A stretch of 64,000 nucleotides of DNA from Branchiostoma floridae (Eukaryota; Chordata; Leptocardii; Amphioxiformes; Branchiostomatidae): the NCBI RefSeq assembly GCF_000003815.2, contig NC_049980.1, forward strand, positions 5,469,004-5,533,003, read 5' to 3'. Numbering within the stretch: position 1 is the first letter of the stretch; each line of letters starts with the position of its first letter. The position numbers and the translations under genes were made by a program. The notes under the pieces were generated by a model, which was not told the DNA's origin, searched no databases, and was given only the letters and a program-made list of their open reading frames with translations. This document shows, piece after piece, positions 1 through 64,000 of this stretch.

Positions 1-20
1 AGTATGCAGACGTGTCTTAC

Positions 21-200
21 GTGTGCATGTTGGCACAGGGTTGCTCCATGTTCCGTCGGCTTGGCACGTCAAAGGAGAATCGCCGTTCAGTACGTATCCC
101 GAGTTACAGGTGAACGTGATCCTGTCCTGGTACAAGTTTGAACCGGTTGGTGGTACCCGGGCTCCGTTGGTTGGGGCCGTCAACACGGGGCATTGCCTAC
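21..200 (-). CDS. Gene 1 exon 10: extra CCP/sushi domain (D-type)
   Basis: This 180-nt phase 1-1 exon has acceptor TTTCAG (201-206) and donor GTAAG (16-20). The sequence is of the D type ([18 protein letters not shown]). Gene 2 has a TSP1 exon in this relative position, so gene 1 either gained a CCP by exon duplication or gene 2 lost one. The gene continues beyond position 1. Confidence 0.87.
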
Positions 201-3200
201 CTGAAATGGTAAAACAGCCTTGGTCAGGAACTTAAAGCTACTTAGAAATAGCCTAAAGTCAAAATTAATGTCGTATAACCTGTAAAGAGATCATGCTAGA
301 AATGCTAAACATGGGGACCCCATCCTCCCTCGCAGGGACATCCAACAGCCAAACCGCCTGTCTGTGTGTACCCTGCTATTTCAACCGTCACTCTTAGTTC
401 CTGACCGCCCTGCTTATAAATATTAATGAGATTACCCTTATATACGCGAGACCCCTTTTGAAAACTGAAAGGCCTATTCTCTGATTGGCTGACAGCTGGT
501 TGGGGGGGGGGGGGGCGTCCACAGGAATTAGGAGTGGCGGTTGAAAGAGCAGGGTACATCCAGACAGGCTGACAGGTTTGGCTGTTTGATGTCCCTTCGA
601 ATTCGTAGGAGGATGAACGACCCTTGCTAGATCAATCTTGGACGGAGCTTGTAAGAATGAGTTCATGGCAACTGTACGCTAGGAATTGGTGATATCAATC
701 ATTATCAGCCTCGCATCTTACGTTCGCATGTTCCAACAGGATTGCTCCATGTTCCGTCAGCTTGGCACGTCACAGGAGAGACTCCGTTCAGCTGGTATCC
801 CGAGTTACAGGTGACTGTAACCTGGTTTGGGTAGGCGTATGGTCCAGAAGGATTCAGTGCTCCGTTAGTTGGGGCCGTCAACGCTGGACATCCTCTGGCT
901 GAAATTGTCAATAACATTTTGATTTATTCCTGTGTAGTGTTGTTTTAATACTGAAAGTGGAGCAACTACTTTCTTTAAATTGATACTTAATTCCTAAAAC
1001 TGTATTCTAAGGTTACAATTCCACGATGGATACTTCTTTCTTAGGAACATATGTAACCCGTCTTACGTTCGCATGTTGGAACAGGGTTGTTCCATGTTCC
1101 GTCAGCTTGGCACGTCAAAGGAGAATCGCCGTTCAGTACATATCCAGAGTTACAGGTGAACGTGATCCTGTCCTGGTAGGAGTTTGAACCGGTTGGTGGT
1201 GCCCGCGCTCCGTTAGTTGGGGCCGTCAACACGGGGCATTGTATGCCTGAAATGTTTAATAAACACTCTTGATCAGAAACCCTCAACGATATATTGACCT
1301 TTGCTCAAGTAGAACCTCTGAATGACTCATGTTAGAAAAAAAACAACCTTGACGACCTTTGCTAAAATTAATTTTGCTCGAAACTTTTAACAATGAATTA
1401 AGTTCATGGCAACAGCAAGCTACGAATTGCTAGTAACAATAATTGTCAAACGCATCTTACGTTCGCATGTTCCAACAGGGTTGCTCCATGTTCCGTCAGC
1501 TTGGCACGTAACAGGAGAGACTCCGTTCAGGTTGTATCCCGAGTTACAGGTGACTGTAACCTGGGCCGGGTACGAGTATGATCCAGTGGGACTCAGCGCT
1601 CCGTTAGTGGGGGCCGTCAACGCCGGGCATGGTCTCGCTGTAGTGGTAAAATATCTATGTTCAGATATCTAATATTTTTACTTAACATACGTATATATAT
1701 ATACATAGAGTGACGTCCGATGGTTGTCTTTCACGTGTTTACTATCAAAGTCCGATAGTAGATGTCTACTGTGGCCATCCTCCTTATCATAGACTTCTTA
1801 TCACTTCTTAACATTTCAAGGCATTCGGATAGCGCAGCCGAACACCAGCCGACTGAGCCGACCGCCAGCCGATTGAGCCGACCACCAGCCAACTACAGCC
1901 GACTTAGCATCCAAATCACTCCTTACCTCCTAGTCGGGGGAGAGTCGGAAATCAAATTCCGGCTATATGTAAGCTAGGCTTAAGTGTCTGCGTGTCAAAA
2001 CATATTTTACAATAAATAGTTAGTATCACTTAGTGTCAAGCTCATCTTACGTTCGCATGTTGGGACAGGGTCGCTCCATGTTCCGTCAGCTTGGCATGTC
2101 AGAGAAGAGACTCCGTTCAGTTGGTATCCCGAGTTACAGGTGACTGTAACCTGGTTCGGGTAGGAGTACGGTCCGGCAGGATTCAGCGCTCCGTTAGTTG
2201 GGGCCGTCAACGCCGGGCATGGTATGGCTGTAATAGTGAAATATACTATAATTAGATATCTAATATTTTACTATGAATACAGTGGCCATATCCCAATTAT
2301 TATAGACTTATGTCCACTAAATTGTAGGCACGTACGACGTAAAACACATTTGATCGATAAATTCTTTCATTTCTATTTTGTGTTGGAAAACTTTCAGTAA
2401 GTCATAGTCATACGGTGTATTACAGCACCGTTGGGGTTATACCGCCCCTTACGGTATTCCATTTCTTCTAGCTGTTCAAAGCCAGGTCTCCCGTCCGAGT
2501 GAACGATGTAAATCACCGAGTGGCTGATACGAGACGGAAGTACACCAGACCTGAGGCCATTTGGGTGATTTGAAATAAGTCACCAACTCCAGACGGAAGG
2601 ATTTGCACCATCGCACACCGGGGCATGCCCTACCGTTTTTCGAAAGGTGTGGTGGGTTCTCTAACGTGCGTAATATGTGGCTCTTCCCAAACACTGGAAA
2701 ACTTTATCACATTTAACGTTACCTTGACAAGTTGGTACGGGGTGGCTCCATGCGCCGTCGGCTTGGCAGGTAGCTGAGGAGTCACCGACGAGTCGGTACC
2801 CCTGGTTACAGTCAAACTGCACCACGTCCTGGTAAGTGTTGGCACCGCTTGGATCCACAGTGCCATCTGCTGGAGCCGCCCGGATCGGACATGTGACAAC
2901 TAGAACGACAAAAAAAACATTTATTTAAGCAAAAGCTGAGAATCAGCTCGCTGTACGCCAGGTATAAGTTCCAAGCAAAACGGGTCTTAATGTTTTGACC
3001 AAGTACCATTCGTACTATTTACTGCAAGCATTGTAGCCAATATCATGGAGGCAATCCATATGTCGGGCTATCAGATACCACATATTGTTACCTCGGACTT
3101 CGTAAACGGAGATTTTGTTTGTAGTCACTTTTTATGGTGTCTTTGTCACGTAAGTATCCATCAACTTTCTATTTTACAACTATCCAGCAAGTTTCACTTC

Positions 3201-6200
3201 TGCAACTTAAGCCATGGCTACCTCCCTAGTGTCACTTCTACAAGTATAGTTGTTAGGCTTCAACACAACATGCCTATCTGACCACCCCCGAAGAGGATTT
3301 TTTTTCTGAAATCAATGAGCGCGCTGATGTCATCCATAAGATTTACTTGCTTTATCCTTATAGGACGAAGTAATTGATTACGAGTAGGTCCAACATTGCG
3401 ACTCACCTCGACAAGTCAGACCGTCTCCCACGAACCCGGTGACGCAGGCACACTGAAATGTTCGGCCGAGGACAGTGCAAGTGGCCATGGCATCGCACGG
3501 GGAGGGGTCGCACAAGTCGCTACCTGCATTAAGGTGCATAATGAAATTTGATTTAGTTCAATATTAGACACATTTGATTAAAATATATATTGTCGACTAC
3601 TATATACAGACAAATGAAGGCATCCGTAGGTTACTGAAAAAAAGTAGAAATGGGCAAAAGAAGACTCCGTAAAAACTGCAACATATTTGATGAAAAAAAG
3701 ATATTGTCAACTACGTATACGTACTGTATATAGATAAATGAAGTGAGAAAGTTTAGCATTTACCAGCCCCCGTGGGTTAATGGAAAATAAAGTAGAGGTG
3801 GGGAGAAACTGACAGGAAATAATATGCCAGAGGCCAGTAAGCCGGCCATCGGAGAACATCTTTCAACCTTGCAAAATTTTGCTTCCATAGCTGGCTTAGT
3901 CCTTTGACGTATATGGTCAATTTCTACAATGTTTTTGAGACTATATTGAAAACCTAACCCTGGGAAAACCAAACGGAGAATTCAAACTTACTGTCGCAGA
4001 TGGACTGTCCAATCCGTTGCGCGTGATCGTTTATGGCTTCCGCGAGAGCCCCGTAATCATCCACCCTAAATACCCTGTCCTGGTCGCCTGCAATGTCCAA
4101 CAGTGTTTGGTCGGTGATGTCCAAACGGTGCCCAACGCCAATCGCAAACACCGTTACACCTTGTTGCCTCAGTCTCTCTGCTGGAGCTGCTACTTCATCA
4201 TGGGGGTCATCGTCCGTGAGGACGACTAGAATCGGAAGGACGTTGTCTCTAGCGCCGTTGGCTTGGGTGAAGGAGTTGGTGCGAACGTAGTCCAGGGCTT
4301 CTCCTGTGTACGTTCTGCCTCTGTCGTAGTCGATGTTCCTCACGGCCGTATCGAAATCGTTCCTGTTGTCGAACTCGTTGAGGCGGACATGGGTCACTTC
4401 CGCGCCGCTGTCGCTGAAGGTGACTACTCCAACCCTCGTGGCGTCTTGAGCAAATTCGAAGTTGCTGGTCACTTCGATGACGAAGTCCTTCGACGTCTCG
4501 AATCCACCAGCCCTCACGCTTTCCGAGCTGTCTACCAGGAAGACAATGTCTACATGCTGGGCGCATTGACCTGAAACAGCAGATACGAGACGTATTTGAG
4601 AACTTAGTCACGTTTAGGATTGTGTTCTAGCCGCAAAAGCGCCACCTACATCGGCTTCATTTGGCGGCGAGATGCAGTACGAGAGATAGAAGATGTCTGA
4701 TAGGCATCGAAACGTAAGCATATAAGAACCACTGGTTAAGAATAAGACTTTTTTTACACTTCTATATTATACCAACCTGATAGAAATGATTTTAGGCATG
4801 TATTTGAGACCTAATACAAACTTTGAAATGTGATTTTCGATCAGTTTTATCGGAATGATTCATTTACGTGCATTCATCATTGGTTACGTAGGTATTAAAA
4901 GTCATCTTCATGCAAATGAAAAATCAGAAATTTCATAAAATCAATTCTTTATCAATTTACAGGTATTGAATGTTAAATGTCCACATTATTGTTTTTATGG
5001 TTTTGAGTGATACAACACCAATCTTATCTTTGTGGATGATCCTATATTTACCATTCTACACTCCGACATACCATGACAAAAATTGCGGTAGGTGAATCTA
5101 AATTCCGTTACCTGTTGGAGACGGCGTCTGCTGTCCAACGACTGAAAACAAAAAGTGATGAAAGATGATTAGTATTTAATATGTAATTAGACAGGAATTA
5201 ATACGAGAGAACAGTGTTTTACATCGCCATGACCACATTATGATATTCAGTGGGTGACTGTGTACCACGCTCTTAAGATCATTCTAGATCATGACGTATA
5301 GGCTATGACGTATGAAGTATAAGTCACGATAAACTTATGAACTTATAACTTCCCATGAAGGAGCCCTAAATCCAGAACAAAGTTCTTTTTGGTTTATATT
5401 AATTCTATAAAGTAAAGAATTCATATAGCATCACATTTTTGAAAATAAATCAATATTCCACCACACACAAATATCATTAGAACCTTGCGCATCAAAAAGC
5501 ATTTAGAGTCCACTCCCCAGTTCTACCCGAATTATATTAATCAATCTTAGCCCAATGCTGAATACAATGTCCTTTCCACCGCCTGACGAAAGGTAGGCTA
5601 CAAATTTATTTCAGTGACGTCGATAAGGAAAACTCTTGTTACGTGTTCTTAAATGTTTTATGAAGAATTGCTCCTCCTGGTGTTCTTATTGTCCCTCATT
5701 TATGTCAAAAATATTCTCCATAAAGGCAGTGTATATGCGTATAGGAAATACATGTGTAGGGTCTGTATGGGTTTAGTGTGTGTTATGAATTGTTTACAAA
5801 CACGTCGCGTACTATACTTCACCACAAATGAAACTCTACAAAACGTGTTCTGATAATGTATACATTGATACATCAAATAATGAAAAACCATACCCTTCCT
5901 GACGTTATGTGTCCCTTTAACATAAAAAAGTGATATAAAGTCAACGTTTATTAAAAAAAAAAACTATGAGAATACAAGGATCTTGAATATTTGAAGGTAA
6001 GATATAAACATTTGCATGTCAAGGCATTGTTATCTTTTTATATTACTTTTGCCCCTTGGCTAATACCATTGCCTCTCTTAGTAGCCTTTTTAGTTCTGGT
6101 TGATTATATTATCAAATAGTGATACACATGTAAACCACTACTCTTTCTTCTTTCCTTTCAGAGTCCTTGACATTATTATCAATGAACAAAATACGTCAAC

Positions 6201-6736
6201 TGGGGAAACTAGAATAAGCAACACATGTACGTAATTTAGTTTTACCAAAAAATGACAACACAGGAACAAAGCGGTGGTCAGAGGTCAACGCAAATATCAT
6301 ATACTACTAAATCAACGTAACGTTTATGCTTTGAACATACATAATTATTGTTTACAACCGGGATGGCCATAATGACAAAGAAATTAATATTCAACAATCA
6401 ATAGACCAATCAATTTTTAGTGATTAACATGGGAGACAGTGTCTGAGCTGAGCTGAGTAACAACTTAGAAATTTTAACATTCTGCACACCCAATTCACAA
6501 TAGTTTAACAGGTCATTGGAGTTCATGTATGTGTACCATCTGGGGGAAGATTTCATTGCGATGACGTCATCAGCGCCTTTCCCACCAGGACCCGGATGAT
6601 CAGTTGATAGATTATAATGCCAGGGAGTGATACGTGTAAGCGAGGTGTGGCTCTCCTCAAATACGTATATGGGACCTCCACTTCATATAGTCATAGGTTG
6701 TACACTGAAATAATTCTTTAATTTAATTGTTTACGA

Positions 6737-6782
<46 letters not shown>

Positions 6783-7818
6783 AGAGAGAGGAGAAGGTAT
6801 ACAAAGGGTCACTTGAGAGCTAACAGAACTTTTTCAATCATGTTGACATTTTGAATACCGCGGTCGTTCTAATCGTCAAAGATACGGCCCTAAACTAGGA
6901 ACTAACTGAGCAAAGATAAGGAAAAATAAACGTTAAGTACCCAAGGGCAATACGCGGTGCCATACCAACGGATTCGAACCAAGAAATACTGGGTTTTCGG
7001 CCAAACACTGTCTTTGTTGTTGTCTTTTGTTGTCTGACCCAGCAATGTGTTAAGCTCGTCTACCATTTACAGAAGTATTCAACAACGAAATTGGTCATTA
7101 TGCTTGACCTGGTAGTGCATTAAAATGGTTATTTGAGTTGGGTGTAACTACAGATAGTTTAACATACCGTAGTGCTCAGCGTTCACAGGTACTGATTCAT
7201 CTTTTCTACGTCATTATACCCCCACTGGGGCGGCAACGAAATTTTCCATATCGTAAACTTTTGTCTATTTATTCGAACGGTCGTCCCCATTACTCTCCAA
7301 GCAGAAGTTAGACTCAGGCTATATTTTTTGCATTTTTAGCCGTTTTTATCCGACTTTCTATTTTGTACTAAAATCTTGATGTGTCTAGACCAGGAGACAC
7401 CAATATTTCAGTACAAAATAAAAAGCCCGATAAAAACAAAAACGTCGAAAAAACAGTCGGAGCCTAACCTCTGCTTGGGGAGTAGTCTCGCTTACCATAT
7501 CCGGGCGGTTTATAACTTTTAGGGGGACTTAGAAGAGCAACGTTTTGAATACAAATATTCCACAGTATCATAATAAATTGTAAATATAGAAATCAAAAGG
7601 AAAGTGCATCCCCTCGGATTCGAACCCGAGAAAAGCTCTTTCGAGAAAAGCTCTTTATACCCTATCAACTACTAAAAAAACACCACGATGTCGATAAAGC
7701 GTGCTAATACAATTACGGGCGCGGTCAAATAGGTCGTGCGAGAGGATATAGGGAGGGAGGGGGGTAGGGAGGAAGGAGAGAGACAGAGTCTGTATGTGTG
7801 TGTGTGAGTGGGGGGGTG

Positions 7819-7904
<86 letters not shown>

Positions 7905-10900
7905 GCGTGTGTGTCTGTGTGTATGTGTACGTGTGTGTGACACAGAGAGAGGGAGAGAGACAGATAGATAGAAGATATACAAAGGGCCACTTGAGAGATT
8001 ATCAGACAGGACTTTATTAATCATGTTGCCATTTTGAATATGCCTCGGTCTTTCTATCTCAAGAAAACATCGCTCTCTTCTCCCCCAGACAGCACGTTAT
8101 ATTTGCCCCCAACGAACGCATTGAATGTTGACCTTTGAAAGTGACATATTTTGTCTACTGTATGAATTTACGAAGCTATCATATGCTTTTTCTGCGCCTT
8201 CTATTGTGTGTGTGGGGGGGGGCAGAGTATGATAGCTCCGCAAATAGTCCATAAAAGTTACGTTGCAGCATTAAAAAAACTAGCAGAAAAAATCGTAAGA
8301 AAAAGATTTATGACTCAACAGAATCCAAAATAATAAAGGAAAATCTATTTTATTCCTTTTTTTTCGACGTGATAATCAGAAAACGAAGTCTGAATTTCTT
8401 TGAAAATCAAGTCATTTTGGATTGGAATGCAATATTTGAAGAGACTCAAGTCCCAGGAATATTGACTTGTGGGGGCGATTGCCCTGTACAAAGTCTGAAT
8501 TGTCCAGTCATCTCGTCTTGATTTCATCAGAGTGAAGAAGACTTGGGGGCGATCGCCCTGTCAGGACTTGGGGGCGATCACCCTGTCAGTGCTTGGGGCG
8601 ATCGCCCTGTGATCAGAACTTGGGGGGCGATTGCCCTGTCAGTGCTTGGGGGCGATCGCCCTGCCAGGGCTTGGGGGCGATCGCCCTGTCAGGATTTGGG
8701 GGCGATCGCCCTGTCAGTCCTTGCAGTACCTGGGGGCGATCGCCCTGACAGGACAATCGCCCGTGGTGGGCCAGTATGGGGCGACTGCCCCTACTAGGGA
8801 AAATAAAAGTACATGACAAGTAGATTTTGCACAAATATTTTGTCAACCTGTTCAATGGATCACAAAAGAACTACTCAATTGAATAAGACGTTACAGCGTA
8901 GTCATCAATCATACCTGTTTATGATACTTAGCTCCTTGAATTATGATGATCAATTTTGAACTACATCGATATCTTTCACAAGGTAGGCGTATTCCTTTCA
9001 TACATACATGACAAGGTGTGTTGAAAAGCAGACAATACATATCTTACTCTTCTTGGCAATATCAAAGGATGATAATTTTCGTAGACGCTATCAGTAAATA
9101 CGTGGTGCATTTATAAGCTGTGACTACTAAAAGCGGCTGGAAAGAGAAATAGGCCTAATAGACAGATATTATGTCGGAGGAGTTAGTCCGCTAAAGGTTT
9201 ACAGTTTGCCGACCTGAGCAAAATGTACTCCTATAACGGACAAACCCCTCTTGCATGTTATCCGTCTATTTGGCCGATTTCTTAACTTTCCAGCCACCCC
9301 AGGAGTAAAGGATGATTAAAGGAAACGTTAAAACAGTTTGTGTTCGTCTAACACATGAAACTAATGATTACACTCAAAACTGCGTTCTACATAAAAGTAA
9401 TGGACCGTTTCTATATTTCGTTAGCTGAATCACACTTGTATTTTTAAGTCGGGGCGAGGGCCGGCAAAGGTGCCATTACCTGTTCCCTCGCCCCTTACAC
9501 TTCTGTGTTGAATCTTAATAAACAAATAAACTTGTAAGTTGGATATGGTTCAGTCGATCAGTGGTTAATCCTGGTTGCAGCCAGTGTCTTGTGAATCTAC
9601 TGTTATGTTCAAATTCCATGCCCTTCGGTACGCTCTCAATTCTGGCTACATCTTGCAGCTGCTTCTTCCATCAGCGCGAGCGAAACTAGACCATACTTGC
9701 TCACTACGTATACCTCTCCTAGTCCTTTCCATCCGTGGTATTCTCTGAGCAGCAACCTGTAGCCAATGAATGAATGAATGGATGAAGAATGACACTGCAA
9801 CCCACACATAAAATAAATAGAAAGCCTAAGGTAAGGTGTGAAGCAGACACAGACACGTGTATGCATACATTGCATATTGTACAGTATGACATAAATACAT
9901 ACATAATATACATACAACAGTGGACTACTTATATGCCAGAAGGGCTCAAATTCACAGATTGACAGCTGAGGAAAGCAGTCACAAAAGCATATCCGACAAA
10001 AGGAATTAAGATGTGGAGCAGGCAGGAGACATGTTCCTTAGAAACATTTGATCAAAACAGTCAAAAGAAACTGTTACTTCTCTTAATTCGGTCAGAAAGT
10101 AGAATAGGGATTTGCTACATAGATGCATGAGTAAGTGATTTCATTTTTTCTCTGATGTACAGACGGTAAATATTTGTTCAGCTACCCTATTTTCTTGACA
10201 ATCTCTTGAGTAAACTGACATGTCTTAGACAACTAAGTGTTACCCGTAAACTGCAGGTTCAGAAAGATTGGAATCTGTCTTTACGGATATTAATTTATTA
10301 TTAATGAAGGGATCAACAAAAGTAATGACTTGATTTTGTTTAAAGCAACGCACATTTCACGCTGTAACAATGTAATAAAGACAATTCAAAACCTTGCATT
10401 GCTAGGCAGAGCCATATGCATGAAAAATATATTGTGCATTTGCACACTGTCAAACTATTACTACTATATGATACTAGCAAAGGAACGGCACGATCGCAGG
10501 AAACATTGAACTAAAGAAACAATGGATATGAATAGTTAAGAGGCTATGACAGTTCATGGAATAGAGAATGGTCAAAGTCGCCTTCTATCTAGTCTATGCA
10601 TAATTTTATTAACTGTGGTCTTGGTAAAGATCTTACCCCATTCCTCCCATTAGACAGCTTTCCAGACGACTTTCGCTGACTCTAAGGGATCAGAAGATGT
10701 CTCATAACGGACCTGGATAAGATTGTGGTGAGAACATGGATACAGTAAGTCCATAAAATCCGTGGCGCTTCTAACAATGTGTTTTCATAACAAGTCGCCA
10801 TTTCTGTTAACTCCTAAGGTCCCATTACATCAGACAAAATCTGAAAAGAAAGAAGCGGTCTGAAACAGCCCTCCAATTGCTTATCAAACGACCTGCATGC

Positions 10901-13900
10901 AGAAAGTGCAAATGTTGACCGTTGACCACCGAGTGACCAATAGTAGGAAAGGAATAGTAATTGAACAGGACCTCTCAACATCAGCTCACCATAGCTCTCT
11001 TGGCACGTTAAGCTGAATAAGCCATTCTTTTTGAAAAAAAAGTTAGGTTTGCCTTATTGGAATAATTTGTAGCAGATTGCGTAACATAGCTCAAAACCTT
11101 GCTCCTATAGTATGTAATGAAGGTAATGGCAACAATCTCGTCAAAAAGGTAAAAGCTCAACACACAAATGAATAAAAAATATGTCATTGTTTTGGTTCTA
11201 TACACTACACCTTAATGTACCCATATTACCAAATGATCGGAAAACGTTGAAGGCACATTAGGCGACAAAGGAACTATTTTGAATCCAAAATTAAAAACCA
11301 TTCGACCTATTACTGCGATAGAGCTGTATTGCAATTAAAAACCAGTGACCGTAGGTAACATACTCTCAGAACACAGTACGCGGGCCCTGGTTATCTCTCC
11401 GGGTGCCAATTACCTCTGGGTGCAAATAAAGACTGGGGCTTCTATCGTTCTCTGGCGCAAGGACTATAGATTAGCGCGAAAGGGCTATAGTTTAGAGCGA
11501 GGGACTGGTATCCAGGCTACCCTGTATCGGGCTTCCCGACGAAGACTGTACGAACTGGTCGCTTGTGTATAGCGACTCACAAATTGAAAACGGTCAGCAA
11601 AAGTATTTTATGAAACGAGAAGAAAAAGATAGCAGGCTAGATTTCGCGGGTATTCCCTCTGCATTTCACGAGAAATACATCGGTCTACTGCATACAAAAC
11701 TCACATAGAGTTATACCAACACCATGTGAAGGTCCGTTAGGCTCCGACATGAAATCGAACATGGCCAAATAGGGGAACCGTACGCGTGGGAAAGCTTAAC
11801 TTCTTTTACTATCCAAGCAGAGGTTAGGTTCCGGATGTTTTTTTTTTACGTTTCTATGGCTTAGGCATTTTCCCGGGCTTTCTATTATATACCGTTTCCT
11901 TTCTTTATGCCTCGCGGCCTAGGCCGGGAGACATCAGAAAGCCCGATGAAAATGACAAAAAAAAAACTAATCTCCAAGCAGATCCTACGGTGCCATAAGA
12001 TAGTATCAAAGCTGGCCAGGGAGTACAGCCGGCTAAGGGAGTCAAACGGGCACCGGCACGGGAAGTTTGATACTATACATTACGCACCGTGGATCTGGTT
12101 GGAGATTTAAAAAAAAAAACGTCAAAAAGCAGCCGGAGTCTTATCTGTCTAACCTCTGCTTGGAGAGGAGACTTGTTTATACTAGGCGATAGCTAAATCT
12201 TTCAATTTCTTTAATCTCCAAGCAGATCCTACGGTGCCATAAGATAGTATCAAAGCTGGCCAAGGAGTATAGCCGGTCAAGGGGAATCAAACGGGCACCG
12301 GAAACCGAATGGATGCAGATCCTACGGTGGGTTTGATACTATATTACGCAACCGTGGATCTGCTTGGAGATTACAATTTCTTGGCAGGCGAGAAGATGAC
12401 TCAGCCAGGCATCCTAGCCACGTGACCCGTGACTGGTACATACAGTACCAACGGGACGTCCCTCGAGCCCTGTGCTAAACCTGGTTGTATCGACACCAGA
12501 CCAGGATTGAAAATTCAAGTAAATTGCCATGTGCTTGAATCGTGATTTATTTCAGAACTACGTAGCTTAAACGAAAACTATATCGTTAATGAAGAGTCGC
12601 CCTAACCAACTATTGTGCTAGATCTATTACTAGATTTTATCTGTGGTACCAAAACACTTCCAGATGCCCGCATATATAATATTTTATAGAGGTTCATCTG
12701 AAGTTAGATTACATAATTTACAAGTCAAGATTCCACGAGCAAATGGAATCATACCCCGCACTCTACAACTACAGTACAAGAAAACCCACAAAGACCAACA
12801 GCGACAATCAACTGATGAGAGACCGTCTATAAAACAAGAAGCTCCTACATGCCTTGTAAGACCTTGTAGAGATCTACGGCTACTCAACTCGACAAGCCCC
12901 CCTCCCGCCTATTAAACAATAACAGTATCGCCTCCCCAAAGAACAGGTCCCCAAGTGTTATACTTCGGGTGGTACACTTCGAGTGGTACACTGTATCATT
13001 TCAGAATGAAGTTCTACATACCAAAGAACATTGGGGAGCTATCCAGTCGGAAAGGCAGGCGTGTACCGCGGTCTGTTCAGTTGTTATTTTCCATAAACGA
13101 GGCGCCCGCTCTTCCACGTTGATCGATCATTTCACCATATTTGTTACAGCCACGTGAAAGTCTGTCCGTTCAAGGGAGGCCATCCTTTGTCCGTTGCCAT
13201 GATGTAACTCACGAAGAGACTGCAGAATGTCACGAAATAAGTTTAAGTCGAATCAACATAACTGTTTTGACTGTGAGAAAAGTAGTGGACCGGCCAGGGC
13301 TTTTTTTAAACCGGGGAACGGGGGCGCCGCGCCCCGATACTATCTACGTGCGCCCCCTTACTCAAATTACCGATTGTACTTTCTCTTTCAATGTAGCATT
13401 ACTTTACCATATTCACAACATGCAGTCTGTTTCAAACTGATCCTTTTTCCAGTGAACATGTAACAAAAACAACATACAATAATGTATCTTATTATTACAA
13501 GCTTCATTACTCTCAAAATATCCCAAAACATATTAATAAAACCACAAAAATAACAATTTCTGGCTTTGAGTAAAGCACACAGCAGCATGCCCACGTTCTC
13601 ATTGATAAGTTCATGGGAGGTTGGAAGAGTTCATTTTAAGTAGTAACAGGGAAAACATCTTTTTCATGGACTGTAAATTAAACATCCTTTCTTGGAAATA
13701 TTTGAATCCATATTGCACATTAAATTCAGATGGGTAAATCACTAGACAAAAGTAGCTAAAAACATAGTAATCTATACTAACTATCACATCAAAATATTGT
13801 AAATAAAATGTTAGCTCCTCCCCTTTCTGTCTGGCCCCACCTACCTGACTCCACACACTGGCTACAACACTTTTGATGTGAAACATGATATCCCTGTGAC

Positions 13901-16900
13901 ACACTGATACAGCAGAGATTGTAGCAAACTTGAAAAAGTGTGAATATAACAGATCAAGTCTGCAGTTTCTCACAACATTGTAACAAAACATTTGTTGACG
14001 ATTTAGCTGTACAAAATGAATATTTTATTTGCATATAACATATAAGGCTCAACATAGTGGTACAGAATGTAGTGTGACTGTTGCCTTGGGAGAAAAAGCA
14101 AATAGTATGCAAAAATAAAATAAATGGTTGCTTATGATAGCCATGCATAAGAATGGTGTAAGCTTATTGTGGCTAGCTATATCACATTAACAAACCAAAC
14201 TATTTCTTCTCATAACATAGGGTTTAGATTTATCATTAATTCTTAAAACATGTGCACATATAAAGGGTGATTTGTGGATAGTTTGCAAAGTTAAATTCAG
14301 TTTATATAGATAAAAGAAAAGTTGGTTTATATAAAAAACTTGACTTGACTTGTATATAAATCTTTTGACTATTTTAAAATTTGTATACAAATGTTAATAT
14401 TGAGAAACATTCTTATTAAGTGCTAAATGTTGATATTGAGAAAGAAGAATAGCCTTTGAAGGTGTTGCACAATCCAAAAGAACTACAAAAATGTAACAAG
14501 TTTAGCCAGTTTTTTCATTGTGTTAATTGTATCTTACAGGCTACAAAATATGCCTTCTTGTAGTTTTACATGGTAAGGACAAACACACATTCAAGGTATG
14601 ATTTTCCCCTTGAAGTAGCCTCAAAATGTCCCATTTTTACCTCATATTTTCAAAGGCTTCGCACAGCGGAAGGGGGGAAACCACCCTTCCGCACCAACCC
14701 CCCGCTTGGTCGCTCCGCTCCCTCGCCACACTGACCAAGCTCCCTCATACTAATTTTTTCTAGAAAAACCCCTGGACCCCACACAGGACAAGCTTTATAT
14801 CTGGACTGTTCCACTATCCCCCAGTTCGACACCCCGTCGATGACCCCGTTATGACCCCGGCCTGACTTACAAGATTTTATTCTTCAAGCAGATGTTGGGT
14901 AGAAGTGGTGGTCGGGATTTCGCAGGCAGCGGCTTCTATACTCCGACCCAATCCCCGCTTGGAGATTATTTGTGAAGCGTTTCCGACTAGTTTCTGTAGG
15001 TTTCTGTTTGCCCAGCATGTCTTTTTCCGAAGTACCGACGGATATTAAAAACAGTTTTAACTCTACTCTACGCTTCACATATAAAGTGAATTGGAGAAGG
15101 TGCTTTAATAGTTAGTGGCATAAACAGATTGAAATGTCGGAGGAGGATATAGCTATAGAAACTCTTTTTTTCTTAGCTGGACTTCGCGAACGAAGACCAT
15201 TCTCTAGGGGGTTCGTCGGCCACATGCTCGCTGATGGCTAGTCAGTCCTATGCATGCGGGACAGACACACCCGTTCACAACGGTTGCAGGGGAATGCTTC
15301 GTTGGGGGCCTGGATCACGGCGGTGTGTCTGCAGCCTTTCTTCTCAAGAGCAGCTCTATAGAAACTACATTTATTGTCATAATGAGCTGACATCAAATGC
15401 TCAAAGCCTGTACGTGGATTTCATTTGCCGACACTTTATACATTTCGAAACGTTACCATCTGAACTGTACCTATTATTCGTGGTGGGTTTAACCCGTAGC
15501 GGTTAGAACTAAAAAAAAAAAAAAAACTTAAGTCCCTGAAATGTCTAGCGACTGTTTATTTCTTTCACTTCCGTCACTTATTGGGTTTGTGTCGGTCGTA
15601 GAAAGAATCCTATTATTAGTATTAATCGGGGGTAAGACTGTTACCCATTGTGACCTTCTTCTCTCACATACCTCAATTTCCGTCAGCCGGTCTTATCAAC
15701 GCGATGGTTTTTCGCTTGCGTAACATAGTCTCCATGTTTGACTCAGGCCGGTTTTCTCGGGCCCTCTATTTTGTCATATTTTCTCTATGCTCATTAGCCA
15801 TACTCTTCAACATGTAGGTTTCGGGTCTGTTTTCATTATGCCTACCACATTACCCCCCACACAGAGGATCGACTCAGGCTTGTCTTCGGCCCCGGGCTTT
15901 CCCTTTGGTGGACAACACATTGAATTCGGACNNNNNNNNNNNNNNNNNNNNNNNNNNNNNNNNNNNNNNNNNNNNNNNNNNNNNNNNNNNNNNNNNNNNN
16001 NNNNNNNNNNNNNNNNNNNNNNNNNNNNNNNNNNNNNNNNNNNNNNNNNNNNNNNNNNNNNNNNNNNNNNNNNNNTGGTACAGACAAAAGTTGATATGTA
16101 AAGATATAAAAAAAAAAAACTGAAACCCATGTGTCTTCTTCACGAAAACAGATTCCGTTGAAAAGCGTAGTCAACAAGCAAAATTTGCACCTCAAAATGC
16201 AGGAAATAGTGCTTCAGAGGGTCTAGATTTCAAAATTTTCTGGTATCCAGACCCCCTAGAAATAACGCGCAACGTCACGCCATGCCTTCGGTGCTCGATA
16301 GAATTCCCATTCAAAATCAAGGGGACTGAAAATGATTTCAGGCTGGCTACAACCCTGCCCGGGTATGTTCTCTGCTCTTCACTTACTGGCCTGACCAGCG
16401 CACCAGCGCCGTTATCTATGTTCCTGATCTATTTATCCAAACAAGCTTCGGGGTCAACGGGGACTGAGGCCAGGCTTGGAAATTTTCGTGTGGGGCGTTA
16501 TTTTCGAAACAAAAGGTTGTATGAAGATTGATAAAACTGATAGCCTCTACCAGGCTCCGTCGATCTGTGGTCTTGTTGTAGAAATTGGACAAATAGAGTC
16601 AATAGTACGCTAGGGGAGTCGGCCGGCCAGTACAAACATTATCCTCACTCCCTTGGCGTATTGTGTCGAGCTCCACGGAGCCTGTAGAGGTTAGAATGTT
16701 GTGATTTTTAATCTCATGTCCGTTTTATGTCTACACTCCAGATGCCATGGACATAAAATAAACGATAAAGATGTAACAGGGTGCCCCTGTATTGTAATGT
16801 AATTTATCTGAATTCCGTGTACCGTTGAGATATATTAAAACTTTAGTGTAGAAAAGTATTGGTCACACTTTCCTGATCTCTTCTGAGAAGGAGGGGTCAG

Positions 16901-19900
16901 GAGTATGCGTCCGGATGACAGCCGTGAGTAATGACCCTTGAAGAGNNNNNNNNNNNNNNNNNNNNNNNNNNNNNNNNNNNNNNNNNNNNNNNNNNNNNNN
17001 NNNNNNNNNNNNNNNNNNNNNNNNNNNNNNNNNNNNNNNNNNNNNNNNNNNNNNNNNNNNNNNNNNNNNNNNNNNNNNNNNNNNNNNNNNNNNNNNNNNN
17101 NNNNNNNNNNNNNNNNNNNNNNNNNNNNNNNNNNNNNNNNNNNNNNNNNNNNNNNNNNNNNNNNNNNNNNNNNNNNNNNNNNNNNNNNNNNNNNNNNNNN
17201 NNNNNNNNNNNNNNNNNNNNNNNNNNNNNNNNNNNNNNNNNNNNNNNNNNNNNNNNNNNNNNNNNNNNNNNNNNNNNNNNNNNNNNNNNNNNNNNNNNNN
17301 NNNNNNNNNNNNNNNNNNNNNNNNNNNNNNNNNNNNNNNNNNNNNNNNNNNNNNNNNNNNNNNNNNNNNNNNNNNNNNNNNNNNNNNNNNNNNNNNNNNN
17401 NNNNNNNNNNNNNNNNNNNNNNNNNNNNNNNNNNNNNNNNNNNNNNNNNNNNNNNNNNNNNNNNNNNNNNNNNNNNNNNNNNNNNNNNNNNNNNNNNNNN
17501 NNNNNNNNNNNNNNNNNNNNNNNNNNNNNNNNNNNNNNNNNNNNNNNNNNNNNNNNNNNNNNNNNNNNNNNNNNNNNNNNNNNNNNNNNNNNNNNNNNNN
17601 NNNNNNNNNNNNNNNNNNNNNNNNNNNNNNNNNNNNNNNNNNNNNNNNNNNNNNNNNNNNNNNNNNNNNNNNNNNNNNNNNNNNNNNNNNNNNNNNNNNN
17701 NNNNNNNNNNNNNNTAATGTGGTGATTCCATATGCAAATTATGGTAGAAACGTTAAAATGTTGTCGTCAGGACTGCCTTTCTTTCTATCTTTTAAATAAT
17801 AATAAAAAGTCGAGTCAAACATGAAGTCAAATAGTCAAATATGTTACGCAAGCGAAAAACCATCGCGTTGATAAGACCGGCTGACGGAAATTGAGGTATG
17901 TGAGAGAAGAAGGTCACAATGGGTAACAGCCTTACTTCTGATTAATACTAATAATAGGATTCTTCCTACGACCGACACAAACCCAATAAGTGACGGAAGT
18001 GAAAGAAATAAACAGTCGCTAGACATTTCAGGGACTTAAGTTTTTTTTTTTTTTTAGTTCTAACCGCTACGGGTTAAACCCACCACGAATAATAGGTACA
18101 GTTCAGATGGTAACGTTTCGAAATGTATAAAGTGTCGGCAAATAAAATCCACGTACAGGCTTTGAGCATTTGATGTCAGCTCATTATGACAATAAATGTA
18201 GTTTCTATAGAGCTGCTCTTGAGGAGAAAGGCTGCAGACACACCGCCGTGATCCAGGCCCCCAACGAAGCATTCCCCTGCAACCGTTGTGAACGGGTGTG
18301 TCTGTCCCGCATGCATAGGACTGACTAGCCATCAGCGAGCATGTGGCCGACGAACCCCCTAGAGAATGGTCTTCGTTCGCGAAGTCCAGCTAAGAAAAAA
18401 AGAGTTTCTATAGCTATATCCTCCTCCGACATTTCAATCTGTTTATGCCACTAACTATTAAAGCACCTTCTCCAATTCACTTTATATGTGAAGCGTAGAG
18501 TAGAGTTAAAACTGTTTTTAATATCCGTCGGTACTTCGGAAAAAGACATGCTGGGCAAACAGAAACCTACAGAAACTAGTCGGAAACGCTTCACAAATAA
18601 TCTCCAAGCGGGGATTGGGTCGGAGTATAGAAGCCGCGGCCTGCGAAATCCCGACCACCACTTCTACCCAACATCTGCTTGAAGAATAAAATCTTGTAAG
18701 TCAGGCCGGGGTCATAACGGGGTCATCGACGGCGTGTCGAACTGGGGGATAGTGGAACAGTCCAGATATAAAGCTTGTCCTGTGTGGGGTCCACTACTTT
18801 TCTCACAGTCAAAACAGTTATGTTGATTCGACTTAAACTTATTTCGTGACATTCTGCAGTCTCTTCGTGAGTTACATCATGGCAACGGACAAAGGATGGC
18901 CTCCCTTGAACGGACAGACTTTCACGTGGCTGTAACAAATATGGTGAAATGATCGATCAACGTGGAAGAGCGGGCGCCTCGTTTATGGAAAATAACAACT
19001 GAACAGACCGCGGTACACGCCTGCCTTTCCGACTGGATAGCTCCCCAATGTTCTTTGGTATGTAGAACTTCATTCTGAAATGATACAGTGTACCACTCGA
19101 AGTGTACCACCCGAAGTATAACACTTGGGGACCTGTTCTTTGGGGAGGCGATACTGTTATTGTTTAATAGGCGGGAGGGGGGCTTGTCGAGTTGAGTAGC
19201 CGTAGATCTCTACAAGGTCTTACAAGGCATGTAGGAGCTTCTTGTTTTATAGACGGTCTCTCATCAGTTGATTGTCGCTGTTGGTCTTTGTGGGTTTTCT
19301 TGTACTGTAGTTGTAGAGTGCGGGGTATGATTCCATTTGCTCGTGGAATCTTGACTTGTAAATTATGTAATCTAACTTCAGATGAACCTCTATAAAATAT
19401 TATATATGCGGGCATCTGGAAGTGTTTTGGTACCACAGATAAAATCTAGTAATAGATCTAGCACAAAAGTTGGTTAGGGCGACTCTTCATTAACGATATA
19501 TAGTTTTCGTTTAAGCTACGTAGTTCTGAAATAAATCACGATTCAAGCACATGGCAATTTACTTGAATTTTCAATCCTGGTCTGGTGTCGATACAACCAG
19601 GTTTAGCACAGGGCTCGAGGGACGTCCCGTTGGTACTGTATGTACCAGTCACGGGTCACGTGGCTAGGATGCCTGGCTGAGTCATCTTCTCGCCTGCCAA
19701 GAAATTGTAATCTCCAAGCAGATCCACGGTTGCGTAATATAGTATCAAACCCACCGTAGGATCTGCATCCATTCGGTTTCCGGTGCCCGTTTGACTCCCC
19801 TTGACCGGCTATACTCCTTGGCCAGCTTTGATACTATCTTATGGCACCGTAGGATCTGCTTGGAGATTAAAGAAATTGAAAGATTTAGCTATCGCCTAGT

Positions 19901-22900
19901 ATAAACAAGTCTCCTCTCCAAGCAGAGGTTAGACAGATAAGACTCCGGCTGCTTTTTGACGTTTTTTTTTAAATCTCCAACCAGATCCACGGTGCGTAAT
20001 GTATAGTATCAAACTTCCCGTGCCGGTGCCCGTTTGACTCCCTTAGCCGGCTATACTCCCTGGCCAGCTTTGATACTATCTTATGGCACCGTAGGATCGG
20101 CTTCGAGATTAGTTTTTTTTTGTCATTTTCATCGGGCTTTCTGATGTCTCCCGGCCTAGGCCGCGAGGCATAAAGAAAGGAAACGGTATATAATAGAAAG
20201 CCCGGGAAAATGCCTAAGCCATAGAAACGTAAAAAAAAAAACATCCGGAACCTAACCTCTGCTTGGATAGTAAAAGAAGTTAAGCTTTCCCACGCGTACG
20301 GTTCCCCTATTTGGCCATGTTCGATTTCATGTCGGAGCCTAACGGACCTTCAAATGGTGTTGGTATAACTCTATGTGAGTTTTGTATGCAGTAGACCGAT
20401 GTATTTCTCGTGAAATGCAGAGGGAATACCCGCGAAATCTAGCCTGCTATCTTTTTCTTCTCGTTTCATAAAATACTTTTGCTGACCGTTTTCAATTTGT
20501 GAGTCGCTATACACAAGCGACCAGTTCGTACAGTCTTCGTCGGGAAGCCCGATACAGGGTAGCCTGGATACCAGTCCCTCGCTCTAAACTATAGCCCTTT
20601 CGCGCTAATCTATAGTCCTTGCGCCAGAGAACGTTAGAAGCCCCAGTCTCTATTTGCACCCAGAGGTAATTGGCACCCGGAGAGATAACCAGGGCCCGCG
20701 TACTGTGTTCTGCGGCGGGGCTAATCGGTTGCCGGCCCGAAGGGATTAGCGAGTATAGCACGGCGGTCTGGATACCCGGCTAGATACAGGGCATCTAGAA
20801 GTAAAACGAAGAGACATGAACTGTCATTTGCTCCCCGTTCTGTAAGATTGCTGTACGAAAGTGCTAGTTGATCGGTAAAGAATGTTGATTCTGTCATGTA
20901 TATTTTTTTAATCCGATTGCTGTCTAATTTTAAATGTTGTAAATGCATTAATGTTTTAAAGATGATTCTGTGACTGATGACGCATTTCATGTGTATATAC
21001 ATGCCAAGTCATCCAGGAATAAAGCTGAATCTGAATCTGAATCTGGTTTACAAAAAAAAGGTTAGCTAGCTAACGTCCTGCAAAAGTCACGTTTTTTTTT
21101 TATGCCAAATGGTGAAAAAGACGAGAAAAAAAACGACCCAGAGGGTCTCCTTTGGAGGCTATCTAAGAAACCTTAATGTCCAATTCCAGATACATGTGTT
21201 TGGAAGTCGTGTGCCCGCCCGTACTTAGCAGCCCGCTTGGCACATCCCCCACCCCGCTGGGACCAATGCGCTACCGTCATGTGGAGTTCGGAGTCCAGCG
21301 GTGGTGTTGGCGGAACAAGCTGTCATTTTTACTCTGTGACCGTCGACTGAGTATTGTAGTCGGTCTATGTAATTAGTGTTCGAACATATTTTTCATATAA
21401 AACATAGTGTCACACACCAGAAAACAACACAACCGACATAGATCATAATTACGTCGGAGAGTATGTTACCTACGGTCACTGGTTTTTAATTGCAATACAG
21501 CTCTATCGCAGTAATAGGTCGAATGGATTTTAATTTTGGATTCAAAATAGTTCTTTTGTCGCCTAATGTGCCTTCAACGTTTTCCGATCATTTGGTAATA
21601 TGGGTACATTAAGGTGTAGTGTATAGAACCAAAACAATGACATATTTTTTATTCATTTGTGTGTTGAGCTTTTATCTTTTTGACGAGATTGTTGCCATTA
21701 CCTTCATTACATACTATAGGAGCAAGGTTTTGAGCTATGTTACGCAATCTGCTACAAATTATTCCAATAAGGCAAACCTAACTTTTTTTTTTCAAAAAGA
21801 ATGGCTTATTCAGCTTAACGTGCCAAGAGAGCTATGGTGAGCTGATGTTGAGAGGTCCTGTTCAATTACTATTCCTTTCCTACTATTGGTCACTCGGTGG
21901 TCAACGGTCAACATTTGCACTTTCTGCATGCAGGTCGTTTGATAAGCAATTGGAGGGCTGTATCAGACCGCTTCTTTCTTTTCAGATTTTGTCTGATGTA
22001 ATGGGACCTTAGGAGTTAACAGAAATGGCGACTTGTTATAAAAACACATTGTTAGAAGCGCCACGGATTTTATGGACTTACTGTATCCATGTTCTCACCA
22101 CAATCTTATCCAGGTCCGTTATGAGACATCTTCTGATCCCTTAGAGTCAGCGAAAGTCGTCTGGAAAGCTGTCTAATGGGAGGAATGGGGTAAGATCTTT
22201 ACCAAGACCACAGTTAATAAAATTATGCATAGACTAGATAGAAGGCGACTTTGACCATTCTCTATTCCATGAACTGTCATAGCCTCTTAACTATTCATAT
22301 CCATTGTTTCTTTAGTTCAATGTTTCCTGCGATCGTGCCGTTCCTTTGCTAGTATCATATAGTAGTAATAGTTTGACAGTGTGCAAATGCACAATATATT
22401 TTTCATGCATATGGCTCTGCCTAGCAATGCAAGGTTTTGAATTGTCTTTATTACATTGTTACAGCGTGAAATGTGCGTTGCTTTAAACAAAATCATGTCA
22501 TTACTTTTGTTGATCCCTTCATTAATAATAAATTAATATCCGTAAAGACAGATTCCAATCTTTCTGAACCTGCAGTTTACGGGTAACACTTAGTTGTCTA
22601 AGACATGTCAGTTTACTCAAGAGATTGTCAAGAAAATAGGGTAGCTGAACAAATATTTACCGTCTGTACATCAGAGAAAAAATGAAATCACTTACTCATG
22701 CATCTATGTAGCAAATCCCTATTCCACTTTCTGACCGGATTAAGAGAAGTAACAGTTTCTTTTGACTGTTTTGATCAAATGTTTCTAAGGAACATGTCTC
22801 CTGCCTGCTCCACATCTTAATTCCTTTTGTCGGATATGCTTTTGTGACTGCTTTCCTCAGCTGTCAATCTGTGAATTTGAGCCCTTCTGGCATATAAGTA

Positions 22901-25900
22901 GTCCACTGTTGTATGTATATTATGTATGTATTTATGTCATACTGTACAATATGCAATGTATGCATACACGTGTCTGTGTCTGCTTCACACCTTACCTTAG
23001 GCTTTCTATTTATTTTATGTGTGGGTTGCAGTGTCATTCTTCATCCATTCATTCATTTATTGGCTACAGGTTGCTGCTCAGAGAATACCACGGATGGAAA
23101 GGACTAGGAGAGGTTTACGTAGTGAGCAAGTATGGTCTAGTTTCACTCGCGCTGATGGAAGAAGCAGCTGCAAGATGTAGCCAGAATTGAGAGCGTACCG
23201 AAGGGCATGAAATTTGAACATAACAAGTAGATTCACAAGACACTGGCTGCAACCAGGATTAACCACTGATCGACTGAACCATATCCAACTTACAAGTTTA
23301 TTTGTTTATTAAGATTCAACACAGAAGTGTAAGGGGCGAGGGAACAGGTAATGGCACCTTTGCCGGCCCTCGCCCCGACTTAAAAATACAAGTGTGATTC
23401 AGCTAACGAAATATAGAAACGGTCCATTACTTTTATGTAGAACGCAGTTTTGAGTGTAATCATTAGTTTCATGTGTTAGACGAACACAAACTGTTTTAAC
23501 GTTTCCTTTAATCATCCTTTACTCCTGGGGTGGCTGGAAAGTTAAGAAATCGGCCAAATAGACGGATAACATGCAAGAGGGGTTTGTCCGTTATAGGAGT
23601 ACATTTTGCTCAGGTCGGCAAACTGTAAACCTTTAGCGGACTAACTCCTCCGACATAATATCTGTCTATTAGGCCTATTTCTCTTTCCAGCCGCTTTTAG
23701 TAGTCACAGCTTATAAACGCACCACGTATTTACTGATAGCGTCTACGAAAATTATCATCCTTTGATATTGCCAAGAAGAGTAAGATATGTATTGTCTGCT
23801 TTTCAACACACCTTGTCATGTATGTATGAAAGGAATACGCCTACCTTGTGAAAGATATCGATGTAGTTCAAAATTGATCATCATAATTCAAGGAGCTAAG
23901 TATCATAAACAGGTATGATTGATGACTACGCTGTAACGTCTTATTCAATTGAGTAGTTCTTTTGTGATCCATTGAACAGGTTGACAAAATATTTGTGCAA
24001 AATCTACTTGTCATGTACTTTTATTTTCCCTAGTAGGGGCAGTCGCCCCATACTGGCCCACCACGGGCGATTGTCCTGTCAGGGCGATCGCCCCCAGGTA
24101 CTGCAAGGACTGACAGGGCGATCGCCCCCAAATCCTGACAGGGCGATCGCCCCCAAGCCCTGGCAGGGCGATCGCCCCCAAGCACTGACAGGGCAATCGC
24201 CCCCCAAGTTCTGATCACAGGGCAATCGCCCCAAGCACTGACAGGGCGATCGCCCCCAAGTCCTGACAGGGCGATCGCCCCCAAGTCTTCTTCACTCTGA
24301 TGAAATCAAGACGAGATGACTGGACAATTCAGACTTTGTACAGGGCAATCGCCCCCACAAGTCAATATTCCTGGGACTTGAGTCTCTTCAAATATTGCAT
24401 TCCAATCCAAAATGACTTGATTTTCAAAGAAATTCAGACTTCGTTTTCTGATTATCACGTCGAAAAAAAAGGAATAAAATAGATTTTCCTTTATTATTTT
24501 GGATTCTGTTCGGACTCATATTCTTCCCGCCAAAATAAACAGCGCCAACTGATTTCTTACGGCTCATTTAAGGACATAAATGATTGAATGCCATAGATCA
24601 CAACGTCCCATACGCTAGTGACACAGACCGTATCCGTGACATAGATTTTAAAACAACGACTGCCTGTAAGGTAAAGGTCGTCTGCATAAATCCTAGCCTC
24701 CTTCGCAGTCTTCTGGGGCGGCGTTGCTTTTTCTTTTTTTTTGAGATTTGAGCTGATTCGATATTTTCAACATGGCCTAAGGTTCTTTATGACTGGGAAG
24801 CAAAACTCCCTTTTCCGGCATAAAGAGAGAGATTTATCCCATGTTGAAAATCGCAAATCTGCGCTCCCCCAAAAAAATTTACGCCGCCGCTCTAGAAGTC
24901 TTCGATGGAGGCTAGCCTATATGGTGGCAGCGGCAAATGTCAACAAACCATGCAAATGAAATTAACGGCTGAAATTACTCTAATTCTTGCACATTCCGTG
25001 TAGTAGTTGGTATCTCTCATAACGCGATAATTTGACCGGGGTGGCATTATGACAATGAATGTGATAAGATATTCGTTCAGAGTACTAACGGCATTTGTTT
25101 TGGTGTCGATTTATAGCCTTTTCAGGATTTAGACCACTTCTTTGTATAGTCTACACTACGTAGAAAATCTGAAATGGTACCTTCAAAATCAAGCTGAAGT
25201 TAACTTAGTCATTGTTCTTCCACGTTTTGGTATTTAAAAAAATTAGGAAATTTTACAAGGTTTGTGAGTAGCTTCATTCCCATGCTAGTTAATTCACCAG
25301 TGCTCTCAACCCCCCCCCCCCCACACACACACACACACTCTCCGTAAACTAGCCCGCCCAATGAACATCATTCCCGCCAAAAATAAATGGCGCCAATTGA
25401 TTTTTGTTCAGTTCGTTAAAGTGCATACCTGGGTGAATGTCAACGATCGCAACGAATTATGCGTTAGTCACATACATTGTAGATTTGACTTGTCAAACAT
25501 GTAACAACGACTTCCTTAAAAGGAAAAGGTCACCTATATTACTCTACTACTCTCCAAGCAGAGGTTAGGCTTCGGCTGTTTTATCTATGTTTTTAGTCTA
25601 GGTTTTGACAATACAAGATAAAATACAAATTAGAAAGCCAGATAAAAACGACTAAAAAACTTTACAAAAACATCCGGAGCCTAACCTCGGCTTGGGGAGT
25701 AGCTATAGTCTCTACACCCTTTCTCGCAGTGGCAAATGTTTAAAACCATACATGAATGAAATCAGCGGTATTTGACCCTCCGTGTTTGTGTACATTAAAT
25801 GTTGGAATATTTTTACCAATTCCAGGGCACATTTGGTCATGAATATCAAGACAAATTGCGTTGCCAATGTGGTAAGAGTTCAGTGTCTAATGTCACCAAG

Positions 25901-26600
25901 TACTATTTCTAAAATTTAAACAATTTATCAAGGAGGTTAATCTCTCTTTAACCTGAATGAAAACTTCAACATTTAAGCTATGAAATCGTGTAGAACCGTC
26001 CAGGGCGTAGTTTGCAGCGCCCCCTTTCCACTAGACGGCGATCGCGCTGCGCTCTCACTGCAACCTAAATAGGATACGTGTAACCTTCGCTTTCATACCG
26101 GGTATATCATGCAAAACGTAAAAGTGTGACTGAGAAGACAACAAACACACCAAGTGTAAAAAGATTCGTTTCTTTTCTACAAAATTCGTCGAGCGATATG
26201 TCAAACTCTAGGTCGCAGAGAGAGCGCGGCGAGAGCGCCGTCTTAGTAGAAAGGGAGTATCATAAGGCAAGCTTTTTTGCTCAAAATTGTAGTCTTTTTG
26301 TGGGGAGAGGGATTTTTGAGATAAGCGCACCTCAAACTGCGAGTGAAAATCGCTGGCCAGCTTCCAAGTCTTACTGAAGCCAGTCAGACAAAAAAGGCGC
26401 AACTATAACAGCGAGGGATTCGTTGTCTGAACATATATTATTATCCCATGGAGCTCAAAATAGCAAGAAACTACATACTACTAGCACTTTGGCGATCACT
26501 TACCCGTGTTCAAATGGATGGTTGACAAAGCAGCAAGAAGTAAAGAAAGAAGTTTCACAAAACGCACTGAAGTACCCATCCTCTCTTCCTGGTACGACAT
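21..26600 (-). CDS. Gene 1: secreted VWA-EGF-CCP(x6...) protein, 3' end outside window
   Basis: This is a spliced gene of at least ten exons, coding at 26600-26504, 5141-5112, 4570-3992, 3523-3407, 2899-2723, 2227-2051, 1637-1461, 1246-1067, 898-722 and 200-21 (minus). Every intron has GT/AG borders and interrupts the frame in phase 1, so each domain is a shuffling-competent module. Domain order is signal peptide, short linker, VWA with a complete MIDAS, one EGF-like and six CCP. It is the tandem paralogue of gene 2 but has one more CCP exon where gene 2 switches to TSP1, and it leaves the window at the left edge. Intron 1 is about 21 kb because it contains the 16-kb inverted-repeat element. 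VWA/EGF/CCP chains of the SVEP1-like kind are extracellular adhesion or recognition proteins; ligand and exact role are unknown. Confidence 0.85.
335..595. mobile_element. MITE with ~60-bp terminal inverted repeats
   Basis: The left end starts GGGACATCCAACAGCC and the right end is its inverted counterpart finishing GGCTGTTTGATGTCCC. Pairing continues for about 60 bp with a few mismatches. Length is 261 bp, with no coding capacity. It lies in the last visible intron of gene 1, in the part not shared with gene 2. No clear target duplication was identified. Confidence 0.6.
722..898 (-). CDS. Gene 1 exon 9: CCP/sushi domain E
   Basis: This 177-nt phase 1-1 exon has acceptor TTTCAG and donor GTAAG. 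It is a CCP module ([14 protein letters not shown] start, [18 protein letters not shown]). It pairs with 48905-48729 of gene 2. Paralogy between the two genes ends just downstream of this exon, near 655. Confidence 0.9.
1067..1246 (-). CDS. Gene 1 exon 8: CCP/sushi domain D
   Basis: This 180-nt phase 1-1 exon has acceptor TTTCAG and donor GTAAG. The CCP carries the variant APPTGSN...YQDRITFTC and [13 protein letters not shown]. Four Cys and Trp are present. It pairs with 49249-49070 of gene 2 and is the closest relative of the extra exon at 200-21. Confidence 0.9.
1461..1637 (-). CDS. Gene 1 exon 7: CCP/sushi domain C
   Basis: This 177-nt phase 1-1 exon has acceptor CTACAG and donor GTAAG. 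It is a CCP module with [16 protein letters not shown] near its start, four Cys and the conserved Trp. It is the counterpart of 49643-49467 in gene 2. The plus-strand frame 1406-1672 is a shadow of this exon. Confidence 0.9.
1846..1906 (+). repeat. 20-bp minisatellite (CAGCCGAxTgAGCCGACC)
   Basis: Three to four units of the form ACCAGCCGACTGAGCCG occur in the intron between CCP B and C of gene 1. They are absent at the corresponding place in gene 2. Confidence 0.6.
2051..2227 (-). CDS. Gene 1 exon 6: CCP/sushi domain B
   Basis: This 177-nt phase 1-1 exon has acceptor TTACAG and donor GTAAG. The CCP module has all four Cys and the conserved Trp ([13 protein letters not shown] type start, [22 protein letters not shown]). 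It matches gene 2 exon 50598-50419, which carries one extra codon. Confidence 0.9.
2430..2697 (-). mobile_element. tRNA-derived SINE, 5'-truncated body
   Basis: It matches the body and 3' part of the SINE at 49945-50385 (GGTTATACCGCCCC, GGCTGATACGAGAC, GGATTTGCACCA) but lacks the tRNA-like head. It sits between CCP A and B of gene 1; the full SINE in gene 2 is between B and C, so the insertions are independent. Confidence 0.65.
2723..2899 (-). CDS. Gene 1 exon 5: CCP/sushi domain A
   Basis: This 177-nt phase 1-1 exon has acceptor TTCTAG and donor GTAACG. It encodes one CCP module with four cysteines, the GY between C2 and C3, and the Trp before the last Cys (TCPIRAAP ... FDCNQGYRL ... TCQADGAW ... 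TCQ). It differs from the downstream CCPs (CNQGY against CNSGY) and is orthologous in position to 51364-51188 of gene 2. Confidence 0.9.
3407..3523 (-). CDS. Gene 1 exon 4: EGF-like domain
   Basis: This 117-nt exon, phase 1-1, has acceptor ATGCAG and donor GTGAGT. It encodes a 39-residue EGF-like module with six cysteines in EGF spacing (LCDPSPC ... TCTV ... FQCACVTGF ... GLTC). The D-x-D/N-E/Q calcium-binding consensus is not evident at the N-terminus. It sits between VWA and the first CCP, as in gene 2 (51953-51837). Confidence 0.88.
3590..3845 (+). repeat. ~125-bp tandem duplication in EGF-VWA intron
   Basis: Two diverged units share TCGACTAC/TCAACTAC, ACAGACAAATGAAG/ATAGATAAATGAAG and the GGTTA-CTG-AAATAAAGTAGA stretch. 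The same pair is present at 52020-52270 in gene 2, so it predates the gene duplication. Confidence 0.55.
3992..4570 (-). CDS. Gene 1 exon 3: von Willebrand factor A domain
   Basis: This 579-nt exon (193 codons, phase 1-1) encodes one complete VWA domain. The MIDAS is intact: DSSES at exon residues 13-17, Thr88 in TYTGEAL, and Asp119 in the LTDDD strand end. The C-terminal AIGVG strand and the closing RIGQSICD are also present. VWA domains with an intact MIDAS coordinate Mg2+ and bind protein ligands outside the cell. Acceptor TTTCAG (4571-4573 side) and donor GTAAGT (3986-3991) are clear. The gene 2 copy (53034-52456) is almost identical; one visible difference is TDDD here against TDDV there, next to the third MIDAS position. 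The long plus-strand frame opposite is a shadow. Confidence 0.93.
4571..5111 (-). other. Intron between VWA and micro-exon (gene 1)
   Basis: AT-rich intronic sequence, well matched to 53035-53588 of gene 2. No additional exon or element is recognised. Confidence 0.7.
5112..5141 (-). CDS. Gene 1 exon 2: 30-nt linker micro-exon
   Basis: This 30-nt exon lies between a TTTTCAG acceptor and a GTAACG donor, phase 1 on both sides, coding for a Pro/Thr/Gln linker ([11 protein letters not shown] across the junctions). It is identical and identically spliced at 53618-53589 in gene 2. It links the signal peptide exon to the VWA exon. It is too short to score as an ORF. Support comes from splice sites, phase and the flanking exons. 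Confidence 0.65.
6741..6791 (+). repeat. (TG)n(AG)n microsatellite
   Basis: GT dinucleotides are followed by AG dinucleotides. The counterpart at 55219-55320 in gene 2 is much longer. Confidence 0.95.
7291..7484. mobile_element. MITE, TCTCCAAGCAG family
   Basis: Terminal inverted repeats begin TACTCTCCAAGCAGAAGTTA and end AACCTCTGCTTGGGGAGTA, with internal mirrored TATTTTGTACT / AGTACAAAATA. The pair at 55823-56008 in gene 2 shows it predates the duplication. Confidence 0.75.
7796..7932 (+). repeat. (TG)n microsatellite
   Basis: This is a long GT tract with a few C and A interruptions. It creates spurious THTHTH/CVCVCV open frames. Confidence 0.97.
8470..8785 (+). repeat. Subterminal palindromic repeat cluster, left end
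   Basis: About ten tandem units of about 25 bp have the form CTTGGGGGCGATCGCCCTG plus TCAG and a few variable bases. The core GGGCGATCGCCC is a perfect 12-bp palindrome; some units have CGATTG or CGATCA, and the last two are more diverged. The cluster begins about 150 bp inside the left terminus of the giant element. The repetitive open frames over it (GAIALS... type) are artefacts of the repeat. Subterminal repeat clusters are transposase-binding sites in several DNA transposons; here that role is inferred. Confidence 0.85.
9450..9540 (+). repeat. LINE 3'-end-like hairpin and tail
   Basis: A GGGGCGAGGG / CCCTCGCCCC stem-loop is followed by AATAAACAAATAAA, a layout like the 3' end of CR1-type LINEs. 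It is mirrored at about 23286-23380 in the right arm. No coding part is attached. Confidence 0.35.
11808..12170. mobile_element. TCTCCAAGCAG-family MITE with a nested MITE
   Basis: Outer inverted repeats ATCCAAGCAGAGGTTAGG and CTAACCTCTGCTTGGAGAGG flank an element interrupted by the smaller MITE at 11969-12107. It is mirrored at about 19912-20272 in the right arm. Confidence 0.65.
11969..12107. mobile_element. 139-bp MITE (AATCTCCAAGCAGATCC)
   Basis: Ends are AATCTCCAAGCAGATCC and GGATCTGGTTGGAGATT. The interior has GATAGTATCAAA mirrored by TTTGATACTAT. It is nested in 11808-12170 and mirrored at 20110-19972. Confidence 0.7.
12212..12373. mobile_element. Second copy of the AATCTCCAAGCAGATCC MITE
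   Basis: Terminal inverted repeats TAATCTCCAAGCAGATC and GATCTGCTTGGAGATTA are perfect. The interior is longer than in 11969-12107 because of a short internal duplication of GCAGATCCTACGGT. It is mirrored at 19869-19708. Confidence 0.7.
13295..14774. mobile_element. hAT-like non-autonomous insertion in left arm only
   Basis: This 1480-bp segment is absent from the mirrored site in the right arm (18790-18800). Its ends are CAGGGCTTTTTTTAAA and, reversed, CAGGGGTTTTTCTAGAAA, an imperfect terminal inverted repeat starting CAGGG as in hAT elements. Flanking 8-mers (13287-13294 and 14775-14782) start alike (GACC) but match only partly, so the target duplication has decayed or the ends are off by a base or two. 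The interior is AT-rich without a transposase. Confidence 0.6.
14879..14967. mobile_element. Short MITE with Cttcaagcag/cttggagatt ends
   Basis: This is an 89-bp hairpin-like element. Its ends are ATTCTTCAAGCAGATGTTGG and CCAATCCCCGCTTGGAGATT, related to the other CCAAGCAG MITEs. It is mirrored at 18690-18600. Confidence 0.5.
15932..16075. other. Assembly gap (144 N)
   Basis: This is a run of 144 N in the spacer of the inverted repeat. Translated frames spanning it are meaningless. Confidence 0.99.
16946..17714. other. Assembly gap (769 N)
   Basis: This is a run of 769 N near the centre of the inverted repeat. Gaps at the centre of long palindromes are a common assembly failure. Confidence 0.99.
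20713..21457. repeat. 745-bp segment present only in the right arm
   Basis: The left arm joins directly at about 11364 where this segment stands in the right arm. It contains a LINE-like 3' tail at 21018-21045 (AATAAAGCTGAATCTG with repeated GAATCT). Its right end, read in reverse with the neighbouring arm sequence, resembles 38067-38150. That resemblance suggests the segment may be ancestral and lost from the left arm. Confidence 0.5.
24043..24355 (-). repeat. Subterminal palindromic repeat cluster, right end
   Basis: This is the mirror image of 8470-8785, unit for unit, about 155 bp inside the right terminus. Confidence 0.85.
24524..26110 (+). repeat. Two ~840-bp diverged tandem units
   Basis: The unit starting CTTCCCGCCAAAATAAACAG (24524) recurs as TTCCCGCCAAAAATAAATGG (25368). 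Later shared landmarks are AACAACGACT-CCTTAAAAGG and the GGTATTT/GCACA region. The same pair is at 56915 and 57722 in gene 2. Non-coding; part of intron 1. Confidence 0.5.
25548..25701. mobile_element. TCTCCAAGCAG-family MITE in gene 1 intron 1
   Basis: Ends are TACTCTCCAAGCAGAGGTTA and TAACCTCGGCTTGGGGAGTA, with a mirrored interior. The paralogous copy is at 57890-58047. Confidence 0.75.
26504..26600 (-). CDS. Gene 1 exon 1: signal peptide
   Basis: This 97-nt coding exon runs from ATG at 26600-26598 to a GTAAGT donor (ACTTAC at 26498-26503). It gives 32 residues plus one base (phase 1). A second Met at residue 8 is followed by a basic patch and a Leu-rich core (VKLLSLLLAAL, residues 15-25), a typical secretory signal. 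An in-frame TAG lies 54 nt upstream of the first ATG, so this is the first possible start in the exon. The same exon, start, upstream TAG and donor position are kept at 60437-60341 in gene 2. Its phase fits the 30-nt exon at 5141. The other open frame through here (26871-26500) ignores the donor and is not supported. Confidence 0.75.
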
Positions 26601-26950
26601 GTAGCCGACTTGTGCCCGATTCCCTCCCGAGGAATCGCAAATGTCTCCCGATTTCTACGGCCCAAAGTTTGAGGGGGAAAATCCGTGATACGAATCCAAA
26701 CTGACTGCTGCCTTTATGACTCTCGCGATTGCTAATTACAAACGAAGAATACAAAAAAATCCCGAGATAAAAAGAATCCAACATGATCCTGCTTCGCGCT
26801 TGATCAAAACTCGACTGATTGTGAACAAAGGGTCCCACAGTTTTTAAGGAGCCTACATAAGCGTCACACACGTTAAACCAATGACGTTATGCAAGGCGCG
26901 CCCGAGCCGAGCAAATTGTGCACAATTTTGCATCAATCATTTTCGTCAAT
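26601..26950 (-). promoter_or_regulatory. Candidate promoter/5' region of gene 1
   Basis: This non-coding stretch immediately upstream of exon 1 is kept at 60438-60790 in gene 2. It includes a CRE-like TGACGTTA near 26882, with an adjacent CCAAT in gene 1 that is changed in gene 2, and a GC-rich GGCGCGCC. No TATA box or start site can be assigned from sequence alone. The call rests on position and conservation between the paralogues, much of which may simply be recent duplication. Confidence 0.25.
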
Positions 26951-26954
26951 TACC

Positions 26955-27198
26955 CCATTGAGGTGATATCTCATTGCACTTGGGGCACCAGTGTGACAAT
27001 GCGGGGTTTGTAATATTACAAAGAATTTCAGAGGTAAAGAGCGGATTTTCCTATGTCTTGCGTATTGTGTAGTCTTCTAAGTCATACTTTTACGTAAGAC
27101 GCAATATATTAATCATACAAATCAGCGAAAATAAAACATCAGTGAACGAACCATGCAGTACCGCACCAGTACCCCAAGTGCAGTGAGATACCACCATT
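26955..27198. mobile_element. Inverted-repeat MITE upstream of gene 1
   Basis: GAGGTGATATCTCATTGCAC and the reverse of GTGCAGTGAGATACCACC form about 40-bp inverted repeats (CACTTGGGG / CCCCAAGTG included). It is shared with 60795-61044, so it predates the duplication. It lies 350-600 bp upstream of the gene 1 start. Confidence 0.5.
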
Positions 27199-27800
27199 AG
27201 TCCAGATCATATATCAGTGCACTTGGCTATCCGTGTGATAACTTTGCAAAGTGAATGGCCAAAAAAACACAAAAATAACTGATCGTAATTGTACATTTTA
27301 AAACAACTTTTTCTGCTTCCAAAGTGTCTAAATTTTTAATGAATGAATCCGTGCAACAATAAGTAAATTATACAATGAGTTGGGTATTTGATATCCAGTT
27401 TTATCCTTCATTTTTTCGATAAGTGTAAGACATGCTGGGCCTTTTTTCGCAAACATTGTTACACCAGATAGGGTGTGATTTAAGCGCTCAAGTCAATCTG
27501 TTAACAATATTGTATGAAAGGGCGACAGTATTCGTAACGATTAAGCTTTTGAGCTCTAAGACCTCTGGTTGACTCCAGAATTGACATTCACAGGGCATAC
27601 AGTCAGAGTGGACTATACCATTATTGATCGTTGTCGAGGAAGATAAGTCAAGAAGAGGAGGAAGAAGACAGAGACATTGTTTAAAGTTCAACCCTGTAGT
27701 ATAAATTCAACATTTTTATGTAATCTTTTGTTCATGATTAAAAATATGTTTTATTGTAGGGCCTTATGAGCATTCATGTATTTTACTTAAATTGTTTGGC

Positions 27801-27870
27801 TCTCACTCACTCACTCACTCACTCACTCACTCACTCACTCACTCACTCACTCACTCACTCACTCACTCAG
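27801..27870 (+). repeat. (CTCA)n microsatellite
   Basis: About 17 units of ACTC. It is absent from the gene 2 copy at about 61650. Confidence 0.97.
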
Positions 27871-28278
27871 TTACACTCACTCACTAATTATAGAGGAATA
27901 AAATGAATGAATGCATGAGTGAAAAAAATGAATGGATCAATGCTATTACATGTGATCGTAAATCCACCATGCAAAGGATTTCCATGGATTTCCAACACTC
28001 AAATGGGGCCTTAATATGTAACATTGTTCATTCGGTACATAAAGAGAACCACGTACTTTTCGTCAGTTGACCTTTATCTAAAGCCAATAATTATCAATAA
28101 CCACACCGTTTACCGGTACGTGACTCACCACACTTGGAGTTTGACGGAGAGAAAAGTTGTTTGACTGGTTCATTTTTTAAGGCCGTGCTGATTCAATCTA
28201 TGGGTGCCATCCGTGTACGTATCATTTTTGGTCCGTTTAAAGGACAAAGGTATGTCCCTACGGCTTCCAGCTACGGGA

Positions 28279-28388
28279 GTGTGTGAGTGTGTGAGTGAGT
28301 GAGTGAGTGAGTGAGTGAGTGAGTGAGTGAGTGAGTGAGTGAGTGAGTGAGTGAGTGAGTGAGTGAGTGAGTGAGTGAGTGAGTGAGT
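28279..28388 (+). repeat. (GTGA)n microsatellite
   Basis: About 27 units of GTGA, near the right limit of the visible duplication. Confidence 0.97.
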
Positions 28389-28699
28389 GTCAAATTAAAA
28401 TGAGTGCCGCTATTATAATCCCTTTTCTTTGTTCTGTCAACAACAACATGTTTTTAAACATATTCTATACACTTGTATTGTGATTTGCTCATTTGCTTAT
28501 CAAAATTTACCTCAAAGCAGGTACTGGTAGATGGGTGATATAACACGTGTGTTCACCTATACTGGCTCCCAGCTTGGCATGACATACATTGGATTCAAGT
28601 TTAAAGGATAAGCAATTGATTGTCTAACATTAACATGAAAAAAGCACAATTAAAACATACATCATCAAACAAAATGATTAAACGTACACTCACATCTGA

Positions 28700-28845
28700 G
28701 GTGCTCATTTTCACTTGAGTGAAGTGAAGAAATTAATGTACGGTGCCTTTCCCAAGGGCACACCATCGGGGAGTGTCATGGGAATCGAACCCAGAACAAC
28801 TGGGGTCTGGGCCAAACACCCTACCAATGCATTCGCGACCTATGC
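28700..28845 (-). mobile_element. SINE head fragment (tRNA-like, B box)
   Basis: On minus it carries GGGTTCGATTCCCATG (B box) and the CCTTGGGAAAGGCACC element of the SINE at 49945-50385. Only the head and first part of the body are present. It is a SINE remnant, not a tRNA gene. Confidence 0.55.
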
Positions 28846-29992
28846 AACCAAATTATGTGGCCGATGAGTGCTCCTGCCATCTTGGTGTATATGACAGGAC
28901 CCGTTTCAAGAACGTGTTTGGCCGTGTTGACCTGTAGTAACGTTAACCCCAGAGTCTCGTTGTACGCTACTCTGAAATTACAGCTAGATTTCCTACTTTT
29001 AGGCAGCTCAGACGGTCAAACACGAAAATGTAAGTAAAACAGAAGATATTGCCACTTAACCTGCGTAAGGTGATGTTTACTGGACCATCAGCACGTCTCG
29101 GTAGGTTGCTTTGAAATTGGATTCTAATGGAGTCCCTTTGTTCTCTTCTGACGCCCTCCCCCGTTTCCATCTTGCCGTTATTGTCATATTTTGAGGCCAG
29201 GGTTTTCATAAACGCAGGCTGTTTCCATTAGTCATCATTTCTCCGAAGACGTATGGGTAGTTCCCCTGTAGTAATTCACCACGATTCTCGTCTGATGACA
29301 CGTAAAACTGACTTTGAAACACTTTTTGAATAGTGTTGACAGGGACGCGCTGAAAATCCCTGACTCGTGGAAAAAGCGCCACCTATCCAATTGCAATCGC
29401 GATGATGTCACATTGACGCAGTGGTATGCAAAAAGCAGGTGTTTGGCATAAGGTTGATTTACATATTAACCAGTAATTTGATCGACTAATTCAAATATCA
29501 AATTTAAATCCAATCTACTGACGTCCTGAAAACTCTGGATATAAACAACAGCAGCGATCACTCGTATTGTCAACTGCTAACTGCCCTCAACTCAGGGTGC
29601 TGAGGCATTAATTCATCTAAGAGCAGATAAAGGGATGTTATGCTGTTCGCACCTGTATCTTGCGATCTCTTTATTGCATTCCAATGTGGTTTGCCATGAT
29701 GTCTGGTATGATGCTCGTTGCTTTTGTACATCTTAGCTGCCTGAAAAATCCAAATGTAATAGTTCAGAAGTCACCCCTATTTGCATGGCATTGTGGACCT
29801 GACCATCGATGTCGTCGGTCGTTTGGGCTTTCGGTAATTGGGTTGTCTTCAAGCAGAGGTTGTGTCATTTTCTTTGCTCGTTTGGGAAAGTTGTTCAGTC
29901 AGCTGTTGCGTCCACAGTAGCGGAGTAATCTCCAAGCAGATCCTACAGTAGCATAAGATAGTATCAAAAGCTCCCAAAGTTAAGGAGCGTAA

Positions 29993-29994
<2 letters not shown>

Positions 29995-30054
<60 letters not shown>
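29995..30054 (+). repeat. (CA)n microsatellite
   Basis: A CA tract between a truncated AATCTCCAAGCAGATCC MITE end (29926-29975) and the LINE sequence. Confidence 0.97.
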
Positions 30055-30059
<5 letters not shown>

Positions 30060-30473
30060 ACCAGAAACACAGCACTGGCGAGGCGAGAAAACAAGACCAG
30101 GGGCCGGAAAAGATCCAAGGCCCATGCTCGGCAGCAGAGGGACAGCGAGCGAGACGATGCCCTGACGAGGCTGATGAAGGAGGCAAGGATGCGGGCGGTT
30201 CCAGCTAGCACCCCGAGGAACTCGGAGAGGGCTGAGTACGACCAGCGAATCCAGTCCTCCGGCAGCGCAGAAGAAGGCCCGCGGAACACCTGTGGACGGG
30301 GACACCACCACCTGACCACGCGTGTGAGAAGCACTTCTTTCTACTCGCGGATGACGAACTTGGAAAGGCAACGGACTTATGATTTTGTGGACTTTCGGAC
30401 TTATGGATTTGACGCCCTGACTTTTCTGTACTCTGGTAAGGAGCTTATGTCCAAAGGACAAAAAATGTGCTGA
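30060..30473 (+). pseudogene. Possible C-terminal part of Tx1-like LINE ORF1
   Basis: An open frame ends at 30473 and extends left of the first ATG (30174) as an Arg/Lys/Gln-rich stretch (RGRKRSKAHARQQRD). It lies directly upstream of the endonuclease ORF in the same orientation, where ORF1 of a Tx1-like LINE would end. No zinc knuckle is visible; it may equally be 5' untranslated sequence. Confidence 0.3.
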
Positions 30474-30496
30474 CAACTGTATAATATCTTGTGAGT

Positions 30497-30875
30497 ATGG
30501 CTGATCTTAATTGCTTATCCTTAAATGTTAAAGGGATTAGAGATAAGATTAAACGAAAAACTATATTTAAATGGTGCAAAGACCAAAAAGCAGACGTAGT
30601 ATTTTTACAAGAAACACATGTAACTTCGGAAGTAGAAACTGCCTTTGATCTAGACTGGGGTGGGAAGGGCTTCCACTCCTGTGGAACCAGTAAAAGTAGA
30701 GAAGTTTCCATCTATTTTGGACCTAAATGTAATGTAGAAAACATAGAAGTTTCTAATGATAATGGGGAAGGGAGAAAGATCCTAATGAATTGCCATATTG
30801 GAGACCTTGACTTAACATTAGTTAATATTTATGCCCCAAATAAAGTAACTGAGAGAAATTCCTTCCTAACTAACC
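30497..30875 (+). pseudogene. Tx1-like LINE ORF2, endonuclease N-terminus (interrupted)
   Basis: From ATG 30497 the frame reads LNCLSLNVKGIRDKIKR ... VVFLQETH ... LVNIYAPN, the start of an APE-type endonuclease of the Tx1/L1 kind (N-x-x-GI, QETH, NIYAPN). It is cut at 30875 by the minus-strand LINE, and its frame resumes at 37444 with WIDDNRQL and GGDYNAV. Little of the ORF remains after that, so it is a dead copy. Confidence 0.75.
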
Positions 30876-31433
30876 ATAATGTGATGTGATCTTTATTTGC
30901 TCTCTGTCACCAATGGGCCACAGCAATTGACATAGATATACACTCAACAAAACAATGAAATCATAAATAACTAGACACAAGTTACAAATGAAATCAATAA
31001 AACAAAGGCCAATTGTACATCAGTTAAAATGAAATGGCAGAACCAAAACCATAGTTATATTAAACTTCATGAACAAAAGAGAAATCATAAAACCTAACAA
31101 GGACATGAACTTATGTGGAACAAATAACAATTTTTCAAATGAATAAATAAATCAGAAGAAACAAAACCATGTAAGGGTTAGTCCTCACAATTAGTTATAT
31201 CAAATTAAAATTATTGCACATCAACACAAAATAAATCATCAATTAAACATAAGGAGGACAAAGGTTCATGAACAAAGAGAAATCATAAAACTTAACAAGG
31301 ACATGAGCTTATGTGGAACAAATAACAATTTTTCATATGAATAAATAAATCAATCGAAACAAAACCATGTAAGTGTTACTCCTCACAATTAGTTATATCA
31401 AATTAAAATAATTGCACATCAACACAAAATAAA

Positions 31434-33264
31434 CTAGAAAGGCCGACATTTGCTTGGGTGCAAATACAGCATATTTCAGCCATACCCATTCCAACGCAAC
31501 ATTGGACTGTTCCAAGTCACCCCTGCGCAAAAATGCAATATTTAATGTAAGTTATCCCCAAAAGAGAACTAATATTGTGAATTGATTCCATGTCAAAACA
31601 GAGCTTGCCCAATATGCCCCGGGCCCATATGGAAGAATATAATCTTCCACAGGAGCGCCTATGCATAACTGATTGGTTTTTAGAATCGCGGCAGCTCCTA
31701 TTTTTCCGAGAGTGAAAAAAAACGCATCTTCCATTCAGAAGATTTTCGTCATGAAATTACATGACGCCATTCAACAATTTCCACTTCGATAACTAGGTCT
31801 AAGTACCGTCATAATCTCCTTGTGATGTGGGTGCATTTATTATTGCAGTGAACTTTTTTTTAAGCAAGTAGGGCATACGTTTTAATAATTGTCAGGTGCA
31901 GGTACTGTGTAGTAGGAGTGTTGTTGTTTTTTTCAAGCTAAAAACTTCAATCTTCTTCTTGTTTTGTATGAGCCATTACATAAACGGAGACGTCTCGAAA
32001 TTTTACAAGAATTTTACCACCCTGTCGCTTCATTTCTTTTCTGAAAAATCCCAGGACGAACAAGTTAACTTGATTTGGCTTTATCTATATATTTCATTTT
32101 CCTTCGAATTCTTTGTTAAGTATATGCCCCTGCATACCACTGTTAAATTGTTTTACTTTGTATGCAATCAGCCATCGGACGTAATCTTGTCTGAGTGTTA
32201 TAATTTCCTGCTCGTAGCGTGCGAGACCTGGAGGATAGGTGTTTCTACTTTGTTCGGGGGGTTCTTTTCGGAGGTCAGTGGTGATACTCTGGTATTGAGA
32301 GTGTTTTATTGGGCTCAAACTCTGGCAGTTTAAAGTTACTTACAATTTGAATGTACAAAGTTTACGTCAAAAAAAGAACAACAACAACACTAGAAGTACC
32401 TACATTTGTTCGGGGAAAAATACATGCATTCTCGCCACTGTCAAACTTACGTATCAAAACTAAACGCAAGCCGTCCAATTTTCCCTGTCCAAATCTGCCG
32501 AAAATGATTGATAGTGCCATGCGGAATGTTGGTATATTCATCGACACTAACGTTCAATGCACGCGTACCGTCCGCTACCGCTCAAATGACCCTGTCTGAA
32601 CTCCAAATCCTCGCAAACTACAATTTCAAACCCGGCAAAGGGGACCATATGGCCACAGTAAGGCTGTAATATGCATCTGTTTGTGTATATACGGGATTGC
32701 AAGGCCCCGCTTATGAATATTAACTAGCATTCGCCTTTCTCGTCGCTGATTGGCTGGCGTCCATAAAGTAATTATCTCTCGCTCTCCCCAGACCGCTGGC
32801 ACCTGGCACGTGTGGGCTCTGGGGTCACTGGAGTTCACGGCAGGAAGCCGAAAGAAAACCAATTTCCCCTCAGAAAAGCGCTGAAATTAAGCATTTTAAA
32901 GTAGTTTATGCCCAAAATTTTACTCGGATCATTTTACCAACTATCTAATGCCTATCTACACCAAATTTAAGGTCATTCCATTGTAATTCAAGGGAACAGG
33001 GGGCCACAATATACCGTTTTGGTCAAAACATGACCTTTAAACTTCAATAAAATCATTTTAGAGGCAGATATGAAAAAAATGAGAAAACAGCACCTCGGTA
33101 TTGACCCACTCTACCCTTGTGCCAAATTTCAGGTCATTCGGTCACGGAACGACGGAGATGAATCGCTTTGAAGATTTGACAGGAGAAAGAAAGAAAGAAA
33201 GAAAGAAAGAAACATTACGAATACAATATATTTCACCATACCATATATGGTATGGCTGAAATAT
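31434..33264. mobile_element. CTAGAAAGGCCGAC...TGGCTGAAATATA repeat element, copy 1
   Basis: This 1831-bp insertion lies in the LINE 3' region. It starts CTAGAAAGGCCGACATTTG and ends GGTATGGCTGAAATATA; TATTTCAGCCATACC near the left end is inverted at the right end. A GAAA tract (33188-33210) precedes the right end. The adjacent tandem unit of the LINE (31222-31245) gives an uninterrupted site. It shares ends with 58556-59994. Its class is not recognised, and the frames inside show no known domain. Confidence 0.65.
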
Positions 33265-33295
33265 AATCATCAATCAAACATATGAAGGACAAAGG

Positions 33296-33788
33296 TTAAG
33301 CGGACAAGGACGACAGGCAGAGTGGATGAACATTGATATGTTTGTTTCTTAAATTGAAGGCATTGTAAATAAACTTTCCTAACTGTCTTATTAATGTTGT
33401 AGTAGGGCCTGACATTAATTCCTTGAACTTGTGTGGGTCCGGTCGTGTGGCGTAGTATTTTGGCAGGTGTTGTGTTCTTAAACTATGTAAAAATGGGCAT
33501 TCCATTACAAAGTGATACTCGCTTTCAATGACACCTTCTAAACAGAGAGGACATAATCTATCTTGTCTGTCCACATTTGTATGTCTACCTGTTTCTATAC
33601 TTAGCTCGTGTGATGCACATCTCAGCTGTGCTAGTGCTTTTCTGTGGTTAAAAACATTGATTACACTCAGATACTTTTCTGTCACAAATCTGTCCTTGAT
33701 TATGCAATATGTTTCTAGCCTATTAGTGTTTTCTATTTCATGGTTCCATATTTGAGTTGCCTGTAGTTTAGACCTTTTTTTAAAGACC
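33296..33788 (-). pseudogene. LINE ORF2, C-terminal zinc-like region
   Basis: In the next frame the protein continues to a stop at 33296, with C-x2-C-x9-H-x4-C (CPLC ... H ... CP), the typical C-terminal motif of jockey/CR1-group ORF2 proteins. Confidence 0.8.
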
Positions 33789-35211
33789 TCATTTGTTACT
33801 TACCCCTTGGCCATACCATGCTTCTTGCAGACCATGGGAAAACAGCAGCTGCTTTACCTGGCTTAACCAGGACTTCCTGTCCACCTGGTCAAGCTCGTAT
33901 AGTAATTTGTAGCATTTCCTTGAATACCTGTTCTCATTCATCTCTAACACTTTTACCCAAAATTTAATTATTCTAATTTGTCTCTGTACATAAAGAGGAT
34001 GTCTCCCTAATTCTCCTCTAACTGCTATATTTGATGCATTATGTCTAACTCCTAGGTAATACTTACAAAATTTATTGTGTACTATTTCTAGTTGTTTACA
34101 CGGATGGAACCCCCAAATTTCGCACCCGTACATCATAATAGGCAAAATCATAGTATCAAACAATTTAAAGACTAACTCTGGGGATAATACACCAAACTTG
34201 TGAATCCTCTTCTTGATTATGAAAATTGCTTTGGATGCCTGTGATGCAAGAGTGTCCTGAGCCCTATACCAGTTTCCCCTAGAAGAGATGGTTATACCTA
34301 GGTACTTGTAAGTGCTTACAACTTCAACTTTCTTTCCACCATAAAACCATCTCTCCGACCGCCTTAACTTACCTCCATTCCGAAAAACTATCACTTTCGT
34401 CTTCACTAAATTTACTGTCATCTGCCATTTTTCACAATATTTGTTAAGTGCATTAAGGACCCTTTGCAGACCTACTATTGAGTCGGCACACAAGGCTAGG
34501 TCATCCGCGAACATTAAGCTTAAAATTTCAACATCATCCACTTGTATACCTCTACAACCACTTTGTGTCAAATAATCATCTAAGTCACTTAAAAAGAAGG
34601 CAAATAAGAAGGGGGATAATATACACCCCTGTCTTACCCCTCTATTACATGTAAATACCTCACTCATCTCACTCTTCAGTCTGACACAGGATTTTACTTC
34701 GGAATATAGTGATTGAACTAGTTTAACCATTTTACTACTTACTCCCCCATTTATTAATTTCGTCCACAAATACCCTCTATTAACGCTATCGAAGGCCTTG
34801 GAAAAATCTACAAATGCGCAATAGAATCGTCCACCTGGTCTTGATAAATATTTATGCACCATAGCATTTAGACAGAACAAATTATCTAAAACACCATAAC
34901 CTTTCCTAAACCCCATTTGTGATTCCACTAGTTTTTCTTCAGCCTGACCCCAATTATTCAATCTTTTCCCCAGGATTGCAAGAAACAATTTGCCAAATAC
35001 TGATAATAGGGTAATACTTCTATAATTCCCCACATCATCTTTGTTTCCAGATTTGAATAATGGTTGAATAACACCTACTGTCCATTGTTTTGGTATTACA
35101 CCGAGCGAGAAACATTTATTGAACAACATTTTTAGGTATGGTAACAGAATTGAAATACTCTCATGAAAAAACTCTGGTAATAATTTGTCCATGCCAGGTG
35201 CTTTGCCTGCT
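33789..35211 (-). pseudogene. LINE ORF2, reverse transcriptase region
   Basis: RT blocks seen in order are GVIQPLFKSG / NYRSITLLS, FVDFSKAFDSVN, GVRQGCILSPFLF, FADDLALCAD (catalytic Asp pair, about residue 230 after the first Met) and KTKVIVFRNGG with YKYLGI. A single extra T close to 33790 brings a stop and shifts the frame before the C-terminal part. Confidence 0.9.
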
Positions 35212-36729
35212 TTGAGATTCTTTGAGATCCTCCTCAGAAATTTCTTTATCTAGGCTGTCAACCTCAGTATTACAGTGATCAGAATTTTCCCACATACTAT
35301 TGGCATTGCTCTCGGCTGTATGTTCCTCTTCTGACTTATTGAAAAGTTCTTCAAAATAATTAGCAAAATCCTGTACACTAATATTTCCAATGTTATTCAC
35401 TTTCTTTCCTTTTACTAATTTCCAAAATTCCTTGGGATCCCTTTTTGCAATCTTTAGCTGTGTTCTGAGACTTGTAGTATGTGATCTGTGTGCTGCCCTT
35501 ACTATAGCCTTGTATTCCCTTCTAGCCTGTCTAAAATTTCTCCAATCATTCTCAGATTGAGATCTCCTGAATCTATGTAGGCTCTTATTCAAAGTTTGTT
35601 TTGCTTGTTTACAATCCTGCCCATACCATTCATCTTGGTTGTTCCTTAACAAGTCTTCTCTGCTACATGATTTTTGTTCCATATGAGTTGCTGCTGTTTC
35701 TAGTGCTTGACCTATTTTTTCCACAGCTGTGTCTATTTCATTCTCCTGAATATCTGTGACTATTTCTTGTAATAGCCCTTGTACCTTTTGTCCCTGTAGT
35801 CTGTTTTTAAATTCTTCAACCCTATCCCCATTCCAGTTATACCTTACTGATCCATTATTTTGGGTATTGTGTTTGGTCTGTACTGAAGGGTTGTTGATGG
35901 GAACCTTACATAGCAGGGGCATGTGGTCTGACTCAGCTCTGTATACTACAGCGAAGTCTTTAATTGAGGTTAACATGTTATCTTTTACCAATATATAATC
36001 TACCACACTTCTTCCTGGTAACCCGTCTTTGTTGTGGATGTTTTCACGAACACATGTAAAACTACCAACATTTTTATCTTCAAACAATCTGCCATTAACA
36101 ATTCTTAAGTTTGTTGTCTTACATAAGTTTATTAGATTATAACCAAACCCATTGATTTGATTGTCCTGGGAAGTCCTCTGGGGAGGCACTGAGTCTACCA
36201 TATATTCCTGTGGGAGGGGGACAAATTCATCATCCTCTATTTCCTCCAACACATAGTCAGACAGGGAGCCGGTTCTAGCTTTAAACTCTCCCATTAGCAT
36301 ATAATCACAGTTATCTATTTCTGAAGAGTACTGGGATAATTCAGATTCAATTATTTGAAAAATATCCTCCGTGTTGTGTGCAGGTGAGTCAGCGGGGGAC
36401 ACATAAACCAGACCAATTAGCAAACTTGCTTGCCATCTAAAGAAGTCTTTGTTGCATAAACACCAGATTATATTTTTAGACAGACTTGGCAGCTGTTTCA
36501 CTCCTTTGTTGAATTCATCTCTTATAAACATAGCTAGTCCTCCTGAATTTCTTTTTGCCTTCTTCTTTTTAACTCTGTTGCTAGTATACACTGTGTAACC
36601 TTCTAGGGTAATGTCGTCCTTGTCTTGAGCCCATGTCTCCTGTAGTCCAAATACATCATATTGTTTTAGAAAATTTTTGAAATCACAGTCATCTAGTTTA
36701 GATAGCAGGCCATTAACATTCCATGACAT
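35212..36729 (-). pseudogene. LINE ORF2, APE endonuclease region
   Basis: The frame starts MSWNVNGLLSKLDD, followed by GLQETW, SGGLAMFIRDEF, VVDYILV and SDHMPL, all APE-endonuclease landmarks. The linker to the reverse transcriptase is present. The frame is lost close to 35212 (in the AAAGAATCTC region) by a small indel, after which the RT lies in a different frame. Confidence 0.85.
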
Positions 36730-36789
36730 GATGGTTAGTGTCGTTCTTACAACATGGTGAATTGTGGCATTTTCCTCATTGCCAGAGAT

Positions 36790-37443
36790 TCAGACAAGGT
36801 TACAGTACTTAGACTTGTGGCCATATTGTCTACATGTAAAACATTGTGGTTTATGCCTGCATACTCTCACACTGTGACCTTGTACCCCACATACCTGACA
36901 TTTCTGTCCAGAATGCCTGTTCTCTCTGAAATGGATACCAGTAGCTCCATATGATACACTATTGTGAGTTTGTATGCCTATCTTATCTAACATGAATGAA
37001 GCCCAGATTTCAGTGCCTTCTTTATTGACATGTAAACCATCAGTGTTAAATAGGCTAGCATCTACCAGACCTTCTACCATAAACCGGTCTGTGCAGTCTA
37101 TATACCTGGCACCATGTAGCTGGCTGACAAGTTGCTGTAGCTCCCAGTTCACTTGCATAGCTTTGTCATTCTTCTCTTTGCTGTCTAGTCTGGGAAGCAG
37201 GCTTGCAAATACTACCTGGCATTCTGGTTGACATCTCTTCACTTCCTCATAAACATCTTGATATTTAGCCATAATTACTTCTATCGAGTCCGTTCCGAGT
37301 TTGTTCGTTCCAGCATGTAAAATTACTTGGTTTGTTTCAGTCCCTACAGATAGCAGAATGGATAGCGTAGACACCATAGTTTCAATTTTTGCACCTGAGA
37401 ATGCAGAAATCACTAGCTGGCTATCTGTCTTGTATCCTTCTTG
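36790..37443 (-). pseudogene. LINE ORF1: SGNH/GDSL esterase-like domain plus two CCHC knuckles
   Basis: Translation from the truncation point contains HAGTNKLG (the G-x-N block of SGNH hydrolases) and DGLHVNKEG (catalytic Asp/His block). It ends with two CCHC zinc knuckles (CQVCGVQGHSVRVC and CFTCRQYGHKSKYC). Esterase-bearing ORF1 proteins are known in CR1-group LINEs. The N-terminus, including the nucleophile Ser block, is missing. The ATG at 37491 belongs to the flanking Tx1 sequence. Confidence 0.7.
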
Positions 37444-37537
37444 TAACCTTATTAGATGGATAGATGATAATAGACAGCTCAGTAATGACACTACTAGAGA
37501 TATAATTGCAGGGGGTGATTATAATGCAGTGTTTCAT
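37444..37537 (+). pseudogene. Tx1-like LINE ORF2, continuation
   Basis: This segment is in frame with the broken end at 30875 across the TAACC duplication (30871-30875, 37444-37448). It carries the endonuclease GGDYN motif and stops at a TAA near 37538. Sequence beyond is not recognisably LINE. Confidence 0.65.
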
Positions 37538-37539
37538 TA

Positions 37540-38858
37540 ATATTGTGATAAAGATAAAAGGGAGGGACCACGCTCCTCCACAGCGTCCTATTAAATCGTG
37601 TTATTCCACTGAATATGCGTGTGAGTCTTTTTGCAATATATTATACGGCCGCATGGTGGCTACTGGCATCTGGGATTCTTCTCAAAGACAGTCCTGGGAC
37701 AGAGAACGCATTCCTGGGGCGAATCATGCTGAGAGGAGCTAAGTGTCCCGGGAACGTGATCTGGCGGCGTGGAGAAGGCCAAACGCGCCGCCGTGCAAAA
37801 CTCCCTTCCGTGACATAACTCCCTCTCGGCAATGTAGAGGGATAATCTTAACGCCCTTACAGCGCCACCAAATCAGGTACATTCTAAAGCTCCCTTTGTT
37901 ATAACGTGCCACTATTGTGGCAACATTTTACACCCTAAATAGTAAACTTGCGAGTAGTTTTGGACCCGGTAACTGTAATAACACTCAGGCTGTAGAAACG
38001 CACGTAGTGGCGTGCGCTCACAACTTACGATTTTCTAAGGCATTGAGACAAACACAAAACAAAACAAGTGACCGTAGGTAACATAGTCTGTGACGTCGGT
38101 CTGGTATATGTTGCTTGTTTTGTCTTCTTTGGTGTGTGACGTTGTGCTTATATCCTATAATGATTCTTTTCATGGTGTTAACTATATCGTTTTATTTAAA
38201 GTTGCTTAATTTGTCTGTGTCAATGTGAATCTTAATGTTAAAGACCTAAACAGGTATGGATTGTGAGATAACATGCGGTCAAAGTCTAAAGTTATGGTGA
38301 CGATAAGTAACCGGATGGTCTAATACACTGGCACGTTCACAGAAGACACACCTGCAATTGCTACAAACATGTTTCTGTTATGGACGTAATAAGTATGAAG
38401 CACGGAACAGGACCTTGATGTAATTTTATAATTCATGATGTGGCTTACAAGCTTCATCGTGTAGTGCGTTCACCCAGCTTTGTCTATTTAGGCTAGTCTT
38501 GGCAAACTTGGGTTTCTGACATTACTACAACCATAACAAGAGGCTGAAGGTACAAGTATATATGAAGACAGCATTATCATAATAAAAGTACAACCATGTT
38601 CTTTTAAAACGTAAATGGCCATTGGCCCGCAGCTACATAAAATCACAATAAATAGGAGATACTGTCATATTCAAAGTTCATAAATCGAAGTTGTCAAACA
38701 TATCATGATCAGCTGGTCGCAGCTGTGGTTGACAACATGAACAGCTGGTCACAGCTGGTCACAGATGTTGACATATTTCGAGCAAGGTGAACAACTGTCC
38801 ACTTGTGTGTATAGTAAAATCATAATCCAACATATTTCGAGAAAGGTGAACAACTGTC
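37540..38858. other. Intergenic DNA, no gene recognised
   Basis: The stretch at 38067-38150 resembles the right-arm segment near 21482-21390 (shared GTGACCGTAGGTAACATA and GGTGTGTGAC). A 35-bp unit with CATATTTCGAG-AAGGTGAACAACTGTC is duplicated at 38770 and 38830. Otherwise nothing is recognised. Confidence 0.4.
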
Positions 38859-39640
38859 AAAGCGGCCCTGGACCAAAACACCGTAAGACGAACAAATTGT
38901 AGGGGTGATATTTTTATACATCCATAATAAAACCTAGCCTGGGTACCATCCTATTTCTACCGGGGCTCCGTACACTCCGGTAGAATACGGATGATACTCA
39001 GGCTAAATAAAACCAGCAGTCGTGAACAAAAAGTGCATCATCGTCAACCTCAGTGCAGAGGACTTGCCAAACAACGTATGTATGCGACAACGGGAACATG
39101 AAAATACAGATGCGAACGGGAATTACTTTGACGATCAGATAAAACCACGCATCTGCTTGCTATATTTTATTTTGGCAAGGCTCAAACAAAGCGGCCCTGG
39201 ACCAAAACACCACAAGACGAAGAAATTGTAGGGGTGCTATCTTTTATACATCCATAATAAAACCAGCAGCCGCGAAAAAAAAAACGTGCATCATCGTCAA
39301 CCTCAGTGCAGAGGACCTGCCAAACAACGTACGTATGCGACAACGGGAACATGAAAATACAGATGCGAACGCGAATAACTTTGACGATCAGATAAAACCA
39401 TGCATCTGCTTGACAATATCCGATTACATCATGACCCACATGCAGAGGATCTGGACCAATACATCGGAAGACGAACATTTTGTAGGGGTGCTATTTTTAT
39501 AACATCCATAATAAAACCACCTGCCGTAAAAAAACAATCACGTGCATCATCGTCAACCTCAGTACAGAGGACCTACCAAACCACATAGGATTCAGACAGC
39601 GAGAACATATAGATACAGCTGCGAACGCGCGTAAACGTGA
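38859..39640 (+). repeat. Three ~250-bp tandem units
   Basis: Units begin near 38859, 39188 and 39445 (GCGGCCCTGGACCAAAACAC, last one diverged). Each contains TCATCGTCAACCTCAGT and CAGAGGAC followed by GCGACAACGGGAACAT or a variant. The first unit is longer because of the 71-bp hairpin insertion. Non-coding as far as can be seen. Confidence 0.8.
38935..39005. mobile_element. 71-bp hairpin MITE with perfect 9-bp target duplication
   Basis: The element begins TAGCCTGGGTACCATCC and ends GGATGATACTCAGGCTA, with TTCTACCGG / CCGGTAGAA inside, so it folds into a near-complete hairpin. AATAAAACC flanks it at 38926-38934 and 39006-39014. The sister tandem units at 39255 and 39510 show the site uninterrupted. 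A 9-bp duplication is the size made by Mutator-like transposases. Confidence 0.85.
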
Positions 39641-40302
39641 CAAAACTAAAAGTCTGTCGACCAGAGGTTCTGGTCACAGACTAACAAAACGACAGCTGTG
39701 AATTCCATAGAGTTTATTCAATTCAGCTTGAGGTGGATTGTGAATAAGCCCACGATCTCAAACCTATGGCTTCTTCACGGCGCTGGGTACGAGCGTGAGC
39801 TAGAGCAGTGACTGAGTGAAAGTGGTGGGGGAGGAGGGGAGGGGGGTGTAGCCTAGAAGCGTTGCTGCTGTTATTGCAATGTACCATAGTAAGACAACAA
39901 CAACAACAACATAGTGTGATTTCTGTTAGTGTAGGAAGTGGCTATTGATCCTGCCAATAACAGAAAGCCTTTTGCACTATTGACACTCCTGGATGATAAC
40001 TGTTGATAGGATGATCCTGTTAACAACTCTGTAGATGTGGCAGACCACGCATCACTCAGGGAATCCAATCAAACTTGTCGGCACCGCGACAGCAGCCAAG
40101 ATGGTGACTTGGGCGAAGAAAGAGGAGTCAGGTCACCTGTATCAAATTGGCAGCTGCGCCATTGGGGACGATGTCTAATGCTCGAGGAGCTTGGTGATGC
40201 GACCGACACACACCTGAAACACCTGGTAGACGCAAAGACCTGGTGCCTGGACGAAACATTCACTGTGCCGAGCGCCCTTCATGCAGCTGTTCCCTATCAG
40301 TG
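39641..40302. other. Intergenic DNA, no gene recognised
   Basis: The open frame at 40037-40363 runs into the TIR element and has no recognisable domain. Nothing else is supported. Confidence 0.4.
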
Positions 40303-40304
40303 TA

Positions 40305-42458
40305 CAGTCAAACCTGTCTATATAGCGGTCACTCAAGGGATCGGTCAAAATTGGCCACTATAGAGAGGTGAACACTCGGACTATATATAGGGAAAATGCT
40401 GATTAATTTGACCACAAGTAAAGTTTAAGACACATGGTTTTAGTAACCATTGATCTTTATTCGCATAATACATGTGTGTAGTTGTAATGATTGTTGCACT
40501 ATATATATTGAGGAAACAAAAGCTAAATAGAAGTTTTAAATTTTCTACAGTTGATATTGTCTAAACCGGTATCGTCATATTTCTTTTATCCTTGAATTGG
40601 CTCGGATCCTTTAATTTTTTTTATACTTGCCGTCCTTGTGTTCCCGCTCGCGTTCACACGCATCAGATTCTCCCATTATGCTACTAGTAACTCACAAGAA
40701 AAGCCTGTCATTTTAGACTTATCTCTTAATAAATGTAAGAAGAAAATCCACCATAGTCTGAAGTTCATATAATTTTATCTGTGTAACAATTATTAGCTTC
40801 GCCAAGAAGATTATGTTTTTGCCTGACTTGGGTCTGTATGTAGGTCAACAGGATATAACTCGAGAAATTGTGGATGGAACTTTTTTATTTTTTGCAGGTG
40901 TGTAGCGGTTGTTGAAAGGCATGCCTAGTTCGAAAATGGGTTACCTGGCGTTTTCCTACGGTACATTAGCGAGCTTGGTATTTTTTTTTGGTGTTTTTTC
41001 GGGAAGCATAAGTCAAAATGTAGCTGGGCGATTTCCACGATATTTGGCAGGTGTTTAGCGGTTGTGGAAAGGATTGTCATGTGCAAGAATGGTTTAGCTA
41101 CCTTTTACCTATGGTGCTGTAGCTGGCTTTGTATGTAAGTGCGTTTGTCTGTATGCAAGATAACTCGAGATGTTCTTGATGGATGCTAATGATATTTGGT
41201 TGATAGGTAGGGGACACAGAAAGGAAGGTCAAGTTCGATAATGGGCCTCCTGGCGACTTGTTTTGGTACTGCAAGTGAGCATCAAAGTTTGCGCCTAAAT
41301 TTTCCAGAAGTGCCAGGTTCATGATTTTTTAATGGTGGATAGCTGTTGGTACTAGGAGTCAATGGTTTAATTTTGGGCCCCCTAGCAGCTTGTTTGGAAC
41401 TGCAGTGGGTCTTATAGTTTGTAGCTTTTAAGAAGGATAACTGCAGAGGAGATTGATGGATATTTTTTGTTTTTGGTAGCTAGGTACTTTGGTTGATTAT
41501 CAACATCTATTTGATATAATTACTTAGGGAAAGTTATGCAATTAACAGAAATAAACAGTGTTTTCTATATACAGATGCATCTCATTTTGACCTATATTTA
41601 AGGACACAGCAGTTTGCCAGATGTTTTGCCTGAGAAGCCTTGTGACCTGGACGCCCTAACACTGTGAAAATCCTCTTGACAAGCATGAAATTCTGATTGA
41701 CCGGGGATGCTACCACTGAGGTCATCTTTGGTCACAGTCCAATGCCCCCTATCATCAATACTATTCGGCCAGGCTGGAGTCTGGTAGAGACTACATGATT
41801 TTAATAAAGCACTATGATTATGAAAGTTGCGCTAGAAAGTATCACAACAGTGTACATAATTCCATTGTCACCAGTTGGCCAAGAAAGTTATCTTTGGTAG
41901 CATTTGTGGGTTTGTAAGGAACACAAGTTCATGCAGTCATTTGCTATTGGGGTAGGTACTATTTAGTAATACATGAAAAAGACCTTAAAGTATTAATAAA
42001 GGCATGATTATTTGGCGAAGGGATGTGTTCGATGAACTCTAGTTTAGAATGTTTTTGCAATGTAAATTAACCTCACCGATAGTGTATTAGAACGTAACTT
42101 TATCACAATTTACCTCGGATCCGTAATAGTGGTGTCCCCTGTTGACTTTATATAACCTTGTTTGTTGGTAGGTGGGCAGTTTTTTTAAGAAAATAAAGAG
42201 GTTTTAAATCCGGCGTTGGGTGACAATACGGCCGCTGTATGGCCGGACGCGTGCTGGACCGTAGATCAGCGGTCCGCGTGGCCGTAATCGACAGTGTTTC
42301 TGTATCTGCGGGACCGGAAATCGAGTGGCCGTGGCCGCGTTGGACGGGTGGCCGCTAAGCCTATTTCTTGATCATTACGAATACAAGGGACCGACAAAAA
42401 ATGGCCACTATGGCCAGGTGGCCGGTATGCAAAGGAGGCCGCATTACAGGTTTGACTG
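40305..42458. mobile_element. 2.15-kb TA-flanked TIR element (pogo/mariner-like, non-autonomous)
   Basis: Termini CAGTCAAACCTGT and ACAGGTTTGACTG are exact inverted repeats flanked by TA on both sides (40303-40304, 42459-42460). GCGGCC and GGCCACTAT motifs recur inside both ends. CAGT-starting TIRs with TA duplication are usual for the Tc1/mariner-pogo group. No transposase frame is present. The interior has several diverged modules with ATAACTCGAGA and GGTGTGTAGCGGTTGT. Confidence 0.65.
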
Positions 42459-42460
42459 TA

Positions 42461-45400
42461 TTCATCAGGAAGGATGACTGCATAAAGAGCTTCCCTCAGG
42501 TGTTTGTACTCATGAGCAGTCAGGAGAAAAAAGACTATAGGATTAAGTGCTAAAGAAAGCAACATCCTGCCGGAACCCACAAAGGTGAAATGTGCCATGA
42601 TGAAAACAAGGAGGTTATTATGTCATGGCAAATAAAGGAGTCAGGCTGAAAATTTAGTCTTGCAAAGGGAAACACTAGCTAGAATTGATAACATTTCCAT
42701 TTTCAATTGTGTCGTTTTCGATTTTTAATGTTACCCTTTTCTTATGTGCAAACTTTGTCTAAATCAACTCTAATAAAAATCTTTGTATAATAAGAAGTTA
42801 TTTTCTTCTTGGACCTCCTACTCACAGGGCCAAACAACCCTCTAATCATTCGGGCATAGGCCCACTGCTAGTATGGGCTCATTACATGTATAGAGCACTG
42901 AGGTACCAGCCTGCGATCCATCTACCTTTCTTTAGTTCTGGACAGCCATCAGCCAATCAGATACTCTTTCTCCTGTAACATTTCTGCATTTTACATTACC
43001 AGCCAATCATGTTACCTCTTGACTTTATTAGCTGACTAAAACAGGAAGGAGAAATATCTGATTAATGCAGTGAGAAGGAGATGCCAGTATTGCCGGCGGG
43101 GACTTCATCAGGGCCACTGCTAGTGAAATACACCAGCAGAAGCCAGGCAGGAAAGGATGACCTGGATTAACCATAAAGTTACATTTATTACTGTTAGTCT
43201 CTACAATACCGCCCAAAAAAACATAAAACATTCCTCAATTTTTGTTGTGTTCAATTCAACTATTTTTAAAAAATCTGCTAAGATGATTGGTATAGAGACT
43301 TAAACAGAGATGTTCATCATCACCATTTAGAAGTTAGCCCTCCAAAAGAGTTTCTGATATATACTGTACTTGTTCCCTCTGTGCAGTACAGGTACTTGAA
43401 TTAAAGGACTCTTTGAGATGTGTTGTGTGCCTATGAGTGTTGGCACATGATATCTAAGTCATGATCTCAACGAATCATGTGGTCACAGAGACATACAGTC
43501 TTTTGGCTGCAACTAGAGGAGTTATAATCCTTGTATTAAGACTACTCTCTAATGGCACCGAATTCTGAGTTACAAGATGCAGAAAACATACAGTGACAAA
43601 CACATTCCCATCACCTCATTTTATTTCTATAGTATTGAAAATAATACATTCCTAAGTACTGTCATCAACTGATGTGATCCTCCAGATGTTTTCATTTCTC
43701 ATCTGCTTCATTTTAAAGCTCCCTTTTCACTGATTTAAAACAAATAGCCTACTGTAAAGGGACACAGTACAAGGTATTCAAGTAAAAAAAAAGATGCATT
43801 TGTTTCTGTTAAACTTGATTTTGATAAAGGTTACCGGTGAGATGGGAATGTTTTCTCACCAGCTGACCTTTAAACCATTGCAGCATAATTGTCTTCATGG
43901 CATTTTATGTGTCAAATCTTCTGATGTTGAAACATGATATTTCCTTTTTTCCTGACACTAATGATATGACCTATAGCATTTCAACATTTGCATTGTGTCC
44001 CTTTAAGAGTGATGCAGAATAGATCACATTCAATTTGTATTTACTGTTACTGAAGAGAATAGCTGAGGAGTAGAGTAGTAACAAAAAGTTTTCTGATGGC
44101 AACCACTAACGTTACAGATGCAAAAGTAAAAGTGTTATACAATGTGCTAAATGTAGTAATGATTACTTGATATCCTCTATACCACACTTTTTTTAATTTA
44201 TCATTGATGACTATGTTAATTTAATGGACGACATCATCACGATCATAGATTTAGACTGTTTCCAAAGACATTCAGCATGTTTTCTGATTAAAAATTTGAT
44301 TTTTTTTTTCATTATGATTTCATGGCAACTTTAATGTGTTTTTAAAAAGAAATTGACAATGAGTTAAGACCTGGGGTTGCACGCTTGAGGACGCCTTCCA
44401 CCAGACTAACTTTGTGTGACTAATTTACGTTAAATGTGAATAATGCTGTTATTGTATAGCCGAAGAAATCGAACTAGAGCTAGAAAATGCCAACTGCTAA
44501 AAGCTAAAAACCTATTACCAATCAAGGGCGTCTGAGCTGGCTTAGCCATGCTATAAGACTTAATGCACTAGAAAATTTAAGACTGAGTCAAACCAAGTCA
44601 TACATTGAACTCCACACAGGAAAGAGACACAGAGGTTACCCAAGATGAATTACAGACAATTGAGAGGGACCTACATGCAGTCAACATACTTGTAAGCTGG
44701 AAGGATGTAAAGACAATGGCTGCTGACCGACCCTGCTGGGCCCACCTACTAGTAATTGCCTCATGTGTCTAACTCTCAGTAAGTGATCTATACACTATAA
44801 CTTATAAGTAAAGACAAGATATTGAAATATATATCGACCTAGTACTAGTAACTTGTGTAACTTGTAAGTTGTTGCATAGCAGACACTGTTGCATACATTG
44901 TATGATTACAAGTACTGTACTAAGTACTGCTGTATAATACATGTGTACCATTTCTTCTTAATGTTGATGCAAAAATGAAAATTGCTGTTACTACATGTAC
45001 AGTGTATATTGCCAAATAATTCATAGTAGGGCTAGGATATATCAAACCTAACTGGAAAGACGTTGCATAACGGATGCCATTGCATAATTTTTGACTGCCA
45101 CACAATAGCACAATAACACATAATCCATTGACGACTGATTTTACATCCCTCATGTTACACATCAAGAATGGGAATCAACCAATCGGCTGGCTGTTCCTGA
45201 CTGACACTGCAATCTCAACCTTCAAGTGCAACATTTTCTGGAATTACTGCATGTAAGTACCTGCTTATATTCATTTGTCACATTCGTTACATGTATATTG
45301 CGCTATAATTGCAATCTGCATTTGTACGTTATGGTTTATCATTCTGTTGCATTGGTACATTTGTACTTACTTAACTGATGATCAATGTAGTATATGACGT

Positions 45401-46151
45401 TGCATATAGCCTAATATTATCACCTAATTTTTACTACTAAGGCTTAAAATACCACTTGCTTATGCAGGTAAAATTGGAGCTGTGTACTAGTAGGTATTTC
45501 TTATGTAGATCTGGGTGCTGTTTCTAAAATCATTTAAAAAATGTACCAATCTTTAGTTACTTAATGGTCTTAATTGAATTTGATGCTATCATAAAGGTGC
45601 TGATATGATACCCTCTAAATGAGTAAAAGGTTATAAGTTAAATGAATTGAAACTGTCATTTACGACGATGATGACATTTAGTACAGTTTGACAGTAGCCA
45701 AACTTTGGGAGCAAAGAAATCTTCTGCAGGACTAGTGAAACATGTAGTAGCAAGTAGTAGATCAGCTATATTGTTTCGCATTGAATTAAAGTGTGAACTA
45801 TGGTGTATGTAAAGCTGTATGCTATTAAAGACTATTTCAAATTACTTGTCTAGCTTTGACAACATCCTAGTCACTAAAGTGCTGTAGTAACGTTGTCCTG
45901 ACGTCATAAGGCTGTTCTGCTGACGTCACGTATGTCATCATCTTACTTGTTCACATTGTAGTCTGTAAGAGGCATATTTTGGACATGTGAAGTTAGTTTG
46001 ACATGTATAAGGTGATATGTGCCTATTAAATGAATAATGGTTTCGACCATATTGGTTGAGTTGGACAGCTTTGCCAGAATTTGCTATAAACATTGCACTT
46101 AATACTAACTGAAGTTTTGACAATGGAGGTTCATATAGTTTGTGGAAAGTA
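42461..46151. other. Intergenic DNA downstream of gene 2
   Basis: AT-rich sequence with no recognised gene or domain. It should hold the 3' untranslated region of gene 2 immediately left of 46152, but no AATAAA was recognised nearby. Short open frames at 44920-45165 and 45938-46171 lack support. Confidence 0.4.
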
Positions 46152-46374
46152 TCAATAAGCTTTTTGCTCACCCATCTGACAGATGTAGGGCAGACTGATC
46201 TTGCACTTCAGTGGGAACCAACGACTCCGTCTGGCCGTCCTCCACAGTGCCACACAGTCCCTTATTTTGTGAGGGCGTTTGGACTTGAACTTGCGATAGC
46301 TTCCCAGTTTGGTCCCGTCATTCCACTCAAACACACCCTCCCTGTTCAGGTCATCCAGGCCAATCCAGTAGTTC
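46152..46374 (-). CDS. Gene 2 exon 13: C-type lectin domain, C-terminal half and stop
   Basis: This terminal exon has a TTTCAG acceptor and begins with [10 protein letters not shown], the CTLD hallmark. It has Cys at RDC, KC and YIC, completing the six-Cys long form. It then ends with QMGEQKAY and TGA (46154-46152). The EPN/QPD motif and the WND triad of calcium-dependent sugar binding are missing: KSKRPHK and RWFPLKC occupy those places. A GTGAGC at 46171-46166 could act as a donor, giving an alternative end at 46172. No further exon was found to the left, so the TGA ending is preferred. Confidence 0.8.
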
Positions 46375-49300
46375 CTGAAATAAGAAATGAATGAATGGGT
46401 AAATACAAAGCACAGATTTTAATGTTTAGGAAAGCAATGACAGTTTAGTCTATTGTTATACTTTTTGAAATAAAAAAGTGTTTCAAAAATTTGTAAATCT
46501 TATTCATATGTAGGAATACTTAACAAATATGCCAGATGGAAACATAATTTATTACAAATATAGTTACCTCCATATCTAACTCATTTTTTCTAAGAATAAC
46601 AAGTTCAAAGTCAATCAAAATCAAACCTGACCATCAAGCCACCACCATCAACCCATGTACCATATATCATTGCAATGGCACGCTGCGATCTGGAGATATA
46701 TCGCCAGACACGCACTAAAACACACAGACAACAAAACTGGAAACTATACCAGGTCCTGAATTTTCATGCAGGCAATAAATATAAGAACATCTTGCTTACT
46801 TTTTTTATTCTTGTGCTCTAGACTTCTTCAGATTGCATGGTCATTGGTAATTTTTTCCAATCTCCAGTAGGAGTATTTTTCTGATAGACCCCTTCAAGTT
46901 AAAGCAGATTCTACTCATGATCAATGGCAAGCTAGCATTTATTCAGACTTTTAGGGAGAAAAGAATCTGTGTGTTTGTTAACCCACACATTTTAAAGTGT
47001 AGACATTATGAGATGACGAGAAAGCATCATCGTCACCAGGGACTACATGATGTAAATTAATGACTTAATTTCTTAAACATCACTTATCATCTGATGTTTG
47101 AAGAATCCTTCAGTTGAAAATCGGTGACATTGATTCAAATTCCATTGACTTTAAAAAGTGCATGCTAACTAAAACTACTATTATTTACCTTTGAGTTCTA
47201 CCGCTACTAGTCTTCAGGTGGTTGTTGATAAATGCCTGCACACTGGCATCTTTGATCATAGCCAACGTCCCGCCATTGGACTCGCACTTTTGTTGGGCTT
47301 TTGTGTAGTTCAGCCGTCTGCTTCTCCACGCAGAGGACCAAAAGCAGTATTTGTTCTGGTACCTGCCGAAGTTCCTGGCAGGGCGCAGGCGAGGGTACAC
47401 GTCCGAGCAATCTCGGGTCGGCAATACTAGAATTGGAGAAGACATAAAACAATATTATAGTATCTCTCTTTATATGTTCTCAAAAATCATGCAGATTTCA
47501 TCCTAATTTGCATACCTTATGGCTAAAGAATCATTCTTAATCTTTATTGCATATATATCAAGTATAGACATACCATTATTTAACACATCATTGTAGCATG
47601 TATGAAATTTCTATCTTCAAGACATGGAACTAGAATCGTGATTGATACTGTTTTCTACAAGAAGATGCAAAGGGCTGAAACCTGTTACCGCTTCTTCCCG
47701 AATATATAAGCTGCATCTATTAAAATCTTAACAATAGTATGGTTAGAACAAACTGAACAAAAACAAGAATCTGCTGCAGTTCCTAAGAAAAACACTTGGG
47801 TTAATGATTGTCTCTAGTTTATTTTCTTAACAGAACTAAAAATCAATGATACATTGAGTGCCTGGGTATTAGGTTGCACATAGAAGAGTGAATTGCTTTT
47901 CTTCCAAATACATGTATTTTGTCACAAAAAGAGAACAAAATCAATAGTTTAGAGCCAAATTTACAGCAATTTAACTTACCTGGACAGGACACCCCTGTGT
48001 CGCAAGCTTGTGTCTCCTGATCTGGTCCATCACAGTCTGCCCCACCGTGAGCTGGTGCAGGATTGGTGCAGGTTCGGTCCCGAGTCTGCTCACCAACTCC
48101 ACATGTCATGCTGCAGGCGGACCATGAGCCCCAGTCAGTCCAACCACCATCAACTATGTGGAAAACAGATTTTAGGTTTGCTAGAACAAACTGGAAGTAT
48201 GTCTGCTGATAAGGAATACTCTCCAGACTAGATACTCCTTGTTTGTATGATACTTAAGGGGGCTTGATCAATAAAAGGAGAATACTAAATGGGTCTTTCA
48301 AATTGGAGATACATGTACTATGTACAATAAAAATGTAAGTAGACAGTTACCTATTACTAGACAGGACACCCCCGTGTCGCAGGCTTGTGTCTCCTGAGCC
48401 AGTCCATCACAGTCCGCCCCACCGTTAGCTGGTTCAGGATTGGTGCAGGTTCGGTCCCGAGTCTGCTCACCAACTCCACATGTCACGCTGCAAGCGGACC
48501 ATGGGCTCCATTCAGTCCATCCACCATCAACTATGTGGAAAACAGATTTGCAAAGGCTTTCTTTTATAAATAGAAAGAAAATTTCCTGAGAGGAAATACT
48601 CAAATTGAGAACTTTGTTTTCAAATTATTAATTACTTAGAGATTATTGGGAGATGCTAGTAATAATGAGTTCATGTCAAATTGTACGCTAGGAATTGGTG
48701 ATATCAATCATTATCAGCCTCATCTTACGTTCGCATGTTCCAACAGGATTGCTCCATGTTCCGTCAGCTTGGCACGTCACAGGAGAGACTCCGTTCAGTT
48801 GGTATCCCGAGTTACAGGTGACAGTAACCTGGTTCGGGTAGGCGTAAGGTCCGTTGGGACTCAGCGCTCCGTTAGTTGGTGCTGTCAACGGTGGACATCC
48901 TCTGGCTGAAATTGTCAACAACATTTTGATTTATTCCTGTGTAGTGTTGTTTTAATGCAGAAGTGAAGCAACTATGCTGTAATACTACATTTCCTATAAC
49001 TGTTTTCTATTCTAAAGATAAAACTCGACGATGGATATTTCTTGCTTAGGAACTTGTAACCCATCTTACGTGTGCATGTTGGAACAGGGTTGCTCCATGT
49101 TCCGTCAGCTTGGCATGTCAGAGGAGAGTCGCCGTTCAATACGTATCCAGAGTTACAGGTGAACGTGATCCTGTCCTGGTACAAGTTTGAACCGGTTGGT
49201 GGTGCCCGCGCTCCGTTAGTTGAGGCCGTCAACACGGGACATTGTATGCCTGAAATGATTAATAAACACGTACTCTTGATCAGAAACCCTCAACGATATA

Positions 49301-51095
49301 TTGACCTTTGCTCAAGTAGAACCTCTGAATGACTCATGTTAGAAAAAACTTTGACGACCTTTGCTAAAATTAATTTTGCTCGAAACATGCATTTAACAAT
49401 GAATTAAGTTCATGGAAATAGCGCACTACGAATGGCTAGTAACAATAATTGTCAAACGCATCTTACGTTCGCATGTTCCAACAGGGTTGTTCCATGTTCC
49501 GTCAGCTTGGCACGTCACAGGAGAGACTCCGTTCAATTGGTATCCCGAGTTACAGGTGACTGTAACCTGGTCCGGGTAAGAGTATGATCCGGTAGGACTC
49601 AGCGCTCCGTTAGTTGGGGCCGTCAACGCCGGGCATGGTATTGCTGTAATTGTGAAATTGTTCAGACATGTTCAGAAATCCAACATACATTGAGTGACGT
49701 CCGATGCTGGTCATTTACGTGTCTACTATCGAAGTCCGATATTAGACGTTGACAGCGGCCATCGTCCTTATGATAGACCTCTTATGATAGACTTCTCTTC
49801 ACCAAAGACATTATAAAAGGATTATCCTTGTCTTCACTTAAATGTCAGCGTGTAAAAACATATTTTACTATAAATCGGTTGTCATCATCATCATCATCAT
49901 CGGTCGACGTGATCAAATGTAGACATGTTCGCACATGTCTACACACGACGGGGTTATACCGCCCCTTGCGGGGTGACATACCCTTTCGCTGGCTAATTAC
50001 AAGACGGGGATGCGCCAGGTCTCCCGTCCGGGTGAATGATGTAATTCACCATGTGGCTGATACGAGACAGAGGTTCGCCAGGCCTCCATCTGGGTGATTT
50101 GAAGTGAATCACCAACTCCCGACATAAGGATTTGCACCAACGCACACCGCACCATCGCACGTGTGGGGGTTCTTTAACGTGCATGGGGTATGGCTCTCCC
50201 CATACACGGGACCTCCATTTAACGTCCTATCCGAGGGACGACTCATTTTTCACTTGAGTAAAGTGAGGAAAGTCGTGTAAAGTGCCTTTCCCAAGGGCAC
50301 AAGACCGGCAACACGGTAGGCGGATTCGAACCGGCGACCTCTCGATCACGGGCCGAATACACTACCACTGTGCTACGCGGCCCCACGGTTGTATCGTTTA
50401 TTATAGAACTCATCTTACGTTCGCATGTTGGGACAGGGTTGCTCCATGTTCCGTCAGCTTGGCATGTCAGAGGAGAGACTCCGTTCAGTTGGTATCCCGA
50501 GTTACAGGTGATTGTAACCTGGTTCGGGTAGGAGTATGCCGGTCCGGGAGGATTCAGCGCTCCGTTAGTTGGGGCCGTCAACGCCGGACATGGTACGGCT
50601 GTAATGGTGAAATATACTAAGTTCAAATATCTGATACAGTACTAAAACACATTGAGTGAGTAGTAGACGTCGGTTTTCATAAACCATTAAACATTGACAG
50701 TGGCAATCATTCTTATCATCAACGTCTCCCCGCTAAAGTGTAGGCACGTAAAACACATTCTATCAGTCTATAAAGTTCAATTCATCGATTAAATGTGTTT
50801 TACGCGCCTACACTTTGCCTGTCAATGTTTAATGGTTTAAGAAAACGTATTTCTTATATTGATTAGACAAACATATATACATTTTCAGTATCCTTACATT
50901 GATTAGACAAACATATCCACATTTTCAGTATCATAAACAAGCGAGAAGAATCAAGTCGAATTCACATAATAGAATATGAATCTTGTGTTGGTTAACATTG
51001 TAAATGTTCCATGTATCTGTCAACTATTATTTTGTTACGACCTGCACTTAGTCCAGTGGGTATATAATGTTTGTGCAATGAAGGTCTTCATTCAT

Positions 51096-51141
<46 letters not shown>

Positions 51142-54100
51142 GTGTGTGTGTGTGTGTTGGAAAAATCTTATGGAATCTTAACTCTACCTTGACATGTAGG
51201 TACGGGGTGGCTCCATTTGCCGTCGGCTTGACAGGTAGCTGAGGAGTCACCGACGAGTTGGTATCCCTGGTTACAGTCAAACTGTACCACGTCCTGGTAA
51301 GTGTTGGCACCGGTTGGATCTACAGTGCCGTCTGTTGGACCCGCCCGGATGGGGCATGTGACAACTAGAACGATCAAAAAATGTACATTTGATTACGTTA
51401 AAGCTTATGTTTGCTGTGCGCCTGGCATTGGACGAAATTTATGACTTGACATGTTAAGCCAAGGAAAATGTATTGCGTGTATTCCTGGATAAACTAAATT
51501 TAGTTCCAATATATAGATATCACAGATTGTTACCTCCATGAAACGGAGGTTTTGTAGTCTCTTCTTTATGGTGTCTTTGTCACGTTTGGATCTGTCCGCT
51601 ATCTGAATTTGAATGCTAGGAACATTTGCAATAACCGGAAGGTGGGTCAAAAGTGATAGAAGATAACCTCAGCTTCAGAAAGTGGCAGGTCGGAGTTGGT
51701 AGAACTGCACATAAATCAAACATGGCGGGGAAACCGTGAAAGAGGCTACTACGGGGAGGTAGTTTAGTTCTTGTTTTCCTTATTATGCAGCTTATATGAT
51801 GAAACAATCACAGGTAGGTTCAACATTGCGACTCACCTCGACAAGTCAGACCGTCTCCTACGAACCCGGTGACGCAGGCGCACTGGAATGTTCGGCCGAG
51901 GACAGTGCAAGTGGCCATGGCATCGCACGGGGAGGGGTCGCACAAGTCACTACCTGCATTAAGGGTGCATAATGCATTTGATTCAGTTCAATGTTCGATA
52001 AATTTGATAAATCAAAATATATTGTCGACTACTGTATACAGACAAATGAAGGGAGAAAGGTTAGCCTTTACCAGGTTCCCGTAGGTTACTAAGAGATAGT
52101 AGAAATGGGCACAAAGAGACTGGTTCAGTACAAAGGGCGACATATTTGATGAAAATAAAAATCGGCTACGTATACGTACTGTATACAGATAAATGAAGTG
52201 AGAAACGTTAGCCTTTACCAGCCCCTTGTATGTTAATGCAAAATAAAGTAGAAATTGGCAGAAACATACAGGGAATAATATGCCAGAGGCCAGTAAGCCG
52301 ACCATTGGAGTACATTTTTCAACCTAGGAAAAATTTGTTTGCATAGCCGGCTTACTCCTCTGACGTATATGGTCAATTTCGACAATCTTTCAAACACCTG
52401 GAGACTACATTGAAAGCCTAGTCCTTTGAAAACCAAACGGAGAAATCAAACTTACTGTCGCAGATAGACTGTCCAATTCGTTGCGCGTGATCGTTTATGG
52501 CTTCCGCGAGAGCCCCGTAATCATCCACCCTAAATACCCTGTCCTGGTCGCCTGCAATGTCCAACAGGGTTTGGTCGGTGATGTCCAAACGGTGCCCAAC
52601 GCCAATCGCAAACACGGTTACACCTTGTTGCCTCAGTCGCTCTGCTGGAGCTGCTACTTCATCATGGGGGACATCGTCCGTGAGGACGACCAGAATCGGA
52701 AGAACGTTGTCTCTAGCGCCGTTGGCTTGGGTGAAGGAGTTGGTGCGAACGTAGTCCAGAGCTTCTCCTGTATACGTTCTGCCTCTGTCGTAGTCGATGT
52801 TCCTCACGGCCGTGTCGAAATCGTTCCTGTTGTCGAACTCGTTGAGGCGAACATGGGTCACTTCCGCGCCACTGTCGCTGAAGGTGACCACTCCGACCCT
52901 CGTGGCGTCTTGCGCGAACTCGAAGTTGCTGGTCACTTCGATGACGAAGTCCTTCGACGTCTCGAAGCCACCAGCCCTCACGCTTTCCGAGCTGTCTACC
53001 AGGAAGACAAGGTCTACCGGCTGGGCGCATTGACCTGAAACAGCAGACGCGAGATGTATTGGTCAAACTTAGCCACGTTTAGGACTGTGTTCTAGCCGCA
53101 AAAGCGCCACCTACATCGGCTTCATTTGGCGGCGAGATGCAGTACGAGAGATAGAAGATGTCTGACAGGCATCGAAACGTAAGCATATAAGAAACACTGG
53201 TTATGAATAAGACTTTTTTTTAAATCCTATGTTATACCAACCTAATAGAAATCATTGTTGGAATGTATTTTAGACCTAACTTAAACTTAGAAATGTGATT
53301 TTCGATCCCTTTTATCGGAATGATTCATTTACATCCATTCGTCATTGGTTACGTAGGTCAACTAGGTATAAATACTAGTCATCTTCATGCAAATTAAAAG
53401 TCAGAAATGTCATAAAATCAATTCTTTATCAATTTACAGGTATTGAATGTTAAATGTCCACATTATTGTTTTTATGGTTTTGAGTGATACAACACCAATC
53501 TTATCTTTGTGGATGATCCTATATTTACCATTCTACACTCCGACATACCATGACAAAAATTGCGGTAGGTGAATCTAAATTCCGTTACCTGTTGGAGACG
53601 GCGTCTGCTGTCCAACGACTGAAAACAAAAAGTGATGAAAGATGATTAGTATTTATGTAATTAGACAGGAATTAATACAAGGAAACACAGAGTTTTACAT
53701 CGCCATGACCACATTATGATATTCAGTGGGTGACTGTGTACCACGCTCTTAAGATCATTCTAGATCATGACGTATAGGCTATGACGTATGAAGTATAAGT
53801 CACGATAAACTTATGAACTTATAACTTCCCATAAAGGAGCCCTAAATCCAGAACAAAGTTCTTTTTGGTTTATATGAATTCTATAAAGTAAAGAATTCAT
53901 ATAGCATCACATTTTTGAAAATAAATCAATATTCCACCACACACAAATATCATTAGAACCTTGCGCATCAAAAAGCATTCAGTGTTCAACTCCCCAAGTT
54001 CTCCCTAATTATATTAATCAATCTTAGCCCATGGCTGAATACACTGTACCTTACACCGCCTGACGAAAGGTAGGCTACAAATTTATTTCAGTGACGATAA

Positions 54101-55213
54101 GGAAAACTCTTGTTACGTGTTCTTAAATGTTTTATGAAGAATTGCCCCTCCTGGTGTTCTTATTGTCCCTCATTTATGTCAAAAATATTCTCCATAAAGG
54201 CAGTGTATATGCGTATAGGAAATACATGTGTAGGGTCTGTATGGGTTTAGTGTGTGTTATGAATTGTGTACAAACACGTCGCGTACTATACTTTACCACA
54301 AATGAAACTCTACAAAACGTGTTCTGATAATGTATACATTGATACATCATATAATGACAAACCATACCCTTTCTGGCGTTATGTGTTCCTTTAACATAAA
54401 AAAGTGATATAAAGTCAACGTTTATAAAAAAAATACTATGAGAATACAAGGATCTTGAATGTTTGAAGGTAAGATATAAACATTTGCATGTCAAGGCATT
54501 GTTATCTTTTTATATTACTTTTGCCCCTGGGCTAATGTCATTGCCTCTCTTAGTAGCCTTTTTAGTTCTGGTTAATTAGATTATCAAATAGTGATACACA
54601 TGTAAACCACTACTCTGTCTTCCTTCCTTCCTTTCAAAGTCCTCGAAATTATTATCAATGAACAAAATACGTCAACTGGGGAAACTAGAATAAGCAACAC
54701 ATGTACGTAATTTAGTTTTACCAAAAAAATTACAACACAGGAACAAAGTGGTGGTCAGAGGTCAACGCAAATATCATATACTACTAAATCAACGTAACGT
54801 TTATGCTTTGAACATACATAATTATTGTTTACAACCGGGATGGTCATAATGACAAAGAAATTAATATTCAACAATCAATAGACCAATCAATTTTTAGTGA
54901 TTAACATGGGAGACAATGTCTGAGCTGAGCTGAGTAACAACTTAGAAATTTTAACATTGTGCACACCCAATTCACAATAGTTTAACAGGTCATTAGAGTC
55001 CATGTATGTGTACTATCTGGGGGAAGATTTCATTGCCATGACGTCATCAGCGCCTTACCCACCAGGACCCGGATGTTCAGTTGATAGATTACAATAGCAG
55101 GGAGTGATACGTGTAAGCGAGGTGTGGCTCTCCTCAAATGCGTATATGGGACCTCCATTTCATATAGTCATAGGTTGTACACTGCAATAATCCTTTAATT
55201 TAATTGTTTACGA

Positions 55214-55278
<65 letters not shown>

Positions 55279-56364
55279 ATGTGTGTGTGTGTGTGTGTGT
55301 AAGGAGAGAAAGAGAGAGGGGGGAGAAGGTATACAAAGGGCCACTTGAGAGCTAACAGAACTTTTTCAATCATGTTGACATTTTGAATACCTCGGTCGTT
55401 CTTCTCGTCAAAGATACGGCCCTAAACTAGGAACTAACTGAGCAAAGATAAGGAAATAAACGTTAAGTACCCAAGGGCAATACGCGGTGCCATACCAACG
55501 GATTCGAACCAAGAACCACTGGGTTTTCAGCCAAACACTGTCTTTGTTGTTTTCTTTTGTTGTCTGAACCAACGATGTTTGAAGCTCGTTTACCATTTAC
55601 AGAAGTATTCAACAACAAAATCGGTCATTATGCTTGACCTGGTATTCCATTAAAATGGCTCTCTGACTTGGGTGTGACTACAGATAGTTTAACATACTAC
55701 TCATCGTTCACAGGTACTGATTCATCTTTTCTACGTCATTATACCCGCCTTTTTCACTGGGGCGGCAACGAAATTTTCCATGTCGTAAACTTTCGTCTAT
55801 TTATTCGAATGGTCGTCCCCATTACTCTCCAAGCAGAAGTTGGACTCCGGCTATTTTTTGGCATTCATAGTCGTTTTCATCAGGCTTTTTATTTTGTACT
55901 TAAATCTTGATGTGTTCAGACCAAAAGACATCAAAATTTCAATACAAAATAAAAAGCAAGACAAAAACGTCCAAAAACAGCCGGAACCTAACCTCTGCCT
56001 GGAGAGCAGTCCCCGTATCGTGGACCATATCCGAGCGTTTTATAACTTTTAGGGGGGGATGAAAAGAAGCAAAAACCTATGTAAAGCAACGCTTTAATTA
56101 CAAATATTCCGCAGTATCAAAAGAAAAGTGCATCATCTCGGATTCGAACCCGACACACCTCTTTATCCCCTATCAACTACTCAAAGAAACACCACAATGT
56201 CGATAAAGCGTGCTAATACAATTACGGGCGCGGTCAAATAGGTCGTGCGAGAGGATATAGGGATGGAGGGACATAGACAGAAGAGAGAGACAGAGCCTGT
56301 GTGTGTGCGTGTGTGCACGCGTGTGTGCACGTTTGTAAATGTGTGTGCGTGTGTGTGTGTATGT

Positions 56365-56395
<31 letters not shown>

Positions 56396-56413
56396 CGGTT
56401 GCGGGTGTGTGTC

Positions 56414-56445
<32 letters not shown>

Positions 56446-59400
56446 TGTGTGTGTGCGTGTGCGGGTGTGTGCACGCGGTTGTGTGTGCGTGTACGTGTGT
56501 GTGAGTATGTGCGTGCAGTGCGCGTGCTCGCGGGTGTATACGTGTGTGTGTGTGAGAGAGGGAGAGAGATAGATAGATAAAAGATATACAAATGGCCACT
56601 TGATAGATCAGCAATTACTAATAATAAGAGGATACCTCGCTCATTCTACTTAACAAAGCATCGCTCTCTTCTACCCCAGACAGCAGGTTATATTTGCCCC
56701 CAAGGAACACGCTGTATGTTGACCTTTGAAAGTGACATATTCTGTCTACTGTATGAATTTATGAAATGATCATAGGCTTTGTCTATACCTTCTTGGGGGA
56801 AAGAGTTGTAGGCAGAGTAGAATAGCTTGAAACACACTCCATAAATGTATGTAAAGTAAAGTTATAACACGAAAAACTAGCAAAAAAAATCGTAATAAAA
56901 AGATTTATGACTCATATTCTTCCCGCCAAAATAAACAGCGCCAACTGATTTCTTCCGGCTCATTTGAAGGCATAAATGGCTGAACACCATCGATCACAAT
57001 GACTCGTACGTTAGTGACACAGATATTATCAGTGACATAGATTCGAAAACAACGACTGCTTCAAAGGTAAAGGTCGTCTGTATATGTAATTAAGCCACCT
57101 TCGCAGACTTCTAGAGCGGCGGCGTTTATATTAAATTTGGAGAGCGCTGGTTCGCTATTTCCAACATGGGCTAAGGTTCTCTAGGACAGGAAAACAATAC
57201 TCCCTTTCCCGTCATAGACAAAGAAATTTAGCGCATGTTGAAAATAGCAAATCGGGGCTTCCCCCCCAAAAAAAACGCAGTCACTCAAGAAGTCTGCGAA
57301 GGAGGCTACTCTTAATGGCGACAGTATTATATGTCAACGAAGCATGTGCAAATTAAATAAACGGCTGAAAGGACTCTACGACTCTTGCACCTTCAGTGTA
57401 GTAGTTGGTATCTCACCCAGTGCGCAAATTTGACTGGTGTGGTGCAATGAAAATGAATGTGCTGAAATATTCGTCAAATCACTAATGTCATTTTGTTTTC
57501 GTGTTTTCTTATATCATTTTCAAGATTTAAACCACTGTTTTGTATTGCATACACAACATCGAAAATCTAGAAACGATCCATTCAAAATTATGCTGAATCT
57601 AACTTAGTCATTGGTCTCCCACATTTTGGTGTTTAAAAAATTTCGGAAATTTGTACGTTAGTTCACCAGGGCTCTCATACACCCCTCCCCACTCCCCGTA
57701 AACTAACCCGCCCAATGAACATCGTTCCCGCCAAAAATAAATGGCGCCAATTGATTTCTTTCAGTTCGTTAAAGCACATAACTGAGTGAATGTCAACGAT
57801 CGCATTATGCGTTAGTCACATAGATGTGATCTGCCAAACATGTAACAACGACTTCCTTAAAAGGAAAAGGTCACCTATATTACTCTACTACTCTCCAAGC
57901 AGAGGTTTGGCTCTGGCTGTTTTTTTTTAGGTTTTTTATTCTAGGTTTTGACTAGTATACAAGATAAAATATAAAATAGAAAGCCAGACAAAAACGAATA
58001 AAAAAACGTTACAAAAACAGCCGGAGCATAACCTCGGCTTGGGGAGTTACTAAGTCTCCACGCCATTTCTGTTTATAAATAATACGTATGGGAATGAAAT
58101 GAACGGTATTTCACACCCTGTGTTTCTGTGCACACAACCAAAACTCCTCAGCCACTCTTCTATACTACCTAATAAGATGTTGGTATTTTCTTACCAATTG
58201 CAGGGCACATTTTGTCATGAATACCAGGGAAAATTGTATTGCCAATGTGGTAAGAGTATTGAATTTCGTTCAGTGTATGATGTCGCCCTGTATTATTTCT
58301 ATAGCTTAAGCAGTTTTAGCAAGGAGATAAATCCCTCTTGAGCCTGAATAAAAACTTCAACATTTAAGCTATGAAATCGTGTAGAACCGTCCAGGACGTA
58401 GTTTGTTACCCCCCCCCCCCCCCCCCTCCACTACACGGTGATCGCGCTGCGCTCTCACTGCGACCTAAATAGGATATGTGTAACCTTCGCTTTCAAACTG
58501 GTTATATCATACAAAAGTAAAAGTGTGACTGAGAAGATAACAAACACAAGTGTAACTAGAAAGGCCGACATTTGCTTGAGAGCAAATACAGCATATTTCA
58601 GCCATCTCCCTCCTCATGTAAGAATAGACTGTTCCAAAATCACCCATGTGCAAAAATGGAACACTTCTGCTTAAAATGACTTCTAACTACTAATCACACT
58701 TATGAGCAAAAATGAATCTTACAAAACCTCCTTCAAGAATGGACTATTCTAGTGCACCCCATGTAGAAAGTTAAAATAGACGACTTCAAAAACACTTCCG
58801 CTAAGTAATGGAATTTTGAATCATCAGCCGTCCAAAACCAAAAATGAAAAAAAAAACCTCTGTGCAAGAATCGACTCTTCCTGTTATACCCCTATGTAAA
58901 TTGGAGCGATCCAAAAATAAATCAGCTAAAATAGGACATCGACATAATCAACAAAGTCCACAAAATGAATTTAAAAGAATACCCCCTTCGTCGAAGAATG
59001 GTATCTCCCAGCACACCCTGTTTACAATTGCACAATAGTCCAGAAATACTCACAGTACATGGCCTTTTGTATAATAAGCAACCCAGTCCAAAACTGAATT
59101 TTAAAAAAGTCCCCCGTGCATGAATGGACTCTTCCAGATAACACCAGGCTTGCTAATTGGCTGCCAAATCCTCCTCATGTGCAGTCTTCAGGTGCGGGTC
59201 AAATTCCATTCAACAAATGGAATTCGGAATCATCACCCATGTCCAAAACTGAATTTTTTAAAAATCCCCCCTATGTGCAAAAATGGACTGTCCCAGTAGT
59301 AGTCTTACTTATGTCAAGTGGTTCAGTGCAAAAACACTTCCGCTAAAAAAACATTGGCATTATCACCAAAGTCTAAAAGTAAATTTTTAAAAACACCCCC

Positions 59401-60437
59401 TGTCCAACAATGGACTCTTCCAGCAAAACGAGCTTGCTCATTGGCTGGTCATTAATTGGATTTACCTTGTCCCCCAACCACCTGGATGTCTATGGACTAG
59501 GTAGGTAGGTAGATAATTGGATCTACCTGGCACACCTGTGGCCCTGACACACCAGAATGACCTAGAGGTCGTTGACCTCGGCACTTCAATCTCACATATC
59601 CAAAACTCTCCCACAAAAACCTCCTTAAGGAGCCATTTTGAAGTGATTTATACCAAATATTATACATGGATCCTTTGAATAAGTATCTAGGGCACCTCTG
59701 TCCCAAATTTCAGGTCATTTGGATGTAATACCATGGTACAGGGGGCCAAATTATACAGTTTTGGTCCAAAAGTTGCAATAAAACCTTAATAAAATCATTT
59801 AAGGAGCAGATATGAAAAAAATTAAAAAAACACATTTTGGTATTGGCTCACTCTACCCTTGTGCCAAATTTCAGGTCATTCGGTCCAGGAACGGCGGAGA
59901 TGAATCACTTTGAAGATTTGACAGGAGAAAGAAAGAAAGAAAGAAACATTACGAATACAATATATTTCACCATACTATGTATGGCTGAAATATAAAAAGA
60001 TTCGTTTCTTTTCTATACAATTCGTTGAGCGATATGTCAAATTCTAGGTCACAGAGAGAGCGCGGCGAGAGCGCCGTCCTAGTGGAAAGGGAGTATTATA
60101 AGGCAAGCAATTTTGCTCAAAATTGTAGTCTTTTTGTGGGGAGAGGGATTTTGGAGATAAGCGCACCTCAAACAGCGAGTGAAACATCACACGATCGGTG
60201 ATCGCTGGCCAGCTTCCAAGTCTTACTGAAGCCAGTCAGACAAAAAAGGCACAACTATAACAACGAGGGATTAGTATCCCGTGGAGCTCAAAATATATAG
60301 CAAGAAACTACATACTACTAGCACTTTGGCGATCACTCACCTGTGTTCAAATGGGTGGTTGACAAAGCAGCAAGAAGAAAAGAAAGAAATTTCACCAAAC
60401 GCACTGAAGTACCCATCCTCTCCTCCTGGTACGACAT
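46152..60437 (-). CDS. Gene 2: secreted VWA-EGF-CCP5-TSP1x2-C-type lectin protein
   Basis: This is a complete-looking 13-exon gene: 60437-60341, 53618-53589, 53034-52456, 51953-51837, 51364-51188, 50598-50419, 49643-49467, 49249-49070, 48905-48729, 48530-48351, 48153-47980, 47426-47189 and 46374-46152 (minus). The exon lengths sum to 2529 nt, exactly 843 codons with the terminal TGA, and all splice borders keep frame. Introns are phase 1 except the one inside the lectin domain (phase 2). Domains are signal peptide, linker, VWA (MIDAS intact), EGF-like, five CCP, two TSP1 and a C-terminal CTLD. The product is probably secreted, with several ligand-binding modules; a matrix or innate-recognition role is inferred from domains. 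No AATAAA was recognised close to the stop. Confidence 0.85.
46375..47188 (-). other. Intron inside the C-type lectin domain
   Basis: Phase 2 intron. It contains at 46612-46735 one copy of a dispersed repeat (AAATCAAACCTGACCA, ACCCATGTACCA, GGAGATATATCGCC) that also makes up 63110-63777. Confidence 0.7.
47189..47426 (-). CDS. Gene 2 exon 12: C-type lectin domain, N-terminal half
   Basis: This 238-nt exon, phase 1 in and phase 2 out, has acceptor TTCTAG and donor GTAAAT. It encodes the N-terminal pair of cysteines of a long-form CTLD (RDC ... KYCFW), the helix with [15 protein letters not shown], and residues up to the WIGL strand. The next exon completes Arg at the junction and starts with NYWIGL. 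Confidence 0.88.
47427..47979 (-). other. Intron between TSP1 repeat 2 and lectin domain
   Basis: Phase 1 intron of AT-rich sequence. No element is recognised. Confidence 0.7.
47980..48153 (-). CDS. Gene 2 exon 11: thrombospondin type 1 repeat 2
   Basis: This 174-nt phase 1-1 exon has acceptor CACATAG and donor GTAAG. The TSP1 module ([19 protein letters not shown], six Cys) is about 90 percent alike in sequence to exon 10, pointing to recent exon duplication. Confidence 0.92.
48351..48530 (-). CDS. Gene 2 exon 10: thrombospondin type 1 repeat 1
   Basis: This 180-nt phase 1-1 exon has acceptor CACATAG and donor GTAACTG. It encodes a TSP1 module with [21 protein letters not shown] and six Cys. 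The W-x-x-W-x-x-W pattern is the known C-mannosylation and heparin-binding layer of TSRs. It closes with CLVIG, three residues longer at the end than the next repeat. Confidence 0.92.
48729..48905 (-). CDS. Gene 2 exon 9: CCP/sushi domain E
   Basis: This 177-nt phase 1-1 exon has acceptor TTTCAG and donor GTAAG. It is a CCP module ([14 protein letters not shown]), the counterpart of 898-722 and the last exon shared in order with gene 1. Confidence 0.9.
49070..49249 (-). CDS. Gene 2 exon 8: CCP/sushi domain D
   Basis: This 180-nt phase 1-1 exon has acceptor TTTCAG and donor GTAAG. It is a CCP module of the YQDRITFTC / [10 protein letters not shown] type, the counterpart of 1246-1067. Confidence 0.9.
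49467..49643 (-). CDS. Gene 2 exon 7: CCP/sushi domain C
   Basis: This 177-nt phase 1-1 exon has acceptor TTACAG and donor GTAAG. It is a CCP module with four Cys and the conserved Trp, the counterpart of 1637-1461. Confidence 0.9.
49945..50385 (-). mobile_element. tRNA-derived SINE, full length
   Basis: On minus, the 5' end has an A-box-like TAGCACAGTGG and a perfect B box GGTTCGAATCC (around 50328-50338), followed by the body with CCTTGGGAAAGGCACTTTAC and the 3' part shared with 2430-2697. It lies in the intron between CCP B and C of gene 2. The paralogous intron of gene 1 lacks it. Confidence 0.75.
50419..50598 (-). CDS. Gene 2 exon 6: CCP/sushi domain B
   Basis: This 180-nt phase 1-1 exon has acceptor TTACAG and donor GTAAG. 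The CCP module has one extra codon (PGPAYSYP) relative to gene 1 exon 6. A full-length tRNA-derived SINE starts about 34 nt downstream of the donor. Confidence 0.9.
50670..50847. mobile_element. Hairpin MITE in CCP A-B intron of gene 2
   Basis: TAAACCATTAAACATTGACA and CGTAAAACACATT on the left are inverted as AATGTGTTTTACG and TGTCAATGTTTAATGGTTTA on the right. Gene 1 keeps only a related left half at about 2315-2355. Confidence 0.55.
50848..50940 (+). repeat. ~45-bp tandem duplication
   Basis: Two units of TTGATTAGACAAACATAT plus CACATTTTCAGTATC-type sequence, next to the hairpin MITE. Confidence 0.7.
51099..51158 (+). repeat. (GT)n microsatellite
   Basis: A GT tract in the CCP A-B intron, about 30 nt from the donor of CCP A in gene 2. 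Confidence 0.97.
51188..51364 (-). CDS. Gene 2 exon 5: CCP/sushi domain A
   Basis: This 177-nt phase 1-1 exon has acceptor TTCTAG and donor GTAGAG. The CCP module is of the CNQGY type with four Cys and Trp. It is the counterpart of 2899-2723. The donor lies only about 30 nt from a GT/CA microsatellite in the next intron. Confidence 0.9.
51837..51953 (-). CDS. Gene 2 exon 4: EGF-like domain
   Basis: This 117-nt phase 1-1 exon has acceptor ATGCAG and donor GTGAGT. It is a six-cysteine EGF-like module of 39 codons, almost identical to gene 1 exon 4. Confidence 0.88.
52456..53034 (-). CDS. Gene 2 exon 3: von Willebrand factor A domain
   Basis: This 579-nt phase 1-1 exon has an intact MIDAS: DSSES, TYTGEAL and LTDD. 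It is nearly identical to gene 1 exon 3. It has TDDV where gene 1 has TDDD, and its C-terminal Q-S-I-C-D is unchanged. Acceptor TTTCAG and donor GTAAG are clear. The 185-codon plus-strand frame across 52481-53038 is a shadow. Confidence 0.93.
53589..53618 (-). CDS. Gene 2 exon 2: 30-nt linker micro-exon
   Basis: This is a 30-nt phase 1-1 exon between TTTTCAG and GTAACG, identical to gene 1 exon 2. It is the required frame-compatible link between the signal exon and the VWA exon. Confidence 0.65.
55219..55303 (+). repeat. (TG)n microsatellite
   Basis: A GT tract with one CATG interruption, expanded relative to 6741-6769. Confidence 0.97.
55823..56008. mobile_element. TCTCCAAGCAG-family MITE in gene 2 intron 1
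   Basis: This is the paralogue of 7291-7484; ends are TACTCTCCAAGCAGAAGTTG and AACCTCTGCCTGGAGAGCAG. Confidence 0.72.
56290..56562 (+). repeat. Complex GT-rich microsatellite
   Basis: GT repeats with many GC and TAT interruptions. It is the counterpart of 7796-7932 but longer and more impure. All open frames through it are artefacts. Confidence 0.95.
57890..58047. mobile_element. TCTCCAAGCAG-family MITE in gene 2 intron 1
   Basis: This is the paralogue of 25548-25701; ends are ACTCTCCAAGCAGAGGTTTG and ATAACCTCGGCTTGGGGAGT. Confidence 0.72.
58556..59994. mobile_element. CTAGAAAGGCCGAC...TGGCTGAAATATA repeat element, copy 2
   Basis: This 1439-bp insertion is in gene 2 intron 1. The gene 1 intron is uninterrupted at 26150-26158 (AAGTGTAAAAAG), which fixes both ends to within 2-3 A residues. 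It carries the same terminal sequences and GAAA tract as copy 1. The interior contains runs of short diverged repeats with phrases such as AAAAATGGACT and TTCAGGTCATT. Confidence 0.7.
60341..60437 (-). CDS. Gene 2 exon 1: signal peptide
   Basis: This 97-nt exon runs from ATG at 60437-60435 to a GTGAGT donor (60335-60340), phase 1. It encodes 32 residues with a hydrophobic core ([12 protein letters not shown]) after a second Met at residue 8. An in-frame TAG precedes the first ATG by 54 nt. It is the paralogue of 26600-26504 with a few conservative changes in the core, as expected for a signal under relaxed constraint. Confidence 0.75.
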
Positions 60438-61790
60438 GTAGCCGACTTGTGCCCGATTCCCTCCCGAGGAATCGCAAATGTCTCCCGATTTCTAAGGCCC
60501 AAAGTTTGAGGGGGAAAATCCGTGATACGAATCCAAACTGAATGCTGCCTTATAGCTCTCGCGATTGCTAATTACAAAGTCAAGAAGAATTTTAAAAATC
60601 CGAGATAAAAAGAATCCAACATGAATCCTGCTTCGCGCTTGTCAAAACTCGACTGAATTGTGAACAAAGGGTCCCACAGATGTTAGGCGTTACCAATACT
60701 GTGTCACACACGTTAAAGCAATGACGTTATCCAAGGCGCGCCAGAGCCGAGCAAATTGTGCACAATTTTGCATCAATCATTTTCGTCAATTACCCCGTTA
60801 AGGTGACATCTCATTGCACTTGGGGCCGCCACCAGTGCGACAATGCGGGGTTTGTAATATTACAAAGAATTTCAGAGGTTAAGAACGGATTTTCTTACGT
60901 CTTGCGTATTGTGTTGTCTTCTAAGTCATGCTTTTACGCAAGACGCAATATATAAATCATACAAATCGGCGAAAATAACACATTAGTGAACGAACCATGC
61001 AGTACCGCACCGGTACCCCAAGTGCAGTGAGATACCACCATTAGTCCAGATGATATATCAGTCCACTTGGCTATCCGTGTCATAACCTGCAAAGTGAATG
61101 GCAAAAAAACAGAAGTACCTGATCGTAATTGTACATTTTAAAACAGCTTTTTCTACTTCCAAAGTGTCTAAATTTTAAATGAATGAATCCGTGCAACAAT
61201 AGGTAAATTTTACAATGAGTTGGGTATTTGATATCCAGTTATATCCTTCATTTTTTCGATAAGTGTATTTTTTAGACACACTGTAGGAAGACAAAATGTG
61301 CCTTTTTTCGCAAACGTTGATAAACCAGATATGGTGTGATTTAAGCGCTCAAGTCAATCTGTTAACAACATTGTATGAAAGGGCGACAGTAACGATTAAG
61401 CTTTTGAGCTGTAAGACCTATTGTTGAATAAATAGTTGACATTCACAGGGCATACAGTCAGAGTGGACTATACCATTATTGATCGTTGTCGAGGAAGATA
61501 AGCCAAGAAGAAGAGGAAGAAGATAGAGACCTTGTTTAAAGTTCAACGCTGTAGTATAAATCCAACATTTTTATGTAATCTTTTGTTCATGCGTAATAAT
61601 ATATCATCTTTTGTTGTAGGGCCTAATGGTTAAATGTAATGTATTTTACTACGTTTACTTTCGTGTCCAATCATACAGGAATAAAGGATGAAAATTGATG
61701 AATGAATGAGTGAACGAAATGAAAGGATCAATGCGATTACATCGTGAATCCACCATGCAAAGGATTTCCACGGATTTCTACCATTTAAAC
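60438..61790 (-). promoter_or_regulatory. Upstream region of gene 2
   Basis: Non-coding DNA matched to 26601-28000. It holds the TGACGTTA and GGCGCGCC motifs near 60721-60740 and the inverted-repeat MITE at 60795-61044. The CCAAT next to the CRE-like site in gene 1 reads GCAAT here. Promoter function is inferred from position only. Confidence 0.25.
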
Positions 61791-63100
61791 AAGAGTTCGT
61801 AGACCTCAGGCCTGCATGAAATGTATTGGGTTTCTGTAGACCTATTGTGTATTTTTGCCTTTTTGTCTGTGGTACGTGGTTGGAAAAATGAGCTTTTTAC
61901 CGTGTTGGTTGTGCACCATGCAAAAGTCTGACTCTGAAATTCCATTTTCTGAATTTGTAAGTTTGGACATGGATGAACATTACTTATTTTGGATTTCTTA
62001 AGTATGTAACCAACCACAGTACTTTGAAGTTGTTGAGACGCTACCTTTTTTTGTCTCAGATGGCCCATGCACATGTAGTTACTCTGTCACATGATATACT
62101 AATATCTTCCTATTTCAATGTACTGACCTAATGCAGCTGCTAAGTCTCCTTGGTTTGTGTTCTTCCAATGATATTCATTAAAGATTTATTTCTGGGGTGT
62201 TATTCACTTGACATCGGAATGTTACTCGCATAATTTGACCAATGATACTTTTATCTGTAGTTCCATAGACATTAGACAATATGAATAGTGGTAGCCCCCA
62301 TGCAGCAGCAACAGTTAGTCCCCAGGGTGGTATGATATTTTCATTCAATCCATCCAACCCAAACCTAAATCTCCTGTAGTATCTAAGCCAAATTTAACAG
62401 CACAATTTACTATGAAAAATGTCCTTGTCAATCCCATTTATAGATGGCAAGCTGCTGGCAATGGAAGCTTTGAAAAGTTCAGAAGCTGTTGTAGTCAGAG
62501 CAAACACCCAGCAAACATCCCCGCAAACCAATGAGCAGTTGCTTAGAAGGGGAATTTCATCATATATTTGCCGCGACAAAATGCAACAAACGATACTGAA
62601 TTCAAAACAGAACAAAGCTAAGCCTCCACCACTTAACCCTGCCTGTACCATAGATTAAGCAGGCCCAAAAACCAAGCGAATATGACTAGCCCAAAACAAC
62701 AAATTACCTGTATACAGTATGGAAATGGCATTACCAAAGAAACAAAAAGAAACACAGGACAAATCATACACATACCTTTCTCTTATGCCCACACTCTATA
62801 CAGTTCTCCTCCACGTTAGAAAATTGCATCTTCTTCTGTTTAAGTTCAAGTTCAACCATGATTGCCAACAGGGTAAAGGAACTTGTACCGGAACTTAAAA
62901 CTCAGTACTATACAGCTCTAGAAACACCACAAAGAGTAATAAGCAAACTCCAATTATACCTGACCAACAGATATATAATCTGGCACACTCCTGTCATCTG
63001 GCAAACTGTCAGTGCCACTAAGTAACCTGATACATTGAAGGTGGCCCAGGCCAGATGATGGTTCTACACCCAACCATAATCTGTTTTTAAAACCAAGCAG
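61791..63100. other. Sequence private to the right copy
   Basis: No match to the left duplicate, which has only about 40 bp here. The minus frame 62074-61778 (98 codons) and the frames at 62394-62658 show no recognised domain. It may be an insertion or a wrong join next to the 100-N gap. Confidence 0.4.
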
Positions 63101-63109
63101 ATATTGGGA

Positions 63110-63777
63110 GGATGCCCCAACCACACTAAAACAGGGTCAACCTATACAGTATCAAGTTCAAGCACTAGGAGGCCCAAAATCAAACCTGACCACCAGGACA
63201 CCACAAACAACTCACGTACCAAATGGCAACACAATGGCACCTTGCGTTCCGGAGATACAGCGCACGCCCCGTGCCCGCACAAAAGGTAACCTAAAATGTC
63301 AAGTTCAAGCACCAAGGGCGCCAAAATCAAAATTGAGCATTATTCAGCCACCGCCGACACATGTGCCAAATATCATCGCGCCAGCACCAGCCGTTCAGAA
63401 GATATAACTCCGGAAACACCCCTCCCGGACACAAAATTCGACCTGCCGGGTCAAGTTCAAACGCGACAAGGCCCAAAGTCAATCCTAGGCAACAGGCAAC
63501 AACCCCCCACCCATGCACCAAAAATCGTCGCAATCGCGCGTATCGTTCCGGACACACAGCGCCAAAAGTGCCCCAAAAACACCAAAAATGCCACCTTCAA
63601 TGCCAAGGTCAAGCGCCAGGAGGCCCAAAATCACACCTGAGTGTCAGGCTACCACCCCCAACCCACGTACCAAAAATCGTCGTGCTCGCACCATCCGTTC
63701 ACGAGATACAGCGCCCTACATCCCCGGCTACCGAAAAGTTCCCACCAGCATCAAAACCATACCCGCATACATGCAGT
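63110..63777 (+). repeat. Diverged ~160-bp tandem repeat
   Basis: Four or more units contain TCAAGTTCAAGC, GGCCCAAAATCA, CACGTACCAAA and CGTTCCGGAGATACAGCGC with variation. One dispersed relative is at 46612-46735. The array is cut by the N gap. Confidence 0.65.
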
Positions 63778-63877
63778 NNNNNNNNNNNNNNNNNNNNNNN
63801 NNNNNNNNNNNNNNNNNNNNNNNNNNNNNNNNNNNNNNNNNNNNNNNNNNNNNNNNNNNNNNNNNNNNNNNNNNNNN
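63778..63877. other. Assembly gap (exactly 100 N)
   Basis: A 100-N run is a usual placeholder for a join of unknown size. Sequence right of it resumes the left duplicate at 28034. Confidence 0.99.
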
Positions 63878-64000
63878 GCACATAAAGAGAACCACGTACT
63901 TTTCGTCAGTTGACCTTTATCTAAAGCCAGTAATTATCAATAACCACACCGTTCACCGGTACGTGACTCACCACACTTGGAGTTTGACGGCGAGAAAGTT

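Follow-up and report, generated by a model that had tools for sequence, protein, structure and literature searches.

What is the 16.2-kb near-palindrome that lies within an intron in the 64,000-nucleotide stretch of Branchiostoma floridae DNA analysed here (the window), and how did it come to be there? The initial annotation read it as a giant foldback-type transposon that had inserted as a unit, and our results confirm the structure and bear out this reading in part, while correcting its boundaries. We consider the locus, copy C2 of the family described below, to be very probably a giant DNA transposon of foldback architecture, non-autonomous and presumably of the cut-and-paste type, whose transposase would be supplied in trans. 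Its features are collected in Table 1. The mirrored arms, originally estimated at ∼7.4 and 6.7 kb, pair as three collinear inverted blocks of 99.4, 99.3, and 99.0% identity.

Table 1. Features of element C2 and its empty site, in window coordinates
Feature	Positions	Strand	Remarks
Whole element (copy C2, subfamily A)	8317..24510	.	16194 bp; AACAGAATCC...GGATTCTGTT
Left arm	8317..15727	+	ends approximate
Right arm, inverted copy of left arm	17840..24510	-	ends approximate
Target duplication ACTC, left copy	8313..8316	+	4 bp
Target duplication ACTC, right copy	24514..24517	+	4 bp
Extra bases CGG, right terminus to right ACTC	24511..24513	+	
Subterminal 25-bp tandem repeats, left	8540..8717	+	7 copies, core GGGGGCGATCGCCC
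Subterminal 25-bp tandem repeats, right	24110..24287	-	
Left-arm-only segment	13292..14773	.	1482 bp (1.48 kb); not in copy C12; secondary insertion
Right-arm-only segment	20713..21457	.	745 bp
Unpaired spacer	15728..17839	.	two N gaps
Empty site, paralogous intron	56909..56914	+	single GACTCA

The host intron has a tandem paralogue that retains the empty site. GACTCA was found, as the initial annotation had noted, on both outer flanks and in the paralogous intron (starting at 8312, 24513, and 56909), and the outer flanks of C2, joined with one GACTCA, reproduce that intron with 58 identical bases unbroken across the junction. The + strand of the window has 20 copies of GACTCA, so the motif alone is weak evidence, and the claim rests on the empty site together with the statistics of the family. 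Judged by sequence, C2 is a precise insertion into the intron. The right terminus reads CTGTT-CGG-ACTC, which, with the register AACAG...CTGTT of other copies, sets the element limits given in Table 1, with ACTC as the duplication and CGG as extra, possibly filler, bases. The element thus ends in AACAGAATCC rather than in ACAGAATCC as first proposed. In the spacer, interrupted by N gaps at 15932–16075 and 16946–17714, the inner contig (16076–16945) is reversed relative to its homologues in C12, C3, C13, and C9 (split in two in C9) when the flanking spacer pieces are taken as a guide, and is therefore probably mis-oriented in the assembly.

A genome-wide search, suggested by the initial annotation, found that the termini recur and do so with target duplications. 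The 29-base terminal pattern has 74 sites (34 forward, 40 reverse), and the reversed control none. Neighbouring sites <60 kb apart form 26 pairs, 25 of them convergent and one divergent; 18 of the 25 convergent pairs span 12–20 kb, and 24 of the 74 sites lack a convergent partner at distances up to 60 kb. The 25 convergent pairs plus one pair with a damaged end make up the 26 pairs of the family, among which an exact 4-bp target duplication is present in 18, as against 3 of 650 shuffled pairings. No pair matches at 5, 6, 7, or 8 bp, which excludes duplications of 9 and 10 bp as well, both of which include 8; the 6-bp duplication originally proposed is accordingly replaced by one of 4 bp, never of 5 or more. 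The duplications vary in sequence, several containing G or C (GTCG, GGAC, CCAA). Exact duplications are missing from eight pairs (C2, C3, C11, C166, C5, C8a, C8b, and C4b): C3, C11, and C166 match at three of four bases each, and C2 has ACTC with three extra bases. The C5 (27 kb) and C166 (47 kb) pairs, which lack matching duplications, may join ends of different insertions. By its ends and target site, C2 is a member of this dispersed mobile-element family, and the family is apparently an undescribed one of giant foldback-type DNA transposons.

Long inverted arms are present in 13 of the 14 copies read whole (paired fraction 0.23–0.88), the paired arms measuring ∼2–6 kb each within elements of 12–18 kb; in the 1.07-kb C12s, also read whole, no inverted arm of at least 100 bp was found. 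The paired fraction is 0.72–0.88 in five of the six subfamily A copies and in C8d and C9s, 0.33 in the sixth A copy (C9, which is gapped), and 0.23–0.38 in the five subfamily B copies. Clustered GGCGAT(C/T)GCC motifs lie close to both ends in all 11 A and B copies. The family thus has the foldback-type features of long inverted arms, tandem repeats in the arms, and a target duplication, and most copies read through are huge palindromes with no recognisable genes and a 4-bp duplication.

To follow the arms through time, we compared copies in pairs and classed differences as same-copy, same-side, or cross sites, using well-aligned columns and excluding C9. Three B pairs (C14a–C11, C14a–C4a, and C11–C4a) gave same-copy/same-side/cross counts of 0/64/0, 0/80/1, and 1/71/1; nearly all these sites are same-side, so the arms of these elements are older than the copies. 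The remaining B pairs, 7 of 10, have more same-copy than same-side sites. In all 10 A pairs the two arms of one copy resemble each other more than they do the arms of the other copy (same-copy 15–58, same-side 0–12, cross 0–1), although same-side counts are higher in places when the column filter is lifted (72 for C12–C2, 102 for C3–C13). A 745-bp deletion with the same breakpoints is found in the left arm of C2 and the right arm of C12; as these two copies have opposite orientations, the sides match, and the palindrome therefore predates their separation. Such site patterns, as a comparison of sequences, show that palindromes move as units and that their arms are homogenised within copies.

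These data bear directly on how the palindrome arose. The initial annotation raised an alternative, a smaller insertion that was later duplicated on the spot in inverted orientation; this would make the palindrome a one-off rearrangement, and the window taken alone is compatible with it. Yet six sampled loci with different ten-base flanks carry A arms in inverted pairs, four of them (C12, C9, C13, and C6, not C2 and C3) with exact 4-bp duplications, and the deletion common to C2 and C12 shows that the palindrome existed before these copies parted. The presence of this palindrome at further loci leads us to reject such an origin, which retains a negligible probability. Hardly more credit is due to an assembly artefact, in which two haplotypes or contigs were scaffolded head to head: the C2 spacer is indeed broken by two N gaps and includes a contig that is probably mis-oriented, but the outer flanks of C2 correspond to opposite sides of a single paralogous intron, and six palindromic copies (C12, C3, C7, C14a, C8d, and the 3.7-kb C9s) are gap-free, so the palindromes are no product of assembly. 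A subtler proposal is that every transposition rebuilds the palindrome from one arm, by snap-back or gap-repair replication, instead of carrying both arms along for later gene conversion. The within-copy likeness of all A pairs and the leaning of 7 of 10 B pairs speak for it; the 64, 80, and 71 arm-specific sites in three B pairs, beside 0–1 same-copy sites, and the C2–C12 deletion speak against it. We judge it rather unlikely for the family, though for subfamily A alone it stays largely open.

The subfamilies are alike in their ends and in little else, and their coding content is sparse. Codon periodicity exceeded a chi-square of 9.2 in none of 136 windows from A and none of 195 from B (a host exon pair, for comparison, has 3/22/6 differences by position), and short indels were not enriched for multiples of three (160/664 in A, 182/766 in B). 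Subfamily A gives no coding signal, while B keeps a decaying exon related to one in D that looks constrained. Subfamily D comprises two copies, C8c (34 kb, C8:22788281-22821852) and C19 (29 kb, C19:16388384-16417581), with duplications CTGT and TCAG and a common 162-aa open frame (98% identity over 157 residues); D-type elements would be the nearest coding relatives. D and C ends have only ∼125 bp in common, at 78%, a weak point of the model, in which one enzyme presumably mobilises both. The D/B exon has no Pfam match and only weak matches among solved structures (E 0.41 and 0.31). Among 117 pattern hits in viral contigs, none encodes a relative, and the first 1.2 kb of C2 matched no phage record. 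The middle piece of C17 is palindromic near its centre, but the stretch taken as a probe consists mostly of a nested dispersed repeat.

No transposase of the family was found in Pfam scans of eight open reading frames, four in C2 and four in pieces of C17, C19, and C8c, none of which matched a family, or in a genome-wide search with PF02992 as the sole family; the initial annotation had likewise recognised none in C2. CACTA elements have characteristic termini, which the AACAG...CTGTT ends do not resemble. That the elements are CACTA/EnSpm derivatives, with a transposase of their own in C5, is suggested by the best of the 28 genomic PF02992 matches, a 760-aa open frame within C5 (C5:3583500-3610934) and the one match inside a terminal pair. 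This frame is, however, nested in an ∼11.6-kb insertion with its own 9-bp duplication, TGGTCGAAC, and the related C14b has one uninterrupted TGGTCGAAC at that position. With their single inside match nested, the elements lack the internal PF02992-type transposase of EnSpm/CACTA (including Chapaev), and we regard a CACTA origin as quite unlikely.

Among known systems, compared by their descriptions, Polinton/Maverick elements have 6-bp duplications and AG...CT termini; the poor fit suspected by the initial annotation is confirmed, with 0 of 26 pairs matching at 6 bp and ends reading AACAG...CTGTT. Drosophila Foldback (FB) elements have a variable gene-less middle between long inverted repeats that contain tandem repeats. 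The amphioxus family shares this build with them and with Tetris, which has a short relative, DAIBAM, with the ends of Tetris (PMC4079207). As described there, Tetris has no known autonomous copy and is suggested to be a Mutator element, but its duplications are 8–10 bp; those of our family are 4 bp, in elements of 12–18 kb with paired arms of ∼2–6 kb each. Tm1 of root-knot nematodes, Mutator/Foldback by its paper's title, is described with foldback-like ends bearing short tandem repeats and with gene-less, MITE-like, and transposase-coding groups with common ends, but with mostly 9-bp duplications and lengths of one to a few kb (PMC3169594); 8–10 bp duplications of the Tm1 and Tetris kind are absent here (0/26 at 8 bp). 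Galileo (P superfamily) resembles the family in its long, internally repetitive inverted repeats, inter-repeat recombination, and chimeric copies without matching duplications, yet its account gives 7-bp duplications and a known transposase (PMC3573991), against 4 bp and none found. Kolobok elements agree in 5'-RR...YY-3' ends (here AA...TT) and 4-bp length, but duplicate TTAA, seen in 0 of our 18 exact duplications; KolobokP, reported from three Branchiostoma species, has long direct rather than inverted repeats, with oyster families of 4.0–4.7 kb (PMC9587614). Ginger1 and Ginger2, known from B. floridae, also make 4-bp duplications, but are described with TGTNR termini, lacking here, CCGG/CCGT or RTATAY targets, and inverted repeats of ∼40–270 bp (PMC2836005). 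Ends or duplications thus rule out Ginger, Polinton, and Kolobok. Sola2 agrees in duplication length and in having families with one end in common and the rest unrelated, but its duplications are AT-rich (such as AWWT), whereas several of ours contain G or C, and its inverted repeats are 12–21 bp (PMC3627910).

In the preferred reading, a trans-acting, presumably DDE-type transposase would recognise the common terminal ∼29 bp, with the subterminal GC-rich tandem repeats probably serving as extra binding sites, and would insert the whole palindrome, typically 12–20 kb, duplicating a 4-bp target that has no set sequence. The palindrome would move as one unit with its left–right orientation preserved, after which gene conversion, or repair templated by an arm, would homogenise its arms. 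Palindromes on the kilobase scale are generally regarded as unstable, and the best-known examples come from sex chromosomes. A bolder, distinctly tentative view is that the elements form a new superfamily of giant DNA transposons of 12–59 kb. Its non-autonomous members would have become nearly complete kilobase palindromes that, like those of sex chromosomes, maintain themselves by arm conversion, and that hop as units while a novel coding lineage, D (∼30 kb), supplies the means of movement. Many kilobase palindromes have here been spread by transposition with their arms staying alike, apparently through conversion, and such dispersed palindromes offer independent, datable replicates for measuring arm-to-arm conversion. 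Palindromes of 12–20 kb without recognisable genes also test the unit size that such a system can handle, and as ready-made inverted repeats they may seed inversions and small RNAs.

The palindrome in the window is one copy (C2, 8317–24510; copies are named by contig) of a real family of giant foldback-type DNA transposons that have 4-bp target duplications. In the genome (513 Mb, 431 contigs), where the window occupies C2:5469004–5533003, we scored 40 of 82 first-look candidates for the 301-bp left end, and all 40 matched it over at least 240 bases, many as convergent pairs 12–18 kb apart. The initial annotation's proposal of a transposon family is borne out by recurrence of the termini genome-wide: AACAGAATCCAAAATAATAARGGAAAATC is found at 74 sites with at most three mismatches (reversed control, 0), and a looser terminal pattern at 80 (control, 0). 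Sites less than 60 kb apart form 26 neighboring pairs, 25 convergent and one divergent, with 24 terminal sites lacking a partner. The convergent pairs measure 12–20 kb in 18 of 25 cases, the rest being 1.07, 3.7, 27, 29, 34, 47, and 59 kb. Adding C6, whose left end is damaged, to the 25 gives the 26 pairs treated below. Pieces of B type (a subfamily described below) without recognized ends also exist, e.g. C166 near 17–24 kb and C14 near 4.53 Mb.

Flanks were read for all 26 pairs. An exact 4-bp match adjoins AACAG...CTGTT in 18, and none has a match of 5 bp or more; when left and right flanks were taken from different copies as a control, a 4-bp match occurred in 3 of 650 pairings. No one sequence characterizes the 18 duplications, but A is favored at their third base (11/18). 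The eight pairs without an exact duplication are C2, C3, C11, C166, C5 (27 kb), C8a, C8b, and C4b, among which the C3, C11, and C166 flanks agree at three of four bases. In register with other copies, C2 begins with the A at 8317 and ends with the T at 24510; its duplicated target is ACTC, and on the right side the three bases CGG separate the terminus from ACTC. The 6-bp duplication (GACTCA) originally claimed resolves into a 4-bp duplication plus neighboring matches. The proposed empty site does hold: the tandem paralogue at 48–62 kb retains the intron without the element, and the C2 outer flanks plus one GACTCA are found there as 58 identical bases across the junction. Exact duplications also bound C19 (29 kb), C8c (34 kb), and C16 (59 kb), so that very large units either moved or grew after moving.

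The gene content of the window comprises VWA, Sushi, and TSP1 domains, and the element occupies only one copy of the tandemly duplicated VWA/Sushi region (see table). Within C2, 1482 bp of the left arm and 745 bp of the right arm have no counterpart in the other arm. The left-arm insertion has CAGGG-like ends, and we take it to be possibly a non-autonomous hAT-type element. The spacer holds two N gaps (144 and 769 bases); the contig between them, judged by the flanking spacer pieces, is reversed relative to its homologues in C12, C3, C13, and C9 (split in C9); the assembly probably has it the wrong way round. None of those four homologues matches the first 284 bases of this contig, for which a B-type piece of C5 gives a match at 90%.

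Coordinates of features in the window and in extracted pieces of other copies
Feature	Sequence	Position	Strand	Remarks
Left arm, C2	window	8317-15727		three collinear blocks with right arm, 99.4, 99.3, 99.0% identity
Right arm, C2	window	24510-17840	inverted	
Left-arm insertion, 1.48 kb	window	13292-14773		
Spacer contig between N gaps	window	16076-16945		
Non-LTR retrotransposon	window	33296-37518	minus	reverse transcriptase, endonuclease, GDSL-like ORFs
VWA/Sushi region with element	window	647-8317, 24513-27768		77-93% identity to copy below
VWA/Sushi region without element	window	48655-61628		
~183-bp tandem repeats	L051 (from C5)	3500-4985		in nested insertion, few kb from 760-aa PF02992 open frame
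1.8-kb repeat	L056 (from C17)	400-2220		nested within C17 element
162-aa open frame, exon-like	L058 (from a D element)	460-945	+	98% identical in C8c

Fourteen copies, including that of the window, were read whole. Subfamily A (C2, C12, C9, C3, C13, C6) is palindromic nearly end to end, whereas subfamily B (C4a, C11, C7, C14a, C14b) pairs only 1.7–3.1 kb per arm around a longer core; the two share only ∼400 terminal bases (82–86%). In subfamily C (C8d), which is distantly similar to A, the 5.3-kb arms are 97.6% identical, and subfamily D (C8c, C19) shares with C ∼125 terminal bases (78%); a 963-bp D core probe finds two places in the genome, C19 itself and C8c (99%). Of the short copies, the 3.7-kb palindrome C9s is related to A and C, and the B-type remnant C12s, 1.07 kb long, lacks any inverted arms that reach 100 bp. 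The 19-kb C17 copy is palindromic close to its center; its nested repeat has ten near-full-length matches elsewhere (nine at 92–96%, one at 79%), one of them inside the C8a pair.

To follow the arms, sites in well-aligned columns were classed for pairs of copies as same-copy, same-side, or cross. The counts, in that order, for three B pairs (C14a–C11, 0/64/0; C14a–C4a, 0/80/1; C11–C4a, 1/71/1) indicate that the arms were already distinct before the copies separated, and that the element moved whole with its orientation kept. In the remaining seven B pairs same-copy sites exceed same-side sites (27/25 to 86/12). All 10 pairs of five A copies (C9 left out) give 15–58 same-copy, 0–12 same-side, and 0–1 cross sites, indicating arms homogenized within copies. 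Removing the column filter raises same-side counts in places (C12–C2, 72; C3–C13, 102); for C2–C12, where this was checked, the extra sites fall in spacer or poorly aligned stretches. In trees, B arms separate by side, while among A copies the C13, C3, and C6 arms group by copy, those of C2 and C12 by side, and C9 gives no resolution. A 745-bp deletion common to C2 and C12 on matching sides argues that the palindrome is not simply rebuilt with each move.

Ginger, Mutator-like foldbacks, and Kolobok were ruled out on ends or duplications, and the early view that Polintons do not fit was upheld on the same grounds. A genome-wide search for one transposase family, PF02992, gave no match that could be assigned to these elements. 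The best of its 28 matches, inside the 27-kb C5 pair, was rejected as the family's own, as it lies within an ∼11.6-kb insertion with its own 9-bp duplication, TGGTCGAAC, of which C14b carries a single uninterrupted copy at the same site. Three-base periodicity (chi-square threshold 9.2) was found in 0 of 136 A windows and 0 of 195 B windows; in a positive control, a host exon pair of ∼650 bp, it was detected with 31 differences. The 162-aa frame of subfamily D matches no Pfam family, and its C-terminal part looks ubiquitin-like by eye. Eleven B-type pairs and near-pairs contain relatives, some of them interrupted, and a related fragment adjoins an N stretch at C14:4.53 Mb. The dN/dS of C19 versus four B-type copies is 0.33–0.39 over the 57 best-aligned codons and 0.40–0.51 over the whole frame, whereas values among B-type copies scatter around 1 (0.88–1.55, whole frame); from these small numbers, constraint appears to be retained in D and lost in B.

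Among the matches listed for foldback elements, palindromes, long inverted repeats, or 4-bp duplications in Branchiostoma (amphioxus), no such elements are described, most subscription papers and Repbase entries lying outside that scope; comparison literature comprised PMC6431247, PMC4079207, PMC3573991, PMC3169594, PMC2836005, PMC4455052, PMC3627910, and PMC9587614. The family is apparently undescribed so far. The near-identity of C2 to C12, and of C8c to C19, suggests recent movement. The structural kind is already known; it is the size and palindromicity of these elements that are extreme.
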